From positions 6,015,001-6,079,000 of the forward strand of contig NZ_CP134771.1 of NCBI RefSeq assembly GCF_031880315.1: 64,000 nt of DNA. The letters are read 5' to 3'. Position 1 is the first letter of the stretch. Every line of letters starts with the position of its first letter. Made by a program: the position numbers and the translations under genes. The stretch is from Pseudomonas baltica. Lineage in GTDB: Bacteria; Pseudomonadota; Gammaproteobacteria; Pseudomonadales; Pseudomonadaceae. Positions 1-64,000 of this stretch are shown piece after piece. The notes under the pieces were generated by a model. The model saw only the letters and a program-made list of their open reading frames with translations, was not told where the DNA came from and did not search any database.

Positions 1-973
1 TCGCTTCCAGGTCGAAGCCATCGCGCAGTGCCCGGCGCACACGCACGTCATCGGTAGGCGCGGCGGTGTAGTTGAGGTTAAGCGTGAACGATGTCTCTGC
101 CGACGGCCCGGTGAGGAACTGGAAGCCCTGGGCATTCTCGAACAGCGCGCGATCGGTGGGCTGTACGCCTTCGATCATGTCCACCTGCCCGGAGCTCAAG
201 GCCCCCGCACGTACCGCGTATTCGGGCAGGAAGCGATAGGTGACCGAGTTCAAATAGGCCGGGCCTTGATGCGCGGCATAGGCCGGCGCCCAGTGATAGT
301 TGGGGTTCTTGACGAAGCGCGCCGACTGGCCGCGCGTGTACTGGTCGAACACGAACGGGCCAGTGCCCACCAGGTTCGGACCGCCTTGGCAGAGGTCACC
401 GCCCTTGGCCAGGGTCTTGGGCGACAAAAAGCCCAGCTTGACGCTCGACAGTGACTCGAGGAACGCCGAGTCAGCCTTGCTCAGCACGATCTTGACCTCA
501 TGGGGCGAGACCACCTCGGTGTGATCGTAATACTCCAGAAAGGCGGCGGCGTTGGCGGTGTGGGCCGGATCCCTGGTCCAGTCGAGGTTGGCCTTGACCG
601 CCTCACCATCGAATGGCGTGCCGTCGCTGAAGGTCACGTCGTCACGCAGCGTGAAGCTGTAGCTCAGGCCATCGTCGGAGATGCGCCAGCTCTTCGCCAG
701 CCAGGGCGCGAACGTGCCGTCGGCCTGCTTGCCGACCAACGAGTCGATGTAGTTGCGGATCACCAGGAAGGCATTCTGCTGCGACGAGTTGTGCGGGTCG
801 AAGCACACCGGTTCGGTGGTCACGCCAAACGTGATGTCGCCGCCGTCGCGGGGCTTGACCACGCTGTTCTCGGTTTTGGCGACGCTCTTGGCGGGTTCTG
901 AAGGGTTGTCGCAACTGGCCAGTAATGGGCTGATGGCAACGGCCAGGCAAAGCAGGGGAAGGGGTGCTCTCAT
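1..973 (-). CDS. ABC transporter substrate-binding lipoprotein, family 5 (partial)
   Basis: Periplasmic solute-binding protein of the peptide/nickel/opine (SBP family 5) class; the C-terminal part runs off the left edge. The ATG at 973 opens a lipoprotein signal with lipobox L-A-S-C (Cys21), then the family hallmarks: GGDITFG and FDPHN near the start, the region SYSFTLRDDVTFSDGTPF, and YAVRAGALSSGQVDMIEG. It lies 7 bp after the ATPase gene and would be the last gene of the permease-permease-ATPase-binding protein operon starting at 4449. The ligand cannot be read from sequence. The divergent FMN monooxygenase suggests a non-peptide substrate such as a sulfur or amine compound (inference). Confidence 0.9.
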   Translation of the reverse strand, partial: MRAPLPLLCLAVAISPLLASCDNPSEPAKSVAKTENSVVKPRDGGDITFGVTTEPVCFDPHNSSQQNAFLVIRNYIDSLVGKQADGTFAPWLAKSWRISDDGLSYSFTLRDDVTFSDGTPFDGEAVKANLDWTRDPAHTANAAAFLEYYDHTEVVSPHEVKIVLSKADSAFLESLSSVKLGFLSPKTLAKGGDLCQGGPNLVGTGPFVFDQYTRGQSARFVKNPNYHWAPAYAAHQGPAYLNSVTYRFLPEYAVRAGALSSGQVDMIEGVQPTDRALFENAQGFQFLTGPSAETSFTLNLNYTAAPTDDVRVRRALRDGFDLEA

Positions 974-980
974 GATGTCC

Positions 981-2660
981 TTAAGCGCAAGCAGGTGAAG
1001 CGGCCACGGTCGGCTGTGCCGACAACAGACGTTGGGTATAGGGATGTTGCGGGGCGTCGAAGACTTGCTGGACCGTGCCGTGCTCGACCACCTCGCCCTG
1101 ATGGAACACCAGCACGCGATCGCTGACGTGGCGGATCACTTCCAGGTCGTGAGAAATGAACAGCAGGGCGATGCCGCGCTCGGCTTGTAACTCGCTGATC
1201 AGGTCCAGTACCTGCGCTTGAACGTACACGTCCAGCGCCGACACCGGTTCATCGCAGATGATCAGCGCGGGTTCTGCCGCCAGTGCACGGGCGATGGCGA
1301 TGCGTTGGCGCTGACCACCGGACAGCGAGCGGGGATGGCGATCGAGATAGGCGGCGTTGAGGCCGACCTGGGTGAGCAGGGCGGTGACTCGCTCGCGTTG
1401 GCGATCCTGGGCGTGGAGGTTTTCAGCGATGATCTGCAGCACGCTGTAGCGCGGATCGAACGAGCTCAGCGGGTCTTGCGGGATGTACTGCATCTGCCGC
1501 CGCCATGGCCGGCGTTGCGCCTCGGGCACCTGGCTCCATGGCTGGCCGAGCAGCTGCACGCTGCCGCTGTCGGGTTCGAGCAGGCCGAGGACGATGTTGG
1601 CGCAGGTGGTCTTGCCGGAGCCCGACTCACCGACGATGCCCAGCACTTCGCCCTTGTGCACGCTGAACGAGGCGCTGTGCAAGGCGGTGAAACTCTCCTT
1701 GCGGCGGCCGAAACCGCCGCGCCGATAGTGCTTGCTGATGTTGTCGACGTGCAGCACCACCTGTTGTCGATCGATATGCCGACTCGGCAAGGCGCTGCGC
1801 TCGATGCGCAACGGTTGAGTCTCGTCGACGGCCGGCAGCACCCGCGCCGAACTCAGGCGGGTGCCACGGGACTGTTCGCTCGGTGTCGCCGCCAACAGTT
1901 GGCGGGTGTAGTCGTGGCGCGGGCGGGTGAGCACTTGCGCCACCGGCCCGGAGTCGACCACCACGCCGTTGTGCATCACGTAAACGCGGTCGGCGATCTG
2001 CGCCACCAATGCCAGGTCGTGGCTGATGATCAGCAGCCCGGCACCACGGGCCACGCGGTCGGCCAAGACCGCGATCACTTGTTGTTGCACGGTCACATCG
2101 AGGGCGGTCGTCGGTTCGTCGGCGATGATCAGGCTTGGCTCGCCGGCGATGGCGGCGCCGATCAATGCCCGTTGGCGCAGGCCGCCGGACAGTTGATGGG
2201 CATATTGACCGGCGCGCTCCCTGGCTTCGGGGATGCCGACCTGCGCGAACACCTCGACCACCCGCTGTTCCACCTCGCGACTGCTCTTGAGCAAGTCGTG
2301 CACGGTGAGGACTTCGCCCGCCTCCTGGCCGATGGTGCGCAAAGGATCCAGCGACACCAGCGCATCTTGCATCACCAGCCCGGCCCAGCGGCCGCGGATC
2401 TGGCGCCAATCCTGCTCGGTGAAAGTCAGGGCATCGCGACCGGCGATTTGCAAGGTCCTGGCCTTGACCACGGCGCCATCACCGGCCAGACCCAACAGGC
2501 TGCGCGCGGTCAGGCTCTTGCCCGAGCCGGATTCGCCCACCAGGGCCACGCATTCGCCGGGCTGGATACTCAGGCTCAAACCGCGCACCAGCGGCGTATC
2601 GCCGTGCAGGGCCGGGAAGCTGATGCTCAGGTTGTCGATGTCTACCAAGGCTTGGGTCAT
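981..2660 (-). CDS. Fused dipeptide-type ABC transporter ATPase (two ATPase domains)
   Basis: 559-residue cytoplasmic ATPase with two complete ABC domains in one chain, equivalent to DppD plus DppF. Domain 1 has Walker A GESGSGKS and signature LSGGLRQRA; domain 2 has GESGSGKT and LSGGQRQRIAIARAL followed by the Walker B stretch LIICDEP. Each domain ends with the oligopeptide-type C-terminal region (DYTRQLL; HPYTQRLL). The start at 2660 (MTQALVDIDN) overlaps the upstream permease stop in an ATGA, so translation is coupled. It powers import with the two permeases and the downstream binding protein. Fused DF subunits are common in Pseudomonas and rhizobial peptide/opine importers. Confidence 0.93.
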   Translation of the reverse strand: MTQALVDIDNLSISFPALHGDTPLVRGLSLSIQPGECVALVGESGSGKSLTARSLLGLAGDGAVVKARTLQIAGRDALTFTEQDWRQIRGRWAGLVMQDALVSLDPLRTIGQEAGEVLTVHDLLKSSREVEQRVVEVFAQVGIPEARERAGQYAHQLSGGLRQRALIGAAIAGEPSLIIADEPTTALDVTVQQQVIAVLADRVARGAGLLIISHDLALVAQIADRVYVMHNGVVVDSGPVAQVLTRPRHDYTRQLLAATPSEQSRGTRLSSARVLPAVDETQPLRIERSALPSRHIDRQQVVLHVDNISKHYRRGGFGRRKESFTALHSASFSVHKGEVLGIVGESGSGKTTCANIVLGLLEPDSGSVQLLGQPWSQVPEAQRRPWRRQMQYIPQDPLSSFDPRYSVLQIIAENLHAQDRQRERVTALLTQVGLNAAYLDRHPRSLSGGQRQRIAIARALAAEPALIICDEPVSALDVYVQAQVLDLISELQAERGIALLFISHDLEVIRHVSDRVLVFHQGEVVEHGTVQQVFDAPQHPYTQRLLSAQPTVAASPACA

Positions 2661-3535
2661 GGCGCGAGCCTCCCTTCGAAGCGGCGCTGCAGGTAGCTGC
2701 CGACCACGGTAAAAGAGATCACCGTGAGGGTGATGGCCACGCCGGGGAACACACTCGGCCACCAGGCCACGCGCAGCACGTCACGGCCTTCGGCGAGCAT
2801 CACGCCCCATTCCGGTGTCGGTGGTTGTGGGCCAAGACCCAGGAAGCTGAGGCCGGAGACGGCGATGATCGAGCTGCCGATATCGATGGTCGCCACGATT
2901 GGAATGGCCACCAGCACGTTGGGCAGCAAGTGGCGCAGGAACACCTTCCCTCGCGACTGCCCGTACAGCACCGCATGGCGCACGTAATCGGCGTTGCGCA
3001 CCAGTTGCGTCTGGCTGCGGATCAAGCGCCCGAACTTGGGAATCCCGGCGATACCGATAGCCACTGCGACGTTCATCAAACCAGGGCCGATCAGGGCGAT
3101 CACCAGCAAGGCCAGCAACACGTTAGGGAAGGCCGAGAGCATGTCGAACAGGCGTGAGGCGACTTCGTCGAGCCAGCGGTTTTTCATGCCGGCGAGCAAA
3201 CCCAACAGGGTGCCGACTACCAGGCTCAGGAGCATGCCGGCGATGCCGATCAGCAGCGAATAGCGCGTGCCGTAGACTACGCGGGCGAACACGTCGCGGC
3301 CGAGCCGATCGGTGCCGAACCAGTGCACCAGGTTCGGCGCCTGCAGGCCGACGGTGACGTCGCCCGACAGTGGATCGTAGCCGGTCAGCCAGAACGGCAC
3401 GACCAGGGCGATGGCCAGCGCCAGCAAGAACGCCGCGCTCAGCACCACGCCCAGAGGCAGTTTGCGGCGCGTCGACGGGGCTGCTGCAGTAGCGCCGGTG
3501 TCATCCGGCGCGAAGGTGGAGACAGTCTGGGTCAT
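2657..3535 (-). CDS. ABC transporter permease, DppC-like
   Basis: 292-residue inner-membrane permease of the BPD-transp-1 family. It has the N-terminal OppC-type segment (FWLTGYDP), the FGTDRLGRDVFARVVYGTR motif typical of DppC/NikC proteins, about six hydrophobic segments and the EAA-type loop ending SFLGLGPQPPTPEWG. The start ATG at 3535 overlaps the stop of the upstream permease, and its own stop overlaps the ATPase start, so the operon is fully coupled. It forms the heterodimeric channel with the 3532-4449 product. Confidence 0.92.
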   Translation of the reverse strand: MTQTVSTFAPDDTGATAAAPSTRRKLPLGVVLSAAFLLALAIALVVPFWLTGYDPLSGDVTVGLQAPNLVHWFGTDRLGRDVFARVVYGTRYSLLIGIAGMLLSLVVGTLLGLLAGMKNRWLDEVASRLFDMLSAFPNVLLALLVIALIGPGLMNVAVAIGIAGIPKFGRLIRSQTQLVRNADYVRHAVLYGQSRGKVFLRHLLPNVLVAIPIVATIDIGSSIIAVSGLSFLGLGPQPPTPEWGVMLAEGRDVLRVAWWPSVFPGVAITLTVISFTVVGSYLQRRFEGRLAP

Positions 3536-4449
3536 TGGCTTCTGAGCCTCGGATCGATGAGCAGATACAGAACATCCAGCAGCGTCGAGATCGCTACGTA
3601 GATAAAGGCCGCCACCAGCACCACGGCCAACACCACCGGCACGTCCTGGCTGGTGATGGCGTTGAGGGTGACGGTGCCGAGACCGGGTCGGCCGAAGACT
3701 TTTTCGGTGATCACCGCGCCGCCGAGCAGGCCTCCCACCAGCCAACCGCCCAGAGTCACGATCGGTAGCAAGGCATGGCGCAGCACGTGGCTGAAGCGCA
3801 GTCGGGTTTCACTCAGGCCGCGAGCGCGCAGGGTGGTCACGAAGGGCTGCTCGAGGGCTTTCTCCATGGCCTCGCGCAATACTTGTGCAAGGATCCCGGC
3901 GGTGGGCAGCGCCAGGGTCACGGCGGGCAAGACCAGCGACTGCCAGCCATTGGCCCCCGACACCGGGAACCAGCGCCAGTGGAAGGAGAACAGCATCAAC
4001 AGCAGGATGCCGATCCAGAACACCGGCATGGAGGTCATCACCAATTCCAGCGACGAGGCGATCTTGCGGCCCAGGGCGCTACGCCCGGCGGTGAGCAGCG
4101 CGACGGTAATGGCCAAAATCGCCGCCAATGCCCCTGCCGTCAGCGCCAGCTGCACCGTAGGCCACAGTTGCGATCCGAGAATGGCCCCCACCGATTGGCG
4201 CATCACATAGGAGGTGCCAAGGTCGCCATGCACCAGGCGGCCAAGGAAATCGAGGTATTGTGCGGGGAGGGATTTGTCCAGCCCCCATTCGGCGGCGATG
4301 GCTTCGCGCAAGCCGGGGTATTCGTTATCGCCGGCGAGGATATCGGCGATGTTGCCTGGCAGGGAGTGCAGGGCGGTGAAGGCCGCCGTTACGCTGAGCC
4401 ACAACACCAGAACGCTGCTGAACAGCCGCGTGATTACGCTTTGCCACAT
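3532..4449 (-). CDS. ABC transporter permease, DppB-like
   Basis: 305-residue inner-membrane permease. The N-terminal transmembrane segment and SLPGN...YLDFLGRLVHGDLGTSY are typical of DppB/NikB proteins. The permease core has an EAA loop (LREAMEKALEQPFVTTLRARGLS) and VITEKVFGRPGLGTVTLNAI near the C-terminus. It is the first gene of the leftward operon; its promoter must lie in the 234-bp divergent gap to the monooxygenase gene at 4684. Confidence 0.92.
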   Translation of the reverse strand: MWQSVITRLFSSVLVLWLSVTAAFTALHSLPGNIADILAGDNEYPGLREAIAAEWGLDKSLPAQYLDFLGRLVHGDLGTSYVMRQSVGAILGSQLWPTVQLALTAGALAAILAITVALLTAGRSALGRKIASSLELVMTSMPVFWIGILLLMLFSFHWRWFPVSGANGWQSLVLPAVTLALPTAGILAQVLREAMEKALEQPFVTTLRARGLSETRLRFSHVLRHALLPIVTLGGWLVGGLLGGAVITEKVFGRPGLGTVTLNAITSQDVPVVLAVVLVAAFIYVAISTLLDVLYLLIDPRLRSQ

Positions 4450-4683
4450 AGATCTTCCTTTCAGTCGTCACCTCAGGGCGTGAGTGAAGGCGATCCTATA
4501 GGCGATACTCGGCAGGCGTCCAAGGCTGTTTAAGCATAAAAATATAATGAAAAAAATGCATGTAGATAGGGTTATAAGATTCTTTATGCTGATGGAATAA
4601 GCTTAGGCTTATACGGTTCTTCTGTATTTCTCCTGGGTTTTTATACTGACCGGCACTTTACAAGCCTGTCGCTGGAGCCGCCC
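4450..4683. promoter_or_regulatory. Divergent control region between ABC importer and monooxygenase, with palindrome
   Basis: 234-bp AT-rich gap between two outward-facing operons. It contains a palindrome ATAAGC-TTAG-GCTTAT at 4597-4612 and a T/A-rich stretch around 4530-4585 suited to promoters in both directions. A shared operator for joint control of importer and enzymes is plausible but not shown; no regulator gene is adjacent. Confidence 0.45.
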
Positions 4684-6009
4684 ATGAGCCGCCAGATTCA
4701 CCTGTCCGCCTTCCTGCTCTCGGGTCCGGTGATCCATAGCCATGCCGTCTGGCGCCATCCGCAGACCGTCGGCAACTACCTCGACCCCGAGTACTACGCG
4801 CGCACTGCGAGGGTCGTGGAGGAAGGGCTGTTCGATTTCCTGTTCTTCGCCGATCGCCTGGCGGTGGGGGACCAGATGGGCGGCTCGCGGGAAACCGCCC
4901 TGCGCTACGGCGCCCAGGACGCCACCCGACTCGACCCGCTGCCGATCCTCTCCTACCTGGTCGGCCAGACGCGCAAGCTGGGCCTGGGAGCGACGCGCTC
5001 GACTACCTATTACGAGCCCGCGCACATCGCCCGCGAGTTCGCCACCCTCGATCACCTGTCCAAAGGCCGCGCGGCGTGGAATATCGTCACCTCCATGAAC
5101 GACAGCGAAGGGCGTCTGTTCGGCAAGGACAAGCACCTGGAGCACGACCTGCGCTACGACCGTGCGGACGAATTCGTCGAAGTCGCCTTGAAGCTGTGGC
5201 GCACTTGGGAGCGTGATGCGCTGCTGCTGGATCGCGAGCGCGGCATTCTTGCCGACCCTTCGAAGATTCACCCGGTCAAGCATCAGGGCGAGTGGTTTCG
5301 CGTCGAAGGCCCGCTGAATATCCCCCGCACCCCGCAGGGTCGGCCGGTGTTGATTCAGGCCGGTTCTTCGGGGCGGGGGCGGCGCTTCGGGGCGCGCTGG
5401 GCGGAGGCGATCTTCACCATTCATCCGCACCTCAAGGCCATGCAGGCGTTTCGCGAGGACGTGCGCAGCCAGGTGGTGCAGCAAGGCCGTAGTGCCGACA
5501 GCCTGAAAGTACTGACTGCGGTGATGCCCTTTATCGGCGGCAGCGAGGCCGAAGCACGGGCCAAGCGCGACAAGCACAATGCCTTGGCACGACCGGAGTT
5601 GGGCCTCGTCACCCTGGCCTCGCAATTGAACGTCGACCTGTCTTCTTTCGCTTTGAGCGCTACCGTCGGCGAGGTCGCCCGTTCGCCGCTGGTGCATGCC
5701 GCCGCGGCGGAAAAGCTCCTGTCCCAGGGCCCGGACCTGACGCTCGAAGCCTTGGGCCGATCCTTCGCCAGCAGTGTGCGGGTGCCGCAGTTGGTGGGAA
5801 CCGGCGCGCAGGTGGCCGACCAGTTGGCCGAGTTGTTTGTCAGCGGCGGTTGCGATGGTTTCGTGATTTCGCCGGCGTTTCTGCCGGGCTCGTTCAGCGA
5901 GTTCGTCGAGAGCGTGATCCCTCATCTGCAGCGCAAGGGCCTGTTCCGTACCGCCTATGAGGGCTCGACCTTGCGCGAGCATCTGGGGCTGGCGCAGCTG
6001 ACGGATTGA
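4684..6009 (+). CDS. FMN-dependent monooxygenase of the NtaA/SnaA/DszA family
   Basis: 441-residue bacterial luciferase-like (TIM barrel) flavin monooxygenase using FMNH2 supplied by a separate reductase. Family marks seen: FDFLFFADRL near residue 50, TTYYEPAHIAREFATLDHLSKGRAAWNIVTS in the middle, the HPVKHQGEWFRVEGPLNIPRTPQGRPVLIQAGSS block, and a C-terminal GTGAQVADQLAELFVSGGCDGFVI. Length is normal for the family. The divergent ABC importer suggests that the imported compound is oxidised here, for example a C-S or C-N bond cleavage (inference). Start ATG follows GGAGCC at short spacing. Confidence 0.9.
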   Translation: MSRQIHLSAFLLSGPVIHSHAVWRHPQTVGNYLDPEYYARTARVVEEGLFDFLFFADRLAVGDQMGGSRETALRYGAQDATRLDPLPILSYLVGQTRKLGLGATRSTTYYEPAHIAREFATLDHLSKGRAAWNIVTSMNDSEGRLFGKDKHLEHDLRYDRADEFVEVALKLWRTWERDALLLDRERGILADPSKIHPVKHQGEWFRVEGPLNIPRTPQGRPVLIQAGSSGRGRRFGARWAEAIFTIHPHLKAMQAFREDVRSQVVQQGRSADSLKVLTAVMPFIGGSEAEARAKRDKHNALARPELGLVTLASQLNVDLSSFALSATVGEVARSPLVHAAAAEKLLSQGPDLTLEALGRSFASSVRVPQLVGTGAQVADQLAELFVSGGCDGFVISPAFLPGSFSEFVESVIPHLQRKGLFRTAYEGSTLREHLGLAQLTD

Positions 6010-6037
6010 TCAGTTCACTTGATGGAGCAGCAGTGCA

Positions 6038-6991
6038 ATGACAGGACCGGTAATCACCAGTCACCTCGAAGACGATTTCAACGATGCCCTCGAACAGCGC
6101 CTGGGCCGCAAGATTCAGCGCCTGCCCTGGGGCTCGGTGGACATCCCCGACAACACTGAAATCCTGCTGGCTTCGCCGATCGGCAAAGGTCCGCACCGCC
6201 ATACACTGGAGCGCCCGGCCAACTGGCCGCAGCACATCAAGTGGATCCAGCTGGTGTCGTCGGGCACCGATATCTTTCCACCGTGGTTTTTGCAGAGCGC
6301 GCGGGTCAGCACCGCGAGAGGTGTAGCCGCGCATTCGATCGCCGACTACTGCCTGGCGGCGATCCTCTCGGTCAGCAAGGACTTGCCCAACCTGTGGGTC
6401 AACAGCCCCTTGCAATGGCAGTCGCGGCGCACGGCCACGGTGTATGGCTCTACCGTGGGCCTGGTCGGTCTCGGCGCGATTGGCGAGGCGCTGGCGCAAA
6501 AGGCGCTGGCTCTGGGGGCGCAAGTGGTTGCGGTAAGGCAATCGAAAAACCCCTCGCCGGTGGCCGGGGTACGCCTGGTGGGCTCGATCGCCGAGTTGAT
6601 GGCGGTCAGTGATCATGTGGTGCTGGTGGCGCCGGCGACGTCATCGACCTACAAGATCATCGACGCTAAGGCTTGGGCCCATGCCAAGCCGGGGCTGCAC
6701 CTGATCAACGTCGCCCGTGGTGAACTGGTAGACGACGATGCCCTGCTGGCGGCCTTGGCAAGCGGGCAAGCCGGCTTCGCCACATTGGACACCACCGCAC
6801 CGGAGCCGCTGCCGGAGGGGCATCCGTTTTATAACCACGCGCATATTCAGTTGTCTTCGCACACCAGTGCGCTGAGCTGGCTGACGCGCAAGAGTCTGTT
6901 GGAAAAGTTCGTCGCCAATCTGGCGAGGTATCAGGGTGGGCAGACTTTGATCGATGAGCTGGCGGTGGCGAAAGATTCGAGTGCTGCCTGA
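6038..6991 (+). CDS. D-isomer-specific 2-hydroxyacid dehydrogenase family protein
   Basis: 317-residue NAD(P)-dependent oxidoreductase. The Rossmann motif G-x-G-x-x-G lies at residues 144-149 (GLGAIG), the substrate-binding Arg is in NVARGE (R223), the acid is near E252 and the catalytic His is in SSHTS (H271), so the active site is intact. It would reduce a 2-keto acid or oxidise a D-2-hydroxy acid. It follows the monooxygenase by 28 bp and is probably cotranscribed, which suggests it handles a product of that enzyme (inference). Confidence 0.87.
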   Translation: MTGPVITSHLEDDFNDALEQRLGRKIQRLPWGSVDIPDNTEILLASPIGKGPHRHTLERPANWPQHIKWIQLVSSGTDIFPPWFLQSARVSTARGVAAHSIADYCLAAILSVSKDLPNLWVNSPLQWQSRRTATVYGSTVGLVGLGAIGEALAQKALALGAQVVAVRQSKNPSPVAGVRLVGSIAELMAVSDHVVLVAPATSSTYKIIDAKAWAHAKPGLHLINVARGELVDDDALLAALASGQAGFATLDTTAPEPLPEGHPFYNHAHIQLSSHTSALSWLTRKSLLEKFVANLARYQGGQTLIDELAVAKDSSAA

Positions 6992-7151
6992 TGTGAACAA
7001 TATTGGGGTAGCGGGCTTGCGCGTTCGGCGGCGAATGGCAGCTCCACCACGATTGATTCTGAAGAGACGCGGCGCCGCTGATGCCTTCGCCGCCGACCGC
7101 GCACGCCTGCTACCACGGGTATCAGGGCAGGGCTGATTCTGGGAGCGGTGC

Positions 7152-8123
7152 TCAGTGGTGGCGTGGATCAGCCAGGATCCGGGCATACACCGACCGATCA
7201 AGATTCGCGCCCGACAATATCACGGCGACGGTTTTCCCCTGTTGGCTGTTGCGCTCTTGCATCAGTGCCGCCAGCGCGGCTGCGCCTGCACCTTCCGCCA
7301 GGTTATGGGTATCGGTGTAATACACCAGCATCGCGTGCGCGACCTCTTCGTCGCTGACCGCCAGGAGGCGTGCGGCACCCGCGCTGTAGATCGCCAGCGC
7401 TTCGGGGATCGGCTTGCGCACGGCCATGCCGTCGGCGAAGGTTTTGGCGGTAGCGGTTTCTTGCAACTGGCCTGACTCGAATGACAGCTTGGCCGCCGCC
7501 GCTTCGCTGGACACCACCCCCACCACCTCGGTCTTCAGCCCCAACGCATCACGCGCCGCGATCACCGCACACACCCCCGAACCACAACCGATAGGCACGT
7601 AAACGGTATCCAGGTCAGGGACCGCGTTGAACAGCTCCAGCCCATAGGTAGCCACGCCTCGCACCAGTTCACGGTGGTAGGGCGGTACCAGATACAGGTC
7701 CTGTGCCACAGCCAGGCGCGCGGCCTCTTCGCGCGCTTCATCGAAGTCCCGACCACATTCCACCAGCTCGGCACCGAAGCCGCGCATGGCATTGTTCTTT
7801 TCCACCGAGTTGCCCCGAGGCACCACGATCAGTGCCCGCAGGCCCAGGGCTCTTGCCGCCAGCGCCAGGCTCTGGCCGTGGTTGCCGCGGGTAGCACTGA
7901 CCACGCCGCGCACTCGCGGATGCGTGCACTTGAGCCAATGCATGAAGGTAATGCCGCCGCGTACCTTGAAGGCCCCAGTCGGCGTGTGGTTCTCGTGCTT
8001 GACCCAGACCATGCAACCCAGACGCTCGGCCAGCAAGGGCCAGGCGTATTGCGCGGTGGCGGGCATCACCTGGTAGACCTGGCGGGCGGCGTCTTCGATA
8101 TCGTTGCGGGTCAGTCCGTGCAT
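7152..8123 (-). CDS. PLP-dependent threonine/serine dehydratase-like protein
   Basis: 323-residue fold-type II PLP enzyme related to threonine ammonia-lyase (IlvA/TdcB catalytic domain) without the ACT regulatory domain. The Schiff-base lysine is K53 in TGAFKVRGG, the glycine-rich phosphate loop is in IGCGSGVCAV, and the C-terminal SGAN block is present. It is divergent from the AraC gene at 8221, 97 bp away, so that regulator probably controls it. The exact amino-acid substrate is not readable; a second, more typical member lies at 35414. Confidence 0.82.
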   Translation of the reverse strand: MHGLTRNDIEDAARQVYQVMPATAQYAWPLLAERLGCMVWVKHENHTPTGAFKVRGGITFMHWLKCTHPRVRGVVSATRGNHGQSLALAARALGLRALIVVPRGNSVEKNNAMRGFGAELVECGRDFDEAREEAARLAVAQDLYLVPPYHRELVRGVATYGLELFNAVPDLDTVYVPIGCGSGVCAVIAARDALGLKTEVVGVVSSEAAAAKLSFESGQLQETATAKTFADGMAVRKPIPEALAIYSAGAARLLAVSDEEVAHAMLVYYTDTHNLAEGAGAAALAALMQERNSQQGKTVAVILSGANLDRSVYARILADPRHH

Positions 8124-8220
8124 GGGGAGTTCTCTGTGCGGTTTCGTCTACTCTAGGGCGGCGACCCCCAGTGGGGCTTTCAAAAAACTGACCTGATCTT
8201 TTGCGCCGACCGCGAGTAAG

Positions 8221-9012
8221 ATGCCGAGCATGACCGCTATCCCTTCATTGCCCGTTTACCCACCAGTGCACCGCGCTGAAGCGGGGCCGTGGGCAATCGA
8301 ATTGCTGCCAGGCTCGCCCTACGAAGCCCGCTACGTGGCGCCCCAGGCAGCCATCGGCTTTGCCTTCGACAGCCAGCGCGGCGTGCATGCCATCGCCAGC
8401 GACCGGGTGCGACCTTTCCACGCGATACCCAATGGCCTGGCCTTGGTGCCCGCGGGGTGCGAGGTGTTTTCCGCCTCGCAACAGGGTGGCGAATACCTGC
8501 GAGTGATCCGCACCGATGGCGCGCTATTGCTGGGTGAGCAGGCGTTCAACGATGTGATCGATCAACCAGCGATTGCCTTGGCACAACGCATGCGCGCGGC
8601 GTTGCTGCGCGGCTCGCCGGAGGATGACTGGGAGGCCTGGGCGTTGGCACTGTCGGAGCGGGCAGGGGGCGTGCGGCAGCCAATGGCGCCGCGCGGATCG
8701 ATGACGCGCCAGCGCTTGCAACGGCTTGACGAATTCATCGATGCTCAACTGCAGGGCTCGCTGACCGTGCAGGCCATGTCCGGGCTGCTGGGGTTGTCCG
8801 AAGGGTTTTTCATGCGTGCCTTCAAAGCCGCCGTGGGCAAGAGCCCGCACAGCTATGTGATCGACCGCCGGATGGCCCGCGCCCGAGTGTTGTTGCAGGA
8901 TCCGAGAAGGGGCCTGGCGGATATAGCGCTGGCGTGCGGGTTCGCTTCGCAGGCGCATATGGCGACGGTGTTCAAGCAGCGGCTGGGGGTGAGTCCCAGT
9001 CGGTTGCGCTGA
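8221..9012 (+). CDS. AraC-family transcriptional regulator
   Basis: 263-residue regulator with an N-terminal cupin-like sensor region and a C-terminal double helix-turn-helix (about residues 165-263: LQGSLTVQAMSGLLGLSEGFFMRAFKAAVGKSPHSYV, then LADIALACGFASQAHMATVFKQRLGVSPSRLR). It is divergent from the PLP lyase and most likely its activator. The downstream VOC gene starts 28 bp after it and may share its transcript. Confidence 0.9.
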   Translation: MPSMTAIPSLPVYPPVHRAEAGPWAIELLPGSPYEARYVAPQAAIGFAFDSQRGVHAIASDRVRPFHAIPNGLALVPAGCEVFSASQQGGEYLRVIRTDGALLLGEQAFNDVIDQPAIALAQRMRAALLRGSPEDDWEAWALALSERAGGVRQPMAPRGSMTRQRLQRLDEFIDAQLQGSLTVQAMSGLLGLSEGFFMRAFKAAVGKSPHSYVIDRRMARARVLLQDPRRGLADIALACGFASQAHMATVFKQRLGVSPSRLR

Positions 9013-9040
9013 GATTTTACTCATCAAGGAACGATAAAAC

Positions 9041-9463
9041 ATGCTCATCAGAAACAAACTGGTGCCGGAGCTCATCATCACTGACTTGTCCAGGAGCCTG
9101 TATTTCTGGACCGAGCTGCTGGGGTTCACGATCGCCTATGACCGCCCCGAAGAGGGGTTCGCCTATCTGGACCTGCTGGGTGTACAGATCATGCTCGAGG
9201 AGCGCCGGCCAGCCGCGCGGCAATGGCTGACGGATGACTTGCTCGCACCCTTCGGTCGTGGCGTCAACTTTCAGATCGAAGTGCCCGATGTCGATGCCAT
9301 TCTTGAACGTCTTGGCAAGGTGCGTTGGCCGCTGTTCATGGCCTGTGAAGAGAAGTGGTACCGGGCGGGGGAGAGGGAGGTCGGGCAGCGACAGTTTCTG
9401 GTCCAGGATCCGGATGGTTACCTGGTGCGGTTAGCGCAGGATCTGGGTGAGCGCGCCTTGTAG
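9041..9463 (+). CDS. VOC-superfamily protein (glyoxalase/bleomycin-resistance fold)
   Basis: 140-residue protein of the bleomycin-resistance type: paired beta-alpha-beta modules with ELIITDLSRSLYFWTELLGF at the start and FLVQDPDGYLVRLAQDLG at the end, as in Ble/Shble-like binding proteins and small VOC enzymes. The second-module acid before the PDGY motif fits the family. Whether it binds a drug or turns over a metabolite is unknown. It ends just before a perfect bidirectional hairpin. Confidence 0.85.
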   Translation: MLIRNKLVPELIITDLSRSLYFWTELLGFTIAYDRPEEGFAYLDLLGVQIMLEERRPAARQWLTDDLLAPFGRGVNFQIEVPDVDAILERLGKVRWPLFMACEEKWYRAGEREVGQRQFLVQDPDGYLVRLAQDLGERAL

Positions 9464-9470
9464 CGGGGGG

Positions 9471-9503
9471 GGCTTTTCGCCGCCGAACGCGCGGCGAAAA
9501 GCC
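9471..9503. terminator. Perfect bidirectional hairpin terminator
   Basis: A 13-bp perfect inverted repeat, GGCTTTTCGCCGC and GCGGCGAAAAGCC, with a 7-base loop lies between the convergent VOC gene (stop 9463) and the cytochrome gene (stop 9511). The A/T block inside the stem gives it a terminator-like profile in both directions. Confidence 0.75.
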
Positions 9504-9510
9504 TGTTGGT

Positions 9511-10815
9511 TTACCGCGAAACCGACATCGGCTCGGCGACTTTCAACGCAGCCCGCGCCTTGCCCACCGCCTGTGCATCCACCGCCGGCGCCGCATTGCC
9601 CCAGCTGTTACGTACATAGGTCAACACCGCCGCTATATCTCCATCGTTCAACTTCCAGTCGAACGACGGCATGCCGGCTGCCGTGATGTTGCTCTCGGTC
9701 GCTACCGCACGACCGCCCTTGAGCACCGTGCTGATCATGTTCGACGCACTTGGAGAACGGATCCCCGAGTTGTTGGCGAACCCGGTGACCATGCCATCGA
9801 TGCCTTCACCCTGCACGTTGTGGCAGGCCATGCAGTTGGCCTCGTAGATCAGCGCGCCACGCTTCATCAGCGGGTCGCTGGCGGCCACGGCGGTCGGTGC
9901 CTTGGCGCCCGAGCCCGGCAGCGACTTGAGGTAGCCGGCGATGGCCGCGAGGTCGGCATCGTTGAGGTACTGGGTGGAATTCTCCACCGCTTCGCCCATG
10001 GCACCGGCTGCCACTGCTTGGTGATTGCTGCCGGTTTTCAGGTATTGCTGGACCTGCGCGCTGCTCCAGTTACCCAGGCCCTGATGCGGGTTGCCGGTGA
10101 TTTCCGGGGCATAGCCGCCCAGCAGCTCTGCACCTTGCAGGTAGGCCGAGGTGTCACCGCCCAAGGCATTTTTGCCAGTGTGGCAGGCGGCGCAATGGCC
10201 GGCGCCGTCGACCAGGTAGCGGCCGCGGTTCCACTCGGCCGATTGCCCGGCGTCGGGCACGTACTGGGCGTTCTTGAAGAACAGCAGGTTCCACCCCAGC
10301 ATGGCCAGGCGGATGTTGTAGGGGAAGCCCAAGGTGTTGGGCTCGGCGGTTTTTTCCACTGGCTTGACCGAGCGGATGTAGGCCCACAGGTCATGCAGGT
10401 CGTCGTCGCTCATCTTCACGTAGGCGTTGTAGGGCATGGCCGGGTACAGCAGTTGCCCGTCCTTGCGTTTGCCATGGCGCACGGCGCGGAAGAAGTCCCG
10501 CTCGGTCCAGCTGCCGATACCGGTCTTGGTGTCGGGGGTGATGTTGGTCGAGTTGATCACCCCGAACGGCGTCTGCAAGCCATAACCGCCAGCGAATGCC
10601 TGGCCGCCAGGCACGCTGTGGCACGCCGCGCAGTCGCCCTGGACCGCCACGTAAACGCCGCGCTTGACCGCCGCGGCATCGGGCGCCGCGCTGTCGGCGG
10701 CGATGCGCTGGTTATCGGCGACATCGTCGGCGCTGCTGTTGCCGTTGGCGTACAAGGCCACCCCGACGCCCGCGAGCACCACCACTGCCAACCCTGCGAA
10801 TATTTGTCGTTTCAT
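9511..10815 (-). CDS. Triheme cytochrome c subunit of membrane-bound gluconate dehydrogenase-type complex (copy 1)
   Basis: 434-residue exported cytochrome with an N-terminal uncleaved or signal-anchor segment (IFAGLAVVVLAGVGVAL) and three heme c sites: CAACH at 62-66, CAACH at 208-212 and CMACH at 328-332. This is the cytochrome subunit of FAD/cytochrome c sugar-acid dehydrogenases (gluconate 2-dehydrogenase, 2-ketogluconate and alcohol/sorbitol dehydrogenase relatives). It passes electrons from the flavoprotein at 10827 to ubiquinone in the inner membrane. It is last in the leftward order gamma, flavoprotein, cytochrome. Confidence 0.92.
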   Translation of the reverse strand: MKRQIFAGLAVVVLAGVGVALYANGNSSADDVADNQRIAADSAAPDAAAVKRGVYVAVQGDCAACHSVPGGQAFAGGYGLQTPFGVINSTNITPDTKTGIGSWTERDFFRAVRHGKRKDGQLLYPAMPYNAYVKMSDDDLHDLWAYIRSVKPVEKTAEPNTLGFPYNIRLAMLGWNLLFFKNAQYVPDAGQSAEWNRGRYLVDGAGHCAACHTGKNALGGDTSAYLQGAELLGGYAPEITGNPHQGLGNWSSAQVQQYLKTGSNHQAVAAGAMGEAVENSTQYLNDADLAAIAGYLKSLPGSGAKAPTAVAASDPLMKRGALIYEANCMACHNVQGEGIDGMVTGFANNSGIRSPSASNMISTVLKGGRAVATESNITAAGMPSFDWKLNDGDIAAVLTYVRNSWGNAAPAVDAQAVGKARAALKVAEPMSVSR

Positions 10816-10826
10816 CTCGCTGATCC

Positions 10827-12602
10827 TTATGCCTGTACCAGGGGGCCGGGGTTTTTCAGGTATTGCTCCTTGATCGCTTTGGCGGTCCACAGCGCCAGGG
10901 CGCCGATGGTGATCGTCGGGTTGAAGCCGCCGTTGTTAGGAAACGACGAGGCGCCGAGGACAAACACGTTGTGCACGTCCCAGCTCTGCTGGTAGCGGTT
11001 CAGGGCGCTGGTCTTCGGATCGGTGCCCATGACCACGCCACCGATGGTGTGCGACGAGTCGTTGGAGCGGAACGGCGTGTAGTGGTCATCGGCGAAGTTG
11101 TACGACTCCACATGGGTACCGCCCACCGCGTTGGCGATGTTCAGGCACTGCTTGCGCACGAATTCGCCGGAGCGCTTGTCGTTGAGGTTGTAGTCGAAGG
11201 TCATGCGCATCAGCGGGCGACCGAAGTTGTCCTTGTAGGTCGGGTCGAGGTCGAACCAGGCATCTTCGTGGGAATAGCTGGTGCCCTGGCCCTGGACCAT
11301 CGCCCAGTTCTGATAGCTGTGCTGGAAGGATTTTTTCCAGCCCTTGCCCCAGGTCGGCGCGCCTTTGGGCAGTACGCCGGCCATGCCGATCGGCAGGCCG
11401 TTGTTGGACAGCGACTGGATGCCGGCGCCGCCGATGAAGCCCAGGCCGCTGTGGTCGAAGTTGTCGGCGTTGAAGTCGTCGATCTGGATCGCCAGGCAAC
11501 CGGTGTTGATGAACGGGTTAAGGTGCTCCTTCTCGAACCACAGGTAGGCGTAGGAGAGGGTCTGGAAACTGTAGTTGCGGCCGATCACGCCGGTCTTGCT
11601 GCGCGGATCGTACGGCTCACCGATGCCGGACAGCAGCATCAGGCGCACGTTGTCGAGCTGGTAGGCGGCGACGATGACGATGTCCGCTGGCTGCTCGCCG
11701 ACGATGCCGTCCTTGCCGACGAAGCTGACGCCGGTGGCGGTCTTGCCGTCGGCGGCCTTGTTGATGTGCAGCACTTCGGTCTCGGTCATCACTTCGAAGG
11801 TCGGCTGGCGCATCAGGGCCGGCACGACGCAGGCGTTGGGGCTGCTTTTCGACCAGTTGCCGCAACCGAACATCTGGCAGTAGCCGCAATAGGTGCAGGG
11901 GCCCATGTGCACGCCCAGGGCGTTGACGTAGGCGCGCGAAATGGTCCCGGCCGGGACGGGGAAGGGGTGGTAGCCCATCTCGGTGGTCTTTTGCGTGAAG
12001 ATGTCGTTCCAGCGGCTTGGTACCAGCGGCGGCGTCGGGAAGTCGCGGCTGCGCGAGCCTTCGAAGGGGTTGCCGCCGGGGATGACCTTGCCGTTGATCA
12101 CGCCCGCCTGGCCGCTGGTGCCGGCGATGCGCTCGAAGCGATCGTAGAACGGCTCGAGTTCGTCATAGGTGATGCCCCAATCCTGCACCAGCAGGCCGGG
12201 CACCAGTTGCTGCTTGCCGTAACGCTCGACGGTCTTGCTGTAGGGCTGGAAGTCGAACGGGTTGAAGCGCCACGAGGCCGCCGCCCAGTGGGTGCCGGCA
12301 CCGCCGACGTTGTAGCCGAGGGTCAGGTTGCTCCACTCGCGCACCGGCAGGGCTTCCTGCGAAGCGTTGTTGCGAAAGGTGTAGGTTTCCAGCTTGGGCG
12401 GCTGGAGGATTTCCTTGCGGGTCGACCAGCGCAGTTCGTCGGTGTCGATGGCCGGCGGGAAATCAGTGGCGGTGTCGCGCCAGGCGCCGCGTTCGATGGC
12501 CACGACCTTGAGGCCGGAGCGAGCCAGTTCTTCAGCGATGACGGAGCCGGACCAGCCGAGCCCGATCACTACTACGTCTGCTTTGGGTCTTGCGTTTGCC
12601 AT
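10827..12602 (-). CDS. GMC-family FAD dehydrogenase, gluconate 2-dehydrogenase-type flavoprotein (copy 1)
   Basis: 591-residue flavoprotein with the dinucleotide-binding GLGWSGSVIAEELARSGL at the N-terminus, the Cys-rich GPCTYCGYCQMFGCG segment (about 230-245) found in gluconate dehydrogenase large subunits, and a C-terminal SSHTIGG...GASSFPNNGGFNPT active-site region. It oxidises sugar acids in the periplasm, probably co-exported by the Tat signal of the gamma subunit. It is 12 bp upstream of the cytochrome gene. Substrate (gluconate or 2-ketogluconate) cannot be decided from sequence alone. Confidence 0.92.
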   Translation of the reverse strand: MANARPKADVVVIGLGWSGSVIAEELARSGLKVVAIERGAWRDTATDFPPAIDTDELRWSTRKEILQPPKLETYTFRNNASQEALPVREWSNLTLGYNVGGAGTHWAAASWRFNPFDFQPYSKTVERYGKQQLVPGLLVQDWGITYDELEPFYDRFERIAGTSGQAGVINGKVIPGGNPFEGSRSRDFPTPPLVPSRWNDIFTQKTTEMGYHPFPVPAGTISRAYVNALGVHMGPCTYCGYCQMFGCGNWSKSSPNACVVPALMRQPTFEVMTETEVLHINKAADGKTATGVSFVGKDGIVGEQPADIVIVAAYQLDNVRLMLLSGIGEPYDPRSKTGVIGRNYSFQTLSYAYLWFEKEHLNPFINTGCLAIQIDDFNADNFDHSGLGFIGGAGIQSLSNNGLPIGMAGVLPKGAPTWGKGWKKSFQHSYQNWAMVQGQGTSYSHEDAWFDLDPTYKDNFGRPLMRMTFDYNLNDKRSGEFVRKQCLNIANAVGGTHVESYNFADDHYTPFRSNDSSHTIGGVVMGTDPKTSALNRYQQSWDVHNVFVLGASSFPNNGGFNPTITIGALALWTAKAIKEQYLKNPGPLVQA

Positions 12603-12720
12603 GGGTCAATCCTTGATTGCGCGCAGCCGGGCACGATGGTCGAGTACGTACCGAGTGGCGAAAAATGGGTCCGGCCGGTAGGGGCGGCCGCCAGGTGTGG
12701 CTGTCAACAGCGGTGCCGCA

Positions 12721-13437
12721 TCAGCTCGCGTTGTCGAGCAGGCTGATCGGCTCGATGTTCAGCGCCATGCCTTTTTTGTGGACGTAGGGACGGTAGTCGT
12801 AGCGCGCGCCGGGGAAGCCGATCAGCTTCCAGCCGACCATGTCCTTGTTGCCGCCGTACATCGGGTCGGCCAGGTAGCCTTCGCGCACGTTTTGCAGCAG
12901 CAGGGCGAAAAAATCCGCGGCGGGCGTGCTCGGGAAGCTCAGCTTGCCGTCTTCCAGGGCGTGCAGCAGGGTGTCCTGAGTGTCGCCGTCCAGCGCGCTG
13001 AACAGCTTGCCGTGCTGGCTCTGGCAATATGCGGCCAGGTCCTTGAGACCGGCGCGATAGCGTTCGGCAGGGGTCTGCTTGAACTGCGGGCCTTGCTGCG
13101 GGGTGCCTGGCTTGTAGGGGCCGAGGCTGTAAGTGCTGGCGGCCTTGCCGAAGTCGCCGGCCAGCTCGCGGTCGATGAAGTCGACGCAACCTGCCTGGCT
13201 GGCGCTCATGCCAAGTTCGTCTTCGGGGATCAAGCGGTCGAAGATGGCCGCTACTTCCTTGGCTTCGGCAGCGCTCAGGTAGACCAGTTCACCTTTGCGC
13301 GGTGGCTTGGGCAAAGCGTCGGCGTCGGTGCCGATGGGCATCTGCGTGCGGGAACTGATGACACTCGCTCCTGCGGTACTGGCCACGCCCAGTGCAGTCA
13401 ATTGCACGAGCGAGATCAAGGCGTCTCGTCTATTCAT
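12721..13437 (-). CDS. Gluconate 2-dehydrogenase subunit 3 family protein (gamma, Tat signal; copy 1)
   Basis: 238-residue small subunit. The N-terminus MNRRDALISLVQLTALGVASTAG is a twin-arginine signal, which in this family exports the folded flavoprotein partner. The body carries PEDELGMSASQAGCVDFIDRELAG and the C-terminal ADPMYGGNKDMVGWKLIGFPGARYDYRPY signature. First gene of triplet 1; 118 bp separate it from the flavoprotein gene. Confidence 0.92.
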   Translation of the reverse strand: MNRRDALISLVQLTALGVASTAGASVISSRTQMPIGTDADALPKPPRKGELVYLSAAEAKEVAAIFDRLIPEDELGMSASQAGCVDFIDRELAGDFGKAASTYSLGPYKPGTPQQGPQFKQTPAERYRAGLKDLAAYCQSQHGKLFSALDGDTQDTLLHALEDGKLSFPSTPAADFFALLLQNVREGYLADPMYGGNKDMVGWKLIGFPGARYDYRPYVHKKGMALNIEPISLLDNAS

Positions 13438-13609
13438 TTAGATATTCCTCAGGTATCACGGTGCGGTGCTTTCTCTGGATATTTCTATAGCAGGCTATTT
13501 AGTGCTCTATGAATTACTAGGTTGCTATGTATCCCGGCGTGGATCGAGTTGTGCGGGCGAGCTTTGCTCCTGCAGGTGTCTACCGATCTGGCGTTGTACC
13601 GCTGTGGGT

Positions 13610-13644
13610 GCAAGGCTTGCCCTGAAGAGGCCGGCAAGCCTTGC
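13610..13644. terminator. Strong stem-loop after oprB-type porin gene
   Basis: A perfect 12-bp inverted repeat (GCAAGGCTTGCC and GGCAAGCCTTGC, 11-base loop) lies 9 bp beyond the porin stop. It has no T-run, and the core resembles the local REP family, so it may be a REP hairpin acting as a terminator or mRNA 3' stabiliser. Confidence 0.5.
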
Positions 13645-13653
13645 GACAATCGC

Positions 13654-15009
13654 TTAGAACTGCGATTGCACTTGCAGGCCCAGCACCAGCGCGTTATCGA
13701 CTTGACGCACGCCATCCGGGTTCTTGATGTACTGGATGTTCGGCATCACGTTCAGCCACTTGGTCGCCTGGATGCCGTAGTTCAGCTCGGCCTGGTACAT
13801 CGTGTGCTGCTCGGGTACGTAGCCGGCGTCGTCGTAGCTCAGGCCGCTCTGGTCGTTGGCAGTCTTGGCGTTACGCAGAAACTGCGAGCTGGCGTGCACG
13901 CGGGCGATACCGAAACCGAGGGTGTCGGTCGGGCGGGCATCGAACGGGCCTTTGTAGACCAGGCTGGCTTTCTGATAGCTGTCGACCGGCGTGGTGGCCT
14001 TGTCCTGAAAGGTGGTGCTGACGGTCAGCACCAGCCCGCGCGAGGTATCGCCACCGACCGAAGTCAGCTGCTGCTTGCCCACCAGCCAGAAACCGTGGCG
14101 GCTCGAATCGCTGCGGTAGTCTTCGCCGGTAATCGCCGCCGGACGGTTGTTCGAGTCCTTGTAGACGTCGGTGCCGTTGGCGGTGCTGTGGTAGTAGCCG
14201 ACACGGTACTCGCCCGGCAGATTGTTGACCTTCGGCATCCACACCAGCTCGACCGGCACCAGGGTGCCCTTGGTGCCCGAGCCGTTGAGCTTGAAGCCGT
14301 TGTCGTTGTCCAGGTCGGATGGGTTGATGTTGAACGCGGCGATCTGCAAGTACACATCAGGCGTCACGCGATAGCGCAGGCGCGCGGCCCACTGGCTGAT
14401 CGGGCCGTTATAGATGCTGTTGACGTAGTTGCCCGGCTGCGAACCGCAGAACGCCAGACCCTGGAACAGGCAGTCTTCGATGGCGAAATCATCGCTGACC
14501 GCGAAGCGACCGACCTTGAGGTTGACGACGTCGTCTTCGGTGCCCTTGCTCACCCACAATTCGCTCAAGCGCGTGACCGCGCCGCGTCCCTGGATTTCCT
14601 GGGTCGAGCCCATGCCAGTGGCGCGTGGATCGCTGATCTTGTCGCTGATGTTGTGACCGTTACGATTGGTGATGGAGATGCTGGCGTTGGCATTGCTCCA
14701 GCCCAGCAGCTTGTTGAGGTCGAGGTCGGCACCGATGTTGAATTGGTCGGCGTAGCGGGTCACGCGGTCGTGGCTATAGCCACCGTGCACGTTGGAGGCC
14801 GACTCGCCGGTGTAGCCCAGCTTGATGTCGACGCCCTTGTTCAGCAGGTCGGTGCGCAGACCGCCCCAGTCGCCGGTCATCCACGGCGAGTCGACGGCAA
14901 AGGCATCAGCCGCCTGGGCACTGACGCAGAAACTGGAAGCGGCGCATAACGACAAAAACAACGCCATGGCAGAACGTGGGTGCACCAGGGGCAGCAATTG
15001 ACGAGGCAT
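13654..15009 (-). CDS. OprB-family carbohydrate porin
   Basis: 451-residue outer-membrane barrel protein. The signal peptide ends ...SSFCVSAQAAD. The mature protein starts with the OprB mark DSPWMTGDWGGLRTDLLNKGVDIKLGYTGE and continues with alternating beta-strand segments, ending in a terminal Phe (LGLQVQSQF) as expected for the BAM signal. It admits glucose or sugar acids to the periplasm. Sitting between two periplasmic dehydrogenase triplets in the same orientation, it probably supplies their substrate. Confidence 0.92.
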   Translation of the reverse strand: MPRQLLPLVHPRSAMALFLSLCAASSFCVSAQAADAFAVDSPWMTGDWGGLRTDLLNKGVDIKLGYTGESASNVHGGYSHDRVTRYADQFNIGADLDLNKLLGWSNANASISITNRNGHNISDKISDPRATGMGSTQEIQGRGAVTRLSELWVSKGTEDDVVNLKVGRFAVSDDFAIEDCLFQGLAFCGSQPGNYVNSIYNGPISQWAARLRYRVTPDVYLQIAAFNINPSDLDNDNGFKLNGSGTKGTLVPVELVWMPKVNNLPGEYRVGYYHSTANGTDVYKDSNNRPAAITGEDYRSDSSRHGFWLVGKQQLTSVGGDTSRGLVLTVSTTFQDKATTPVDSYQKASLVYKGPFDARPTDTLGFGIARVHASSQFLRNAKTANDQSGLSYDDAGYVPEQHTMYQAELNYGIQATKWLNVMPNIQYIKNPDGVRQVDNALVLGLQVQSQF

Positions 15010-15037
15010 AGTGATTCATCCCTTTTTGTGTTAGATC

Positions 15038-15064
15038 CACGGGCGGCAGGTGGCTGCCGCCGTG
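15038..15064. terminator. GC-rich hairpin between cytochrome and porin genes
   Basis: CACGGGCGGCAG-GTG-GCTGCCGCCGTG folds into a stem with one bulged G, next to a T8 run on the plus-strand side. It lies between copy 2 of the dehydrogenase and the porin gene, both leftward. The T-run is on the wrong side for stopping leftward transcription, so a processing or attenuation role is as likely as termination. Confidence 0.4.
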
Positions 15065-15113
15065 TCATTTTTTTTGTAATGCAGGTATTGCAACGCGCGC
15101 GTTACTGCAAGCT

Positions 15114-16469
15114 TTACTGCGCAGCGCTTGTGGCGCTCAACTGCCCGGGTAGCTTGAGGTCCTTGCGTACCTTGGCGACGTCGTCTGCGGTCACTGCCGG
15201 CGCGGCGTTACCCCAGGTGTTGCGGATATAGGTCAGGGTCGAGGCGACTTGCTGGTCGGACAGCTTCCAGGCAAAGCTCGGCATCGCGCCGCTGGTTGGA
15301 TTGTCCAGGGTGACCGCACCCCGACCGCCTTGCAGCACGGTGGTGATCAGGCTCGCGGCACTGGCCGATTGCAGGGACGGATTGTTGTTCAAGCCGGCCG
15401 CCAATTGGTTGATGCCCTTGCCGTCGCTGTTGTGGCACGCCGAGCAGTTGGCCGAGTAGACGTTCGCCCCTTGCTTCATGGCACTTTCGGTTGCCGTCAA
15501 AGGTGCTGGCTTGGTCGCCGAGGAGCCGGGCAGGGTCTGCAGATACGCGGCGATGGCCTGCAGGTCCTGATCGGTCATGTGCTGGGTGGAGTTGGTCACC
15601 GCTTCAGCCATCGGCCCGGAAGCGACGGCAATGTCGTTGCTGCCAGTCTTCAGGTACTGGACGATCTGCGCCGGTGTCCAGGCACCGATGCCCACATAAC
15701 GGTTGCTGGTGATTTCCGGTGCATGCCAGCCGGCCAGGTCGCCGCCTTGCAGGAAGGCGCCGCTCTTGTCGCCACCCAGAAAGTTCTTCGCGGTATGGCA
15801 CGCCGCGCAGTGGCCAAGGCCCTGCACCAGGTAGGCACCACGGTTGATCTGCTCGTTGGCGCCGGCCACCGGCACGAAGGGGCTCTTGTCGAAGAACAGC
15901 AGGTTCCAGCCCATCATCATCAGGCGGATGTTGAACGGGAAGGGCAGCTGGTTGGAAACCACCTTGTTGTCGACGGCAGGCACGGTCTGCATATAGGCCC
16001 AGAGGTCATGCATGTCAGCGTCACTGACTTTCACGTAGGCGTTGTACGGCATGGCCGGGTAGAGGTTTTCGCCGTCCTTGCCCTTGCCTTCACGCACGGC
16101 GCGAGTGAATTGCTCTTCGGTCCAGGCACCGATACCGGTGGTCTTGTCCGAGGTGATGTTGCTGGCCAGCAGTTGGCCGAACGGTGTTTCCAGGGCGTAA
16201 CCACCGGCGAACGGTTTGCCTTGGTGCGGATCGGTGTGGCATGCGGCGCAGTCGCCCGCGATCGCGACGTAGCGACCACGGATCACCGCCGGGTCTTCCT
16301 TGGCGCTGTTGGGCTGGGCCTTGATGCCCTGAGCGTCGCCGCTCTGCTGGCCAGGCTGGACGATACCGTCGGCGGCATCGGCCATGCCCAGCGCGCCGTA
16401 CAGGCCCAGCGCGCTGCCCATGGACAGCACGGCGACGGCGGCGAGGGTCATGCGAAAACGGGGCTTCAT
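15114..16469 (-). CDS. Triheme cytochrome c subunit of membrane-bound sugar-acid dehydrogenase (copy 2)
   Basis: 451-residue paralog of the 9511-10815 product. The first heme site is CAACH at 74-78, with further CAACH and CSACH sites in the second and third domains. Start ATG at 16469 overlaps the flavoprotein stop (ATGA), so the pair is coupled, unlike copy 1 with its 12-bp gap. It has a longer N-terminal linker (Gln/Ala/Asp rich, about 35-60) than copy 1. Role: electron transfer from flavoprotein to quinone. Confidence 0.92.
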   Translation of the reverse strand: MKPRFRMTLAAVAVLSMGSALGLYGALGMADAADGIVQPGQQSGDAQGIKAQPNSAKEDPAVIRGRYVAIAGDCAACHTDPHQGKPFAGGYALETPFGQLLASNITSDKTTGIGAWTEEQFTRAVREGKGKDGENLYPAMPYNAYVKVSDADMHDLWAYMQTVPAVDNKVVSNQLPFPFNIRLMMMGWNLLFFDKSPFVPVAGANEQINRGAYLVQGLGHCAACHTAKNFLGGDKSGAFLQGGDLAGWHAPEITSNRYVGIGAWTPAQIVQYLKTGSNDIAVASGPMAEAVTNSTQHMTDQDLQAIAAYLQTLPGSSATKPAPLTATESAMKQGANVYSANCSACHNSDGKGINQLAAGLNNNPSLQSASAASLITTVLQGGRGAVTLDNPTSGAMPSFAWKLSDQQVASTLTYIRNTWGNAAPAVTADDVAKVRKDLKLPGQLSATSAAQ

Positions 16470-18244
16470 GCTGGCATCTCCACCAGAGGGCCGCGTTTGG
16501 CCAGGTACTGATCGATAATGGCCTTGGCCGTCCACAGGCTCAGGGCGCCGATGGTGGAGGTCGGGTTGTAGCCGGCGTTGTTGGGGAACGACGAAGCGCC
16601 GAGCACGAACACGTTGTGCACGTCCCAGCTTTGCTGGAAGCGGTTGAGCACGCTGGTGTTCGGATCGGTGCCCATGACCGCGCCACCGATGGTGTGGTCA
16701 CTGGCTGGCAGGTACGGGCCGTAGTTGATGGCCGCCGAGTCGAAGCCATTGACGATCTTGGCGCCCATGGCCTTGCCGATTTCGACGGCTTTGTCTTCGG
16801 TAAATTTCGCCATGCGGCGATCGTTTTCGTTGTAGTCGAAGGTCACGCGGATCAGTGGATCGCCGTGGGCGTCCTTGTACTCCGGGTCCAGGTCCAGGTA
16901 GCACTCGTCGTGGGAGAAGCTGGTGCCCTGATTGAAGATGAAGGTGCCGTTCTGAAAGGCGTGCTTGTAGGCCTTTTTCCACTCGCTGCCCCAGCGCGGG
17001 GTGCCTGGCGGTACCGCGTCGGCGTTGCCGATCGGGCGTGCGCCACGGGCGACCACGAGGATCCCGGCGCCGCCGATGAAGCCCTTGCCGGTGTGGTCGA
17101 AGTTGTCACCGTTGTAGTCGTCAACCTGCACCGAGAGGGCGCCGGCACCGATGTACTGGTTGAGCTGCTCGTCTTCGAAAAACAGGTTGGCGCCCGACAC
17201 GGTCTGGAAGCTGTAAGCACGACCGACCACGCCGCTGCGGGTTTCGGGGTTGTACGGTTTGCCAATCTTGGAGAGCAACAGCAGACGCACGTTCTGCATC
17301 TGGAAGGCCGAGAAGATGACGATGTCGGCCGGCTGTTCCCATTCTTTCTGGTTGCGGTCCAGGTAGGTCACGCCGGTGGCAGTCTTGCCGTCTTCGGCGA
17401 GATTGGCGCGCAGTACAGCGGACTCGGTCAGCACGGTGAAGTTGCTGCGCTGCATCAGCGCCGGGATCACGCAGGCATTGGGGCTCGACTTGGAGAAGTT
17501 GCCGCAGCCGTAGTACAGGCAGTAACCGCAGTAAGTGCACGGGCCCATGCGCACGCCCAACGGGTTGGTATAGGCCTGGGAGGCCTGGCCGGCTGGAACC
17601 ATGAAGGGGTGCAGGCCAAGCTTGTTGGAGCCTTCTGTGAACAGATCGGTCAGGCGCGTGGTGGCCAGTGGCGGCAGCGGGAACTCGCTCTTGCGGTCGC
17701 CTTCGAAGATGTTGCCGCCTTCGATCTGCTTGCCGTTGAGCACGCCGGCCTTGCCGGATACACCGGCGATTTTCTCGAAGCGATCATAGAAGGGTTCGAG
17801 GTCGTCATAAGTGACGCCCCAGTCCTGCACGATCAGGCCTTCGGTCAGTTGCTTTTTGCCGTAGCGCTTGAGGGTGTAGCTGTAGGGCTCGAAGTCGAAT
17901 GGCAAAAAGCGCCAGGCCATGCCGGCCCAGTGAGTGCCCGAGCCGCCGACGTTGTAACCGAGCTCGTTGAGGCTCCAGTCGCGGGTGGGCAGGGCGGTTT
18001 GCGAACGGTTGTTGCGAAAGGTGGTGGTTTCGATGGCGGGCGGCAGCAGCATGCTGCGGCGCGTGTCCCAGCGCAATTCGTCGGTGTCGACCGACGGCGG
18101 GAAATCGGTGGAGGTTTCGAACCACGGGCCGCGTTCTATCGCTACCACGTTGAGTCCGGCACGGGTCAGTTCTTCTGCGATCAAAGAACCACACCAGCCG
18201 AGGCCGACGATTACCGCGTCAGCTTTTGGGCGTACATTCGCCAT
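16466..18244 (-). CDS. GMC-family FAD dehydrogenase, gluconate/ketogluconate dehydrogenase-type (copy 2)
   Basis: 592-residue flavoprotein with GLGWCGSLIAEELTRAGL at the N-terminus, the Cys-rich GPCTYCGYCLYYGCG segment and the C-terminal ASDHTIGG...GASSFPNNAGYNPTSTIG block. It is clearly homologous to the 10827-12602 product over its whole length but divergent, which implies an old duplication and a different sugar-acid substrate. The start MANVRPK at 18244 is preferred over a Met two codons upstream because it aligns with MANARPK of copy 1. Confidence 0.92.
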   Translation of the reverse strand: MANVRPKADAVIVGLGWCGSLIAEELTRAGLNVVAIERGPWFETSTDFPPSVDTDELRWDTRRSMLLPPAIETTTFRNNRSQTALPTRDWSLNELGYNVGGSGTHWAGMAWRFLPFDFEPYSYTLKRYGKKQLTEGLIVQDWGVTYDDLEPFYDRFEKIAGVSGKAGVLNGKQIEGGNIFEGDRKSEFPLPPLATTRLTDLFTEGSNKLGLHPFMVPAGQASQAYTNPLGVRMGPCTYCGYCLYYGCGNFSKSSPNACVIPALMQRSNFTVLTESAVLRANLAEDGKTATGVTYLDRNQKEWEQPADIVIFSAFQMQNVRLLLLSKIGKPYNPETRSGVVGRAYSFQTVSGANLFFEDEQLNQYIGAGALSVQVDDYNGDNFDHTGKGFIGGAGILVVARGARPIGNADAVPPGTPRWGSEWKKAYKHAFQNGTFIFNQGTSFSHDECYLDLDPEYKDAHGDPLIRVTFDYNENDRRMAKFTEDKAVEIGKAMGAKIVNGFDSAAINYGPYLPASDHTIGGAVMGTDPNTSVLNRFQQSWDVHNVFVLGASSFPNNAGYNPTSTIGALSLWTAKAIIDQYLAKRGPLVEMPA

Positions 18245-18370
18245 GAACAATACCTCATCAATACTTCGTCAATCACAGGCAAGACGGCAGGTGTCGGGGA
18301 GACCGCACTGCTCACATAATTTTTCCGCGCTACGCCTGTCACACAGGGGGCGGCGCGCCTCCGAGGTCGG

Positions 18371-19090
18371 TCAGAGGGTGTTGTCGATCAAGCTGGTAGG
18401 GATGATCTGCAGCTTCTGGCCTTTCTTGCCGATCAGGTCGCGGAAGTCGTAGCGCGCGCCTGGGAAACCGAGCATTTTCCAGCTGGCCATGTCCTTGTTG
18501 CCGCCGTAGATCGGGTCGGCCAGAAAGCCTTCACGGACATTGGCGAGGATCTGTTCGAACAGCTCTTTGGTCTCGACGTCGTCGCCCAGCGCCAGGGTGC
18601 CGTTCTCCATGCTGCGCAGCAGATCGTCCTGCTGGGTGCCGTCCAGTTGCACGAAGGTTTTCTTGAAGGCTTGCTGACAATGGCTGTCGATCGCGGCCAG
18701 GCCTTTGCGCCAGCGCTCGGCCGGGGTGTAGGGCGATTGGGTGCCTTGCTCGGGGGTGCCTTTGACGAATTTGCCGAGGCGGTACAACGTGGCGCCGCGG
18801 CCATAGTCACCGGCCAGTTGGCGGTCGATGAAGGTGGCGCAGCCTGCTTCCTTGCCGCTGATACTGAGGTCATCGGCCGGGATCAGACGTTCGGCCAAGG
18901 CGCCGGCGGTCTCGAACTCGGCTTGGGTGAAATACGCCAGGCCACCCTGACGGGGGGCGGCCAGCGCCGGAACGTTGGCTTTGCCAGGTTCCCAGGGCTG
19001 GCCACCGGTGACCACTTCGGCGCGCGCAGCCGGTAGGGTGGACGCGGCGGCCAGTGCCAACGCCGATGAAAGAAAATCTCTGCGCTGCAT
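18371..19090 (-). CDS. Gluconate 2-dehydrogenase subunit 3 family protein (gamma, Tat signal; copy 2)
   Basis: 239-residue small subunit starting MQRRDFLSSALALAAASTLPAARA, a clear twin-arginine signal with RRDFL core. The body matches copy 1 (PADDLSISGKEAGCATFIDRQLAGDYG; ADPIYGGNKDMASWKMLGFPGARYDFRDL). First gene of triplet 2; it exports and stabilises the flavoprotein encoded 126 bp downstream. Confidence 0.92.
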   Translation of the reverse strand: MQRRDFLSSALALAAASTLPAARAEVVTGGQPWEPGKANVPALAAPRQGGLAYFTQAEFETAGALAERLIPADDLSISGKEAGCATFIDRQLAGDYGRGATLYRLGKFVKGTPEQGTQSPYTPAERWRKGLAAIDSHCQQAFKKTFVQLDGTQQDDLLRSMENGTLALGDDVETKELFEQILANVREGFLADPIYGGNKDMASWKMLGFPGARYDFRDLIGKKGQKLQIIPTSLIDNTL

Positions 19091-19231
19091 GATGAATCCT
19101 GTTTGGGGGGAGGAAGTAGCGATCGACGCGCAGGCCAGAGCCCTCGCGACCGACCAGTCACGGCGGGCGATGATAAGGCGCGACATATCACCGCGCCATT
19201 AACCAATTGACGTGTTCCCCTCAAGAAACTT

Positions 19232-20284
19232 TCATGAAGCTCGGTGGGGCAAGGTCTCGTCGATGACGATGCGCAGTTGCGGGTGCATCTGCGGTGGGAT
19301 GTCCAGATCGCCGTTGGCGTACAGCAGGTGCTGGATGGCGGCGTCGGCCTGGCCTTCCGGATCCTGATCGAGCACCAGTGACAGCACGCCCTCGCGCAGC
19401 AACCGGGCGTGTTGCTGGCTGGCCTCGTGAGTGATCCAGGCGGGGCGGATATTGCGCGCCAGCAGGGCTTGGCGGATCCCTTCGGAACCGGCGCCGGTGT
19501 TGTAGATGGCGGCCAGGGTGGCGCCGTTGTCCAGGGCGTGGTGCACGGCGCGGGCGGTGAGGGCGTCGTCGTCGTGGCACTCGACCGGGGCGCTGATCTG
19601 CAGGTGAGGCGCGCGCTCGTGCAGCACCTGCATGAAACCGCCGATGCGCTGCTGGTGGGCGTGGTAGAGCAGCGAGTTGGTGATCAGCAGCACCTGGCCA
19701 CCGTTTGGGCAGGCCCCCAGCCACTGCCCCAGCAGGCGCCCGGCACTGCGCCCGGCCACATGATTGTCGATGCCGATGTAGGTGGCGCCCACCAGCCCGG
19801 ACAGGCTGCTGGTGAGCAACACCACCGGCACGCCGCGGGCGATCTGCAGTTGCAGGGCGGCGCGGATCGCGGGGGTGTCGTGGGCGACCACGATCAGCCC
19901 CTGGCGCGCAGTGCGCGGACGATTGATGAAGTCGAGCAGGTCTTGCGGGTTGCGGTCGTGCCAGGTCTGGTGTTGCAGCACCAGGCGAGCCTTGAGCAGC
20001 CGTGCCTGGCGCTGGAAGGCCTGAGTCAGGCGCTGGTAGTGGTCGGTGTGGCTTTCGACCATCAACAGGTCGAAGCGCAGCAGGCCATGCACGGGTGAGG
20101 GCAGCAGGCGCCGCAGGCCCAGCGTGCGTGCGGCGTTGAGCACCTTGCGGCGTTTGACGTCTGAAACGCTGCCGCGCTCGTTGAGCACGCGATCGACGGT
20201 GCTCAGGCTGACCCCGGCCAGTTCGGCCACGTCAGTCAGGCCTTTTTTGTGTTTAGCGCTATCCAAGACGACCCTTCCGTGCAT
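19232..20284 (-). CDS. LacI-family transcriptional regulator
   Basis: 350-residue repressor with an N-terminal LacI helix-turn-helix (about residues 15-60: LTDVAELAGVSLSTVDRVLNERGSVSDVKRRKVLNAARTLG) and a periplasmic-binding-protein-like sensor domain. VDRVLN in place of VSRVLN, and the TPAIRAALQLQIARGVPVVLL region, resemble the sugar-responsive 'substrate-binding' LacI subgroup. It lies 141 bp upstream of and in line with dehydrogenase triplet 2 and may control it. The start is uncertain because no strong ribosome-binding site precedes the ATG. Confidence 0.88.
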   Translation of the reverse strand: MHGRVVLDSAKHKKGLTDVAELAGVSLSTVDRVLNERGSVSDVKRRKVLNAARTLGLRRLLPSPVHGLLRFDLLMVESHTDHYQRLTQAFQRQARLLKARLVLQHQTWHDRNPQDLLDFINRPRTARQGLIVVAHDTPAIRAALQLQIARGVPVVLLTSSLSGLVGATYIGIDNHVAGRSAGRLLGQWLGACPNGGQVLLITNSLLYHAHQQRIGGFMQVLHERAPHLQISAPVECHDDDALTARAVHHALDNGATLAAIYNTGAGSEGIRQALLARNIRPAWITHEASQQHARLLREGVLSLVLDQDPEGQADAAIQHLLYANGDLDIPPQMHPQLRIVIDETLPHRAS

Positions 20285-20568
20285 GTTGCTTTGGTGGTGG
20301 GTGAATGTTGCCGGCCCCTCGGCAAGTGCGCTTTGCCCCCTCGGCGTCGAATACCTGTGGACGCCAAGTGTGGTCGCGAAGGCGCCCTGAGTTACAACGC
20401 AAATCCCGAGGCGAGCCTGCCAGGCGGCGCTGAATATACCGGTAGAAGGTGGCCGATGTCAGCGCCGCTCGCCTGTGACCCTGCGCGACTGATACGATCC
20501 ACCCCCTGAACGCTTGATTGCAGCGCGCCTCGAATCACACCTGAAACCGCCGGGAAAACACACAGACA
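20285..20568. other. Divergent intergenic region between two LacI genes
   Basis: 284 bp between two outward-facing regulator genes. A GGCGTC...GACGCC inverted repeat with an 11-base spacer lies near 20343-20365. No match to the GGTAACGCTACC-type operator found at 23113 and 23202 was seen here. Confidence 0.4.
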
Positions 20569-21618
20569 ATGACGGGCAAGACTCCGGACAGCAGCCGCCG
20601 CGCCGGCCGTGGCGTTACCTTGGGCGATGTCGCCCGATTGGCCGGCGTGGCACCGATGACGGTCTCGCGCTGCCTCAATCAGCCCGATACCGTGCGCAGC
20701 GAAACCCGCCTCAAGGTGCAGCGCGCCATCGATCAGACCGGCTATGTGCAAAACCGCCTGGCCGGCTCCCTGGCAAGCAACCGCAGCCGGTTGGTGGCGG
20801 TGGTGCTGCCAATGGTCACCAACCCGATATTTTCCGACACCTTCCAGGCCATCAACGACCGCCTGACCCGCTCCGGCTACCAAGTGCTGCTGGGTATCTC
20901 CGGCTACCAGAGCGAGCAAGAACAAGAACTGCTGGACGTGATCCTCAGCCGCCGCCCCGACGGCATCATCCTCACCGGTACCCTGCACACGCCCGCCAGT
21001 CGCAATCGGCTGCGCGCTGCCGGGGTGCCGGTGGTCGAGACATGGGATTTGAGCCCCGAGCCGATCGACATGCTGGTGGGCTTTTCCCATGAGCAAGTGG
21101 GCCGCGAGGTCGCCCGCCACCTGCTGGGGCGCGGCTACGAGCAGTTCGCCTTGCTGGCCGTCAACGACCCACGCGGCCTGCGGCGTGCCGACAGTTTCAT
21201 CAAGGCGCTGGCCGAGCGCGACCTCACCGAGGTGCCGCAGCAGGTGTTCCAGGGCCTGCCGACCCTGGCCCATGGCCGCACGGGGCTGAGCGTGCTGCTC
21301 GACGGCATCGAACTGTCGGCGCAGCGGCCGTTGATGATCGTCTGCACTTCCGACACCATCGCCCATGGCGTACTGACCGAGGCTGCGGCCCGTGGCATTC
21401 GGGTGCCGCAGGAGCTGGCGGTGATGGGTTTTGGCGACATGAACTTCGCCAGTCATACCTTCCCGGCGTTGTCGACGGTGCGCATCGATGGCAAGCACAT
21501 GGGCGATTGCGCCGCGCAAATGCTGCTGGAGCGGCTGCTGGGCCAGACGACGCAAAACGCGGCAATCGATATCGGCTTTACCTTGATGGAGCGCGGCAGC
21601 ACCGCCTCAGCCCAGTAA
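20569..21618 (+). CDS. LacI-family regulator, GntR-like (gluconate/sugar-acid type)
   Basis: 349-residue repressor. The helix-turn-helix at about residues 16-62 (VTLGDVARLAGVAPMTVSRCLNQPDTVRSETRLKVQRAIDQTGYVQNRLAG) is of the GntR/IdnR kind, and the sensor domain carries LVAVVLPMVTNPIFSDTFQAI and RPDGIILTG. The operators ATGGTAGC-GTTACCAT and its inverse between 23048 and 23280 fit a LacI dimer, so this protein is the best candidate controller of the symporter and dehydratase genes next door (inference). Confidence 0.9.
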   Translation: MTGKTPDSSRRAGRGVTLGDVARLAGVAPMTVSRCLNQPDTVRSETRLKVQRAIDQTGYVQNRLAGSLASNRSRLVAVVLPMVTNPIFSDTFQAINDRLTRSGYQVLLGISGYQSEQEQELLDVILSRRPDGIILTGTLHTPASRNRLRAAGVPVVETWDLSPEPIDMLVGFSHEQVGREVARHLLGRGYEQFALLAVNDPRGLRRADSFIKALAERDLTEVPQQVFQGLPTLAHGRTGLSVLLDGIELSAQRPLMIVCTSDTIAHGVLTEAAARGIRVPQELAVMGFGDMNFASHTFPALSTVRIDGKHMGDCAAQMLLERLLGQTTQNAAIDIGFTLMERGSTASAQ

Positions 21619-21652
21619 CCCCAGCCCCAGACAGGGTTCGATGGGGTGGCTA

Positions 21653-23047
21653 TCAACTAGGCGACTCGGCCCTGCGCGGCTGGCCAGGCTTGAGCAACTC
21701 ACTGATTCCCATGGTCAGCAACGGGCTGGCCAGGGCGAAATACGAGCTGTCGATACCATAGGGGTTGCCCGCCAGAAACCACGCGATCGTGCTGATCACC
21801 GACAGAATGATCCCGGCCAGTGCACCACGCGGTGTACCGAAGCGCGGGGCGTAAAAGCACATCAGCACCACCACCGCCAGGGTGGCCCGTAGCGCCTTGC
21901 CGAGGAAGGCGATCATCAACAGCTTGTCGGCATACATCGCCAGGATCAGCGGCGCGAATCCCAGCACCAGAATCGCCACGCGGATAAAGATCCCGGACTT
22001 GCGATCGTTACCTTCCTTGTTGAACATCGGGTTGTAGAAGTCTTTCATCGCCAGGGTGGCCGAGGCCAGGGTCCCGGCCGAGATCCCACCGAACAGCGCC
22101 CCCGCCAGACCGATCACCACCAGGCTGGCGGCGAGTGTCGGCATGTGGGTGATCAGCACCGGCAGCGCGTCGATGGATTTGATCCCGGGATAGAGCAGGG
22201 CGCTGCACATGCCGATCAGGGCGGTGGCCAGGCCGAACGGGATCATCAGGCTCGAGACATACAGGCAGGCGCGCTTGGCGGTCTTTTCGTCGTCGCTGCT
22301 CACCAGTGCCTGAATCACGTACTGGGTGGCGAAGATCGAACCGATGCCGCCGATCATCCAGGCGAAGATCTGCCCCCAGCCCACGGCGTCCCAGGCGAAC
22401 ATCTGCGCCGGCAACTGGGCTTGCAAGGCCGTGATGCCGCCGGACGACTTGAGCGCGAAGACCAGCGCCACAAGGATGCCGATGTACTTGATCAGGGCAT
22501 GCACAAAGTTGGTGTACACCACCGAGCGCATGCCGCCGAGGCTGACGTAGAACACCGTGACGATGCCGACCAGTACGATGGCGAGGTTCTTGTCGATGTC
22601 CAGTACTGCGGCCAAGACAGCGCCGCCGCTGGCATAGAGCGCCACGCAGACGATGCTCAGGGCGAAGATGGTCAGGATGGATGCCGCGTAGCGCACCCCT
22701 TCGCCGTAGTTTTGCGCAAGGATGGCAGAGATGGTGTTGAGACCGGTTTCCTTGTACTTCTTGGCCATGACGTAGGCCAGCAACAAGAAGCCCAGGGACA
22801 GGGCGACCAGGTTCCAGGCGGCGGAGATGCCGATTTCGAAGCCTTTCTGCGCGGTCCCCAGGCTGACCGAACTGCCGATGAATTCCGACAGCAGCAGCGC
22901 GCCGATCAGGTAGGCCGGGAAGCTGCGGCCACCGTTGGTGAAGCCTTCGCTGCTTTTGGCGTGTCTGCGCACCGCGTAGCCGATCAAGGTCATGACCACG
23001 AAGTACACGACGGTTAGGCACAGGATGATGACGGTTCTAGTGCTCAT
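21653..23047 (-). CDS. Sodium:solute symporter family protein
   Basis: 464-residue inner-membrane protein with about 13 hydrophobic helices and the SSS signature region (LGGMRSVVYTNFVHALIKYIGIL and GLAGALFGGISAGTLASATLAMKDFY). It would import a sugar acid or related solute with sodium. The start at 23047 (MSTRTVII) is chosen because GGAG lies six bases upstream. Its promoter region carries an operator at 23113-23128 shared with the divergent dehydratase gene. Confidence 0.92.
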   Translation of the reverse strand: MSTRTVIILCLTVVYFVVMTLIGYAVRRHAKSSEGFTNGGRSFPAYLIGALLLSEFIGSSVSLGTAQKGFEIGISAAWNLVALSLGFLLLAYVMAKKYKETGLNTISAILAQNYGEGVRYAASILTIFALSIVCVALYASGGAVLAAVLDIDKNLAIVLVGIVTVFYVSLGGMRSVVYTNFVHALIKYIGILVALVFALKSSGGITALQAQLPAQMFAWDAVGWGQIFAWMIGGIGSIFATQYVIQALVSSDDEKTAKRACLYVSSLMIPFGLATALIGMCSALLYPGIKSIDALPVLITHMPTLAASLVVIGLAGALFGGISAGTLASATLAMKDFYNPMFNKEGNDRKSGIFIRVAILVLGFAPLILAMYADKLLMIAFLGKALRATLAVVVLMCFYAPRFGTPRGALAGIILSVISTIAWFLAGNPYGIDSSYFALASPLLTMGISELLKPGQPRRAESPS

Positions 23048-23112
23048 CTTTTCTCCGGTCTGCTGGTTTTTATGGTTATTGGATTGCCTGTGGCAATTGC
23101 TCTCAGTATGGG

Positions 23113-23128
23113 ATGGTAGCGTTACCAT
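23113..23128. promoter_or_regulatory. LacI-type operator 1
   Basis: Palindrome ATGGTAGC-GTTACCAT, 65 bp before the symporter start. Its core GGTAGCGTTACC is the exact reverse complement of the core of operator 2, and the central CG fits LacI-family half-site geometry. Likely bound by the GntR-like regulator encoded at 20569. Confidence 0.65.
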
Positions 23129-23201
23129 TCAAGCTTTTTTTCAAAGCTAGACGATGGTCTTCCTTGTAGACTTGGTTTGGATGGGATAGGTTTGCTATCA
23201 A

Positions 23202-23217
23202 ATGGTAACGCTACCAA
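23202..23217. promoter_or_regulatory. LacI-type operator 2
   Basis: ATGGTAAC-GCTACCAA lies 64 bp before the dehydratase start and 89 bp centre-to-centre from operator 1. The similar spacing of each site to its own gene suggests one regulator represses both directions, possibly by looping. Confidence 0.65.
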
Positions 23218-23280
23218 CGGTTACCACTGGTCACGACTGTGCAAATAATTTCCAAATACAAGAGTTCAGGAAACCTGAAG

Positions 23281-24483
23281 ATGTCGAAAATCACCTGCGT
23301 GCGTACGCTCCGGCTGCCCGAGCGGCCCAAATTGATCTGGGTGGAAATCGAGACCGACGAAGGCTTGATCGGCCTTGGTGAAACCTTCCGCGGTGCGGCG
23401 ACCGTCGAAGCGGCGGTGCACGAGTTGATCGCGCCGGGGCTGATCGGTCGCGATTCCCGACAGATCGAGGCCATCTCGCTCGAGCTGACCACCCCCTACG
23501 TCGGTTTTCACAGCGCCAGCGCCGAGATCCGTGCCGCCAGCGCGGTGGACATCGCCCTGTGGGACCTCAAGGGCCAGCGCCACGGTATCCCCATCTATGA
23601 GGCGCTCGGCGGTGCCTGCCGCGATCGCATCCGGGTGTACAACACCTGCGCCGGCTACGACTTCAACACCCAGCAAGGCGCTCGCCGGGAGATCACCGCG
23701 AACGACCGTGCCCAGGGGCCCTACGACGATCAACTGGCCTTCGCTCGCGACGCTGGCGCCCTGGCCGTGAGCCTGGTGGAAGAGGGCTACACGGCCATGA
23801 AGATTTGGCCGTTCGACCGTTTCGCCCGCCAAGCGGGCGCCAACACCATCAGCCTCGCCGAGGTGCAGCAGGGCGTCGAAGCCTTCCGCCAGATCCGCAA
23901 GGCGGTGGGCAATCGCATCGAGATCATGTGCGAGCTGCACAGCCTGTGGGACAGCGCTGCGGCATTGCGTATCTGCCAGGCCCTGGAAGAGTTCGACGTG
24001 TACTGGGTCGAGGATCCGCTGTGCAAGATGGACGACGCCCAGGCCCTGGCCGACTTGCGCAATCGCACCCGAGTGCCGATCTGCGCCAGCGAGACTCTGG
24101 GTGGCGGCACTGCTTACCGCGATCTGCTGAACGCCGGCAGCATGGACTTTCTGATGCTGGATCTGGTCTGGTGTGGCGGCTTCACCGAAGCCCGCAAGAT
24201 CGCTGCGCTGGCGCAGATCTATAACAAGCCGCTGGCGCCCCACGATTGCACCGGGCCGGTAGCCTTGTTCGCCGGCCTGCAGTTAGGCTTGCATGCACCG
24301 ACTGCCGTGTTGCAGGAAGTGGTGCGCGCGTCGCTGTCGACCTGGTACGGCGAGCTGGTCACGCATTTGCCTGAAATCACTTCAGGTTTTGCTGCGGCAC
24401 CGACCCTGCCTGGGTTGGGTACCGCGTTGCGGCCTGAGGTCAAGCAGCGTCCCGACGCTATCATTCGTGAGACCCGTCGTTGA
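23281..24483 (+). CDS. Mandelate racemase/muconate lactonizing enzyme family dehydratase
   Basis: 400-residue enolase-superfamily enzyme. Capping domain at 1-120; the barrel holds catalytic K174 (in AMKIWPFD), metal ligands E218 (CELHS), E244 (WVEDPL) and E271 (ASET), and H321 (APHDCTGP). This is the mandelate-racemase subgroup layout, typical of acid-sugar dehydratases; the exact sugar acid is unknown. The start at 23281 follows AGGAAA. It lies between a symporter and an MFS permease and below a LacI operator, so it probably performs the first step in use of an imported aldonate or uronate. Confidence 0.88.
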   Translation: MSKITCVRTLRLPERPKLIWVEIETDEGLIGLGETFRGAATVEAAVHELIAPGLIGRDSRQIEAISLELTTPYVGFHSASAEIRAASAVDIALWDLKGQRHGIPIYEALGGACRDRIRVYNTCAGYDFNTQQGARREITANDRAQGPYDDQLAFARDAGALAVSLVEEGYTAMKIWPFDRFARQAGANTISLAEVQQGVEAFRQIRKAVGNRIEIMCELHSLWDSAAALRICQALEEFDVYWVEDPLCKMDDAQALADLRNRTRVPICASETLGGGTAYRDLLNAGSMDFLMLDLVWCGGFTEARKIAALAQIYNKPLAPHDCTGPVALFAGLQLGLHAPTAVLQEVVRASLSTWYGELVTHLPEITSGFAAAPTLPGLGTALRPEVKQRPDAIIRETRR

Positions 24484-24572
24484 TCGCCCATTGAGGACCC
24501 ATTGCACCGCGCAGGCCGCGGATACCCCGCTGGCCTGGCGCTAACCACCGCTGTCCGGTATCGAGAATTACA

Positions 24573-25958
24573 ATGAAAAAAATAGCTTCTCTTCGGCGTT
24601 ATATCGCCGAGCATCGCCGCTTCGAGGTGATCGCTTTACTGTTCATCATGATGATCATCAATCAGGGCGACCGCGCGACCTTGTCTATCGCGGGTGCCAG
24701 CGTCTCCAACGAACTTGGCCTCAGCCACGCAGAAATGGGCTGGCTGTTCTCGGCGTTCGCCTGGGCCTACATGCTGCTGCAACTGCCCGGCGGCCTGGCC
24801 ATCGACCGTTTCGGCAGCGTCAAGGTGCTGGGTATCGCAATCATTGCCTGGTCGGTGTTCACTGCGGCGGTGGGTACCGTTGCCATCATGCCTTTGGGAT
24901 TGGCGTTCTTCGCGGTGTTCGCTTTGCGCTTTCTGGTCGGTGTGGCGGAAGCGCCGTGCTTCCCGGCCAACAGCAAGATCGTGTCGATGTGGTTTCCGAC
25001 CGCCGAGCGCGGCACGGCCACGGCGATCTTCAACGCCTCGCAGTACTTCGCTGCCGTGGTGTTCACGCCGCTGCTGGCGTGGATCTCGACGCGTTGGGGC
25101 TGGCCGTGGATTTTCTACGTGATGGGCGCTGCGGGTATCGCTATCGGCCTGGTGTTCGTGTGGCGCATCAAGGCACCGGTCGACCATGCTTCGCTGAGCG
25201 CCGTCGAGCTCCAGGAGATCCGCGACGGGGGCGCCAATCTGCAGGAGCATCCGCCGTCGGCCGGCAAGAAGCAGAGCTGGGGCGAAACCTGGGCCAGCGC
25301 CAAGGAGTTGCTGGGGCAGCGCATGTTTCTGGGCATCTACATCGCGCAGTTTTGTATCAGCACCCTGACGTTTTTCTTCCTGACCTGGTTTCCGGTCTAC
25401 CTGGTGCAGCAACGCGGCTTGTCGCTCCTCAATGCGGGTCTGTTGGCCGCGATTCCGGCGATCTTCGGTTTTATCGGCGGCATCGGTGGTGGCCTGATTT
25501 CCGACTGGATGCTGCGCAAGGGTGTGTCGCTGACCAAGGCGCGCAAGTTGCCGATCTTCATTGGCATGGCGCTGTCGATGAGCATGATCCTGTGCAACTA
25601 CGTGCAGACCGATGTGCTGGTGGTGGTGTTCATGGCGTTGGCGTTCTTTGGCAAGGGCATGGGCGCACTGGGCTGGGCGATCATCTCCGACGTTTCGCCT
25701 AAACGCAGTGCGGGCATGAACGGCGCGATCTTCAACACCTTCGGCAGCGTCGCCGGGATCGTCACGCCAATCGTGATCGGCTATATGGTGCAGTCCATGG
25801 GGTCGTTCAATGGTGCGTTGATCTATGTGGCGTTGAATGCCGCCGGGGCGTTCATCAGCTATGCGTTCATCGTTGGCGAGCTGCGTCGTCCCGATGATGA
25901 GCTGCCGGTTGCCGACACCGATACTGCGGTGCCCCATGTAGCGTCAACCAGCCTGTAG
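24573..25958 (+). CDS. MFS transporter, anion:cation symporter (sugar-acid) family
   Basis: 461-residue 12-helix permease of the GudP/DgoT/ExuT type. N-terminal helix 1 has MIINQGDRATLSIA, the loop 2-3 motif is GGLAIDRFGSVKVLG, and the central stretch VGVAEAPCFPANSKIVSMWFPTAERGTATAIFN is diagnostic of this family. It would import hexonates or hexuronates with protons and lies 89 bp after the dehydratase, likely in the same operon. A strong terminator follows at 25984. Confidence 0.92.
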   Translation: MKKIASLRRYIAEHRRFEVIALLFIMMIINQGDRATLSIAGASVSNELGLSHAEMGWLFSAFAWAYMLLQLPGGLAIDRFGSVKVLGIAIIAWSVFTAAVGTVAIMPLGLAFFAVFALRFLVGVAEAPCFPANSKIVSMWFPTAERGTATAIFNASQYFAAVVFTPLLAWISTRWGWPWIFYVMGAAGIAIGLVFVWRIKAPVDHASLSAVELQEIRDGGANLQEHPPSAGKKQSWGETWASAKELLGQRMFLGIYIAQFCISTLTFFFLTWFPVYLVQQRGLSLLNAGLLAAIPAIFGFIGGIGGGLISDWMLRKGVSLTKARKLPIFIGMALSMSMILCNYVQTDVLVVVFMALAFFGKGMGALGWAIISDVSPKRSAGMNGAIFNTFGSVAGIVTPIVIGYMVQSMGSFNGALIYVALNAAGAFISYAFIVGELRRPDDELPVADTDTAVPHVASTSL

Positions 25959-25983
25959 CGAGGGGGCTTGCCTTGGAAAGAAG

Positions 25984-26014
25984 CCGCCACCGTGTTTCGG
26001 ATGGCGGTTTTTTT
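25984..26014 (+). terminator. Rho-independent terminator after MFS gene
   Basis: Stem CCGCCACCG-tgttt-CGGATGGCGG (one bulged A) is followed by a run of seven T. It ends the symporter-side catabolic operon. Confidence 0.8.
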
Positions 26015-26036
26015 GCGTATTGGGTGCTTGGAGATT

Positions 26037-26061
26037 GGGGATTGGGGAGTGGGGAATGGGG
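26037..26061 (+). repeat. Heptanucleotide tandem repeat with G-quadruplex pattern
   Basis: Four GGGG runs at 26037, 26044, 26051 and 26058 are separated by ATT, AGT and AAT, giving a strict 7-bp period (GGGGAWT) and a canonical four-tract G4 motif on the plus strand. It lies between two convergent genes (MFS stop 25958, topB stop 26186). The rest of 25959-26185 holds only the terminator and a short REP-like fragment at 25961. Confidence 0.7.
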
Positions 26062-26185
26062 AATGGTCCAGCTCCCATCGGCCATCCGAAAAATCCGCGA
26101 CCCAACAGGCAGTCATGTATAGGTCCTCTGCGTTCAGGTTTTATACCTGCAAGGCGCAGGGCAGTATCAAAACCAAGGCGTTGAT

Positions 26186-28132
26186 TCACGAAGCAGCAGC
26201 CTTTGCCTTGCCGGGCGCGCGCTTCTTGGCGGTGTAGGTGCCCGCTTTGCCTTTGCGTTTACCCTTCCACGGTGGCTTGACCCCGGCAGGGCCAGCGGTG
26301 ATGTTCATGCGCATGCCCATGCAGCGTTCCACGTGCTTGCTCATCCACGCCGATTGGCGAGTGACGAACTCTTCGAGGCTCATTTCGCCGCTTTGCACCA
26401 TGTCCAGTGCTTGCTCCCAGATCGCCGTGGTGCCCGGGTCGGCGATGGCCCGGGGCACGGCGTCGATCAGGCTGAAGGCCGCCGGGCTCGCAGCCAGTGC
26501 CTTGCCATTCTTGGTCAGGTAACCCCGGTCGATCAGGCCCTGGATGATGCCCGCGCGGGTGGCCTCGGTGCCGATGCCGGTAGTGTCCTTGAGTTTTTGC
26601 TTGAGGCGTGGGTCGTCCACCAGTTTGGCGACGTTTTTCATCGCCTTGATCAGGTCGCCTTCGGTAAAGGGTTTCGGGGGTTGCGTCCACAGGTCCTTGG
26701 GGATCGTCTTGGCCACCGTGCAGATATCGCCTGGGGCCAGTGCCGGCAAGGTCTGGACCACTGCAGGTTCGCGGCCCTTGGCGGCGGCCGCTACCGCCTC
26801 GGGCATGGCCCGGCGCCAACCGGGTTCGACGATCACCTTGCCCACGGCCTTGAGCGGTTGCCCGGCGCAGTCGAGATCCACTTGGGTGCGATCAAACTCG
26901 TGGTTGGGCAGAAACTGTGCCAGGTAGCGTGCGCGAACCAGGGTATAGACCGCCCGGTGCTTGCCGGGCAAGCGGGCGAGGTCGACGCTGGCCGCGGTGG
27001 GGATGATGCCATGGTGAGCACTGACCTTGGCATCGTTCCAGGCTCTGGAGCGGCGGCTGGTATCGACGTGGCGCAACAATTCGTTCAACCCTGGGTCGGC
27101 TCGGCCCAGTTGGGCAACGATGCTCGGTGCTTCAGCGTGCTGGCTGAGGGGCAGGTAGCCGCAGTCGCTGCGCGGGTAGGTGATGACCTTGTAGGTTTCA
27201 TACAGGGCCTGGGCCACATCGAGGGTTTCCTGGGCGCCGAGGCCGAGTTTTTTCGAGCAGACCTCCTGCAGGGTGCCGAGGTCAAAGAGCAACGGCGCGG
27301 CTTCACGGACTCGCTCGGTCTTTTGTTTGATGACCCGCGCCTCGCCCGCTTGGGTCATGGCTTGGGCGGCGGCGCGGGCGCTGTCTTGATTGAGGCAGCG
27401 GCCCTGGTCGTCGCAGTGGTCTGGCGGACCTTGCCACTGCGCGGTGAACAGGCTGTCGCTGCGGCGCAACTGCACGTCGATGGCCCAGTACGCCACGGGC
27501 ACGAAGTCGGCGATGCTGCGATCGCGATCGACCACCAGCCGAAGAGTGGGCGTCTGTACCCGGCCCACCGGCAGCACGCCCTGATAGCCGGACTGACGCC
27601 CGAGCAGGGTGAACAGCCGGCTCATGTTCATGCCGATCAGCCAGTCGGCACGCGAGCGACCCAGTGCCGAATGGTAGAGGTTGAAGGTTTCGGCGCCCGG
27701 CTTGAGAGCGCCCAGGGCCTTGCGGATCGAGGCGTCGTCGAGCGCCGACAGCCACAGGCGCTGGATCGGGCCGCGATAGCGACAATGATCGACCAGCTCG
27801 CGGGCGATCATCTCGCCTTCGCGGTCGGCATCAGTGGCGATCACCAGTTCACGGGCCTCGCCAAGCAGGCGCTTGACCGCCTTGTATTGGCTGGCGGTGG
27901 ATTTTTTCACCAGCATTTTCCACTGTACCGGCACGATCGGCAGGTCGCTCAGCACCCAACGTTTGTAGCGCTCGTCGTAGGCGTCCGGCGGGGCGGTCTC
28001 GAGCAGATGACCAATGCACCAGGTGACCGTCACCGCGTTGCCCAGCCAGCAGCCATCGCCACGGCGGGTGGCGCCGAGCACCTTGGCAATGTCCTTGGCT
28101 TGAGAGGGCTTTTCGCAGAGGAACAGACGCAT
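26186..28132 (-). CDS. topB: DNA topoisomerase III
   Basis: 648-residue type IA topoisomerase that relaxes and decatenates single-strand-containing DNA. The N-terminal Toprim domain has EKPSQAKDIAKVLG and the acidic triad D101-D103-E105 (ATDADREGE); the active-site tyrosine is Y319 (VITYPRSDC), and ALGRSRADWLIGMNMSR and LPVGRVQTPTL are type IA motifs. The C-terminus is a Lys/Ala/Gly-rich tail without zinc-ribbon cysteines, as in E. coli TopB. The start at 28132 (MRLFLCEKP) is preferred over a Met two codons earlier. A sigma70-type promoter with an internal LexA box lies just upstream. Confidence 0.95.
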   Translation of the reverse strand: MRLFLCEKPSQAKDIAKVLGATRRGDGCWLGNAVTVTWCIGHLLETAPPDAYDERYKRWVLSDLPIVPVQWKMLVKKSTASQYKAVKRLLGEARELVIATDADREGEMIARELVDHCRYRGPIQRLWLSALDDASIRKALGALKPGAETFNLYHSALGRSRADWLIGMNMSRLFTLLGRQSGYQGVLPVGRVQTPTLRLVVDRDRSIADFVPVAYWAIDVQLRRSDSLFTAQWQGPPDHCDDQGRCLNQDSARAAAQAMTQAGEARVIKQKTERVREAAPLLFDLGTLQEVCSKKLGLGAQETLDVAQALYETYKVITYPRSDCGYLPLSQHAEAPSIVAQLGRADPGLNELLRHVDTSRRSRAWNDAKVSAHHGIIPTAASVDLARLPGKHRAVYTLVRARYLAQFLPNHEFDRTQVDLDCAGQPLKAVGKVIVEPGWRRAMPEAVAAAAKGREPAVVQTLPALAPGDICTVAKTIPKDLWTQPPKPFTEGDLIKAMKNVAKLVDDPRLKQKLKDTTGIGTEATRAGIIQGLIDRGYLTKNGKALAASPAAFSLIDAVPRAIADPGTTAIWEQALDMVQSGEMSLEEFVTRQSAWMSKHVERCMGMRMNITAGPAGVKPPWKGKRKGKAGTYTAKKRAPGKAKAAAS

Positions 28133-28194
28133 GGGCAATCGCTGTCAGGGGAGCGGAATGCACAGGATGAGTAAAAACGGCGGGTTGGGCAAGT

Positions 28195-28223
28195 TTTATC
28201 TGTATGGGTATACAGTGCTTCAA
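28195..28223 (-). promoter_or_regulatory. topB promoter with embedded LexA (SOS) box
   Basis: On the minus strand, TTGAAG (28223-28218) and GATAAA (28200-28195) are separated by exactly 17 bp. The spacer holds CTGT-N8-ACAG at 28200-28215 (CTGTATACCCATACAG), a full match to the gammaproteobacterial LexA consensus. A bound LexA would block RNA polymerase, predicting damage-inducible topB. The -35 overlaps the last codons of the neighbouring regulator gene. Confidence 0.72.
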
Positions 28224-29197
28224 GCTTCGAGCGCAAACCGCTCGCGGTACTCCACCGGGGTGATGTCCATGCTCCGCACAAACGCGCGCCGCAGCGTCTC
28301 CTCGCTGCCAAACCCACATTGGCTGGCCACGCGCTTGACCGGCAGGACGGTCTCGGCGAGCAGCCGGCGCGCGGCTTCCAGGCGCAAGGCTTCGATGGCA
28401 CGAGCCGGGGTCTGGCCGGTGGCGCTGCGGTAATGGCGCACGAAACTGCGCTCGCTCATGCCCGCCTGCGCCGCCAGGGTGTTCACCGACAGATCATGGG
28501 TCAGGTGTTCGGCAATCCAGCTGTGCAGTTCGCCGAAGCGGCTGTCGTCCTGCTGCAACGCCAGCGTGTTGCTGAACTGCGCCTGGCCGCCCGGGCGCTT
28601 GAGGAACACCACCAGATGCCGGGCCACCTCCAGGGCCACACCGCGGCCCAGATCGGCCTCGACCAGTGCCAAGGCCAGGTCGATACCCGCCGTCACACCT
28701 GCCGACGTCCATACCGGGCCGTCATGAATGAAGATCGGGTTGGCTTCGACCTTCAAGGCCGGGTAAGTGCGCGCCAACTGCTCGCAACGGGTCCAGTGGG
28801 TGGCCACGCGGCGCCCGTCCAGCACGCCGCTGGCAGCCAGCAGAAAAGCCCCGGTGCACACCGAGGTCATGCGTCGGCAGTGCGGCGCGCGTTCGCGCAC
28901 CCAGGCCACCAGGTCTACTGTGCAGGCCGCCTCGTAGACACCCCAGCCACCGGCGATGATCAAGGTGTCGCAGGGCGCGTCGCTGGCGGGCAGGGGGGCC
29001 GCCACCAATGCCAGGCCGCAGGACGTCATTACCGGTTCGGCCTGGGCCGCGATCACCTGCACCGCATAGGGCAACGCCTGGCCCTGCTGACGCGCCAGAT
29101 CGTTGGCCGAGGCAAACACTTGCAATGGCCCGGTCACATCCAGCACCTGTGCGTTAGGGAAGGCGAGCACATCGACGATACGCGGGCGAGGGGACAT
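28220..29197 (-). CDS. GlxA-type transcriptional regulator (DJ-1/PfpI domain plus AraC domain)
   Basis: 325-residue regulator: N-terminal DJ-1/PfpI amidotransferase-like domain (residues about 5-170, with nucleophile-elbow SVCTGAFLLAASG) and C-terminal AraC double helix-turn-helix (about 220-320, LSVNTLAAQAGMSERSFVRHYRSATGQTPARAIE and VASQCGFGSEETLRRAF). Such proteins activate adjacent catabolic genes. It is divergent from the isonitrile hydratase gene (104-bp gap), its likely target. Confidence 0.92.
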   Translation of the reverse strand: MSPRPRIVDVLAFPNAQVLDVTGPLQVFASANDLARQQGQALPYAVQVIAAQAEPVMTSCGLALVAAPLPASDAPCDTLIIAGGWGVYEAACTVDLVAWVRERAPHCRRMTSVCTGAFLLAASGVLDGRRVATHWTRCEQLARTYPALKVEANPIFIHDGPVWTSAGVTAGIDLALALVEADLGRGVALEVARHLVVFLKRPGGQAQFSNTLALQQDDSRFGELHSWIAEHLTHDLSVNTLAAQAGMSERSFVRHYRSATGQTPARAIEALRLEAARRLLAETVLPVKRVASQCGFGSEETLRRAFVRSMDITPVEYRERFALEA

Positions 29198-29301
29198 TTG
29201 GCGTGATCCGAGGGTAGGTTGGCGGATGCGCCAGAGCCTACGTCGCTAGAGTGGGTCTCGTCTACCGTCATCCTCAGATGCTGTTCCCCAGGAGCTTCGC
29301 C

Positions 29302-29988
29302 ATGACCACCCATATCGGTTTCCTGCTGTTCCCCAACATCCAGCAACTCGACCTGACCGGCCCGTATGACGTGCTCGCGTCGTTGCCGGATGTGACCGTG
29401 CATCTGATCTGGAAGGACCTGGCACCGCTGCGTTCGAGCAGCGGCCTGGTCCTGACGCCCGACACCTTGATGGACGCTTGCCCGCCGCTGGATGTGCTGT
29501 GCGTTCCGGGCGGTGCCGGGGTCGGGCCGTTGATGGAAGATCCTCAGACGCTGGCTTTTTTGCGCGCTCAGGCCGCCACTGCACGTTACGTGACCTCGGT
29601 GTGCACCGGATCCCTGGTGCTGGGCGCTGCCGGGCTGCTCAAGGGTCGCCGCGCTACCACCCACTGGGCCTACCATGAATTGCTCGCGCCGCTGGGGGCC
29701 ATCCCGGTGCAGGAGCGGGTGGTGCGCGACGGCAACCTGATCACCGGTGGCGGCATCACCGCCGGGATCGATTTCGGCCTGGTGATGGCGGCGGAACTGG
29801 TGGGCGAGCAGGCCGCCCAGGTGCTGCAACTGGCGCTGGAGTACGCTCCGGCGCCGCCGTTCGACAGCGGCAGCCCGCACACCGCCCCGGCAGATGTATT
29901 GGCGATTGCGCACAGCAAGACCGCCGCGTCCCTGGCGACCCGCCGCGAAGTGGTCGAGCGCGTGCTTGCCAGGGGCGATCTGGCATAG
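29302..29988 (+). CDS. inhA: Isonitrile hydratase (DJ-1/PfpI family)
   Basis: 228-residue cytoplasmic enzyme that hydrates isonitriles to N-substituted formamides. The sequence closely follows the Pseudomonas putida InhA pattern as I recall it: IGFLLFPNIQQLDLTGPYDVLASLPD at the start, catalytic Cys101 in VTSVCTGS, GRRATTHWAYHELLAPLGAIPV in the middle and LEYAPAPPFDSGSP near the end. The start at 29302 (MTTHIGF) follows AGGAGC. The adjacent divergent GlxA-type regulator is the probable controller. Confidence 0.88.
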   Translation: MTTHIGFLLFPNIQQLDLTGPYDVLASLPDVTVHLIWKDLAPLRSSSGLVLTPDTLMDACPPLDVLCVPGGAGVGPLMEDPQTLAFLRAQAATARYVTSVCTGSLVLGAAGLLKGRRATTHWAYHELLAPLGAIPVQERVVRDGNLITGGGITAGIDFGLVMAAELVGEQAAQVLQLALEYAPAPPFDSGSPHTAPADVLAIAHSKTAASLATRREVVERVLARGDLA

Positions 29989-30020
29989 AATCCTTTCCTT
30001 TTTCAGCAAGGATTTCCAGC

Positions 30021-30383
30021 ATGCGGGTTCTGACACAGGCAACGGCGATGGCACTGGCGCTGGCTACCTTGGGTGGCTGCGCGCTGCACTCCATGTCATC
30101 GGTGCGTGAGCGGGGTGTGGTCGCCAGCTTCACCGGCAAGCGTGCGGCGGCGGATGTCGCCCAGTGCATCGCGGTGTCGTGGCAGAACCCGGCGCTGGTC
30201 GGCGCGGACCTGGCAGCCTACACCCAGCCTGGCGCCAAAGGCGGGCTGACGGTCTATACCCGTGACAACGAGTACCTGGCCGATGTCAGCCCTGCCGGCG
30301 CCGGTGCCCAGGTCGACTTTTTCGCCTACAGCGATACTCCTGCCAAGCAACAGATGATTGCCGCTCTGGCGACTTGCCTGTAA
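30021..30383 (+). CDS. Small putative lipoprotein
   Basis: 120-residue protein with a lipoprotein signal (ALATLGGC, Cys at about 20) and no domain I recognise. The mature part has a few conserved-looking patches (ADVAQCIAVSWQNP; QQMIAALATCL) and two further cysteines that could form a disulfide. A ribosome-binding site (AAGGA) precedes the ATG. Likely anchored in the outer membrane; function unknown. A perfect stem-loop follows. Confidence 0.75.
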   Translation: MRVLTQATAMALALATLGGCALHSMSSVRERGVVASFTGKRAAADVAQCIAVSWQNPALVGADLAAYTQPGAKGGLTVYTRDNEYLADVSPAGAGAQVDFFAYSDTPAKQQMIAALATCL

Positions 30384-30395
30384 ATGCTTATAGCC

Positions 30396-30428
30396 GTTAT
30401 TGCCGAAGTTTGATAATTCGGCAATAAC
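30396..30428. terminator. Perfect stem-loop after the lipoprotein gene
   Basis: A 12-bp inverted repeat (GTTATTGCCGAA and TTCGGCAATAAC) with a 9-base loop starts 13 bp after the stop. The T-rich tail is weak (AGTTTGGTT), so it is an imperfect rho-independent terminator. Confidence 0.6.
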
Positions 30429-30543
30429 AGTTTGGTTATAGAGTTAGCGTTAAATGAAGTAACTGATGTTCTTGCATGCCGTGCCGATCTCTTCGCGAGC
30501 ACGCTCTGTCCCTGCACTGAAAACAGGTTTATTGACTGACACC

Positions 30544-30571
30544 TGGGGAGCAAGGCTTGCCGGCGAAGAGA
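30544..30571. repeat. Degenerate REP palindrome
   Basis: TGGGGAGCAAGGCTTGCCGG followed by CGAAGAGA is a variant of the Pseudomonas REP (GGGAGC..GCCCGCGAAGA). It is the only structure besides the stem-loop seen in the 298-bp gap 30384-30681, which otherwise must hold the promoter of the dioxygenase operon. Confidence 0.6.
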
Positions 30572-30681
30572 CGGCTGTCGCTTGCGCCAAGTCTATAGTT
30601 ATGCAAAACGGTGATTAGCCAACCTCGGTTTTATGTCTTTATGATCGCTCCCACAACAAACCCTGAGTCAGGAGTTGCACC

Positions 30682-31593
30682 GTGGCGATACAGATCAATC
30701 CCGTGGCTGGTAAAATTGGCGCTGCCTTGAGCGGTGTGAAGTTGGATGAAAAGTTGTCCGATGATGACTTCAACACCATTGAGCAGGCTTTATTGAAGTT
30801 CAAGGTGTTGTTCTTTCGCGATCAACATCTCGATGATTCGCAACATGAAGCCTTTTCCCGTCGCTTCGGTGACCAGGTGCCCCATCCCACCGTGCGCTCA
30901 GCCGAGAAGAGCACGGCCATCCTGCACCTGGATGCCAAGGAAACCCGCGCCAACTCCTGGCACACCGACGTCACGTTCGTGGCCAACTATCCAAAGATTT
31001 CGATCCTGCGCGGTGTGGTGATTCCGCCTTACGGTGGCGACACCGTCTGGGCCAACACTGCTGCTGCGTATGCCGACTTGCCAACGCCCTTGAAAGTTCT
31101 GGCCGACAGCCTGCGCGCGGTACACAGCAATATTTATGATTACGCGGTGCCGCGCGATACCCAGGAAGATGGCGCCAAGCGTTACCGTACCGAATTTGCC
31201 GCTGAAGTGTATGAAACCGAACATCCATTGGTTCGGGTGCACCCGCAAACCGGTGAAAGAAGTTTGATCCTCGGGCACTTTGTCAAACATATTCAGGGCG
31301 TCAGCTCCCACGACTCCAAACAACTCGTGCGTTTGTTTCATGAGCGTATCACTCACCTCGACAACACCGTGCGCTGGCGCTGGCAGGAAGGCGACGTGGT
31401 GATCTGGGACAACCGCGCCACGCAACATATCGCCATCAACGATTACGGTAACGCCCAGCGCATCGTGCGCCGCACCACCATCGACGGCGATGTGCCGGTC
31501 GGCGTCGACGGTCGTCCCAGCCAGGCCCTCAAGCCGACGCCGGAAACCCGTTCACCGAAGACCGAAGCCGATAAGAAGCATCTGGCTGCGTAA
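30682..31593 (+). CDS. TauD/TfdA-family dioxygenase, AtsK-like
   Basis: 303-residue Fe(II)/2-oxoglutarate dioxygenase. Iron ligands H94 and D96 (WHTDVTF) and H249 (ATQHIAINDYG), with the 2-oxoglutarate Arg near R260, are all present. The overall pattern (NSWHTDVTFVANYPKISILRGVV; GGDTVWANTAAAY; EYDYA-like NIYDYA; VPVGVDG near the end) is closest to AtsK, the alkylsulfatase of P. putida, and to TauD. It would release sulfate or sulfite from a sulfate ester or sulfonate under sulfur limitation. It is the first gene of an operon with its own ABC importer. Confidence 0.87.
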   Translation: MAIQINPVAGKIGAALSGVKLDEKLSDDDFNTIEQALLKFKVLFFRDQHLDDSQHEAFSRRFGDQVPHPTVRSAEKSTAILHLDAKETRANSWHTDVTFVANYPKISILRGVVIPPYGGDTVWANTAAAYADLPTPLKVLADSLRAVHSNIYDYAVPRDTQEDGAKRYRTEFAAEVYETEHPLVRVHPQTGERSLILGHFVKHIQGVSSHDSKQLVRLFHERITHLDNTVRWRWQEGDVVIWDNRATQHIAINDYGNAQRIVRRTTIDGDVPVGVDGRPSQALKPTPETRSPKTEADKKHLAA

Positions 31594-31627
31594 CGCCACA
31601 CCCTCAATCGTTGGATGGAGCTTATCG

Positions 31628-32752
31628 ATGTCAGTGCGCAAGCCGTCGTTGAATCATGGCAAGAAACGAAACACCCGAGCATTGCTGGGGCTGGCGATTG
31701 CGTTGCTGGCAGGCCAGGCCGAGGCCGAGGTGCTGCGCATCGGCGTGGCCTCGGCGGGCGGCGGCGAGCCAGTGACCTTTAGTGGCTCCTCGGTGAGCAT
31801 CCTGCGCAATCAGCAACTGCTGGAGAAGGCTTTCGCCGGCACCGATACCGAGGTGCAGTGGTTCTTCTTCAAGGGCGCGGGGCCTGCGGTCAACGAAGCG
31901 CTGTCCAACAAGCAGCTGGATTTCGCCTATGAAGGCGACATGCCGCAGGTGGTGGCCCGCGCCAATGGTCTTGACACCAAGCTGCTGGCGGCGGCCGGGG
32001 TGCGTTCCAGGGTCTATCTGGCGGTGCCCAAGGGCTCGCCGATCAAGACCATCGAGGACCTCAAGGACAAGAAGGTCGGGCTGTTTCGCGGGACCAACCT
32101 GCAACTGGTCGCGGACAACCTGCTGGCCGCCCACGGCCTCAAGGAACGCGACCTGAAAATCATCAACCTCGACTCCGGCAGCAACCTGGCGGCCCTCGCG
32201 GCCAAGGGTGTGGATGCCGGTTTCGGTGGCCGCGAGCTGTTCAAGCTGCGCGACGAAGGGCTGGTCGACATCATCTACGACAATGCCGAGAACGACCCGC
32301 GCTACACGCGTCAGGCCGCGTTGCTGGTGCGCGGCGACTACGAGAAGTCTCACCAGGAACAAGTGCAGAAGGTCGTCGATACCCTGGTGGACGCCGCGCA
32401 ATGGGCCTCCAACGAAGGCAACCGTGACGCGGTGATTATCGAATGGGCGAAGACGCAGGAACCCATTGCATCGATCAAGGCCGACTTCAATGGCCTCGCG
32501 CTGCGCGACAGTACCTCGCCCCTGATCGATGATTTCGTCCGCGGCCGTTACGCCTTGGTGGCTCAGCAGTCGCTGGAGGAAAAGCTGATCCGCCGGCCCG
32601 TGAGCATCGATGGCTGGTTCGACACTCGCTATCTGGACAATGCCTTGAAGAAAAAGGGCCTGGAGAAGTTCTGGACCGCCTATGCGGCTGACGGCAAACA
32701 ACCCGCCGCCAATCTGGCCGCCGCGAGTGTCGACACCAAGAAAGGGGAATAA
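31628..32752 (+). CDS. ABC substrate-binding protein, SsuA/TauA/AtsR type
   Basis: 374-residue periplasmic binding protein: signal peptide ending GQAEAE, then VLRIGVASAGGGEPVTFSGSS and NEALSNKQLDFAYEGDMPQVVA, typical of aliphatic sulfonate/sulfate-ester binding proteins. Start at 31628 (MSVRKPS) with GGATGGAG upstream. It lies 34 bp after the dioxygenase and before two permeases and an ATPase. Confidence 0.88.
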   Translation: MSVRKPSLNHGKKRNTRALLGLAIALLAGQAEAEVLRIGVASAGGGEPVTFSGSSVSILRNQQLLEKAFAGTDTEVQWFFFKGAGPAVNEALSNKQLDFAYEGDMPQVVARANGLDTKLLAAAGVRSRVYLAVPKGSPIKTIEDLKDKKVGLFRGTNLQLVADNLLAAHGLKERDLKIINLDSGSNLAALAAKGVDAGFGGRELFKLRDEGLVDIIYDNAENDPRYTRQAALLVRGDYEKSHQEQVQKVVDTLVDAAQWASNEGNRDAVIIEWAKTQEPIASIKADFNGLALRDSTSPLIDDFVRGRYALVAQQSLEEKLIRRPVSIDGWFDTRYLDNALKKKGLEKFWTAYAADGKQPAANLAAASVDTKKGE

Positions 32753-32755
32753 GCC

Positions 32756-33703
32756 ATGGCCAGCAGTGCTCATTCAGCGACCGCCGGGCGTCTGCCGGCA
32801 CACCCTCGGGAACGTGCCGCGCAGATCCAGACTCTGCCAGTGACGCCGCGCAACGCAACGCCGCAGCCGCTTGATACCGCTGCGGCCAAGCCGGCCAGCA
32901 GTCACAGCCGGGCGCGTCGCCCGCTGTGGCAGGCGCGGCCGATCTACTTCGCGTTACCGTGGTTGCTGCCTTTGACACTGCTTGGCCTGTGGGCCCTGGG
33001 CGCCGATCGTGGCTGGTTGTCGGCGCAAGTGCTGCCGCCACCGGCCTACGTCTGGCAGACGCTCACCGACCTCGCCACCAGCGGCGATCTGTGGCTCAAC
33101 ACCAGTGCCAGCCTGCAACGGGTGCTGATCGGTTTTGCCGTGGGCGCCGGACTGGGTACCTTGATCGGTGTGAGCATGGGGCTGTCGCGGACCGTCGAGG
33201 CTTACCTGCTGCCTACGTTCAATGCCTTGGTGCAGATCCCCATCCTGGGTTGGTTGCCCTTTGCTTTGCTGATCTTCGGTATCGGCGAGCCGCTCAAATA
33301 CGCACTCATCGCCCATGCGGCGCTGGTGCCGGTCACGCTGTGTACCTTGCAGGCATTCCGGCAGGCGCCCGCGGGGCTGTTGGAAGTCGGCCGGGTCTAT
33401 GGCTTCAGCCGTCGGCAGAGCATTACCCATGTGGTACTGCCGGCCGCGCTGCCGACCCTGTTCACTGGCCTGCGCCTGGGCTTTACCAAGGCTTGGCTGT
33501 CGCTGGTGGTGGTCGAGCTGGTGGCGTCCAGCGAAGGCCTGGGTTACCTGATCGTCTACGGCCGCCAACTGTTCCAGCTGGATCTGGTGATGGCGTCGGT
33601 AGTGGTCGTCGGCGCCATCGGCTGGCTGATCGATCGCAGTTTCGACTTGCTGCAACGGCGTTTGCACACCGGCGCCGCACCGGTCGCGGGGCGTCTGGCA
33701 TGA
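32756..33703 (+). CDS. ABC transporter permease 1, SsuC/TauC type
   Basis: 315-residue inner-membrane permease with an unusually long hydrophilic N-terminal extension (about 65 residues, Ala/Pro/Arg rich) before the first helix (PIYFALPWLLPLTLLGLWALGA). The EAA loop reads LLEVGRVYGFSRRQSITHVVLPAALPTLFTGL. It is followed with ATGA overlap by a second, homologous permease, so the channel is probably a heterodimer rather than the usual homodimer of this family. Confidence 0.88.
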   Translation: MASSAHSATAGRLPAHPRERAAQIQTLPVTPRNATPQPLDTAAAKPASSHSRARRPLWQARPIYFALPWLLPLTLLGLWALGADRGWLSAQVLPPPAYVWQTLTDLATSGDLWLNTSASLQRVLIGFAVGAGLGTLIGVSMGLSRTVEAYLLPTFNALVQIPILGWLPFALLIFGIGEPLKYALIAHAALVPVTLCTLQAFRQAPAGLLEVGRVYGFSRRQSITHVVLPAALPTLFTGLRLGFTKAWLSLVVVELVASSEGLGYLIVYGRQLFQLDLVMASVVVVGAIGWLIDRSFDLLQRRLHTGAAPVAGRLA

Positions 33704-34467
33704 GCGCGGTGAGAACGCGCGATTATCGCGGCCTGGTCGTGCCGGTGGTGGCCGTACTGGTCTGGTGGCTGGCGGTGCAACAGGGCTGGAGTCAGTCGGG
33801 CCTGCTGGTGTCGCCTGCCAAGGTGCTCGAAACGGCCTGGGATCAGCTTGGTTCGCTGCCGTTCTGGCGTGGCCTGGGGGCGAGTCTGGCGCGGGATGTC
33901 AGTGGTTTTGCCATCGGCACCAGCCTGGGCTTGATCCTCGGTTGCGTGCTGGGTCTGTCGCCGTTGTTCGAGCGCCTGGTGGGGCCGAGCTTCAATACCT
34001 TCAAGCAAGTGTCGCTGTTCGCCTGGATCCCGCTGATCTCGGTGTGGTTCGGCCTGGGCGATGTGTCCAAGGTGGTATTCCTGTCGCTGGCGGCGCTGGT
34101 GCCGGTGGTGGTCAACACGTGCGACGGCCTGCGCAACGTGCCGCCGGGCTTGCTCGAAGTGGCGCGGGTGTATGGCTTCAGCCGCTGGCAGACCATCATC
34201 GGTGTGCTGCTGCCCGCCGCCTTGCCGTCGATCTTCACCGGCATCTACCTGGCATTGGTGTACGCCTGGCTCGCCACCATCGGCGCCGAATACCTGCTGG
34301 TGTCGGGGGAGGGCGTGGGCAATCTGCTGATCGATGGCAGCGAGCATTTTCGCATGGACCTGGTGCTGTTCGGCATGGTCGTCATCGGTGTGGTGGGCTG
34401 GACCCTCAACGCTCTGGCTCGGGCGCTGGAGCGTCGTTTGCAACGGCGTTACGGCAGTGCCGAATAA
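33700..34467 (+). CDS. ABC transporter permease 2, SsuC/TauC type
   Basis: 255-residue permease homologous to the preceding gene product. Its EAA loop is LLEVARVYGFSRWQTIIGVLLPAALPSIFTGI. Start ATG at 33700 overlaps the upstream stop. The two permeases align over the whole core, implying tandem duplication and divergence. The usual SsuC/TauC operons have a single permease gene. Confidence 0.88.
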   Translation: MSAVRTRDYRGLVVPVVAVLVWWLAVQQGWSQSGLLVSPAKVLETAWDQLGSLPFWRGLGASLARDVSGFAIGTSLGLILGCVLGLSPLFERLVGPSFNTFKQVSLFAWIPLISVWFGLGDVSKVVFLSLAALVPVVVNTCDGLRNVPPGLLEVARVYGFSRWQTIIGVLLPAALPSIFTGIYLALVYAWLATIGAEYLLVSGEGVGNLLIDGSEHFRMDLVLFGMVVIGVVGWTLNALARALERRLQRRYGSAE

Positions 34468-34498
34468 AGTCTTTCCATTCTGATCGAGGTTTCGCGCT

Positions 34499-35272
34499 AT
34501 GCCCGCCAACGGCCTGTCCCTGCAGCACATCAGCAAGCAGTTCAACGCGCAACGCGGCAATGCCGCCGCTCTGCAGGTACTGGAGGACATCGACCTGGAC
34601 ATCGCGCCCGGAGAGTTCATCAGCATCGTCGGCGCCAGCGGTTGCGGCAAGTCGACGCTGTTGCGCCTGATTCTCGGCCTGGATGGCGACTATCAGGGGC
34701 GCATCCTGCTCGATGGCGCAGCCATCAGCGGTACAGGGCTGGAGCGCGGTATCGTGTTCCAGGATCATCGCTTGTTCCCGTGGCTGACCGTCGAGCAGAA
34801 CGTCGCGGTGGGCCTCAAGAATGCACCGCTGTCGGCCCAGCAGAAGCATGACAGCGTACGCGAGCACATTGCCTTGGTGGGGCTGGAGAGTTTCGCCCAG
34901 GCCTATCCCCGGCAACTGTCGGGGGGCATGGCCCAGCGCGTGGCGATTGCCCGCGGGCTGGTCAACCGGCCTCGGGTGTTGCTGCTCGACGAGCCCTTCG
35001 GCGCCCTTGACGCCCTGACCCGCAATCGTCTGCAGAACGAACTGCAGCGCATCTGGGCCCAGGAGCGCATCACCATGGTGCTGGTCACCCACGATGTCGA
35101 CGAAGCGGTGTTCCTCGGCGATCGCGTGGTGGTCATGCAGCCCCATCCTGGGCGCATCCGCCGGGTGCTGGACGTCGACCTGCCGCGTCCGCGGCGGCGC
35201 AGCGACAGCGCGTTCATCGCGTTGCGCGATGATCTGCTGAGCGATTTTGCCGAGGAGCATGGGGTGGAGTGA
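34499..35272 (+). CDS. ABC transporter ATPase, SsuB/TauB type
   Basis: 257-residue cytoplasmic ATPase with Walker A GASGCGKS (about residues 46-53), Q-loop VFQDHRLFPWLTVEQNVAVGL, signature LSGGMAQRVAIARGL and Walker B VLLLDEPFGALD. The phrase FQDHRLFPW is typical of nitrate/sulfonate/taurine importers. It energises the two permeases upstream. Last gene of the sulfur-acquisition operon. Confidence 0.93.
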   Translation: MPANGLSLQHISKQFNAQRGNAAALQVLEDIDLDIAPGEFISIVGASGCGKSTLLRLILGLDGDYQGRILLDGAAISGTGLERGIVFQDHRLFPWLTVEQNVAVGLKNAPLSAQQKHDSVREHIALVGLESFAQAYPRQLSGGMAQRVAIARGLVNRPRVLLLDEPFGALDALTRNRLQNELQRIWAQERITMVLVTHDVDEAVFLGDRVVVMQPHPGRIRRVLDVDLPRPRRRSDSAFIALRDDLLSDFAEEHGVE

Positions 35273-35413
35273 GGCCACGCCAGTCCGAGTGGCTCCGCCG
35301 ATGTGATGTGTATGGTGTCTGCAGGGGTAATCTGTGCCTGTCGGCCTTTGACGGCTTCAGGTTATCCTGCGCCTTTGCACCTCCTCATCGCCTACCTCCA
35401 TCGGAGCTCGACC

Positions 35414-36388
35414 ATGGATCGCGTTGTCACCCTTGCGGATATCGAACTCGCTGCCCAGCGCCTCGACGGCCACGCCATACGCACGCCACTGCTGGAATCG
35501 GCCGTGCTCAACGAGCGTTGCGGGGCCCGGGTACTGATCAAACCGGAGGTGCTGCAGCTCACCGGTTCGTTCAAGTTTCGCGGTGCCTTCAACAAGCTCT
35601 CCAGCCTGACCCCCGAGCAACGCCAGCGTGGTGTGTTGGCGTTCTCGTCCGGCAACCACGCTCAGGGCGTGGCCTATGCGGCGCGCCTGCTGGGTCTCCA
35701 GGCCACCATTCTGATGCCCGCCGATGCCCCGCAGATCAAGATTCAACGCACCCGCGAGTACGGTGCCCGGGTGGTGCTGTTCGATCGCTACACCGAAGAC
35801 CGCGAAGCCATCGCCGCGCGACTGGCGAGCGAGTCGGGAGCCGTCACGGTCAAGCCATTCGACGATCCGCTGATCATGGCCGGGCAAGGTACTGCGGGGC
35901 TGGAGATCGTCCAGCAGGCCGGTGAGCAGCGCATCGATGTGCTGCTCTCGCCTTGCGGTGGCGGCGGCTTGATCGCCGGCCTCGGTACGGCGCTCAAGGC
36001 CCATCACCCCGATATCGAAGTCTACGCGGTCGAACCCCGCGACTTCGACGACACCGCCCGTTCGCTGGCCCAGGGCGTGCGCGTCGGCAACCCCAGCGAG
36101 GTACGGTCGATCTGCGATTCGCTGTTGAGCCCGATGCCAGGCGAATTGACCTTCGCGGTCAATAGTCGTCAACTGACCGGCGCCTTGGGCGTCAGCGATG
36201 ACGAAGCACGCCAGGCCATGGCGTTCGCCTTCGAGCACCTCAAGCTGGTGGTCGAGCCGGGCGGCGCGGTGGCGCTGGCGGCGCTGCTGTCCGGCAAGCT
36301 GGCATTGGAGGGGCGCACGGCAGCGGTGGTGCTGTCGGGGGGCAACGTCGACCCGCACAGTTTTGCGCAGATACTGCAAGCGCAGTGA
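35414..36388 (+). CDS. Threonine/serine dehydratase (fold-type II PLP)
   Basis: 324-residue catalytic-domain-only threonine ammonia-lyase/serine racemase-like enzyme. PLP lysine K54 is in LTGSFKFRGAFNKL, the glycine loop is SPCGGGGLIAGL, and SSGNHAQGVAYAA is the substrate loop. It deaminates L-threonine or L-serine, or racemises serine. Start 35414 (MDRVVTL) is preferred over upstream Met codons because it matches the family N-terminus. It is followed by oxoprolinase genes, so the operon serves amino-acid turnover. Confidence 0.87.
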   Translation: MDRVVTLADIELAAQRLDGHAIRTPLLESAVLNERCGARVLIKPEVLQLTGSFKFRGAFNKLSSLTPEQRQRGVLAFSSGNHAQGVAYAARLLGLQATILMPADAPQIKIQRTREYGARVVLFDRYTEDREAIAARLASESGAVTVKPFDDPLIMAGQGTAGLEIVQQAGEQRIDVLLSPCGGGGLIAGLGTALKAHHPDIEVYAVEPRDFDDTARSLAQGVRVGNPSEVRSICDSLLSPMPGELTFAVNSRQLTGALGVSDDEARQAMAFAFEHLKLVVEPGGAVALAALLSGKLALEGRTAAVVLSGGNVDPHSFAQILQAQ

Positions 36389-36422
36389 CACGTCCCTTGC
36401 TGATTCGGCGTACAGGTACTCG

Positions 36423-37160
36423 ATGAGCGATTCTTTCAAGTGGCACGCGGCACCCTCGGGCGATAGCTGCCTGGTGCTGGAATTCGCCAGCGTGCTAAGT
36501 CTTCATGCCAACCGCCAGGCCGCTTCGGCGGCAACAGCGCTCAACCATGCCCGCGACCTCGGCCGCCTGCTCGGGCTGACCGATATCGTGCCCGGCATGG
36601 TCACGGTGGGGGTGCACTATCGGCCGGAGCACATCCCTGTGCCGGCCGGCGTTGCAACGCCCTATGCCGCGCTGCTCAGGCAGATAGAACAGTTGCTGGC
36701 CGAGCAGGGCAGCGCTCCTGCGGTGGCGCCCAGGCGGATCGAAATTCCCATGTGCTATGGCGGCGCGTACGGGCCTGATCTGCACGCTACCGCACAGGCG
36801 TGCGGGATGTCGGCCGAGCAGTTGATCGCGCTGCACGGCCGTGATTGGCTTGATGTACTGATGGTCGGTTTTACGCCGGGGCATCCCTATATCGGCATCC
36901 TCGATCCGGTGCTCAACCCGCCGCGGCGCAGCGTACCGCGCACCCTTGTGCCCCGCGGCAGCGTCGGCCTCGCCAACCGCCAGACCAACGTCTACCCGGT
37001 CGATTCGCCGGGCGGCTGGCACCTGATCGGCCGCACCCCGCTGGCGATGTTCAATGCCGACCATCAGCCGCCGTGCCGGCTGCAAAGCGGTGATCAGGTG
37101 CGCTTCGTCGCCATCGACAGCGCGACCTTCGAGGCCCTGCAGGCCGAGGCACAGCCATGA
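36423..37160 (+). CDS. pxpB: 5-oxoprolinase subunit PxpB
   Basis: 245-residue KipI/PxpB family protein, one part of the ATP-dependent 5-oxoprolinase PxpABC that opens 5-oxoproline to glutamate. Family marks: PGMVTVGVHYRP, IEIPMCYGGAYGPDL, GFTPGHPYIGILDP (FxPGFPYLG-type), and VPRGSVGLANRQTNVYPVDSPGGWHLIGRTP. Start 36423. PxpC follows with ATGA overlap. No pxpA gene is present in this window. Confidence 0.9.
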   Translation: MSDSFKWHAAPSGDSCLVLEFASVLSLHANRQAASAATALNHARDLGRLLGLTDIVPGMVTVGVHYRPEHIPVPAGVATPYAALLRQIEQLLAEQGSAPAVAPRRIEIPMCYGGAYGPDLHATAQACGMSAEQLIALHGRDWLDVLMVGFTPGHPYIGILDPVLNPPRRSVPRTLVPRGSVGLANRQTNVYPVDSPGGWHLIGRTPLAMFNADHQPPCRLQSGDQVRFVAIDSATFEALQAEAQP

Positions 37161-38092
37161 GTATTCTGGTGGTCCGTGCGGGGTTGTGCAGCACCGTCCA
37201 GGATGTCGGCAGGCTGGGCTATCAACACCTCGGCGTGCCGGTCAACGGGCCGATGGATGCCTTGGCCCATGGCCTGGCCAACCTGCTGGTTGGCAACACG
37301 CTCGAATGCAGCAGCCTGGAAGTGACGCTCCAGGGGCCGACCTTGCGCTTCGACAGCGCTTGCCTGCTGGCGATCACCGGTGCCGACCTGGGCGCTCGCC
37401 TCGATGGCGTGCCGTTGCCACCGGGGCAAGCGGTGAGGATAGAGGCAGGTACGGTGCTGGACTTCGGCAAGCGTGTGCATGGCGCCCGCGCTTATCTGGC
37501 CGTGCAGGGCGGCTACCGGGTGCCAGCGGTGCTGGGCAGTCGCAGTACCTTTCGCCGTGGTGGGTTGGGCGGCGTACAAGGCCGCGAGTTGGTAGCGGGT
37601 GACAGGCTGGCGTTGGCGTCGAGTTTTCGCAACGCGCCACGGGTGCAGATTCCGGCGGCGCTGCAGGTCGATCCGCTGAGTGCCGGCGAGCGGCCGATAC
37701 GCCTCCTGCCGGGGCGTGAATGGTCGGCGTTCAGCACCGAGGCGCAGCGGGCGCTGGTCGATAGCGTCTATCGCATTGGCAACGACTCGGAACGCATGGG
37801 CTATCGCCTGGCTGGGGCGCCGCTGACGTTGCTGGCGCCACTGGAACTGCTCTCCGAGGCGGTGCCCTTCGGGACAGTGCAGGTACCTCCCAGTGGTCAG
37901 CCGATCGTGTTGATGGCCGACCGGCAAACCACCGGCGGCTACCCGAAGATCGCTCATGTCGCCAGTGTCGACTTGCCGTTGCTGGCGCAGCGCTTGCCGG
38001 GGGACAGCGTGCGTTTTGCCTTGATCGACCTTGATCAGGCTCAGGCGTTGGCGGTGCGACAGGCGCGGTTGCTGGAAGCGATGCAGGGGTGA
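37157..38092 (+). CDS. pxpC: 5-oxoprolinase subunit PxpC
   Basis: 311-residue KipA/biotin-carboxylase-like C subunit of 5-oxoprolinase. The N-terminus ILVVRAGLCSTVQDVGRLGYQHLGVPVNGPMD and YLAVQGGY, PIRLLPGREW and QPIVLMADRQTTGGYPKIAHV are diagnostic. It overlaps pxpB by 4 bp and functions in a complex with it. A REP hairpin follows. Confidence 0.92.
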   Translation: MSILVVRAGLCSTVQDVGRLGYQHLGVPVNGPMDALAHGLANLLVGNTLECSSLEVTLQGPTLRFDSACLLAITGADLGARLDGVPLPPGQAVRIEAGTVLDFGKRVHGARAYLAVQGGYRVPAVLGSRSTFRRGGLGGVQGRELVAGDRLALASSFRNAPRVQIPAALQVDPLSAGERPIRLLPGREWSAFSTEAQRALVDSVYRIGNDSERMGYRLAGAPLTLLAPLELLSEAVPFGTVQVPPSGQPIVLMADRQTTGGYPKIAHVASVDLPLLAQRLPGDSVRFALIDLDQAQALAVRQARLLEAMQG

Positions 38093-38120
38093 GCGCCAGC
38101 GGGCTGTGCCCGCGAAAGCG
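38092..38120. repeat. REP palindrome after pxpC
   Basis: The hairpin GCGGGC-TGT-GCCCGC at 38099-38113 plus CGAAAGCG is a short REP unit in the 61-bp gap between the convergent pxpC gene and the HrpK-like gene. It may serve as the terminator for both. Confidence 0.65.
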
Positions 38121-38153
38121 TCCAAAGGGCTTGGGCAGCCCCCCGGATTTATC

Positions 38154-41100
38154 TCAGACCTTGGATCCACTCCAGCCCGACGAGCCAGGTCCGGTTTCGG
38201 GCTTTTCCTTGCTGTCGCTGCTCTCGGGCTTGTCGCCATAATCCACATGCAGGTCGTCATCAAGGCGGTTACTCGACGAGCCTCCCTTCTGCGGCGTTTC
38301 GTCGAAGTGCTGCCATTCGGCGCCCTGGAAGCGGAACAAGCTATCGTCGTCCGGTGCTTCGCGGCCGCCGTAGTTGTAGATCGAATAATGCGCGTACTCG
38401 ACCTTGTCGCCCCAGTTGTCTTGCAGCAGGCCGTCCGCTGCCAGGTCGCGGTACCAGTCGTTTTCGTGCTCGCTGGCCTTCTGTTTTTTATTGTGGTCGA
38501 CGAAGTACCCGATGATGCCGCCCACCACCGCCAGCACCACCCCGACCAGAAAGAACGGCCCGGTCAGTGCCGCGGCGGCCGCACCGCCAGCGCCGATCAG
38601 GCCCGCTGCGCCGAGCACCCCAGCCGAAGCGCCAAAAGCCCCTGAGGCGATCTGCAGCCCGCCGGAAGCCTTGGCCAGTGGATCGCCGCTGTCGATGCCG
38701 CTCTTGATGGTGAAGGCACCGAGGACGATATCGGCGAAGCCACCCACCAGGTCGGTTGCCGGGCCCAGCACCTTGACCACGGATCCGGCGATACGCCCAG
38801 CGGTGCCTGCGGCGAGTTTGCTGCCACCGGCGGCGCTGACTGCATCGTCCAACGTCTGGCTGATCCCTGAGAACGCCGATTTTTCCGCTGCCGAGCCGCC
38901 TGCGCCATCACCGAGCACCGAAGACACATCGCCGTATTTGTAACTGGCCACCGAATCCAGCGCCGAGGTGATCTTGGCCTTCATGTCGGCCGGTAGCTTG
39001 TCCGTCTCGAATTCGAACTTGGGCTCCTGGATGCCGCCCTTGCCCCAGATTTCCGGCACCGTCTTGTCGAGCCCGAGGAACTCCACCAGCCCGCCCTTGC
39101 CCAGCGCCGTAGCGATATGGTCGCCGAGGCGCACGAACTGCCCCGAGGCGCCAGCAAAGCTGATGAAGTCCTTGGCCACCGAGAGCCGCTGCAAGGGTGT
39201 CTCGCCGAGCTTGCCGCCTTGGCCCACCAATTGGTAAATCCCGGAAAAGAGGTTGACGCTGGCGCCCACCGAACCGAGTACGCCTTTGCTGTTGAGGGTG
39301 CTGAACACCTGGCCCAAGGTGCCGCGGTCGGCGATCGGGATGTACGGCTTGGACAATGCGGTATCGAGGTCGGCCTGGCTGATCGAACCCTTGCTCTTGT
39401 ACACCTCGCCGAGCTCTTCCAGCGCCTTGGTCACCGCCGAAGACTTCTGCTTGTCGTTCAGACCTTCTTCGAGAAACTTCTCGATGGTCTCCTGGGTGCG
39501 CCGCGGCAGGTCCACCAGCTCGCCCTTGAGCACGCCTTTGAGCAGGCCGAACAGGTCCTTGGTAGCCAGTTCCTTGTTCTCGTCGGAGATCTTGCTCGGG
39601 TCGGCCATGAGGTCGTCGAGGTCGCTGGTCAAGCCATCGGCCTGGATCGACTGCGCGGCCTTGGCGGCGGCCTGCGGGTCGAGCAACGACAGCTGCGACA
39701 AGGTATTGCTCAGATCCTGCTGGGCTTCGTGACCCTTGCCCTGGGCCTGCAGGTCCTTGAGGTAGAGGATGTAATCGGGGTTGGACGTCAGGTCCAGCAG
39801 CTTCTGCTTGATCTCGTCCTTGTTGCCGACATGGCTCAGGGCGTCGTCCATTTTGCTCTTGTAGTCGGCCTGCACGGTAGGGTCGGCGAACAGCGTCGAC
39901 AGCTGTTCCTGCAGCTTGTTGCCGTCGATGATGTCGTGCATGTCGGCCGAGGTCAGTTCGGTTTGATGATCGTCGAACTCGCGCCAGGTACCGCCGAACG
40001 CGCCGGGAGTTTCCTCGTAGCCGGTCAGGCCACGGCCATTCTGGTAGGCGGCCTGGGCTTCGATGGCGCGGACCAGCTTGGCGCGCGGATCATCCTTGGC
40101 GATGGAGCCGTCCTCGACGCCGGCGCGATACTGGTCGATCAATTCCTTGGTGGCCAGTTCGCCGACGGTCAGCTCCGGCGAGCTGTCATCGTCTTCATCG
40201 GATTTGACCCCGGTGCCTTTGTCGATGATGTTCAGGTCGGTGTCGCTGGGCAGGTTGTACTTGGCGCGGGTATCGTCCACGGAGCCAGCGGTGGAGGCTT
40301 CCCATTTGGCGACCACCTGGTCGTACAGTTGCGGGTTGACGTCCTTGGAGACGATGAACTTGCCATCGGCGTTCTCATAGCGAATCAGGCCGTTGCCGAG
40401 CTCGTCGGGTGAGCCGAAGGTCATGTCCTGATTTTTCAGGAAGTCATTGGCACCTGCTAGCTTGTAGCCTTCTGCTTCGCTGTCATGGATAGAACCCCAG
40501 GCCTCCTTGACGCTCTTGACCTGCTCGAAGAGGTCCGGGGTCAGCTCGCGGGACACCACGATGCGCTGGCCGTCCTGGGTCTGGTAGCTGAGCTGGTTGT
40601 CCTCCTGGCCTTCGATCCAGCCGAAATTGACGATGTCGTTGAGCTTGGGCAGCGGCGTATTGCGATCGGCCAGGGTCTCGCCGCCGTTGACGGCCTGCTC
40701 CAGTGCTGCGCGCTTGCCGGGGTCGGTGACCACCTGCTGGACCGACACCAGATAGTCGAACAGCTGCGGATTGTCATCGCGGGCCACCACGACCTTCTGG
40801 CCGTCGTGCTCATAACGGATGGTGCCGGGCCCCGCCTCGTCGGGCGGCCCGACCGTGGTGTTCATCACCGGCGGCCACACCTCGTTGTCGCCCGCGCGGC
40901 GGTAGCCATCGGCCTCGCTGGCGCTCAAGCCGGTGAGGCTGGCATAGGCGTCCTTGACGGCCTGAAACAGCGTCGGGTTGTCGCGCTCGCTGACCACCAC
41001 CTTTTCGCCGCTTTGAGTGACATAGCGAATCACCCCCGGACCGGTCTCGTCCGGCGGCCCGACGAGGGCGAAGTCGCCGAGCTTGGCGGGCGGCTGATCG

Positions 41101-41663
41101 TCGGCGTTGGCGATTCGGTAGCCTTCCTTCTGGCTGGCCGACACCCCCGAAAGCGCCTTGTAGTCATCGCTGACCTGGGTGAACAGATCGGGGCTGGTCT
41201 GTTGATCGACGATGACCTTCTTGCCGTCGCTGGTCTCGAAGCGGATCAGCCCCGGGCCGACTTCGTCAGGCGCGCCGATACGCGCGTATCCGCCCAAGGT
41301 GTCGGGTGCTGCTGCATCGCTGGCAGCCAGGCTGTAGCCGGCTTCCAGGCTGGCGACCACGCCCTGGATTTTCGGCTGCGCGTCCACCACCTGTTGATAC
41401 AGGGCCGGGCTGGTGGATTTGTAGACGATCACCGCCTCACCGTCGCGCGTGGTAAATCGCACCGTGTCCGCTGCCACCGTGCCGGGTTTTTCGATGCTGG
41501 CGAAGTCGCCCAGCGCCGGGGCTTTTTCGTCGGCGGTGGCGGGGCGGTATTGCACAGCCTCGCGCTCGCGGGTCTTGAGCACCTGGGCGAAGCGTGCTCG
41601 CGCGCCGGGGGCACCGGCAGGCGGCACGGACGAATCGGGGTTGGCGACGGGGTTCAAGGACAT
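38154..41663 (-). CDS. Large cysteine-free HrpK/NolX-like T3SS translocator or effector candidate with 72-residue repeats
   Basis: 1169 residues without a single cysteine, typical of secreted harpin/translocator proteins. Residues 38-457 hold six diverged repeats of about 72 residues with pattern GYxxA...LGDF..xGxPDExGPGxIRY.T.DG.KVVV....P.LF..V. The central part is acidic and helical. The C-terminus has hydrophobic stretches near 1030-1080 (GAAGLIGAGGAAAAALTGPF and FLVGVVLAVVGGIIGYFV) that could insert in a membrane, then an acidic, Ser-rich tail. Its place next to the T3SS matches NolX/HrpK-type translocators. Assignment by composition and context; my recall of HrpK-domain similarity is not a search result. 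AGGAA precedes the ATG. Confidence 0.65.
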   Translation of the reverse strand: MSLNPVANPDSSVPPAGAPGARARFAQVLKTREREAVQYRPATADEKAPALGDFASIEKPGTVAADTVRFTTRDGEAVIVYKSTSPALYQQVVDAQPKIQGVVASLEAGYSLAASDAAAPDTLGGYARIGAPDEVGPGLIRFETSDGKKVIVDQQTSPDLFTQVSDDYKALSGVSASQKEGYRIANADDQPPAKLGDFALVGPPDETGPGVIRYVTQSGEKVVVSERDNPTLFQAVKDAYASLTGLSASEADGYRRAGDNEVWPPVMNTTVGPPDEAGPGTIRYEHDGQKVVVARDDNPQLFDYLVSVQQVVTDPGKRAALEQAVNGGETLADRNTPLPKLNDIVNFGWIEGQEDNQLSYQTQDGQRIVVSRELTPDLFEQVKSVKEAWGSIHDSEAEGYKLAGANDFLKNQDMTFGSPDELGNGLIRYENADGKFIVSKDVNPQLYDQVVAKWEASTAGSVDDTRAKYNLPSDTDLNIIDKGTGVKSDEDDDSSPELTVGELATKELIDQYRAGVEDGSIAKDDPRAKLVRAIEAQAAYQNGRGLTGYEETPGAFGGTWREFDDHQTELTSADMHDIIDGNKLQEQLSTLFADPTVQADYKSKMDDALSHVGNKDEIKQKLLDLTSNPDYILYLKDLQAQGKGHEAQQDLSNTLSQLSLLDPQAAAKAAQSIQADGLTSDLDDLMADPSKISDENKELATKDLFGLLKGVLKGELVDLPRRTQETIEKFLEEGLNDKQKSSAVTKALEELGEVYKSKGSISQADLDTALSKPYIPIADRGTLGQVFSTLNSKGVLGSVGASVNLFSGIYQLVGQGGKLGETPLQRLSVAKDFISFAGASGQFVRLGDHIATALGKGGLVEFLGLDKTVPEIWGKGGIQEPKFEFETDKLPADMKAKITSALDSVASYKYGDVSSVLGDGAGGSAAEKSAFSGISQTLDDAVSAAGGSKLAAGTAGRIAGSVVKVLGPATDLVGGFADIVLGAFTIKSGIDSGDPLAKASGGLQIASGAFGASAGVLGAAGLIGAGGAAAAALTGPFFLVGVVLAVVGGIIGYFVDHNKKQKASEHENDWYRDLAADGLLQDNWGDKVEYAHYSIYNYGGREAPDDDSLFRFQGAEWQHFDETPQKGGSSSNRLDDDLHVDYGDKPESSDSKEKPETGPGSSGWSGSKV
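40293..41552 (-). repeat. Six-copy 72-residue protein repeat region
   Basis: Repeat units begin at about residues 38, 109, 181, 253, 327 and 399 of the HrpK-like protein. Conserved core: PDExGPGxIR(Y/F), DGxKVVV, NPxLFxxV, then ASExxGY at the join. Units 2 and 3 are closest; unit 5 is most diverged (EGQEDNQLSY in place of PDExGPGxIR). Confidence 0.8.
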
Positions 41664-41856
41664 ACGTGCAATTCCTGTTGGACGTTAGTGATGTGAATGG
41701 CAACGACATGCACACAAACTCGATCCGATCATGGGCAGTGCACTGGAATAGTCGCGTGAGCAACCCGGATGAACGAAGAGTATTGCGCTGTTCAATATAT
41801 GTTGGGCGTTGGAACAGTATCAGCCTGCGCCGTGAAGAACAGCCGACGCGGATTAT

Positions 41857-41873
41857 TTTCACAACGTTTCACA
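41857..41873 (+). promoter_or_regulatory. Direct-repeat candidate operator 1
   Basis: TTTCACA-ACG-TTTCACA followed by GGCGC. The 10-bp period is that of OmpR/PhoB-type binding sites. 194 bp from the HrpK-like start; no obvious -10 at the expected distance on the leftward strand, so this copy may act at a distance. Confidence 0.5.
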
Positions 41874-42053
41874 GGCGCCCGGCAGGCTCTGGCAATGGCG
41901 TGGCGCCGTGCTTCACGGCGTCGCGCAGCAAAAGCGGGGAGGGATCCGGCCATTATGAAAGTTCCCGAAGTGCGAAAAAATAATACTAGAGTTAAAGCCT
42001 TAAAAATGGCGGCTATTTGATGTCATGGTAAGCGATAATTATTGAATATCAGC

Positions 42054-42098
42054 TTTCACAAGTTTTCACAGCGCAATGCAAGTTGCTCTGAGTAATAT
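42054..42098 (+). promoter_or_regulatory. Direct-repeat candidate operator 2 with promoter -10
   Basis: TTTCACA-AGT-TTTCACA at 42054-42070, followed by GCGC, then TAATAT at 42093-42098. The downstream repeat overlaps where a -35 hexamer would sit and no good -35 is present, which is the arrangement of PhoB-type activator-dependent promoters. It would drive the T3SS operon starting at 42256. Confidence 0.55.
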
Positions 42099-42255
42099 CC
42101 GTCCGGCACTGAGGCAGAACGCTCAATTGAACATGGATAAGCAAGAAAGTGACGCAGCGCACTTTCATTCAACAGTGCTCTAGCGTCTTCAAATGAGCGT
42201 CCTGGACCCTAGTGACAGATCCATACACTCACTCGTTGGAACAAGGAGATACACC

Positions 42256-42417
42256 ATGGCCGATACTCCACCAGTAAGCTCGGGCAACGCCGATTCCGCT
42301 ATCGACAAGATGGAAGCGACCTTCAACATGGCGATCGAGAAGTCCGCCAAGATCACCGAGATCTCCACTGCCAAGAAGGCGGAGCTCGACGCGACCAAAC
42401 AACGTCCGCAGAACTGA
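42256..42417 (+). CDS. Small T3SS needle/pilus subunit candidate (NopA-like)
   Basis: 53-residue hydrophilic helical protein without cysteine, preceded by a strong AAGGAG ribosome-binding site. It has an Ala/Lys/Glu-rich helix (DKMEATFNMAIEKSAKITEI) and ends KQRPQN. It is the first gene of the rightward operon, directly before sctD, the place NopA (the rhizobial pilus subunit) holds before Y4yQ. It is shorter than most needle subunits (about 60-80). The alternative needle candidate is the 72-residue protein at 49699. Identity rests on size, position and expression signal. Confidence 0.5.
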   Translation: MADTPPVSSGNADSAIDKMEATFNMAIEKSAKITEISTAKKAELDATKQRPQN

Positions 42418-42477
42418 CGTCGTTCATGCGGGCAGTGTTCGCACTGCTCGCGTGCCTCACAGGGTGGTCGACTGATC

Positions 42478-43425
42478 ATGACAGCATTGATTTCACCGAC
42501 TTCGTTACCTCGCCAGGCAGCCGCTGCGGCGAGTGCAATCCAGCTTGAAATAACCGCGGGCCTGCACCAGGGCGTTTGCCTGGCTTTGGATCTGCCGGCG
42601 TACCTGATCGGCAGCGGCGCCGGTGCCGACCTGCTGCTCAGCGATGCCGGGGTGGCTGCTGCGCATCTGTTGCTGCGTCTGGAGCGCGGCACCTTGGCAA
42701 TCGAGGCCCGGGGCGGCGATGTGCACGTTATAGACGCGGCGGGCCGTTCGTTGCGGGTACCCATGGGCAACGGACACCGCGCGCACTTGCCGGTCGACTT
42801 GCAGCTTGGCACCGCGCAGCTGCGCCTGCGGGAAGCCGCGGCAGCCAAGGCGCACACCGCGCCATTGCTCTCGCGCCGCCATGGTCAGTGGCTGTGCGCT
42901 GCGCTGTTCATGGGCCTGTGCGCGGCGGCGTTCGGCTCGTTCAGCCTGCAGCGCGATCACAGCCAAATGGCAATGCGGGCCAAGGCTGGAGGTGCAGAGG
43001 CCCCGGTGGCGGTGGCAGCGACCAACACGGCCACGGTCGAACAGGCGCAGCTTTGGTTGGCCGAACAATTGCAAACCGCGCAGCTGACCCGTATTGAAAT
43101 CGGTCCGCGCGACGGCGGCCTCAGCGCTCAAGGCAGCGTCACCCCAGCACAGCGCAGCGCCTGGACCAGCGTACAACAGGCCTTCGATCGGCGTTTTGGT
43201 CAGGCCATCGTGCTGCATCCGCAGGTGTCCGTCAGCAGCGTGCCGGCGACCCCGCGAGTTCGCTTCCAGGCTGTGTTTTTCGGGCCCCATCCCTATGTGA
43301 TCAGCGATACCGGCAAGCGTTTGTACCCAGGCTCCGCAGTGGCCGATGACTGGGTGCTGGAGCGCATCGAGGCCGATCAGGTGATCCTCGCGCGCGGCAC
43401 CGAACGCTTTACCTTCACCCTGTGA
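42478..43425 (+). CDS. sctD: T3SS inner-membrane ring protein SctD (Y4yQ-like)
   Basis: 315-residue bitopic protein. Cytoplasmic FHA-like N-domain at about 20-120 (QLEITAGLHQGVCLALDLPAYLIGSGAGADLLLSD), one transmembrane helix at about 137-157 (WLCAALFMGLCAAAFGSFSL), and periplasmic ring domains with the BON-type GLSAQGSVTPAQ patch. It forms the outer inner-membrane ring with SctJ. The periplasmic part is short relative to PrgH/YscD, as usual for Hrc/Rhc types. Confidence 0.82.
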   Translation: MTALISPTSLPRQAAAAASAIQLEITAGLHQGVCLALDLPAYLIGSGAGADLLLSDAGVAAAHLLLRLERGTLAIEARGGDVHVIDAAGRSLRVPMGNGHRAHLPVDLQLGTAQLRLREAAAAKAHTAPLLSRRHGQWLCAALFMGLCAAAFGSFSLQRDHSQMAMRAKAGGAEAPVAVAATNTATVEQAQLWLAEQLQTAQLTRIEIGPRDGGLSAQGSVTPAQRSAWTSVQQAFDRRFGQAIVLHPQVSVSSVPATPRVRFQAVFFGPHPYVISDTGKRLYPGSAVADDWVLERIEADQVILARGTERFTFTL

Positions 43426-43435
43426 CGAGCCATCC

Positions 43436-43810
43436 ATGAAAGTCGATCCGCGCCCCGATGTGCCTGCCGTACAGGGCGCCAGCAGCGAACGAACGCCTGC
43501 GGTCGAGGCCCTGCGGCCTTTGCAACCGCGGGCCGAGCAACGTTTCGAGGCCTTGCTCAATCGCCGCGAAGTGCGCACCCGGCGCTCCCTGCAAGGCGAA
43601 CTGGAGCGCAGCGCCGGTAGCGATGAAATCAGCGCCCAGCTGTTCAGCCCGGCGCGCTCGGTACAGGTTCTGCACTACCTGCTCGATGAAGTGCTGCCGA
43701 CGCTGGATGCCGAACCGCAGATCAAGGCCCTGGCCGAGCAGTTGCTCGGCGAGGAAATCGACACCCGCCAATGGCTCGATCAACAGCGCATGAATGAGGT
43801 CCCCGCATGA
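43436..43810 (+). CDS. Small T3SS protein, possible SctX (YscX-position)
   Basis: 124 residues, Arg/Glu/Leu rich, predicted helical with a disordered N-terminus (PRPDVPAVQGASSERTP) and a C-terminal helical part (SVQVLHYLLDEVLPTLDAEPQIKALAEQLLGEE) ending WLDQQRMNEVPA. I do not recognise it by sequence. Its size and its place directly before a TPR gene and sctV match yscX-yscY-lcrD of Yersinia. It overlaps the next gene by ATGA, so the products may pair. Confidence 0.55.
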   Translation: MKVDPRPDVPAVQGASSERTPAVEALRPLQPRAEQRFEALLNRREVRTRRSLQGELERSAGSDEISAQLFSPARSVQVLHYLLDEVLPTLDAEPQIKALAEQLLGEEIDTRQWLDQQRMNEVPA

Positions 43811-44160
43811 GCACCTCCCCACCGCGACAAAGCGATCGCCGCGACAGCATCGAGTTGCTCAAGGGCATGGGCCAGCGCTACCGCCGCAGCGGTCAGGCGC
43901 AGCGGGCGCTGGTGATGCTGTTGATCGCCGCCCACTTGGCCCCGGACGACGGGCCACTGCTGCACAGCCTGGCACTGGCCTTTACCGACAGCGGTGACAG
44001 CGCACGGGCACTCGCCGCACTGGATCGTCTGCAGCGGTTGGAGGGCGAGTCGGCGCCGCTGTTGCTGTTGCGCAGCCGCGCGTTGTGGCGAGCCGCCCAG
44101 CGTGATGAAGCACGGCAATGCTTCAAGCATTACCTGGCCTTGCGCAAGGTGGCGGCATGA
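43807..44160 (+). CDS. TPR-like T3SS chaperone, YscY/Y4yS-like
   Basis: 117 residues forming about three TPR helices pairs: QRALVMLLIAAHLAPDDGPLL, ARALAALDRLQRLEGESAPLLL and the C-terminal RDEARQCFKHYLALRK, which follows the pattern of the YscY end (ARHAYQHYLELK). YscY-type proteins chaperone YscX and contact SctV, whose gene starts in the ATGA at the stop. Cytoplasmic. Assignment by fold, size and order. Confidence 0.6.
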   Translation: MSTSPPRQSDRRDSIELLKGMGQRYRRSGQAQRALVMLLIAAHLAPDDGPLLHSLALAFTDSGDSARALAALDRLQRLEGESAPLLLLRSRALWRAAQRDEARQCFKHYLALRKVAA

Positions 44161-46343
44161 TGCTCGTCGCCCGCCTCAATGCCTTGGCGCGCATCGCCGC
44201 GCAACGCAGCGACGTGATCATTGTCGCTTTCATGCTCATGGCCATCGCCATGATGATCATCCCGCTGCCCACCTATCTGGTGGACAGCCTGATCGGCGTC
44301 AACATCGCTCTGAGCGTGCTGATTCTGGTCGTTGCGTTTTATATCCATCACTCGGTGGAGTTCTCGGCATTGCCGCCGCTGATTCTGCTCAGCACCTTGT
44401 TCCGCCTGTCGCTGTCGATCACCACTACGCGCCTGATCCTGCTGGACGGCAATGCCGGGCACATCGTCAAGGCGTTCGGCGACTTCGTCATCGCCGGCCA
44501 GGTGGTGGTCGGCCTGGTGGTGTTTCTGATCATCACCGTGGCGCAGTTCGTGGTCATCACCAAAGGCGCCGAGCGGGTCGCCGAGGTGGCCGCACGCTTC
44601 ACCCTGGACGCCATGCCCGGCAAGCAGATGAGCATCGACAACGACCTGCGCAACGGCGATATCGACCAGGCCGAGGCCCGTCGCCGGCGTTCGCGCCTTG
44701 AGCGCGAAAGCCAGATGTTCGGCGCCATGGACGGTGCCATGAAGTTCGTCAAGGGCGATGCCATCGCCGGTTTGGTGATCCTCGCGGTCAACCTGCTGGG
44801 CGGCATGTTGATCGGCATGCTCGAACGCGACATGCCCTTCGCTCAGGCCGTGCACACCTATTCGTTGCTGACCGTCGGCGACGGCCTGATCGCGCAGATT
44901 CCGGCGCTGCTGATTTCGGTCGCCGCCGGTACGGTGGTCACCCGGGTCAACAGCGAGGGCACCGAGCACGACCTGGGCACCGAGATCGTCCGCCAGCTGG
45001 GCACCAGCCACCGGGCATTGTCGCTGACCGCCTTGATTCTGCTGGGCGTGGCCTTTCTGCCGGGCTTCCCTGCAGCGGTGTTCCTCAGCCTGGCGGCCAT
45101 ACTCGGCGGCTCGGCCTTCGTGCTTTGGCGCCGCGAGCGCCGCACCCGCGAGCTGGCCCTCGATCCTGTGGGAGCACCGCTTACTGGCGAAGACGCCAGC
45201 ACAGAAGGCCTCACCACGCAGGCCGAACACTCGACCGACGGCCTCAATCCAGCCGATGCGTTCCCACGCCCGCTGCACAGCCGTGTGCTCCTGACACTTG
45301 GTACGACCCTGGCCGCCGAAGCGCCGCCGCAACCCCTGCGCCAACGCATCGAAGCGTTGTGCCACGACTTGCGCGGTGAGCTGGGCATCGAGGTGCCTGT
45401 CCCTGACCTGTGCATCGATCGCCAACAGGGCGTTGATACCTACAGCGTCGAACTCGAAGGCGTGCCGGTCCGTGAAGGCGAGTTGCCGGCCGGGCACCTG
45501 CTGCTGCAGGACGATCCCGTGCATGCGCAATTGCTCGACCTCGACTGCCTGCCAGCACCTGCCCCCCTAGGCAAAGAGCAAGGGCAATGGCTGCCACGCG
45601 AACAACAGGCGCGCCTTGACGAGGCTGGCATCGGCTATCTGACCACCGAGGAAGTCCTGGTGGCCCTGCTTGAACGCACCTTGCGTCGTTACGCGGCCGA
45701 CTTCCTCGGCATCCAGGAAACCCGCGTGTTGCTCGAACGGGTCGAAGCCGAGTACCCGGAGCTGGTCAAGGAGGCGTTGCGTACCGTGCCCTTGCAGCGT
45801 GTTGCCGAGGCCTGGCGGCAGTTGGTGGCCGAAGGCGTTTCGCTACGCAATCAACGCGCATTGCTGGAGGCGATGGTCGAGTGGGGCAGCCGCGAAGCCG
45901 ATCCTGGGCGCTTGGCCGAATACTTGCGCGCGGCCTTGGCGCGGCAGATCAGCCATCAACATGCCGATCGCCAGCGGGTGATCAGCGCCTTCGTGCTGGC
46001 GCCTGCCCTGGAAGAACAACTGCGCAATGCCGTGCGCCGCCAGGACAAAGGCCGCGAAGCGATATTGCCCGATGACCTGGGCCGCGCCTTGCTGACCCAA
46101 CTGCGCGGCCTCTGCGGCCTGCGCCAGGATGACGACCGCAGCGTGCTGCTCAGCCATCCCGAATTGCGCCGTGCACTGCGGCGCCTGACCGTGCGCGGCG
46201 AGCTGGAACTGGCGGTGCTGTCGTTCCGCGAACTGGCCGGCGAATACAACCTGCAAGCGGTCGGCACCTTGCATCCCGTCGATACCTCTTCGCGCCGGGC
46301 CGGCAATGGCGGCGCAGTCACTAGCCTGGCGAGTGCCTCATGA
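44157..46343 (+). CDS. sctV: T3SS export gate protein SctV (RhcV/HrcV)
   Basis: 728-residue major export-gate component. The N-terminal half has about eight helices with the FHIPEP-family signatures LIGVNIALSVLILVVAFYIHHSVEFSALPPLILLSTLFRLSLSITTTRLIL and PGKQMSIDNDLRNGDIDQAEARRRR. The cytoplasmic half forms the nonameric ring that receives substrates. Start ATG 44157 overlaps the previous stop. The linker at about residues 337-347 (DPVGAPLTGEDAS) is encoded by a REP-like sequence, an insertion relative to the family. Confidence 0.95.
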   Translation: MMLVARLNALARIAAQRSDVIIVAFMLMAIAMMIIPLPTYLVDSLIGVNIALSVLILVVAFYIHHSVEFSALPPLILLSTLFRLSLSITTTRLILLDGNAGHIVKAFGDFVIAGQVVVGLVVFLIITVAQFVVITKGAERVAEVAARFTLDAMPGKQMSIDNDLRNGDIDQAEARRRRSRLERESQMFGAMDGAMKFVKGDAIAGLVILAVNLLGGMLIGMLERDMPFAQAVHTYSLLTVGDGLIAQIPALLISVAAGTVVTRVNSEGTEHDLGTEIVRQLGTSHRALSLTALILLGVAFLPGFPAAVFLSLAAILGGSAFVLWRRERRTRELALDPVGAPLTGEDASTEGLTTQAEHSTDGLNPADAFPRPLHSRVLLTLGTTLAAEAPPQPLRQRIEALCHDLRGELGIEVPVPDLCIDRQQGVDTYSVELEGVPVREGELPAGHLLLQDDPVHAQLLDLDCLPAPAPLGKEQGQWLPREQQARLDEAGIGYLTTEEVLVALLERTLRRYAADFLGIQETRVLLERVEAEYPELVKEALRTVPLQRVAEAWRQLVAEGVSLRNQRALLEAMVEWGSREADPGRLAEYLRAALARQISHQHADRQRVISAFVLAPALEEQLRNAVRRQDKGREAILPDDLGRALLTQLRGLCGLRQDDDRSVLLSHPELRRALRRLTVRGELELAVLSFRELAGEYNLQAVGTLHPVDTSSRRAGNGGAVTSLASAS
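45167..45196 (+). repeat. REP-like element inside sctV
   Basis: TGTGGGAGC...GGCGAAGACGC with a diverged centre. It encodes the linker between the membrane and cytoplasmic domains of SctV in frame. Confidence 0.6.
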
Positions 46344-47647
46344 TTCGATTGCGTATTCCGATGTTCTGTCTGTGGCTATTGGCGTTAACGGCCAGCGCTG
46401 AAGCCTTGGGCGACAACATTGCCAAAGGCGCCCGCGGCACCCTCGACCTGGCCACCGGCGAGGGGCGCATCCTGCATTTCGCTGCGCCGGTGGAATCGGT
46501 GCTGGTGGCGGACCCGAACATCGCTGATCTGCAGGTGGTGTCGCCCGGGGTGATCTATATTTTTGGCAAAAATGCCGGGCAGACCAGCCTGATTGCTCTG
46601 GGCGACAACGGTGAGCAGACCGCCGCTCTGACCCTGGCGGTGGGCGCTGGCGCCCAGGCCGTGAGCCGGCCGCTGCAGAACCTGCACCCCGGCAGCCAGA
46701 CTCAGGTGAGTGCCGCTGGTAACCGCCTGGTCGCGCGTGGCAAGGTCAAGGACGTCGGCGAGGCCACGGACTTGAACGCCTTGCTGAGCACCGAAGGGCA
46801 GGGCCTGCAGAGCGCGATCAACAGCGCCGAATACGCTGGCTCCGCCCAGGTCAATATCCGCGTGCGCTTCGCCGAAGTCTCGCGCAACGAGCTGCTGCGT
46901 TACGGCGTCAACTGGAACGCGATGTTCAACAACGGCACGTTTTCATTCGGCCTGTTGACGGGCGGCGCGCTGGCCGCCGATGCCGCCAGCGGCGCCTCCA
47001 ATGTGATCAGCGCCGGCCTGGCCTCGGGCAACGTCAATATCGATGCGATGCTCGAAGCCTTGCAGAGCAACGGCGTGCTGGAGGTGCTGGCCGAGCCCAA
47101 TATCACGGCGATGACCGGGCAGACGGCGAGCTTTCTGGCCGGTGGCGAAGTCCCGGTGCCGGTGCCGGTCAATCGCGACCTGGTGGGGGTCGAGTACAAG
47201 CCCTATGGTGTGTCGCTGCTGTTCAGCCCGACCCTGCTGCCCAACGGTCGCATCGCCTTGCAGGTGCGCCCCGAGGTGAGCAGCGTGGTTACCACCAATG
47301 CCGCCACGGTCAATGGTTACCTGGTGCCTTCGTTTCGCGTGCGCCGTGCCGACACCCGAGTCGAGGTGGGCAGCGGCCAGACCTTCGCCATCGCCGGGCT
47401 GTTCCAGCGCGACAGCTCCCAGGACATCGACAAGGTGCCGATGCTCGGCGACATGCCGATCCTCGGCAATCTGTTTCGCTCCAAACGCTTCCAGCGTAAC
47501 GAAACCGAACTGGTGATCCTGATTACCCCGTATCTGGTCGAGCCGGTGCGCGGTCGCACCTTGGCCACGCCACTGGATGCGCAGCCGACCACCACCGCCG
47601 CCGCCGGTCCGCGCAGCGGTGGAGCGTTCGGGTTCTATCTAAATTGA
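46340..47647 (+). CDS. sctC2: Secretin channel half, RhcC2/CpaC-like (SctC C-terminal part)
   Basis: 435 residues. Signal peptide (LWLLALTASAEA), then a pilus-formation-type N-domain (GARGTLDLATGEGRILHFAAPVESVLVADPNIADLQVVSP) and BON-like region, as in CpaC/RcpA of Tad pili, then the secretin barrel domain (VLAEPNITAMTGQTASFLAGGEVPVPVP; GVSLLFSPTLLPNGRIALQVRPEVS; VPMLGDMPILGNLFRSKRFQRNETELVILITPYLV). It forms the outer-membrane pore. It lacks the T3SS N0/N1 domains, which are on a separate gene at 49031. It overlaps sctV by 4 bp. Confidence 0.88.
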   Translation: MIRLRIPMFCLWLLALTASAEALGDNIAKGARGTLDLATGEGRILHFAAPVESVLVADPNIADLQVVSPGVIYIFGKNAGQTSLIALGDNGEQTAALTLAVGAGAQAVSRPLQNLHPGSQTQVSAAGNRLVARGKVKDVGEATDLNALLSTEGQGLQSAINSAEYAGSAQVNIRVRFAEVSRNELLRYGVNWNAMFNNGTFSFGLLTGGALAADAASGASNVISAGLASGNVNIDAMLEALQSNGVLEVLAEPNITAMTGQTASFLAGGEVPVPVPVNRDLVGVEYKPYGVSLLFSPTLLPNGRIALQVRPEVSSVVTTNAATVNGYLVPSFRVRRADTRVEVGSGQTFAIAGLFQRDSSQDIDKVPMLGDMPILGNLFRSKRFQRNETELVILITPYLVEPVRGRTLATPLDAQPTTTAAAGPRSGGAFGFYLN

Positions 47648-47658
47648 GGGGCCATCCG

Positions 47659-48120
47659 ATGCACACACTCCCCTGTGGGAGCGGGCTCTGCCCGCGAACG
47701 GCGCAACGTGCAGCCGGCCGTCGCGCAGCCGCCATCCTGATGCTGCTGTTGACCCTGAGCGGCTGCCAGACCCATCTGCCGCCGGCTTCCTATTCTCCGG
47801 ATTACACTGCGTTCACCGGTGCCGACGGCCGTACCCAGATGCTGCCACGCGAATGCCTCAAGCCACCGGCCGAAGACAGCATTGGTCTGGGGGACGACTA
47901 CAAGCCGTTACTGGCCCCCGGCTGCGCCAACAACCTGCTGCTGATGCAGATGGTCGAGCAGCGCGACGACCTGACTCAGGGCCGCGCCACCGGCCCGACC
48001 ATGGCCGCACCGGTGGGTCGCGCTGCACAGATATACATCGACGGCTATGACCGCGAAGAACTGCGCCGCCGCCAGGCCGAGCAGCAGGCCGCTACCGGCA
48101 CTCAGGGGGACGGCAAGTGA
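47659..48120 (+). CDS. T3SS-associated lipoprotein (Y4xK-position), REP-derived N-terminus
   Basis: 153-residue lipoprotein with hydrophobic AAAILMLLLTLSGC lipobox and a mature domain (SPDYTAFTGADGRTQMLPRECLKPP; PLLAPGCANNLLLMQMVEQRDDLTQGRATGP) like the CpaD/TadG-region lipoproteins that accompany secretins. The start ATG at 47659 is followed by residues 5-14 (PCGSGLCPRT) encoded by a REP, so the palindrome forms the n-region of the signal peptide. The CpaD-like reading is tentative. It may help secretin assembly. Confidence 0.7.
   Translation: MHTLPCGSGLCPRTAQRAAGRRAAAILMLLLTLSGCQTHLPPASYSPDYTAFTGADGRTQMLPRECLKPPAEDSIGLGDDYKPLLAPGCANNLLLMQMVEQRDDLTQGRATGPTMAAPVGRAAQIYIDGYDREELRRRQAEQQAATGTQGDGK
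47672..47700 (+). repeat. REP element at the lipoprotein gene start
   Basis: CCTGTGGGAGCGGGCTCTGC followed by CCGCGAACG: a near-consensus REP, in frame directly after the start codon region of the lipoprotein gene. Confidence 0.8.
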
Positions 48121-48125
48121 ATCGC

Positions 48126-48938
48126 TCAGTGAGCGCTGTCGACCAGCCCCAGTTCACGGGCTTGCTGGATCGGGTCCTTGATGGCCTTGATGCGTCGCGC
48201 CTCGACCAGCAGGGTCTGGCGTTCGCTCGCCGAGATGTCTTCCAGCGTGAGTGCTGCGGCGTCCTTGTCATGGCCGGCGAGCACGGTCACCAGCAACTGG
48301 TTGCGCTGGTGCCGGGGCAGGGCGCGGGGCGACAGGCCGACGCTGCGGATGGTGCTCAGGGCCTGTTCGTGCTGGCCGCCGAGGGCGTAGGCGAGGGCCA
48401 GGTTGCACTGGGTATCGAGGTCGTTGGGTGCCAGCTTCAGGCTGCTGCGAAACGCCGACTGCGCCGCAGCCGCCTGGCCACGCAGAATCTGCGCCACGCC
48501 CAGGCGGTTGAAGGTCAGGGCCTGGGGCGCGTCGACGGCGGCCTGGGTCAGCACGGTGACGGCGCGATCGAGCTTGCCGCTGCGCAATTGCGCGGTACCC
48601 AGCCCCAGCAGCGCGTCGCTGTTGTCGGTCTGCAGTTCCAGTGCTTGTTGGTAGGCGCGTTCGGCGCCGCGATCGTCATGGGCGGCGAGCAGCGCGTGGC
48701 CGAGCTTGAGCCAGGTATCGACATTCGCTTCGGGCTGCTCGGTGGCACGCTGGTAAAGCGAGGCGGCCGAGGCCGGATCACCGCGTTGTTCAAGGTCGCC
48801 AGCCAGGCCGATCAGGCGCTGGTAGCTGTTGGCGGGCGCGGCCGGTGGCGCGGGCGTGTGACTGCAGGCGCTGAGCAGCAGGGCGCCGGACAACAGCGAG
48901 CCGAGCAGCAACAGGGGAGGCGCGTAGCGGTGGGTCAT
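48126..48938 (-). CDS. TPR lipoprotein (TadD/PilF-like), antisense within the split secretin locus
   Basis: 270-residue lipoprotein: signal with LLSAC lipobox (Cys about 25), then roughly five TPR units (YQRLIGLAGDLEQRGDPASAASLYQRA; AERAYQQALELQTDNSDALLGLGTAQLRSG; AAQSAFRSSLKLAPNDLDTQCNLALAYALGG). Such TPR lipoproteins (TadD, PilF/PilW) help secretins reach and oligomerise in the outer membrane, so it is a candidate pilotin for the split secretin. It is transcribed against the T3SS operon, between the two secretin genes, ending 6 bp from the 47659 gene. Start 48938 is chosen for the signal peptide. Confidence 0.78.
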   Translation of the reverse strand: MTHRYAPPLLLLGSLLSGALLLSACSHTPAPPAAPANSYQRLIGLAGDLEQRGDPASAASLYQRATEQPEANVDTWLKLGHALLAAHDDRGAERAYQQALELQTDNSDALLGLGTAQLRSGKLDRAVTVLTQAAVDAPQALTFNRLGVAQILRGQAAAAQSAFRSSLKLAPNDLDTQCNLALAYALGGQHEQALSTIRSVGLSPRALPRHQRNQLLVTVLAGHDKDAAALTLEDISASERQTLLVEARRIKAIKDPIQQARELGLVDSAH

Positions 48939-49030
48939 GAACAGCACTCTTGGACGCAACGAAGCGGCCATTTTATCGGCTTGGCAGGCAATAGCGACCC
49001 CTATGTTCAGGAATGTCAGGGGGCGGCTCG

Positions 49031-49642
49031 ATGAAGCTGCCCCTGATCCGCACCTGCCTGATCCTGCTGCTCGGTCTTAGCCACATGGCGCATGCCGAAC
49101 TCCCTGTGGGAGCGGGTTCTGCCCGCGAGGCGTCGGTTAGCCAACCGCTATGGTTCGACGAACCCTACGCCTACGTGCTGGTGGAGCAGGACGTGCGCGC
49201 CGCCCTGCAGGAACTCGGTCACAACCTCGGCTTCGCCCTGGTGTTCTCCGACAAGGTCCGCGGCAAGGCGCGCAGCACTGTCCACGCCAAAACCGCTGGC
49301 GACTTCCTTACCCAGCTGTGCGACAGCAACGGGTTGACCTGGTACTTCGACGGCAGCGTGCTGTACCTCAACAGCGATGACGAGATCGCCACGCGGCTGT
49401 TCCAGGCCAGCCCGGCGCGGCTGCAAGCCTTGCGCGGTTACCTGAGCGAACTCGACGTCAGCGGCCCGCGTCTCGAGCAGCGCGATGGGCCCGAGCACGA
49501 CGAGCTGCTGGTCAGCGGCCCGCCGCCGTACCTGGCGCTGGTCCAGCAACACGTTGATCACAGCGTGCCGCCCCCGGCGCCCCCAGCTACCCGTGAGCGC
49601 GGCGTGCGAGTGTTCCGTGGCAGCACGGTGAGCCAGCAATGA
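49031..49642 (+). CDS. sctC1: Secretin N-terminal half, RhcC1/NolW-like (SctC N0/N1 domains)
   Basis: 203 residues. Signal peptide ends HMAHA-E at residue 22. The mature protein has the SctC N0 pattern WFDEPYAYVLVEQDVRAALQELGHNLGFALVFSDKVRGKARS and LCDSNGLTWYFDGSVLYLNS, then an N1-like domain ending in a Pro-rich tail (PPPAPPATRERGVRVF). No barrel domain is present; that part is at 46340. It matches NolW, which precedes NolB-RhcJ in rhizobia. Residues 25-34, directly after the signal peptide, are encoded by a REP. Confidence 0.87.
   Translation: MKLPLIRTCLILLLGLSHMAHAELPVGAGSAREASVSQPLWFDEPYAYVLVEQDVRAALQELGHNLGFALVFSDKVRGKARSTVHAKTAGDFLTQLCDSNGLTWYFDGSVLYLNSDDEIATRLFQASPARLQALRGYLSELDVSGPRLEQRDGPEHDELLVSGPPPYLALVQQHVDHSVPPPAPPATRERGVRVFRGSTVSQQ
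49103..49130 (+). repeat. REP element inside sctC1
   Basis: TGTGGGAGCGGGTTCTGCCC followed by GCGAGG. It encodes PVGAGSAREA just downstream of the signal-peptide cleavage site. Confidence 0.8.
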
Positions 49643-49698
49643 ATCCCTTCAGTCCCCTCTGCCGAGCGGCAGAGACCACGTAAAAAGGAGCACTACCC

Positions 49699-49917
49699 AT
49701 GGCCGTGAATCCCGTCGATACCAACACCGATGTCAGCACCAGCAGCGAAACCCAGTTCAACGCCGCAGTCGACAACGCCCAGAGCAGCGACATGACCGAT
49801 GAAGAGTTCACCAACGAGCTGATCTCCCAGGCGGTGATCGTCGGCGGCCAGTTCATCATCATGCCGCGGGCCCAGGAAATGCTGAACGACGCCCAGTCGG
49901 ACGACGACGAAGAATAA
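49699..49917 (+). CDS. Small acidic T3SS protein, alternative needle candidate
   Basis: 72 residues, no cysteine, very acidic ends (C-terminal DAQSDDDEE), with one amphipathic stretch (ELISQAVIVGGQFIIMPRAQEML). A strong AAAAAGGAG ribosome-binding site precedes it, suggesting high expression. It stands directly before sctI, where needle genes lie in Hrp and SPI-2 clusters. The sequence does not show the usual needle helix-turn-helix, so it could instead be a secreted early substrate or a regulator. Function not assigned. Confidence 0.6.
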   Translation: MAVNPVDTNTDVSTSSETQFNAAVDNAQSSDMTDEEFTNELISQAVIVGGQFIIMPRAQEMLNDAQSDDDEE

Positions 49918-49932
49918 TCCGAGGTCCCTACC

Positions 49933-50388
49933 ATGACAGTCAGCCTTGCTGCTGCACCCGCGGCCGCTGCCGTGCCACCGGCGGCGTCGACCGGCGCCCC
50001 TGGGGCATCGCAAAATCTCTTCGAGCACATGGCCGAAACCGCCAAGGGTGCGCCGCAAGGGGCGAGTCCGACGCAGCTGGGCGACAGCCTGATGGAGCGC
50101 CTCAATGGCTTTATCGATCGCCAGCGCACCTTCTCGCAGCAGGCCGATTCGCTGACGCGCAGCAGTGCGCCCAGCGCCAGTCCGGCAACCACTGCTGGTG
50201 CTGCAAGCTCGCCCGCGCCGGTCACTGTCGCTCAGGGCCAACCCACAGCGCGGGTCGGCGATGGCCAGATCGACCAGATCGTTCATTCGCTGGGGCGCAT
50301 GTTCGACTACTCCATCGAAACTCAGATGGTGGTGCGCGGCGCCACGCAGATTTCCGGCTCCGCCAACACCTTGATCAAGGGGCAATGA
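49933..50388 (+). CDS. sctI: T3SS inner rod protein SctI (NolB-like)
   Basis: 151 residues. A long Ala/Pro/Ser-rich N-terminal half, then a conserved C-terminal helix (LGRMFDYSIETQMVVRGATQISGSANTLIKGQ) that matches the SctI/YscI/HrpB family end, which forms the rod between export gate and needle. No cysteine. It precedes sctJ with ATGA overlap, as NolB precedes RhcJ. Confidence 0.8.
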   Translation: MTVSLAAAPAAAAVPPAASTGAPGASQNLFEHMAETAKGAPQGASPTQLGDSLMERLNGFIDRQRTFSQQADSLTRSSAPSASPATTAGAASSPAPVTVAQGQPTARVGDGQIDQIVHSLGRMFDYSIETQMVVRGATQISGSANTLIKGQ

Positions 50389-51164
50389 CCATGACCCGCC
50401 GCGCCTTGCGCCTGACCCTGATGGTGGTCTTGACCAGCCTGCTGCAGGCCTGCGACATCGACCTCTACACTAACCTCGGCGAGCGCGATGCCAACGCCAT
50501 GCTCGCGGTGTTGCTGCGCGATGGCATCCCGGCACAACGCAAGATTCAGGACAACGGTCAGCTCAAGCTGGTGGTCGACGAAAAGCGCTTCGCCCAGGCC
50601 ATGGCGGTGCTCGATGACGCCGGTCTGCCGGCGCAGAGTTTTTCCAACATGGGCGAAGTGTTCAAGGGCAATGGCCTGGTTTCCTCGCCGGTGCAGGAGC
50701 GCGCGCAGATGGTCTTTGCCTTGAGCGAGGAACTGTCCCATAGCGTGTCCGAGGTCGATGGGATTCTGTCCGCCCGGGTGCACGTGGTGCTGCCGGACAA
50801 CGACTTGCTCAAGCGAGTGATCTCGCCATCCTCCGCCTCGGTGCTGGTGCGTTATGACCCGCAGACCGACATCAATGTGCTGGTGCCGCAGATCAAGACA
50901 CTGATCGCCAACGGTATTTCCGGACTCGATTACGACCGCGTGTCGGTTACCGCAATCAAGGCACGGATGCCCGCCAGCGGCGGCACGCAGCCGGTCATGG
51001 CGAGTTTCATGGGCCTGTGGATGCTCGAGCAGGACGTCAGCCGGGCGCGCTGGTTGTTCGGTGTACTGCTGGTGTTGGCGTTGGGTCTGGGCGGCTTTGT
51101 CGGTTGGCAGGCGTGGTCGCGGCGCCGCGCGCAGACGCTGTATGCACTGGAGCAGACCCCATGA
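50385..51164 (+). CDS. sctJ: T3SS inner-membrane ring lipoprotein SctJ (RhcJ/NolT)
   Basis: 259-residue YscJ/FliF-family lipoprotein. Lipobox LLQAC with Cys23; ring domains begin DLYTNLGERDANAMLAVLLRDGIPAQR, with RVHVVLPDNDLLKRVISPSSASVLVRYDPQTD in the second domain; a C-terminal transmembrane helix (WLFGVLLVLALGLGGFVGW) precedes RRRAQ. Forms the 24-mer ring with SctD. Coupled by ATGA to both neighbours. Confidence 0.95.
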   Translation: MTMTRRALRLTLMVVLTSLLQACDIDLYTNLGERDANAMLAVLLRDGIPAQRKIQDNGQLKLVVDEKRFAQAMAVLDDAGLPAQSFSNMGEVFKGNGLVSSPVQERAQMVFALSEELSHSVSEVDGILSARVHVVLPDNDLLKRVISPSSASVLVRYDPQTDINVLVPQIKTLIANGISGLDYDRVSVTAIKARMPASGGTQPVMASFMGLWMLEQDVSRARWLFGVLLVLALGLGGFVGWQAWSRRRAQTLYALEQTP

Positions 51165-51988
51165 ACCACCTGCTGGCCTGGCGGGCCTTGACCGCACAGC
51201 CGCTGCGCTTCGTCGATCACCAGTCACTGCGCGGCTGTTTCGCCCAGTTGCTCTCGGATCGGACCATTGGCGAGATGACCGATTCGGCACGCTTCAGCGC
51301 TCGCTTGCTAGCGCTGTTGATGGCGCACTTCCAGCTCGCGCCCCTGGCGCCACTGACGCCCGCCAGTGAAGACGACTTGCCGGTATTGCTGTTGCCACCC
51401 ACTGCCTTCAGCCGTTTGCCGCGCCTTTGCGGGGCGGTCTGGCATGCCGCCGCGCTGAGCCGTGAGGTACGCGGGGCGGTTGTCTGCGAGTGGCGCGAGC
51501 AACTGGGCGCCGAGGTGTTCAACCTGGCGCTGCAACACCGTGAATGGGCCGGCGCGGCGAATCTGCTGCACAGCCCGTCGGCGTTGCTGGTGGCCATCGA
51601 TCGCGACGGCCAGGCCTGCGTGGCCGATTGGTTTGCCGCGCAGCCTGCGCCGTTGCAGGCGTGGTTGCAGTTGCGCCTGCCACAGGCGGCGCTGGACTCG
51701 CAAACTTCGCGGGCAGAGCCTGCTCCCACAGTGTTGCCCAACGCTGTGGGAGATTCTGTGGCTGTGGGCAAGCAGCATCGGCCTCTTCGCGGGCAAGCCT
51801 CGCTCCCACAGCACGAGCAGCACCTGAGCCATACACCCGTCGGAGCAAGGCTCGCCCGCGAAGGGGCCGTCAAGGCGCGCAACGAAGCCCTGGACCCTCA
51901 ACGTATCGAGCTGGTCCGCCGCCTGGCCGTCGTACTCCAGGCGACCCTCGATCAACCCTCCATGGAGCCTGCCGATGTCCCTGCCTGA
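51161..51988 (+). CDS. sctK: T3SS sorting-platform protein SctK (NolU-like) with REP-derived segment
   Basis: 275 residues, cytoplasmic linker between SctD and SctQ in the sorting platform. Family-like features: MNHLLAWRALTAQPLRFVDHQSL at the start and the LPRLCGAVWHAAALSREVRGAVV middle. The N-terminal 180 residues are SctK-like. Residues about 182-237 are encoded by several REP copies in both orientations, and the final helix (RIELVRRLAVVLQATLDQP) resumes the family. The reading frame stays open through all copies. Start 51161 overlaps the sctJ stop. Confidence 0.8.
   Translation: MNHLLAWRALTAQPLRFVDHQSLRGCFAQLLSDRTIGEMTDSARFSARLLALLMAHFQLAPLAPLTPASEDDLPVLLLPPTAFSRLPRLCGAVWHAAALSREVRGAVVCEWREQLGAEVFNLALQHREWAGAANLLHSPSALLVAIDRDGQACVADWFAAQPAPLQAWLQLRLPQAALDSQTSRAEPAPTVLPNAVGDSVAVGKQHRPLRGQASLPQHEQHLSHTPVGARLAREGAVKARNEALDPQRIELVRRLAVVLQATLDQPSMEPADVPA
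51706..51871. repeat. REP cluster inside sctK
   Basis: At least three REP units: reverse orientation at 51706-51731 (TTCGCGGGCAGAGCCTGCTC...) and 51784-51811, and forward orientation at 51841-51871, with a half-unit TGTGGGAGATTCTGTGG between. Total about 166 bp, translated in frame. Confidence 0.78.
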
Positions 51989-52592
51989 TGACCTCGCCAA
52001 CAGCCTGCCGCCGCAGCCCGGCGTCCGTATCCTGCGAGCCGCCCAGACGGCGCAGTGGATCGATGGCTACGCCTTCGTACAAGCCGCCGAGCAGCACGCG
52101 CGACGTCTGCGCGACGACAGCGAAGCGACCCTGCGCGAGGCGCGCAGCGAGGCCTTCGAGCAGGCCCGTCGGGAGGGGGACGAACAGGTCGCCGCCTTGC
52201 TTGCACGCACCGCCACCCGCGCGGATGCCTGGCTGTTGTCCCTGCAGCCGGCGATCGCGCAACTGGCCGTGGCCATCGCCCGGGAGATCATTGGCGAGCT
52301 GCCGAGCGACGAGCGCGTCGTGCGTTGCACCCGCCAGGCCTTGTCAGCGTTTCGCCACGACCAAACCTTGACCTTGCAGGTGCCCCGCGCCGAGGTCGAC
52401 GCGTTGCGCCGCCGCCTGGACCAGGATGGGCTCGATCATATTGGTGTGGCCGCCGACGACCAGTTGGCGCCAGGCGACGCATGCCTGTGCAGCCCGGTCG
52501 GTCGCGTCGAGCTGGGTGTGGAGGCGCAGTTGCAGCATATCCGCGCCAGCTTGCTTGGGCATGACGAGCAGGGCGGGGAAGGACGCCCATGA
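51975..52592 (+). CDS. sctL: T3SS stator protein SctL (RhcL/NolV)
   Basis: 205 residues of the FliH/YscL family that links the ATPase SctN to SctQ. Long charged helix (AEQHARRLRDDSEATLREARSEAFEQARREGDEQVAALLARTA) followed by the conserved C-terminal domain with LAVAIAREIIGELPSDERVVRCTRQALSAF and VGRVELGVEAQLQHIR. Starts within the last 14 bases of sctK and overlaps sctN by 4 bp. Confidence 0.9.
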   Translation: MSLPDDLANSLPPQPGVRILRAAQTAQWIDGYAFVQAAEQHARRLRDDSEATLREARSEAFEQARREGDEQVAALLARTATRADAWLLSLQPAIAQLAVAIAREIIGELPSDERVVRCTRQALSAFRHDQTLTLQVPRAEVDALRRRLDQDGLDHIGVAADDQLAPGDACLCSPVGRVELGVEAQLQHIRASLLGHDEQGGEGRP

Positions 52593-53920
52593 CGACCTTG
52601 ATACAGGCGCAAGATGGCGCCGATCCGCTGATCCAGTGTCTTCACGAGCGTCTTGGCCATGCCCGCCCACGGCCGCTGAAAAGTACGGTGCGCAGCGTCC
52701 GCGGGGTCCTGCTGCGAGCCAATCTGGCCGGTGTGCGTATCGGTGAACTGTGCCAGTTGCATGACCCGGACAACCCGCAGCGCCTGAGCGCAGAGGTCAT
52801 CGGCTTCGACGAGGACGAGGCTATTCTCTCGCCCATCGGCTCGCTGCAAGGGCTGTCCAGCCGCACCTGGATCACCGCCACCGGCAAGGCCCTGGCGGTG
52901 CAGGCCGGGGACGCGCAACTGGGCCGGGTGATCGATGCCATGGGCGGCTATCTGGACGGCGAGCCGGCTCTGGGCTTGCTGCACGCGTGCCCACTGTATG
53001 CCGAACCGCCGGCGCCCTTCACTCGCCAGCTGATCGAGCGTCCGCTGCAGTTGGGCGTGCGCGCCATCGATGGCTTGCTCACCGTCGCTCAGGGGCAGCG
53101 GGTCGGGATTTTCGGCGAACCCGGGGTGGGCAAGTCGTCGCTGCTGGCCAGCATCATTCGCCACAGTGATGCCGGTGTGATCGTCATCGGCTTGATCGGC
53201 GAGCGTGGTCGCGAGGTGCGCGAACTGCTCGATGTGCAGCTCGACGCCCAGGCCCGAGCACGCACCGTGGCGGTGGTAGCGACCTCGGATCGACCCGCAG
53301 CCGAGCGTGTACGTGCCGCTTATGTGGCCACCGCCCTGGCCGAGTATCACCGCGACCAGGGGCGCAACGTGCTGCTGTTGCTCGACAGCCTGACGCGGTT
53401 CGCCCGTGCCCAGCGCGAGATCGGCCTGGCGGCGGGGGAGCCGCCGACGCGGCGAGGCTATCCGCCGTCGTTGTTCTCGGCCTTGCCGCGCCTGCTCGAA
53501 CGTGCCGGGCCGGGACCTTCGGGCACCATCACAGCGCTGTATACCGTGCTGACCGAAGGTGACGTGGCCAGCGACCCGGTGGCCGAGGAGGCCCGCTCGA
53601 TTCTCGACGGCCACATCGTCCTCAGCGGCGAGCTGGCGCAGCGCAACCATTTCCCCGCCATCGATGTGTTGCGCAGCCGCAGCCGCTTGATGGAGCAGGT
53701 GGCCAGTGCCGAACAGCGGCAATTGGCGGCGCGCATGCGCGAGCTCATTGCCCGGCGGCGGGATATCGAGATGTTGATTCAGGTCGGCGAGTACGTTGCC
53801 GGCAGTGACGCGTTGGCCGACGAGGCGATCGCCCGTCACGACGCCATTCAAGCTTTTTTGCGTCAGGCGCCAGATGATCACGCCGACGCGCTGGAGCAAA
53901 TGCGCAAGGTGTTCGCTTGA
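52589..53920 (+). CDS. sctN: T3SS ATPase SctN (RhcN/HrcN)
   Basis: 443-residue hexameric ATPase at the base of the export gate. Walker A GEPGVGKS at residues 176-183; Walker B LLLLDSLTRFAR; RERGREVRE-type GLIGERGREVREL; PTRRGYPPSLFSALPRLLERAG is the F1/FliI-type block. It detaches chaperones and unfolds substrates. Complete and of normal length, which argues that the core of the machine is intact. Confidence 0.96.
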   Translation: MTTLIQAQDGADPLIQCLHERLGHARPRPLKSTVRSVRGVLLRANLAGVRIGELCQLHDPDNPQRLSAEVIGFDEDEAILSPIGSLQGLSSRTWITATGKALAVQAGDAQLGRVIDAMGGYLDGEPALGLLHACPLYAEPPAPFTRQLIERPLQLGVRAIDGLLTVAQGQRVGIFGEPGVGKSSLLASIIRHSDAGVIVIGLIGERGREVRELLDVQLDAQARARTVAVVATSDRPAAERVRAAYVATALAEYHRDQGRNVLLLLDSLTRFARAQREIGLAAGEPPTRRGYPPSLFSALPRLLERAGPGPSGTITALYTVLTEGDVASDPVAEEARSILDGHIVLSGELAQRNHFPAIDVLRSRSRLMEQVASAEQRQLAARMRELIARRRDIEMLIQVGEYVAGSDALADEAIARHDAIQAFLRQAPDDHADALEQMRKVFA

Positions 53921-53956
53921 TGTCCGTTGCCAGGAGCTATTGATGGAGACGCCGCC

Positions 53957-54424
53957 ATGAACGCCAACCAATTGCGGGAATTACGTGCGTTGCGGGTGCT
54001 GCGTGAGCAGCGTGTGACCCGAGAGCTGGCGGCCCAGCAGCAGCTGTGTCGCGAAGCCGAGAGCGAGCGTGATGCCGCTCGCCAGCGCCTTTTCGAGCAT
54101 CGCCAGGCATTGGCCGGCGAAGCCGAGGCGTTGTATGGAAAATTCTCCGAAGGCCTGTCGGTAAAGGCCTGGCAAAACGCCCAGGAGCATTTGCACAGCC
54201 TCGAACAGGACCGCCACGCCCTGCAGGCCGACCTCGGTGATATCGAACAGGGCCTGCAGCTCCAGCACCAACAGCGTGACGCCTTGAGCCAGCAGCGCCT
54301 GCGTCGCCAACAGCAGGCCGACCAGTGCCAGGACCTGCTGGACCGGCATCTGCAAGACCAGCGCCGCGCCGTCGAGCTACGCGATGACGAATTGCCCGAC
54401 GCTGCACTGGGAGCACCGCGATGA
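53957..54424 (+). CDS. sctO: T3SS stalk protein SctO (RhcO/YscO-like)
   Basis: 155-residue protein that is nearly all coiled coil, rich in Arg, Gln, Glu and Ala (RELRALRVLREQRVTRELAAQQQLCREAESERDAARQRL). This is the FliJ/YscO type that sits in the ATPase ring and contacts SctV. Position between sctN and sctQ fits. Start 53957 with GGAG upstream. It overlaps sctQ by 4 bp; there is no separate sctP gene between them. Confidence 0.82.
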   Translation: MNANQLRELRALRVLREQRVTRELAAQQQLCREAESERDAARQRLFEHRQALAGEAEALYGKFSEGLSVKAWQNAQEHLHSLEQDRHALQADLGDIEQGLQLQHQQRDALSQQRLRRQQQADQCQDLLDRHLQDQRRAVELRDDELPDAALGAPR

Positions 54425-55752
54425 ATCAGGAATTGCCACAGCGATCACGACAGGCAAGGGCCGCTGCGCCAGGCAGTTGGATACCGACAGAGTCTGCCGA
54501 TGTTCGCCCATTGCAGGTGCCAGAGTGGCCGTCAGGGCCTGCCGAGATTACATTGCACAATCGCCTGCACTTGCGTCGCCAGCCGTGGCAAGGCGAGGTG
54601 ATGGGGCAGTCACTCAGGGTCCAGTGGGGCAAAGACGAGACCGTGCTCGACGGTGATCATCTGCTATTGCTGTGCGCGTTGGGCGAGGCTCGGTTCGGCT
54701 TGAGCCTACCCAGATCAGTGGCTCGGCAATTGGGGGATATGCCAGAGATTTTCGCGAGCAGTGAAGGCCTCTTCGCGGGCAAGCCTTGCTCCCACAGTGC
54801 ACGGCCTGCCAGCGGTGTAGAGTCGGGGGGTATGCCGGAGATTTTCGCGGGCAGTGAAGGTGTCTTCGCGGGCAAGCCTTGCTCCCACAGTGCACGGCCT
54901 GCCAGCGGCGTGGAGTCGGGGGGCGATCCTGGCTCCCACAATGCACGGTCTGCCAGCGGCGTAGAGCCGTGGGAGCAAGGCTTGCCCGCGAAGGGGCCGC
55001 AGCATTCACCGCAGCGCCCCAGCCCCGTCGACCTCGCCACCAGCCTGCTGATCGAGTACACCTGGCTGCCACTGCTCGAATCCTTGGAAACGTTGCTTGA
55101 GCAGCCGCTACGCATCCTCCCCAGCGCGTCTTTCGAGGCGCCCTTGCGGTTAGATCTGACCCTGCGACTGGGCGACCACGCTGCGCAATCCGCTTGCCTG
55201 GTCATGGACGCAAGCAGCGCCGCCTTGATTGTCGACGTCCTCGACCGCTGCTGCCCCAGGGCTCCTCTGGCCTTCGATACGCTGCCCGTCGCCGCACAGC
55301 TGAACGCCGGTGACGCGCCGTTGACCGTCGCCGAGTGGCAGAGCCTGCAGCCGGGCGATGTGGTCATGCTCGACCAACCTGCCGATGCCGACCCCAGCCT
55401 GGTGATCGGCGATCGGTTGCACGCGTCGGTGCAGGTCGACGGCGGCCGTTTACGGTTACGCCAGCCGCTGAAAACAGTCCCTTTTCCAGTGAACAGGAAC
55501 CACCCCATGAGTACCCTCCAAGCAACGGACGGCACCCTCGACAGCCTGCCCCTGACGCTCACCTGCCAACTGGGCAGCCATGAATTGACCCTCGCGCAAT
55601 TGCGGGAGATGGGCCCCGGCAGTGTCCTGCCGCTGACCACCGACAGCGAACGGGTCGAGTTGATAATCAATGGCCGCCGCGTCGGTCATGGCGAGCTGGT
55701 GCGCATCGGCAGCGGCCTGGGCGTACGCCTGCTGAGCCTGGCCACTCCATGA
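54421..55752 (+). CDS. sctQ: T3SS sorting-platform protein SctQ with in-frame REP tandem repeat
   Basis: 443 residues. N-terminal domain (1-105), REP-derived insert (about 106-192), then a middle domain (PVDLATSLLIEYTWLPLLESLETLLEQPLRI) and a C-terminal SpoA domain (about 365-443: LPLTLTCQLGSHELTLAQLREMGPGSVLPL...VEL IINGRRVGHGELVRI). The insert holds two identical-frame 31-residue repeats (M107-G137 and M138-G168). An internal start at 55507 could give a separate SpoA product. It pods with SctK and SctL as the cytoplasmic sorting platform. Confidence 0.88.
   Translation: MNQELPQRSRQARAAAPGSWIPTESADVRPLQVPEWPSGPAEITLHNRLHLRRQPWQGEVMGQSLRVQWGKDETVLDGDHLLLLCALGEARFGLSLPRSVARQLGDMPEIFASSEGLFAGKPCSHSARPASGVESGGMPEIFAGSEGVFAGKPCSHSARPASGVESGGDPGSHNARSASGVEPWEQGLPAKGPQHSPQRPSPVDLATSLLIEYTWLPLLESLETLLEQPLRILPSASFEAPLRLDLTLRLGDHAAQSACLVMDASSAALIVDVLDRCCPRAPLAFDTLPVAAQLNAGDAPLTVAEWQSLQPGDVVMLDQPADADPSLVIGDRLHASVQVDGGRLRLRQPLKTVPFPVNRNHPMSTLQATDGTLDSLPLTLTCQLGSHELTLAQLREMGPGSVLPLTTDSERVELIINGRRVGHGELVRIGSGLGVRLLSLATP
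54738..54996. repeat. 93-bp in-frame tandem repeat built around REPs, inside sctQ
   Basis: Unit 1 at 54738-54830 and unit 2 at 54831-54923 differ at only a few bases; a partial third copy lies at 54931-54966 and an inverted REP at 54967-54996 ends the array. Each full unit contains one reverse-oriented REP (54771-54797 and 54864-54890, exactly 93 bp apart). 93 is a multiple of 3, so duplication kept the frame. Confidence 0.88.
55507..55752 (+). CDS. Candidate internal translation product SctQ-C (SpoA domain)
   Basis: An in-frame ATG at codon 363 of sctQ is preceded by ACAGGAACC about 8 bases upstream and would give an 81-residue protein that is just the SpoA domain (MSTLQATDGTLDSLPLTLTC...). 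SctQ homologs YscQ, SsaQ and Spa33 are known to make such a short form, which joins the full-length protein in the pod. Confidence 0.5.
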   Translation: MSTLQATDGTLDSLPLTLTCQLGSHELTLAQLREMGPGSVLPLTTDSERVELIINGRRVGHGELVRIGSGLGVRLLSLATP

Positions 55753-56402
55753 ACGGCTATCAGCCCAATCTGATCGAAATCATTCTGGTGGTGGCGACCA
55801 TCGGCCTGATTCCGCTGGCCGTGGTCACCCTCACCGGGTTCATGAAAATCTCCGTGGTGCTGTTCCTCATCCGTAACGCCTTGGGCGTGCAACAGACGCC
55901 GCCCAACCTGGTGCTGTATGGCATCGCGTTGATCCTGTCGGTGTACGTGACCACGCCGCTGATTGGCGAGATGTATCACCAGGTGCAGGGTCGGCAGCTG
56001 GACATGCAGAACGTCGAACAGCTCAAAGAGTTAGGCGATGCCTTGCGTCCGCCTTTACAGGCGCATCTATCGCGCTTTGCCAACGAAAGCGAGCGCGGCT
56101 TTTTCGTGCAGGCCACCGAGACCCTCTGGTCGCCTGAAGCCCGCGCCGATTTGCGTGACGACGATCTGGTGGTGCTGGTGCCGGCGTTCGTCAGTTCGGA
56201 GCTGACCCGCGCCTTCGAGATCGGCTTTCTGCTGTACATCCCGTTTCTGGTGGTGGACCTGCTGGTGGCCAATGTGTTGATGGCCATGGGCATGTCGATG
56301 GTCTCGCCGACGCTGATTTCCATACCATTGAAAATATTCCTGTTCGTGGCAATCAGCGGCTGGTCGCGATTGATGCACGGGCTCATTCTTAGCTACGGGT
56401 GA
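55749..56402 (+). CDS. sctR: T3SS export gate protein SctR (RhcR/HrcR)
   Basis: 217-residue FliP-family membrane protein. Signatures: PLAVVTLTGFMKISVVLFLIRNALGVQQTPPNLVLYGIALILS near the N-terminus and LTRAFEIGFLLYIPFLVVDLLVANVLMAMGMSMVSPTLISIPLKIFLFVAI in the second half. Five copies assemble with SctS and SctT into the export pore. Overlaps sctQ by 4 bp. Confidence 0.96.
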   Translation: MNGYQPNLIEIILVVATIGLIPLAVVTLTGFMKISVVLFLIRNALGVQQTPPNLVLYGIALILSVYVTTPLIGEMYHQVQGRQLDMQNVEQLKELGDALRPPLQAHLSRFANESERGFFVQATETLWSPEARADLRDDDLVVLVPAFVSSELTRAFEIGFLLYIPFLVVDLLVANVLMAMGMSMVSPTLISIPLKIFLFVAISGWSRLMHGLILSYG

Positions 56403-56406
56403 CACC

Positions 56407-56676
56407 ATGGGGCAGGACGTTTTTCTTTCGTTGATGAAACAGGCGCTGATGACCGTGCTGCTGTTGTCGGCACCGGCGTTGGCGGTGGCCATTATCGTCG
56501 GCTTGAGTGTCGGCCTGTTGCAGGCGCTCACGCAGATCCAGGACCAGACCCTGCCGCAGGTGGTCAAGCTGGTGGCGGTCCTGCTGGTGATCGTCTTCGT
56601 CGGGCCGCTGTTGGCCGGGCAGGTCGCCGCGCTGGGCAGCCAGGTGCTCGACAATTTTGCGCTGTGGACGCGCTGA
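56407..56676 (+). CDS. sctS: T3SS export gate protein SctS (RhcS/HrcS)
   Basis: 89-residue FliQ-family protein with two helices (TVLLLSAPALAVAIIVGLSVGLLQALTQIQDQTLPQVVKLVAVLLVIVF). Small pore component winding around SctR/SctT. Four bases after the sctR stop. Confidence 0.95.
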   Translation: MGQDVFLSLMKQALMTVLLLSAPALAVAIIVGLSVGLLQALTQIQDQTLPQVVKLVAVLLVIVFVGPLLAGQVAALGSQVLDNFALWTR

Positions 56677-56682
56677 GCCCCG

Positions 56683-57498
56683 ATGGATATCGGCTTGCCC
56701 AGTGCTTTCGTCGAGTTGGCCTACCCGACCATCAGCTCAGCGTCGCTGGCGGCCAGCCGCGCCATGGGCCTGGTGATGGTCACCCCGGCGTTCAATCGTC
56801 TGGGGCTCACCGGGATGATCCGGACCTGTGTGGCGTTGGCGGTGTCGGTGCCGATGCTGCTGCCGGTGTTCCAGGCCTTCACCGCCATGCCCGAGCACAA
56901 CGGGTTTTTCATCGCCGGGCTGATGGTCAAGGAGTTTCTCATTGGCGTGTTGATCGGGCTGCTGTTCGGCATTCCGTTCTGGGCGGCGGAAATGGCCGGC
57001 GAACTGGTAGACCTGCAACGGGGATCGACCATGCAGCAACTTCTCGACCCGAGTGGCTCGGGGGAGTCGAGTGTGATGGCGACCTTGTTGACGGTAATGC
57101 TGATCACCCTGTTTTTCATGTCCGGGGGGTTCATCATGATGGTCGGCGGCTACTACCACAGCTATCAGTTGTGGCCGGTGACCGCCTTCACGCCGTTGTT
57201 CGCCAGCTCGGCGTTGATGGCGATTCTGTCGATTCTCGACCAGGTGATGCGCATTGGCGTGTTGATGGTCTCGCCGCTGTTGATCGCCATGCTGATTACG
57301 GACCTAATGCTCGCGTACCTGTCGCGCATGGCGCCCAACTTCCACATCTTCGATTTGTCGCTGCCGGTCAAGAACCTGTTTTTCTCGGTGCTGATGGTGA
57401 TTTACATCGGCTTCTTGATCCCGGTGATGCTCGACCAGCTGGCGGCCTTTCGCGGTACCGTCGAGGTGCTCAAGACGCTGTCGGGCGTGGCCGGATGA
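56683..57498 (+). CDS. sctT: T3SS export gate protein SctT (RhcT/HrcT)
   Basis: 271-residue FliR-family membrane protein with about seven hydrophobic segments; key stretches ASRAMGLVMVTPAFNRLGLTGMIRTCVALAVSVPMLLPVF, KEFLIGVLIGLLFGIPFWAAEMAGELVDLQRGSTM and LGMHIFDLSLPVKNLFF-like FHIFDLSLPVKNLFFSVLMVIYIGFL. Single copy in the pore complex. Confidence 0.95.
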   Translation: MDIGLPSAFVELAYPTISSASLAASRAMGLVMVTPAFNRLGLTGMIRTCVALAVSVPMLLPVFQAFTAMPEHNGFFIAGLMVKEFLIGVLIGLLFGIPFWAAEMAGELVDLQRGSTMQQLLDPSGSGESSVMATLLTVMLITLFFMSGGFIMMVGGYYHSYQLWPVTAFTPLFASSALMAILSILDQVMRIGVLMVSPLLIAMLITDLMLAYLSRMAPNFHIFDLSLPVKNLFFSVLMVIYIGFLIPVMLDQLAAFRGTVEVLKTLSGVAG

Positions 57499-57510
57499 AC
57501 AGGTGCGGCG

Positions 57511-58557
57511 ATGGCTGATACCAGCGAAGAGAAATCCCAGCCGGCCACCGACAAGAAGCTGCGCGAGGCCCGCACCAAGGGCCAGGTCGCCAAGAGTCAG
57601 GACTTGGTCTCGGCCATGGTCATCCTCTTGTGCACGTTGTGCATCGCCCTGCTGGTGGCCCGCGCCCAGGCCCAGGTGACGGCGCTGGTCGATCTGGTCG
57701 CGCAGCTGTATATCGAGCCGTTCGCGGGTGTCTGGCCGCGGGTCATCGACCTGGCCGAGCAGATTCTGCTCGACCTGACGCTGCCAGTGGTGGCGGTCAC
57801 GGGAGGGGCGGTGATCCTCACCAATCTGATCACCATGAAGGGCGTGGTGTTCGCCGTCGAACCGATCAAGCCGGACTTCAAACGGATCAATCCTGGCGAA
57901 GGCTTCAAGCGCCTGTTCGCGATGCGCAACTTCGTCGAGTGCATCAAGGGGCTGGTCAAGGTCAGCCTGTTGGGCCTGGCGTTTTACGTGGTCGGGCGTC
58001 AGGCGTTGCAGGCACTGATGGAGGCCTCGCGGTGTGGCGCGGGCTGCATCGAATCGACCTTTTACGCGGTGCTCAAGCCGCTTGTGTTTACCGTGCTGGC
58101 GGCGTTTCTGTTACTCGGCGCGGTGGACGTGATGATGCAGCGCTGGTTGTTCGGCCGGGACATGAAGATGACCCACAGCGAACAGAAACGCGAACGCAAG
58201 GACACTGACGGCGACCCGTTGATCAAGCGCGAGCGGCGCCGTCAGCGCCAGGAAATGCAGGCCTTCGCGACCCAGCTGGGCCTGGGGCGCGCCTCATTGA
58301 TGATCGGCGACGGCAGCGGTTGGCTGGTGGGGCTGCGCTATGTACGCGGCGAAACCCCGGTGCCGGTGGTGGTGTTCCGGGTCGAGCCGACCCAGGCCCA
58401 GGCCAGCTTGCTGGAGGCTACCGGGCTGGGGATCGCCATCGCTGCTGACCAGGCGCTGGCAGCGGATATCGCTCGGCGCGCGGTGGCCGGTGATCCGATC
58501 CCGGACCACTGTTTTCAGGCGGTGGCCGACTTGCTGGTGGCGGCGCGCTTGATCTAG
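57511..58557 (+). CDS. sctU: T3SS switch protein SctU lacking the NPTH autocleavage motif
   Basis: 348-residue FlhB/YscU-family protein. Four-helix membrane domain with EEKSQPATDKKLREARTKGQVAKSQDL at the start and GVVFAVEPIKPDFKRINPGEGFKRLFAMRNFVE in the loop; linker RDMKMTHSEQKRERKDTDGDPLIKRERRRRQRQ-like; cytoplasmic domain GLRYVRGETPVPVV. At residues 267-270, where family members have the self-cleaving N-P-T-H, this protein has D-G-S-G. The surrounding residues are well kept, so this is not a frameshift. It probably cannot autocleave (inference). Its stop overlaps the convergent regulator gene by 4 bp. Confidence 0.94.
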   Translation: MADTSEEKSQPATDKKLREARTKGQVAKSQDLVSAMVILLCTLCIALLVARAQAQVTALVDLVAQLYIEPFAGVWPRVIDLAEQILLDLTLPVVAVTGGAVILTNLITMKGVVFAVEPIKPDFKRINPGEGFKRLFAMRNFVECIKGLVKVSLLGLAFYVVGRQALQALMEASRCGAGCIESTFYAVLKPLVFTVLAAFLLLGAVDVMMQRWLFGRDMKMTHSEQKRERKDTDGDPLIKRERRRQRQEMQAFATQLGLGRASLMIGDGSGWLVGLRYVRGETPVPVVVFRVEPTQAQASLLEATGLGIAIAADQALAADIARRAVAGDPIPDHCFQAVADLLVAARLI

Positions 58558-61460
58558 CCTGCCAGGTTGCCCTGAAGGCGGCGCAGCGGCAGCGGCTCGT
58601 CGACGCGCTGCGTGTCGGCGGCAATGCGCGTGGTCCAGAAACTCAGGCCATGGCGTTGTGCGCATTCGTCGGCCTGGGCGAGCAAGCCTTGCAAGCGCTC
58701 GGTACTGGCCGCCGGGCCTTGGCGGCGCAGCAGTTGCGCCTGCACGCGCAGCAATTCCGGCACGTACCATAACTCCTCGCGGCTGCGGACCAGCGTGAGG
58801 GTTTCTTCGAGCATTTCCAGCCCCAGCTCCTCCAGCCCCAGCAGCGCCAAGCCTTGCGCGTACTCGCAGCGCAACAGGCTGTAGAGCGGCGAATGGCCCT
58901 GGTCGCGCAGCTGGTTAAGGGCTTCGCCGAGCTGCGGCACGCCAATCTGTGGTGCGCCGTCGCGAATCGCCAGAATGCTGTCGAAACAGCGCGCCAGTTG
59001 CCGCCACAAGTGCAGCTCGCGGCCTTGTGAACTGTCCTTGAGCAGGGTCATCAATTGCCGGGTCTTGTGCAGGCTGCCCACCATCAGGGTGATAGGTATG
59101 GCGCTCAGGCACAGGGTGTACCACAGGCTGGCGGGGTGGCAGAGGTTGATGGCGTCCTGGACGTTGGCGTCGACGGTCAGCAGCGCTTGGCCGATATTGC
59201 CTTCCAGCAGTTGCACCTGGGCCAGCAGCGAGCGCGTGGCGATGCGCTGGTCGAAATGCATCTCCACCAGGTGCGAGCGGGCGCAAAGCGGTGAGCTCAG
59301 CGCTTGCGCCACGGCCTGACGAGCACCGGCAAGGTCGGCCATGTAGAACAACGGTACGGCGCGCATCCGCATCCCGAGCATCTGCCGATCGCCCTGCAAC
59401 GGATTACGCGCATGGGTCAAGAACTGGTCGGCCAGGGTCAGCGCCAGGCGATGCTGGTTGGTGCAGATACGGTCGTTCCACAGGCCCCAGATCGCGCGCA
59501 GGGCGCTGTCGGTGTCACCCAATGCGTCGGCGTCGATACGCACCTGGGCCCAGGCTTCGCGCATCTGGCTGCTGGCCCCATAGGTGAGCATCAGCAAGCT
59601 GGCGCTGACGGTCAGCAGGCGCATGCGTTGGCGTGCCGTGACCGGGGGCGCCAGTGGTGCATTGCTCAGGCCTTGCTTGACCCACTCATGGCATTCGCCG
59701 ATCAGCGACAAACGCAACAACAGCGGCGCACTCAACAAAGTCAGCTCGACCGCCAATGGCCGATCGCCGACGTCGGCATAGGCCCACTGCAGTGCGCCGC
59801 GCAGGGTGTCGATCTCCACGGCATATTGGTTGAGCCAGTGCTCGGGGCGCAGACGGTCCAACTGTTGGTTGGCACGGTGCATGAGCTTCAGCGCCCACAG
59901 GGCGTGGCGATGGAATACCAGGCGGCCGGTGCCTGCCTCATCGAGTTTCTGCACGGCATAGAGGCGAGTCGTTTCGAGCAACCGATAGCGTTTGCCATGG
60001 GGGTGTTCGGCCAGGCTCAGCAGCGATTTGTCGATCAGATTTTCGAGCAGTGGCAGGGCATCGCGCACATCGTCCAGGCCGAGATCGATGACGGCCTTGA
60101 CCGCCTCCAGGCTGAAGGAACCCTTGAACACTGCCAGTTGTTGCAGCAGTGCCTGCTCATCACTGCCGAGCATGGCGTAGGTCCAGTCCAGCGCAGCACT
60201 CAACGAGCGCTGGCGCGCCAGTGCGGTGCGCCGGCCAGTCATCTGCAAGCGAAAGCTGCCGTCCAGCAATCCGACCAGATCTCGCAGGCCGAACGCCCGC
60301 ACTCGCGCCGCCGCCAGTTCGATGGCCAGCGGGTTGCCATCGAGCTTGCGGCAGATACAGGCGACATCGTCGAGGTCGCCAGCGCTGAAGACGACATCGG
60401 CATCGAAGCCGCGCACCCGTTGCATGAACAGCTGTAGTGCCGGGTATTGCTCGACGTCCTCGACACGCAGTCGCTGGTGCTCGGCAGGGACCGGCAAGGG
60501 CGCGAGTTCATGCACGTACTCGCAGGCAGCGCGCAGCGGCTCACGGCTGGTGACCAGCACATGGATGCGCGGGTTATGCAGCAGCAGCGTTTCTACCGCC
60601 ATTGCGGTGGGCTCAAGTACATGCTCGGCGTTGTCGAGCACCAGCAGCAGGTGGCTGTCGCCCAGGGTGTCGGCCAGCTCCTGCAAGGGCGTCGCGGTTT
60701 CGGTCGCGATGCCCAGCGCGCAGGCGATCATGCCCTGCACCGGTTGCGGGGCGTCGATAGGGGCCAGGTCGATAAAGCGTACGCCATCGGCAAAGTACGG
60801 CTGCAAGCGGTCGGCGAGGGCCAGGGCGACAGTGGTCTTGCCCATGCCTGCGGCGCCCGTGAGCGTCAGCAGTCGATGCACCTGGAGCTGCGTGCTCAGG
60901 GCCTCGAGCAACGCTTCACGGCCGACGGCGGTGACCGCGCTGGGCATGCCTTGGGCGGTGCTGTTTGTGATCGTCAGGGGCGCCAAAGGCTGCGGCATGT
61001 TCGTGATGGCGCTGGGCGACAGTATCGGGGTGGCGGGCGCCGCAGCCATTGGCGCATCGACTGCAGCCGCCGGCGGCGCGCTGGGCGTTGCACGTAGAGG
61101 CGCGCTGAAGCGGTAACCGCGCCCTGGCACGGTGCTGATACAGCAGAAGTTGCCCTCGGCGCCAAGCACTCGCCGAAGGCTGACAATCTGCGCGCGCAAA
61201 TTGCACTCCTCGACTACCGCCCGTGGCCAGGCCAGCGCCAGCAATTCGTGCTTTTCGAACAGATCGCCCGGGCGGCTGGCCAGGGCGACCAGCAGAGCCA
61301 TGGCGCGGCTGCCGAGGTTCACCGGCTGACCGTCGCGCAACAACAGATGCTGGCGCGAGTACAGCGCAAAGGGGCCGAAACACAAGGGGGCTTCGGCCAG
61401 GTCCGTGGCCGGCGCGACGAGGTCGACGGACGTTGCAGAGGTCGGCGTACGGGCATTCAT
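58554..61460 (-). CDS. Large winged-helix/ATPase transcriptional regulator, T3SS-adjacent
   Basis: 968 residues. N-terminal OmpR/CadC-type winged helix at about 26-121 (FGPFALYSRQHLLLRDGQPVNLGSRAMALLVALA...ISTVPGRGYRFSAPL), Ala/Pro linker, NB-ARC/AAA ATPase with Walker A GAAGMGKTT (202-210) and Walker B LLLVLDNAEHVL, then a long helical TPR-like region. This STAND-type architecture is found in many ligand-gated regulators. It faces the T3SS operon and overlaps sctU by 4 bp; no other regulator is in the cluster, so it is the likely T3SS controller. Effector unknown. Start 61460 gives the canonical winged-helix N-terminus. Confidence 0.85.
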   Translation of the reverse strand: MNARTPTSATSVDLVAPATDLAEAPLCFGPFALYSRQHLLLRDGQPVNLGSRAMALLVALASRPGDLFEKHELLALAWPRAVVEECNLRAQIVSLRRVLGAEGNFCCISTVPGRGYRFSAPLRATPSAPPAAAVDAPMAAAPATPILSPSAITNMPQPLAPLTITNSTAQGMPSAVTAVGREALLEALSTQLQVHRLLTLTGAAGMGKTTVALALADRLQPYFADGVRFIDLAPIDAPQPVQGMIACALGIATETATPLQELADTLGDSHLLLVLDNAEHVLEPTAMAVETLLLHNPRIHVLVTSREPLRAACEYVHELAPLPVPAEHQRLRVEDVEQYPALQLFMQRVRGFDADVVFSAGDLDDVACICRKLDGNPLAIELAAARVRAFGLRDLVGLLDGSFRLQMTGRRTALARQRSLSAALDWTYAMLGSDEQALLQQLAVFKGSFSLEAVKAVIDLGLDDVRDALPLLENLIDKSLLSLAEHPHGKRYRLLETTRLYAVQKLDEAGTGRLVFHRHALWALKLMHRANQQLDRLRPEHWLNQYAVEIDTLRGALQWAYADVGDRPLAVELTLLSAPLLLRLSLIGECHEWVKQGLSNAPLAPPVTARQRMRLLTVSASLLMLTYGASSQMREAWAQVRIDADALGDTDSALRAIWGLWNDRICTNQHRLALTLADQFLTHARNPLQGDRQMLGMRMRAVPLFYMADLAGARQAVAQALSSPLCARSHLVEMHFDQRIATRSLLAQVQLLEGNIGQALLTVDANVQDAINLCHPASLWYTLCLSAIPITLMVGSLHKTRQLMTLLKDSSQGRELHLWRQLARCFDSILAIRDGAPQIGVPQLGEALNQLRDQGHSPLYSLLRCEYAQGLALLGLEELGLEMLEETLTLVRSREELWYVPELLRVQAQLLRRQGPAASTERLQGLLAQADECAQRHGLSFWTTRIAADTQRVDEPLPLRRLQGNLAG

Positions 61461-61827
61461 GGTGAAAAGCCTTCTGTCCTGGCGCCGGGCGTTCACTATC
61501 GAACAGGCGCTCTTTTTGGTCCTGCGGTCGGGTGACCGTGCTTGCGGTTTGCGCAGTGCACCATCGATGGGCAAGCGTTGCGCAGTGGTGCTGGAAATCC
61601 CTAGCGGATAAAAGGGTCAAGTGAAAAGTTGTTTAAATTTATAGCAGGTTATGTGCCATTTGTTACAAATAAGCAGGGGGTGGTTGAGCATTGCGCTCTG
61701 CGGGCTGCAAATCTGAGTGGCCTGTCGCAAATGCAGCGAGGGGGCTTGCCCCCGATGAACTTTCAGACGTGGTGGTGTCTGCAAAATCCATCGGGCGCAA
61801 GCCCCCTCGCTTCACACGAGTGTCACC
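61461..61827. other. Intergenic region upstream of the regulator, with REP pair
   Basis: 367 bp holding the regulator promoter (AT-rich near 61620-61680 with TTTAAATTTATAGCAGG) and a long inverted REP pair at 61736-61810. I saw no full TTTCACA-N3-TTTCACA site here, only single half-like GTGAAAA motifs at 61462 and 61621. No gene seen. Confidence 0.5.
61736..61810. repeat. Inverted REP pair (second REP type)
   Basis: Arms of 22 bp, GCGAGGGGGCTTGCCCCC(GATG) and (CATC)GGGCGCAAGCCCCCTCGC, with a 31-bp spacer. This GGGGGCTTG-type palindrome differs from the TGTGGGAGC type inside the T3SS genes. It probably also terminates the MFS gene (stop 61828). Confidence 0.8.
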
Positions 61828-63177
61828 TCAGTCGCGGGTAGCGTGTGCCCAGCGCAGGTCCTGACGCGGGGCTTTTATCTTGATCCGCGACGTGGCCTTG
61901 GTCAGCACCGGTTCATGTACCGGTTCCGGGTCGCGCAGGAAGGTCATCATCACCGCGCTCAACGCATAGAGCCCGGTAAACGCCCAGACCACACCGCCCA
62001 GGCCGAAGCTTTCGTTGAAGATCGCCACCACCGCGGGCCCGACCCAGGTCGAAGCGCCTGCGCCCAGGCTCAACACCGACAGCGCCGCAGCTTTGTTCTG
62101 CGGCGCCAGCGCCGGTGCCAGGGCCGACAACGGCACGAAGCACGCCAGGGTCAGGCCATAGAACGCGCCGAACACCGAGGCTAGCATGAAGTTGTGCGGG
62201 AACGCCTGAGGCATGAAGAAGAACAGCGGCGTACTGATGGTGCTGCCGACTGCGCCCAGCCACAGGATGGTGTTGCGATAACCGATGCGCGTGCTGATCA
62301 CGCTGGACGTCAGGTTGCCGATGATGTTGAACACGAAGACGATGGTCAGCAGGCGCAGCCATTGCTCCAGGGTAAAGCCGACGGTGTCCATGAAGAACCC
62401 CGGCATCACGATGAGGAAGCCGAACATCGACGAGGTATTGATGATCCGCACCAGGCCCACCAGGCTGACCTTGGGGTTGGTCCACATGATCGTGATGTTC
62501 TTGGTCATCGAGCGCAGCGGTTTTTCGCCCTCGGGGGCGAGGCGCTGCATGCCGTGGGCTTCACGCATGCCGATCAATCCGATCAGCCCACCGAACACCA
62601 CCAGCGCGAACGATAGCCAGAACGTCTGCAGGGCGCCGATCAGTGGAATGGCGAAACTCGCCACCAGCGAACCCAGGGTCGGCAGGCCAGCGGCATAGGC
62701 CACCCAGAACCAACCTACCGCCAGACCCATCTTGCGCGACGGCGTAGCGGCTGCGATCCACACCAGAAAGCCGTAGGCGAACAGCGGGTAGCCGAAGCCG
62801 CGCAGGCCATAGGTGAGCAGGATCATCGGGTAGCTGACTTTCTCCAGACCGTAGAGCAGGAACAACGTTTCGAACACGCTCCAGATTAGCAGGCCAAGCA
62901 TCATCACGCGCTTGGGGCCCCAGAGGCTGGAAAGGGCACCGGCCAGCCAGGAGGAGATTGCCACGGTCACGCCGTACAGGGTGAAGACCACCGCGATGCG
63001 GTCGTCGGCCATGCCGTGATCACTGAGATAGGGGGAGAGGTAACCGAGTTCGACACCGTCGCCGATCATGAAGATCAGCAAGCCGACGAAACCCCAGAAC
63101 ATGGGGTAGGGAATGCCCAGCATCTTGCAGAAGCGGGAAAGGGGGGTGTTCGGAGTGGATTGATCGCTCAATGTCAC
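61828..63177 (-). CDS. MFS transporter, polyol permease (RbtT/DalT)-like family
   Basis: 449-residue 12-helix permease. Its pattern LGIPYPMFWGFVGLLIFMIGDGVELGYLSPYLSDHGM, with GDGxELxxLSxY, is typical of the ribitol/arabitol transporter group, as is LTYGLRGFGYPLFAYGFLVWI. The proposed start is the GTG at 63177 (VTLSDQST) next to AAGGAA; the first ATG downstream (63123) would drop 18 residues. Substrate probably a sugar alcohol or a small polyol-like compound. No catabolic enzyme is adjacent. Confidence 0.85.
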   Translation of the reverse strand: MTLSDQSTPNTPLSRFCKMLGIPYPMFWGFVGLLIFMIGDGVELGYLSPYLSDHGMADDRIAVVFTLYGVTVAISSWLAGALSSLWGPKRVMMLGLLIWSVFETLFLLYGLEKVSYPMILLTYGLRGFGYPLFAYGFLVWIAAATPSRKMGLAVGWFWVAYAAGLPTLGSLVASFAIPLIGALQTFWLSFALVVFGGLIGLIGMREAHGMQRLAPEGEKPLRSMTKNITIMWTNPKVSLVGLVRIINTSSMFGFLIVMPGFFMDTVGFTLEQWLRLLTIVFVFNIIGNLTSSVISTRIGYRNTILWLGAVGSTISTPLFFFMPQAFPHNFMLASVFGAFYGLTLACFVPLSALAPALAPQNKAAALSVLSLGAGASTWVGPAVVAIFNESFGLGGVVWAFTGLYALSAVMMTFLRDPEPVHEPVLTKATSRIKIKAPRQDLRWAHATRD

Positions 63178-63653
63178 GTTCCTTTTTGTTGCACGGCGTT
63201 GGCGTACGCCGAATGAATGGCCTCTATGAGGTTGTTGGGCAGACTCGATGACACGGCGATCCACAGGGTGTGCGGTCGGGGCGCGCGAGCAAAATGACAA
63301 CCGTTGCAGGATCGCCGAGGGTCGACGTCCGATGCCCTGTGAATCTACGTTTTTTATAGATGTTCGAGCAGGTTGCCTTTTTGTTATCGCACCTGAACCG
63401 GTTCAGCGCAACCGCTGCGAAGGCTCTGGGGTGCGACATTGCGCCCGGTTGTCGGCGCTCGAGGCCAAGGGGGATGGGGGCTGGGGATGTTTCAAGAAAT
63501 TTCAAAAAAAGTGGCAATTGGCCCTTGGATTTACAAGGGGGAAACCATTCCCAGGAAAAACGTAAGTATCGTAAATCGGCTTTTAGTGCGGATGATTCTC
63601 ACTACCATGGGTGGCTTCGCGCCGTTCGCGGTGCCTGGTCTTCAGGATTTGCC
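63178..63653. other. Intergenic region before the TonB receptor
   Basis: 476 bp without a convincing gene. A Fur-box-like stretch AGTGCGGATGATTCTCACTA at 63585-63604 (reverse: TAGTGAGAATCATCC...) lies 50 bp before the receptor start, as expected for iron-repressed genes. The match to the 19-bp Fur consensus is partial. Confidence 0.4.
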
Positions 63654-64000
63654 ATGTCTCGTCTCCTCGCTCCATCGACCCTTGCCCTTGGCTGCTGCTC
63701 GCTTTACAGCGTGGCCGTCAGTGCCGAAATTACCCCCATGGAACTGCCCAACCAGGTGGTCACCGCTTCGGGCTTCAGCCAGCAACTCAAGGACGCCCCG
63801 GCGTCGATCACGGTGATCAGCCAGGAGCAGCTCGCCAACAAGTCTTACCGTGACGTGACCGACGCCTTGCGCGACGTACCCGGAGTAGAGGTCACCGGCG
63901 GCGGCAGTACCAGTGATATCAGGATTCGCGGCATGTCGTCGCAGTACACGCTGATCCTGGTGGACGGCAAGCGGCAGGACTCACGGGCTACGCGCCCTAA
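63654..64000 (+). CDS. TonB-dependent siderophore receptor, FepA/CirA-like (partial)
   Basis: N-terminal 115 residues of an outer-membrane receptor running off the right edge. Signal peptide ends SVAVSAE. Then the plug domain: NQVVTASGFSQQLKDAPASITVISQEQLANKSYRDVTDALRDVPGVEVTGG, IRIRGMSSQYTLILVDGKRQDSRATRP. The RQxSRxTRP end of the plug segment is seen in catecholate receptors of the FepA/CirA/PfeA type. Probably iron-regulated through the Fur-like site upstream. Confidence 0.9.
   Translation, partial: MSRLLAPSTLALGCCSLYSVAVSAEITPMELPNQVVTASGFSQQLKDAPASITVISQEQLANKSYRDVTDALRDVPGVEVTGGGSTSDIRIRGMSSQYTLILVDGKRQDSRATRP

What the first reader, a model, noticed from the sequence alone, without database searches (positions are those of the whole stretch)
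57511..58557. SctU without NPTH in a T3SS that also lacks a SctP ruler gene
Residues 267-270 of SctU are D-G-S-G where T3SS and flagellar switch proteins have the self-cleaving N-P-T-H; the flanks (ASLMIG before; WLVGLRYVRGETPVPVV after) align well, so the motif is replaced, not misread. No gene between sctO and sctQ, or elsewhere in the cluster, looks like the SctP needle-length ruler, and no SctW-type gatekeeper was seen. Both partners of the standard early-to-late substrate switch seem to be gone together in an otherwise complete machine. Either this T3SS controls needle length and substrate order another way, or it is locked in one mode.
Basis: partly seen in the sequence, partly recalled or inferred. 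Interest (0 to 1): 0.82.

Follow-up and report, generated by a model that had tools for sequence, protein, structure and literature searches.

The report
Secretion switch lacking its self-cut site
A protein-injection machine of a Pseudomonas has a switch protein without the self-cutting site usually held to be shared by all such proteins, and every relative sampled from the rhizobial family of these machines lacks it too, so the standard switch may not be universal.

Summary
SctU (57511-58557) has DGSG where NPTH is expected, sctO and sctQ overlap so no sctP lies between them, and no SctW (HrpJ) match is in the genome. It is not a quirk of this strain. The cluster is rhizobial-type (Rhc-II, 'T3SS-2'), and 0 of 359 SctU proteins sampled from that family have NPTH, or even N-P near the site. 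The classic Rhc-I machine of Sinorhizobium NGR234 lacks it. On a tree the change sits on one branch (100/100). In Rhc-III (R. etli type) the whole C-terminal switch domain is missing in 8 of 8 genes read. Controls keep the motif: 12 of 12 SctU of HrpJ-bearing Pseudomonas systems, 11 of them from genomes that also carry T3SS-2. Missing SctP was already published for this family (Gazi 2012; Tampakaki 2014). The NPTH loss I did not find in the held library, and one paper calls NPTH conserved in all homologs. SctU is under purifying selection where tested. Best reading: a secretion family that works without SctU self-cleavage and without a recognisable ruler. That the window's own machine works is inferred.

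The parts
57511..58557 (+). sctU (rhcU/hrcIIU), 348 aa, export-gate switch protein without NPTH
   Evidence: trees
58309..58320 (+). loop residues 267-270 (DGSG) at the place of NPTH
   Evidence: alignments; variability
58291..58554 (+). C-terminal cytoplasmic domain (residues 261-348), predicted fold as in YscU/EscU; absent in Rhc-III relatives
   Evidence: model (block pLDDT 84-94 here; whole model mean 76.9, pTM 0.42), Foldseek; Rhc-III
53957..54424 (+). sctO (start uncertain; ORF opens at 53927)
   Evidence: position; HrpB7 weak (E 0.044); relatives
54421..55752 (+). sctQ, overlaps sctO by 4 bp, so no gene between them; carries a repeat-derived in-frame insert
44160..46343 (+). sctV export gate (ORF opens at 44118)
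   Evidence: PF00771
43807..44160 (+). sctY-like TPR chaperone
   Evidence: NF052415 68.6 bits, just under its cut-off of 70
43436..43810 (+). sctX candidate by gene order and size only; no family or PDB match
42478..43425 (+). sctD with Y4yQ-type C-terminal domain
   Evidence: PF23893, PF16697
42193..42417 (+). small conserved ORF (start uncertain), possible needle or pilin subunit
   Evidence: matched in 19 of 20 Pseudomonas loci (the twentieth is cut short); product inferred
46340..47647 (+). secretin part 2 (RhcC2-like)
   Evidence: PF00263
49013..49642 (+). secretin part 1 (RhcC1/NolW-like)
   Evidence: N0-domain match under its cut-off (21 of 27 bits); relatives
49933..50388 (+). sctI-like inner rod candidate, no family match
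   Evidence: position; conservation
50385..51164 (+). sctJ
   Evidence: PF01514
51164..51988 (+). sctK-like, with repeat-derived stretch near its end
   Evidence: YscK weak (E 0.071)
51975..52592 (+). sctL
   Evidence: PF06635
52589..53920 (+). sctN ATPase
   Evidence: PF00006 and T3SS_ATPase_C
55749..56402 (+). sctR
   Evidence: named by position and by matches in annotated relatives; 88-94% identity in 19 of 20 Pseudomonas loci
56407..56676 (+). sctS
56683..57498 (+). sctT
38154..41663 (-). large HrpK-like putative translocator, 1169 aa
   Evidence: position and size as in PMC3574062 (section 21); no Pfam match over cut-off
58554..61574 (-). regulator: Trans_reg_C plus AAA ATPase
   Evidence: compare PSPPH_2539 in PMC3574062

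Best explanation
The window carries a rhizobial-type (Rhc-II) type III secretion system. Its SctU cannot cut itself by the known asparagine cyclisation, because the asparagine and proline are gone. The loss most simply happened once, at the base of the sampled Rhc clade, and the machines stayed under selection. Inferred mechanism: the uncut C-terminal domain stays at the gate in one constitutive state; no SctP ruler measures needle or pilus length (the motif to which SctP binds in Xanthomonas is gone too); early and late export are set by other means, most simply by SctV with an SctX/SctY-type pair and by timed expression. In Rhc-III the C-terminal domain was lost altogether. Shown: absence of the motif in all proteins sampled, its single place on the tree, conservation of the rest, the truncation in eight genes, no detectable SctP or SctW in this genome. 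Inferred: no cleavage in the cell, and how substrate order is kept.
For: 0 of 359 related SctU proteins (the window's plus 358 retrieved; the best 120 listed of 341, 418 and 367 matches) have NPTH, and none has N-P within six columns. NGR234 pNGR234a RhcU reads RGTA there. Presence and absence are parted by one branch on a maximum-likelihood tree of 86 rows with the loop columns left out, support 100/100 (88 rows). In 116 clusters G257, R276 and P285 are (almost) invariant while 267-270 each hold 11-17 different residues. dN/dS 0.04-0.25 in seven Pseudomonas SctU pairs (C-terminal domain alone 0.05-0.31) and 0.18-0.19 in two pairs of truncated Rhc-III genes (some dS above 1). Rhc-III: 8 of 8 genes read lack the domain, out of 49 listed plasmid records at 46.9% identity or more; no other SctU/FlhB on three of those replicons. 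Same-genus control: 12 of 12 SctU of HrpJ-bearing systems have NPTH, and in the five such clusters looked at an extra ORF lies between the sctO- and sctQ-position genes. HpaC binds the NPTH motif, and N264A stops translocon and effector but not HrpB2 export in Xanthomonas (PMC3040844, passages), so loss of motif and of ruler fit together.
Against: No protein or secretion data for the window's strain. Only Rhc-I machines are reported functional (PMC3973906); Rhc-II and Rhc-III are unproven. SctP is known for very weak sequence similarity (PMC3459982), so not finding it is weak evidence: of the five SctP-position genes of the control clusters only one passed a curated cut-off, three reached 17-18 bits with the FliK model and one matched nothing. 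Cleavage elsewhere is possible: Spa40 N257A gave another, larger fragment (PMC3542141). In non-cleavable point mutants late export fails, so the family must have compensated in an unknown way. The C-terminal domain is still under purifying selection in the Pseudomonas pairs, so it is not idle there. The loop is not wholly free: 268 and 270 are often glycine, and 268-270 rank only 49th, 26th and 33rd in variability of 124 columns, 267 fifth. The tree's count cannot by itself tell gain from loss; loss rests on the FlhB-like outgroup rows. Rhc-III and Paracoccus are long branches. SctX is assigned by position only.
Confidence: 0.72

Rival explanations
1. SctU is still cut, at another site in or near the loop or by a protease, and the switch works as usual.
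For: A Spa40 asparagine mutant shows another fragment (PMC3542141, passages). The site lies in a predicted turn between two strands.
Against: No conserved residue pair in the loop that could serve (11-17 different residues at each of 267-270); N occurs anywhere in 267-271 in 82 of 359; the eight Rhc-III genes read lack the whole domain.
Confidence: 0.13
2. A ruler or gatekeeper exists but has diverged beyond recognition, and only the cleavage is dispensable.
For: SctP proteins are very divergent (PMC3459982), and the models catch SctP-position genes poorly; unassigned genes exist in the cluster (43436-43810, 47644-48120, 49699-49917); Tampakaki 2014 names this option (PMC3973906).
Against: sctO overlaps sctQ in the window and in 18 of 18 Pseudomonas loci where sctO was found, of 20 examined; no SctP or SctW match among the cluster proteins scanned; Gazi 2012 reports no hrpP/yscP gene in any Rhc subgroup.
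Confidence: 0.25
3. The machine is a decaying relic or is locked in early mode.
For: Gazi 2012 notes a low expression level of T3SS-2 in minimal medium (PMC3574062, section 15; the same abstract calls it constitutively expressed); repeat-derived inserts in sctQ and sctK of this strain; the motif loss resembles early-locked mutants.
Against: The genes from sctD to sctU are found in 19 of 20 Pseudomonas loci apart from sctO in two and orf124 in one; the twentieth locus is cut short. dN/dS is well below 1, also in the C-terminal domain. NGR234 Rhc-I with the same loss is reported functional.
Confidence: 0.12
4. Recent mutation or sequencing error in one strain.
For: None found.
Against: Two close relatives (97% and 99% identical) have the same DGSG, and the other relatives sampled lack NPTH too.
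Confidence: 0.01

Closest known systems
Rhc-II / T3SS-2 of Pseudomonas syringae and of Sinorhizobium NGR234 pNGR234b (Gazi et al. 2012, PMC3574062)
   Same: Core gene content, split secretin, SctY-like TPR protein, no hrpP/yscP gene; as in P. syringae also a HrpK-like gene and a PhoB-like plus AAA regulator. NGR234 pNGR234b SctU also lacks NPTH (L054)
   Different: The paper does not mention NPTH (0 occurrences); the window strain has repeat-derived inserts in sctQ and sctK
Rhc-I of Sinorhizobium NGR234 pNGR234a and of Bradyrhizobium
   Same: SctU without NPTH (RGTA; TGPA and others), split secretin, no SctP identified (PMC3973906)
   Different: Reported functional; NopA/NopB surface appendages; no hrpK ortholog according to PMC3574062
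Rhc-III of Rhizobium etli
   Same: No NPTH; no hrpP/yscP gene and HrpK-like genes according to PMC3574062
   Different: SctU lacks the whole C-terminal domain (8 of 8 read); no hrpO/yscO-like gene according to PMC3574062
YscU/HrcU/EscU/FlhB self-cleaving switch proteins
   Same: Family and fold (PF01312; best Foldseek matches are YscU and EscU C-terminal domains)
   Different: NPTH self-cleavage site absent

Membership tests
SctU/FlhB export-gate family | Bac_export_2 domain over the full length | tested here: met
   PF01312 E 8.8e-74, residues 6-342
SctU/FlhB export-gate family | C-terminal cytoplasmic domain with the YscU/EscU fold | tested here: met
   predicted model, (for example 3bzs TMt 0.86, rmsd 1.4 over 88 columns)
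SctU/FlhB export-gate family | NPTH self-cleavage motif | tested here: not met
SctU/FlhB export-gate family | self-cleavage in the cell | not testable with these tools
   needs immunoblot or mass spectrometry
Rhc (rhizobial) T3SS family | SctU falls inside the Rhc clade | tested here: met
Rhc (rhizobial) T3SS family | secretin split over two genes | tested here: met
   46340-47647 and 49013-49642; the second by a sub-threshold N0 match and by relatives
Rhc (rhizobial) T3SS family | no hrpP/yscP gene between sctO and sctQ | tested here: met
Rhc-II subgroup | HrpK-like protein gene | tested here: inconclusive
   38154-41663 by position and size; no Pfam match
Ysc/Hrp-type T3SS with SctU-SctP switch | SctP ruler | tested here: inconclusive
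   not found by place or by models, but the models are weak
Ysc/Hrp-type T3SS with SctU-SctP switch | SctW/HrpJ gatekeeper | tested here: not met
   the model works in relatives, 20 of 27 genomes over cut-off

The most novel reading that the evidence does not exclude
A whole family of type III secretion systems (Rhc), one branch of it reported functional, secretes in order without any SctU cleavage and without a ruler or gatekeeper of the known kinds; Rhc-III even dispenses with the complete switch domain. The self-cleaving switch would then be a feature of most, not all, injectisomes, and the Rhc machines use a different logic for ordering their substrates.
Probability: 0.6. Interest if true: 0.85.

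Novelty: new variant of a known kind. Interest (0 to 1): 0.72.

Why it matters
[quoted passage not shown] A natural family without the motif, one branch of it without the domain, would show that the model does not cover all machines, and it offers a laboratory strain (Sinorhizobium NGR234) in which ordered secretion without the switch can be tested directly. It also joins two separate observations, missing ruler and missing cleavage site, into one evolutionary state.

Tried and rejected
Recent mutation: rejected. SctP elsewhere in the genome: the two FliK-type hits over cut-off lie near flhB. Of the six sub-threshold hits and the two, I examined five stretches with Pfam: a histidine kinase, an SMC-type protein (its frame also holds the second hit), one with a weak HamA match, two with no match. 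The hits in the 7803-aa and 4398-aa frames were not examined. A new motif in place of NPTH: rejected, DGSG is in 2 of 359 and the residues vary. A compensating signature GLRYVRGETPVP after the loop: rejected as a family novelty, since NPTH-bearing L051 has IRYVKGETPLP. Best Foldseek hits being non-cleavable mutants: not used as evidence, because only uncut chains are continuous. orf 43436-43810 as SctX: no profile match in the PDB. C-terminal domain as a separate gene in Rhc-III: nothing on three replicons (which had no positive control) nor convincingly near the gene (best E 0.07 at a distant place). Internal repeats of the HrpK-like protein as a ruler: blastp finds no self-match at E 1e-3 besides the identity.

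Dropped rows: L053 (Halomonas, match in two overlapping pieces). For the trees, proteins 66% or more identical to a chosen one and those under 330 aa except Rhc-III were left out, then 13 named rows were added back; L107 (same gene as L051) was left out; also L099 and P0234 (long branches). Beta-Rhc of Cupriavidus taiwanensis and named Chlamydia-, SPI-1- and SPI-2-type SctU were not sampled. Several genomes appear under two loci (for example L012 and L025).

Full report
What is there. The ORF at 57511-58557 is SctU of a type III secretion cluster running from the HrpK-like gene (38154) to a regulator (61574). The genome (6.63 Mb, one contig) shows only one other member of the family, with NPTH. 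Pfam and NCBIfam name much of the machine: SctD with a Y4yQ-type C-terminus, SctV, the secretin, SctJ, SctL, SctN, SctQ and SctU, and, just under its cut-off, an SctY-like chaperone; SctR, SctS and SctT follow from matches in annotated relatives. sctO and sctQ overlap by four bases, so there is no sctP in its usual place. HrpJ/SctW is not found in the genome.

It is a family trait. A tblastn of plasmid records put Rhizobium, Halomonas, Phyllobacterium and Sinorhizobium proteins nearest, at 43-53%. In the genus 28 of 298 genomes, own included, have a match at E 1e-50: 27 of the T3SS-2 kind and one (G108) of another kind. Of 56 SctU/FlhB rows, 52 belong to this family and none has NPTH; the four others all have it. 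Some genomes stand there twice. In a wider set, three protein searches gave 358 proteins besides the window's (only the best 120 of 341, 418 and 367 matches were listed). None of the 359 has NPTH or N-P within six columns of the site. They include many Bradyrhizobium and Mesorhizobium proteins of Rhc-I. The classical RhcU of NGR234 pNGR234a reads RGTA. DGSG is in 2 of 359, so it is not a motif. In 116 clusters each of 267-270 holds 11-17 different residues; 267 ranks fifth in variability of 124 columns, 268-270 only 49th, 26th and 33rd, with glycine common at 268 and 270; G257, R276 and P285 are almost invariant.

One event. On a tree of 88 rows and on a careful tree of 86 rows without the loop columns, presence and absence of NPTH are parted by one branch with full support. 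Rooted on three FlhB-like rows this is one loss at the base of the Rhc clade; the count alone does not give the direction. Outside the clade, of the 30 best TIGR01404 matches from 299 genomes 29 have NPTH and one NPVH.

The domain itself can go. Rhc-III SctU (R. etli p42d and others) stops after the linker that precedes the cleavage site. I read eight genes from Rhizobium and Sinorhizobium, down to 47% identity to the first: 265-283 aa counted from the matched start (the longest is annotated 272 aa), no C-terminal domain in any. The plasmid collection lists 49 such records at 46.9% identity or more; 41 were not read, but five of these end at residue 253 when matched with a full-length Rhc-I protein (H81-H85). 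No second SctU/FlhB is on three of the replicons.

Controls in the same genus. HrpJ was found over its cut-off in 20 of 27 genomes (19 of the 26 T3SS-2 genomes, and G108). On shared contigs these hits lie more than 1.8 Mb from the T3SS-2 sctU; the others are on other contigs. The remaining seven T3SS-2 genomes and the window's own have no HrpJ over cut-off. For 12 of the 23 HrpJ hits over the cut-off I fetched the neighbourhood and recovered SctU: NPTH in 12 of 12; 11 come from genomes that also carry T3SS-2. In the five clusters looked at, an extra ORF of 150-353 aa lies between the sctO- and sctQ-position genes. One of the five passes a YscP cut-off (L107), three more have only sub-threshold FliK-type matches, one matches nothing; the sctO-position gene was scanned in three of the five. 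Rhizobia show the same for the motif: a non-Rhc system with sctW in R. gallicum and one in B. japonicum keep NPTH. So in these controls the motif goes by system, not by genome.

Not decay. In 20 Pseudomonas loci (one cut short) the core gene order is kept; SctO was found in 18 of them and overlaps sctQ in all 18, by 4 bp in 17. In the two others 352 and 192 bp lie between sctN and sctQ. The HrpK-like gene was matched over most of its length in five of the 20 stretches, weakly in five, not in ten, some of which may not reach it. dN/dS of SctU is 0.04-0.25 in seven Pseudomonas pairs and 0.18-0.19 in two Rhc-III pairs; the C-terminal domain alone gives 0.05-0.31; some dS exceed 1; Rhc-I was not tested. 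The predicted C-terminal domain matches YscU and EscU domains.

How it may work. In Xanthomonas the SctP-type protein HpaC binds the NPTH motif, and N264A stops translocon and effector export but not HrpB2 (PMC3040844, passages); in Shigella, Spa40 N257A cannot switch (PMC3542141, passages). A family without the motif that still exports late proteins must have decoupled the gate from cleavage. The cluster has an SctY-like chaperone and, just upstream, a possible SctX (the X-Y-V order of Yersinia is recalled); SctX-SctY engages SctV and a regulatory role in early export has been indicated (PMC10233624, passages). I propose, as inference, that order is set at SctV and by expression, and that pilus length is not measured. 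[quoted passage not shown]

What was known. No hrpP/yscP gene in all Rhc subgroups: Gazi 2012 (PMC3574062, outline, passages and two sections). No SctP identified in rhizobia: Tampakaki 2014 (PMC3973906, passages). For NPTH the searches 'NPTH+RhcU', 'NPTH+Bradyrhizobium' and 'Rhizobium etli+type III secretion+SctU+truncated' gave no paper; 'NPTH+symbio' gave 5 and 'RhcU+cleav' 19, of which I read passages of PMC10970691, PMC6865838 and PMC3973906, none reporting the loss; wider searches were seen as listings, partly capped. Subscription journals are not held. [quoted passage not shown] Abby and Rocha (PMC3459982, passages) do not mention NPTH. Recalled, not from a call: that cleavage as such was argued to be dispensable in one Salmonella study, and the name REP for the repeats.

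Against my reading. No experiment on any Rhc SctU was found. SctP models are weak (PMC3459982). The C-terminal domain is still selected in the Pseudomonas pairs. The Rhc-III and Paracoccus branches are long. This strain's sctQ and sctK carry repeat-derived inserts, so its own machine might be impaired even if the family works.

Noticed in passing
window 54772-54992 and 51786-51862: REP-like repeats (TTCGCGGGCAAGCCTTGCTCCCAC and near copies) lie in frame inside sctQ (three exact copies) and sctK (two copies with one and two mismatches). SctQ is 443 aa against 320-373 in 19 of 20 relatives; the two closest relatives, L003 and L004, align with SctQ over its whole length.
   Followed up: partly
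L067, L070, L095, L153-L157: Rhc-III SctU genes of Rhizobium and Sinorhizobium end before the switch domain.
   Followed up: yes
window 43436-44160: Gene order orf124-SctY-SctV resembles yscX-yscY-yscV (recalled); orf124 may be an unrecognised SctX.
   Followed up: partly
L079, L080, L081, L083, L094: Gaps of 157-570 bp between sctN and sctO in some Pseudomonas loci, perhaps further repeats.
   Followed up: no
L073 (Paracoccus sanguinis plasmid): A long-branched SctU with GTRE at the site, within a plasmid-borne T3SS cluster.
   Followed up: no
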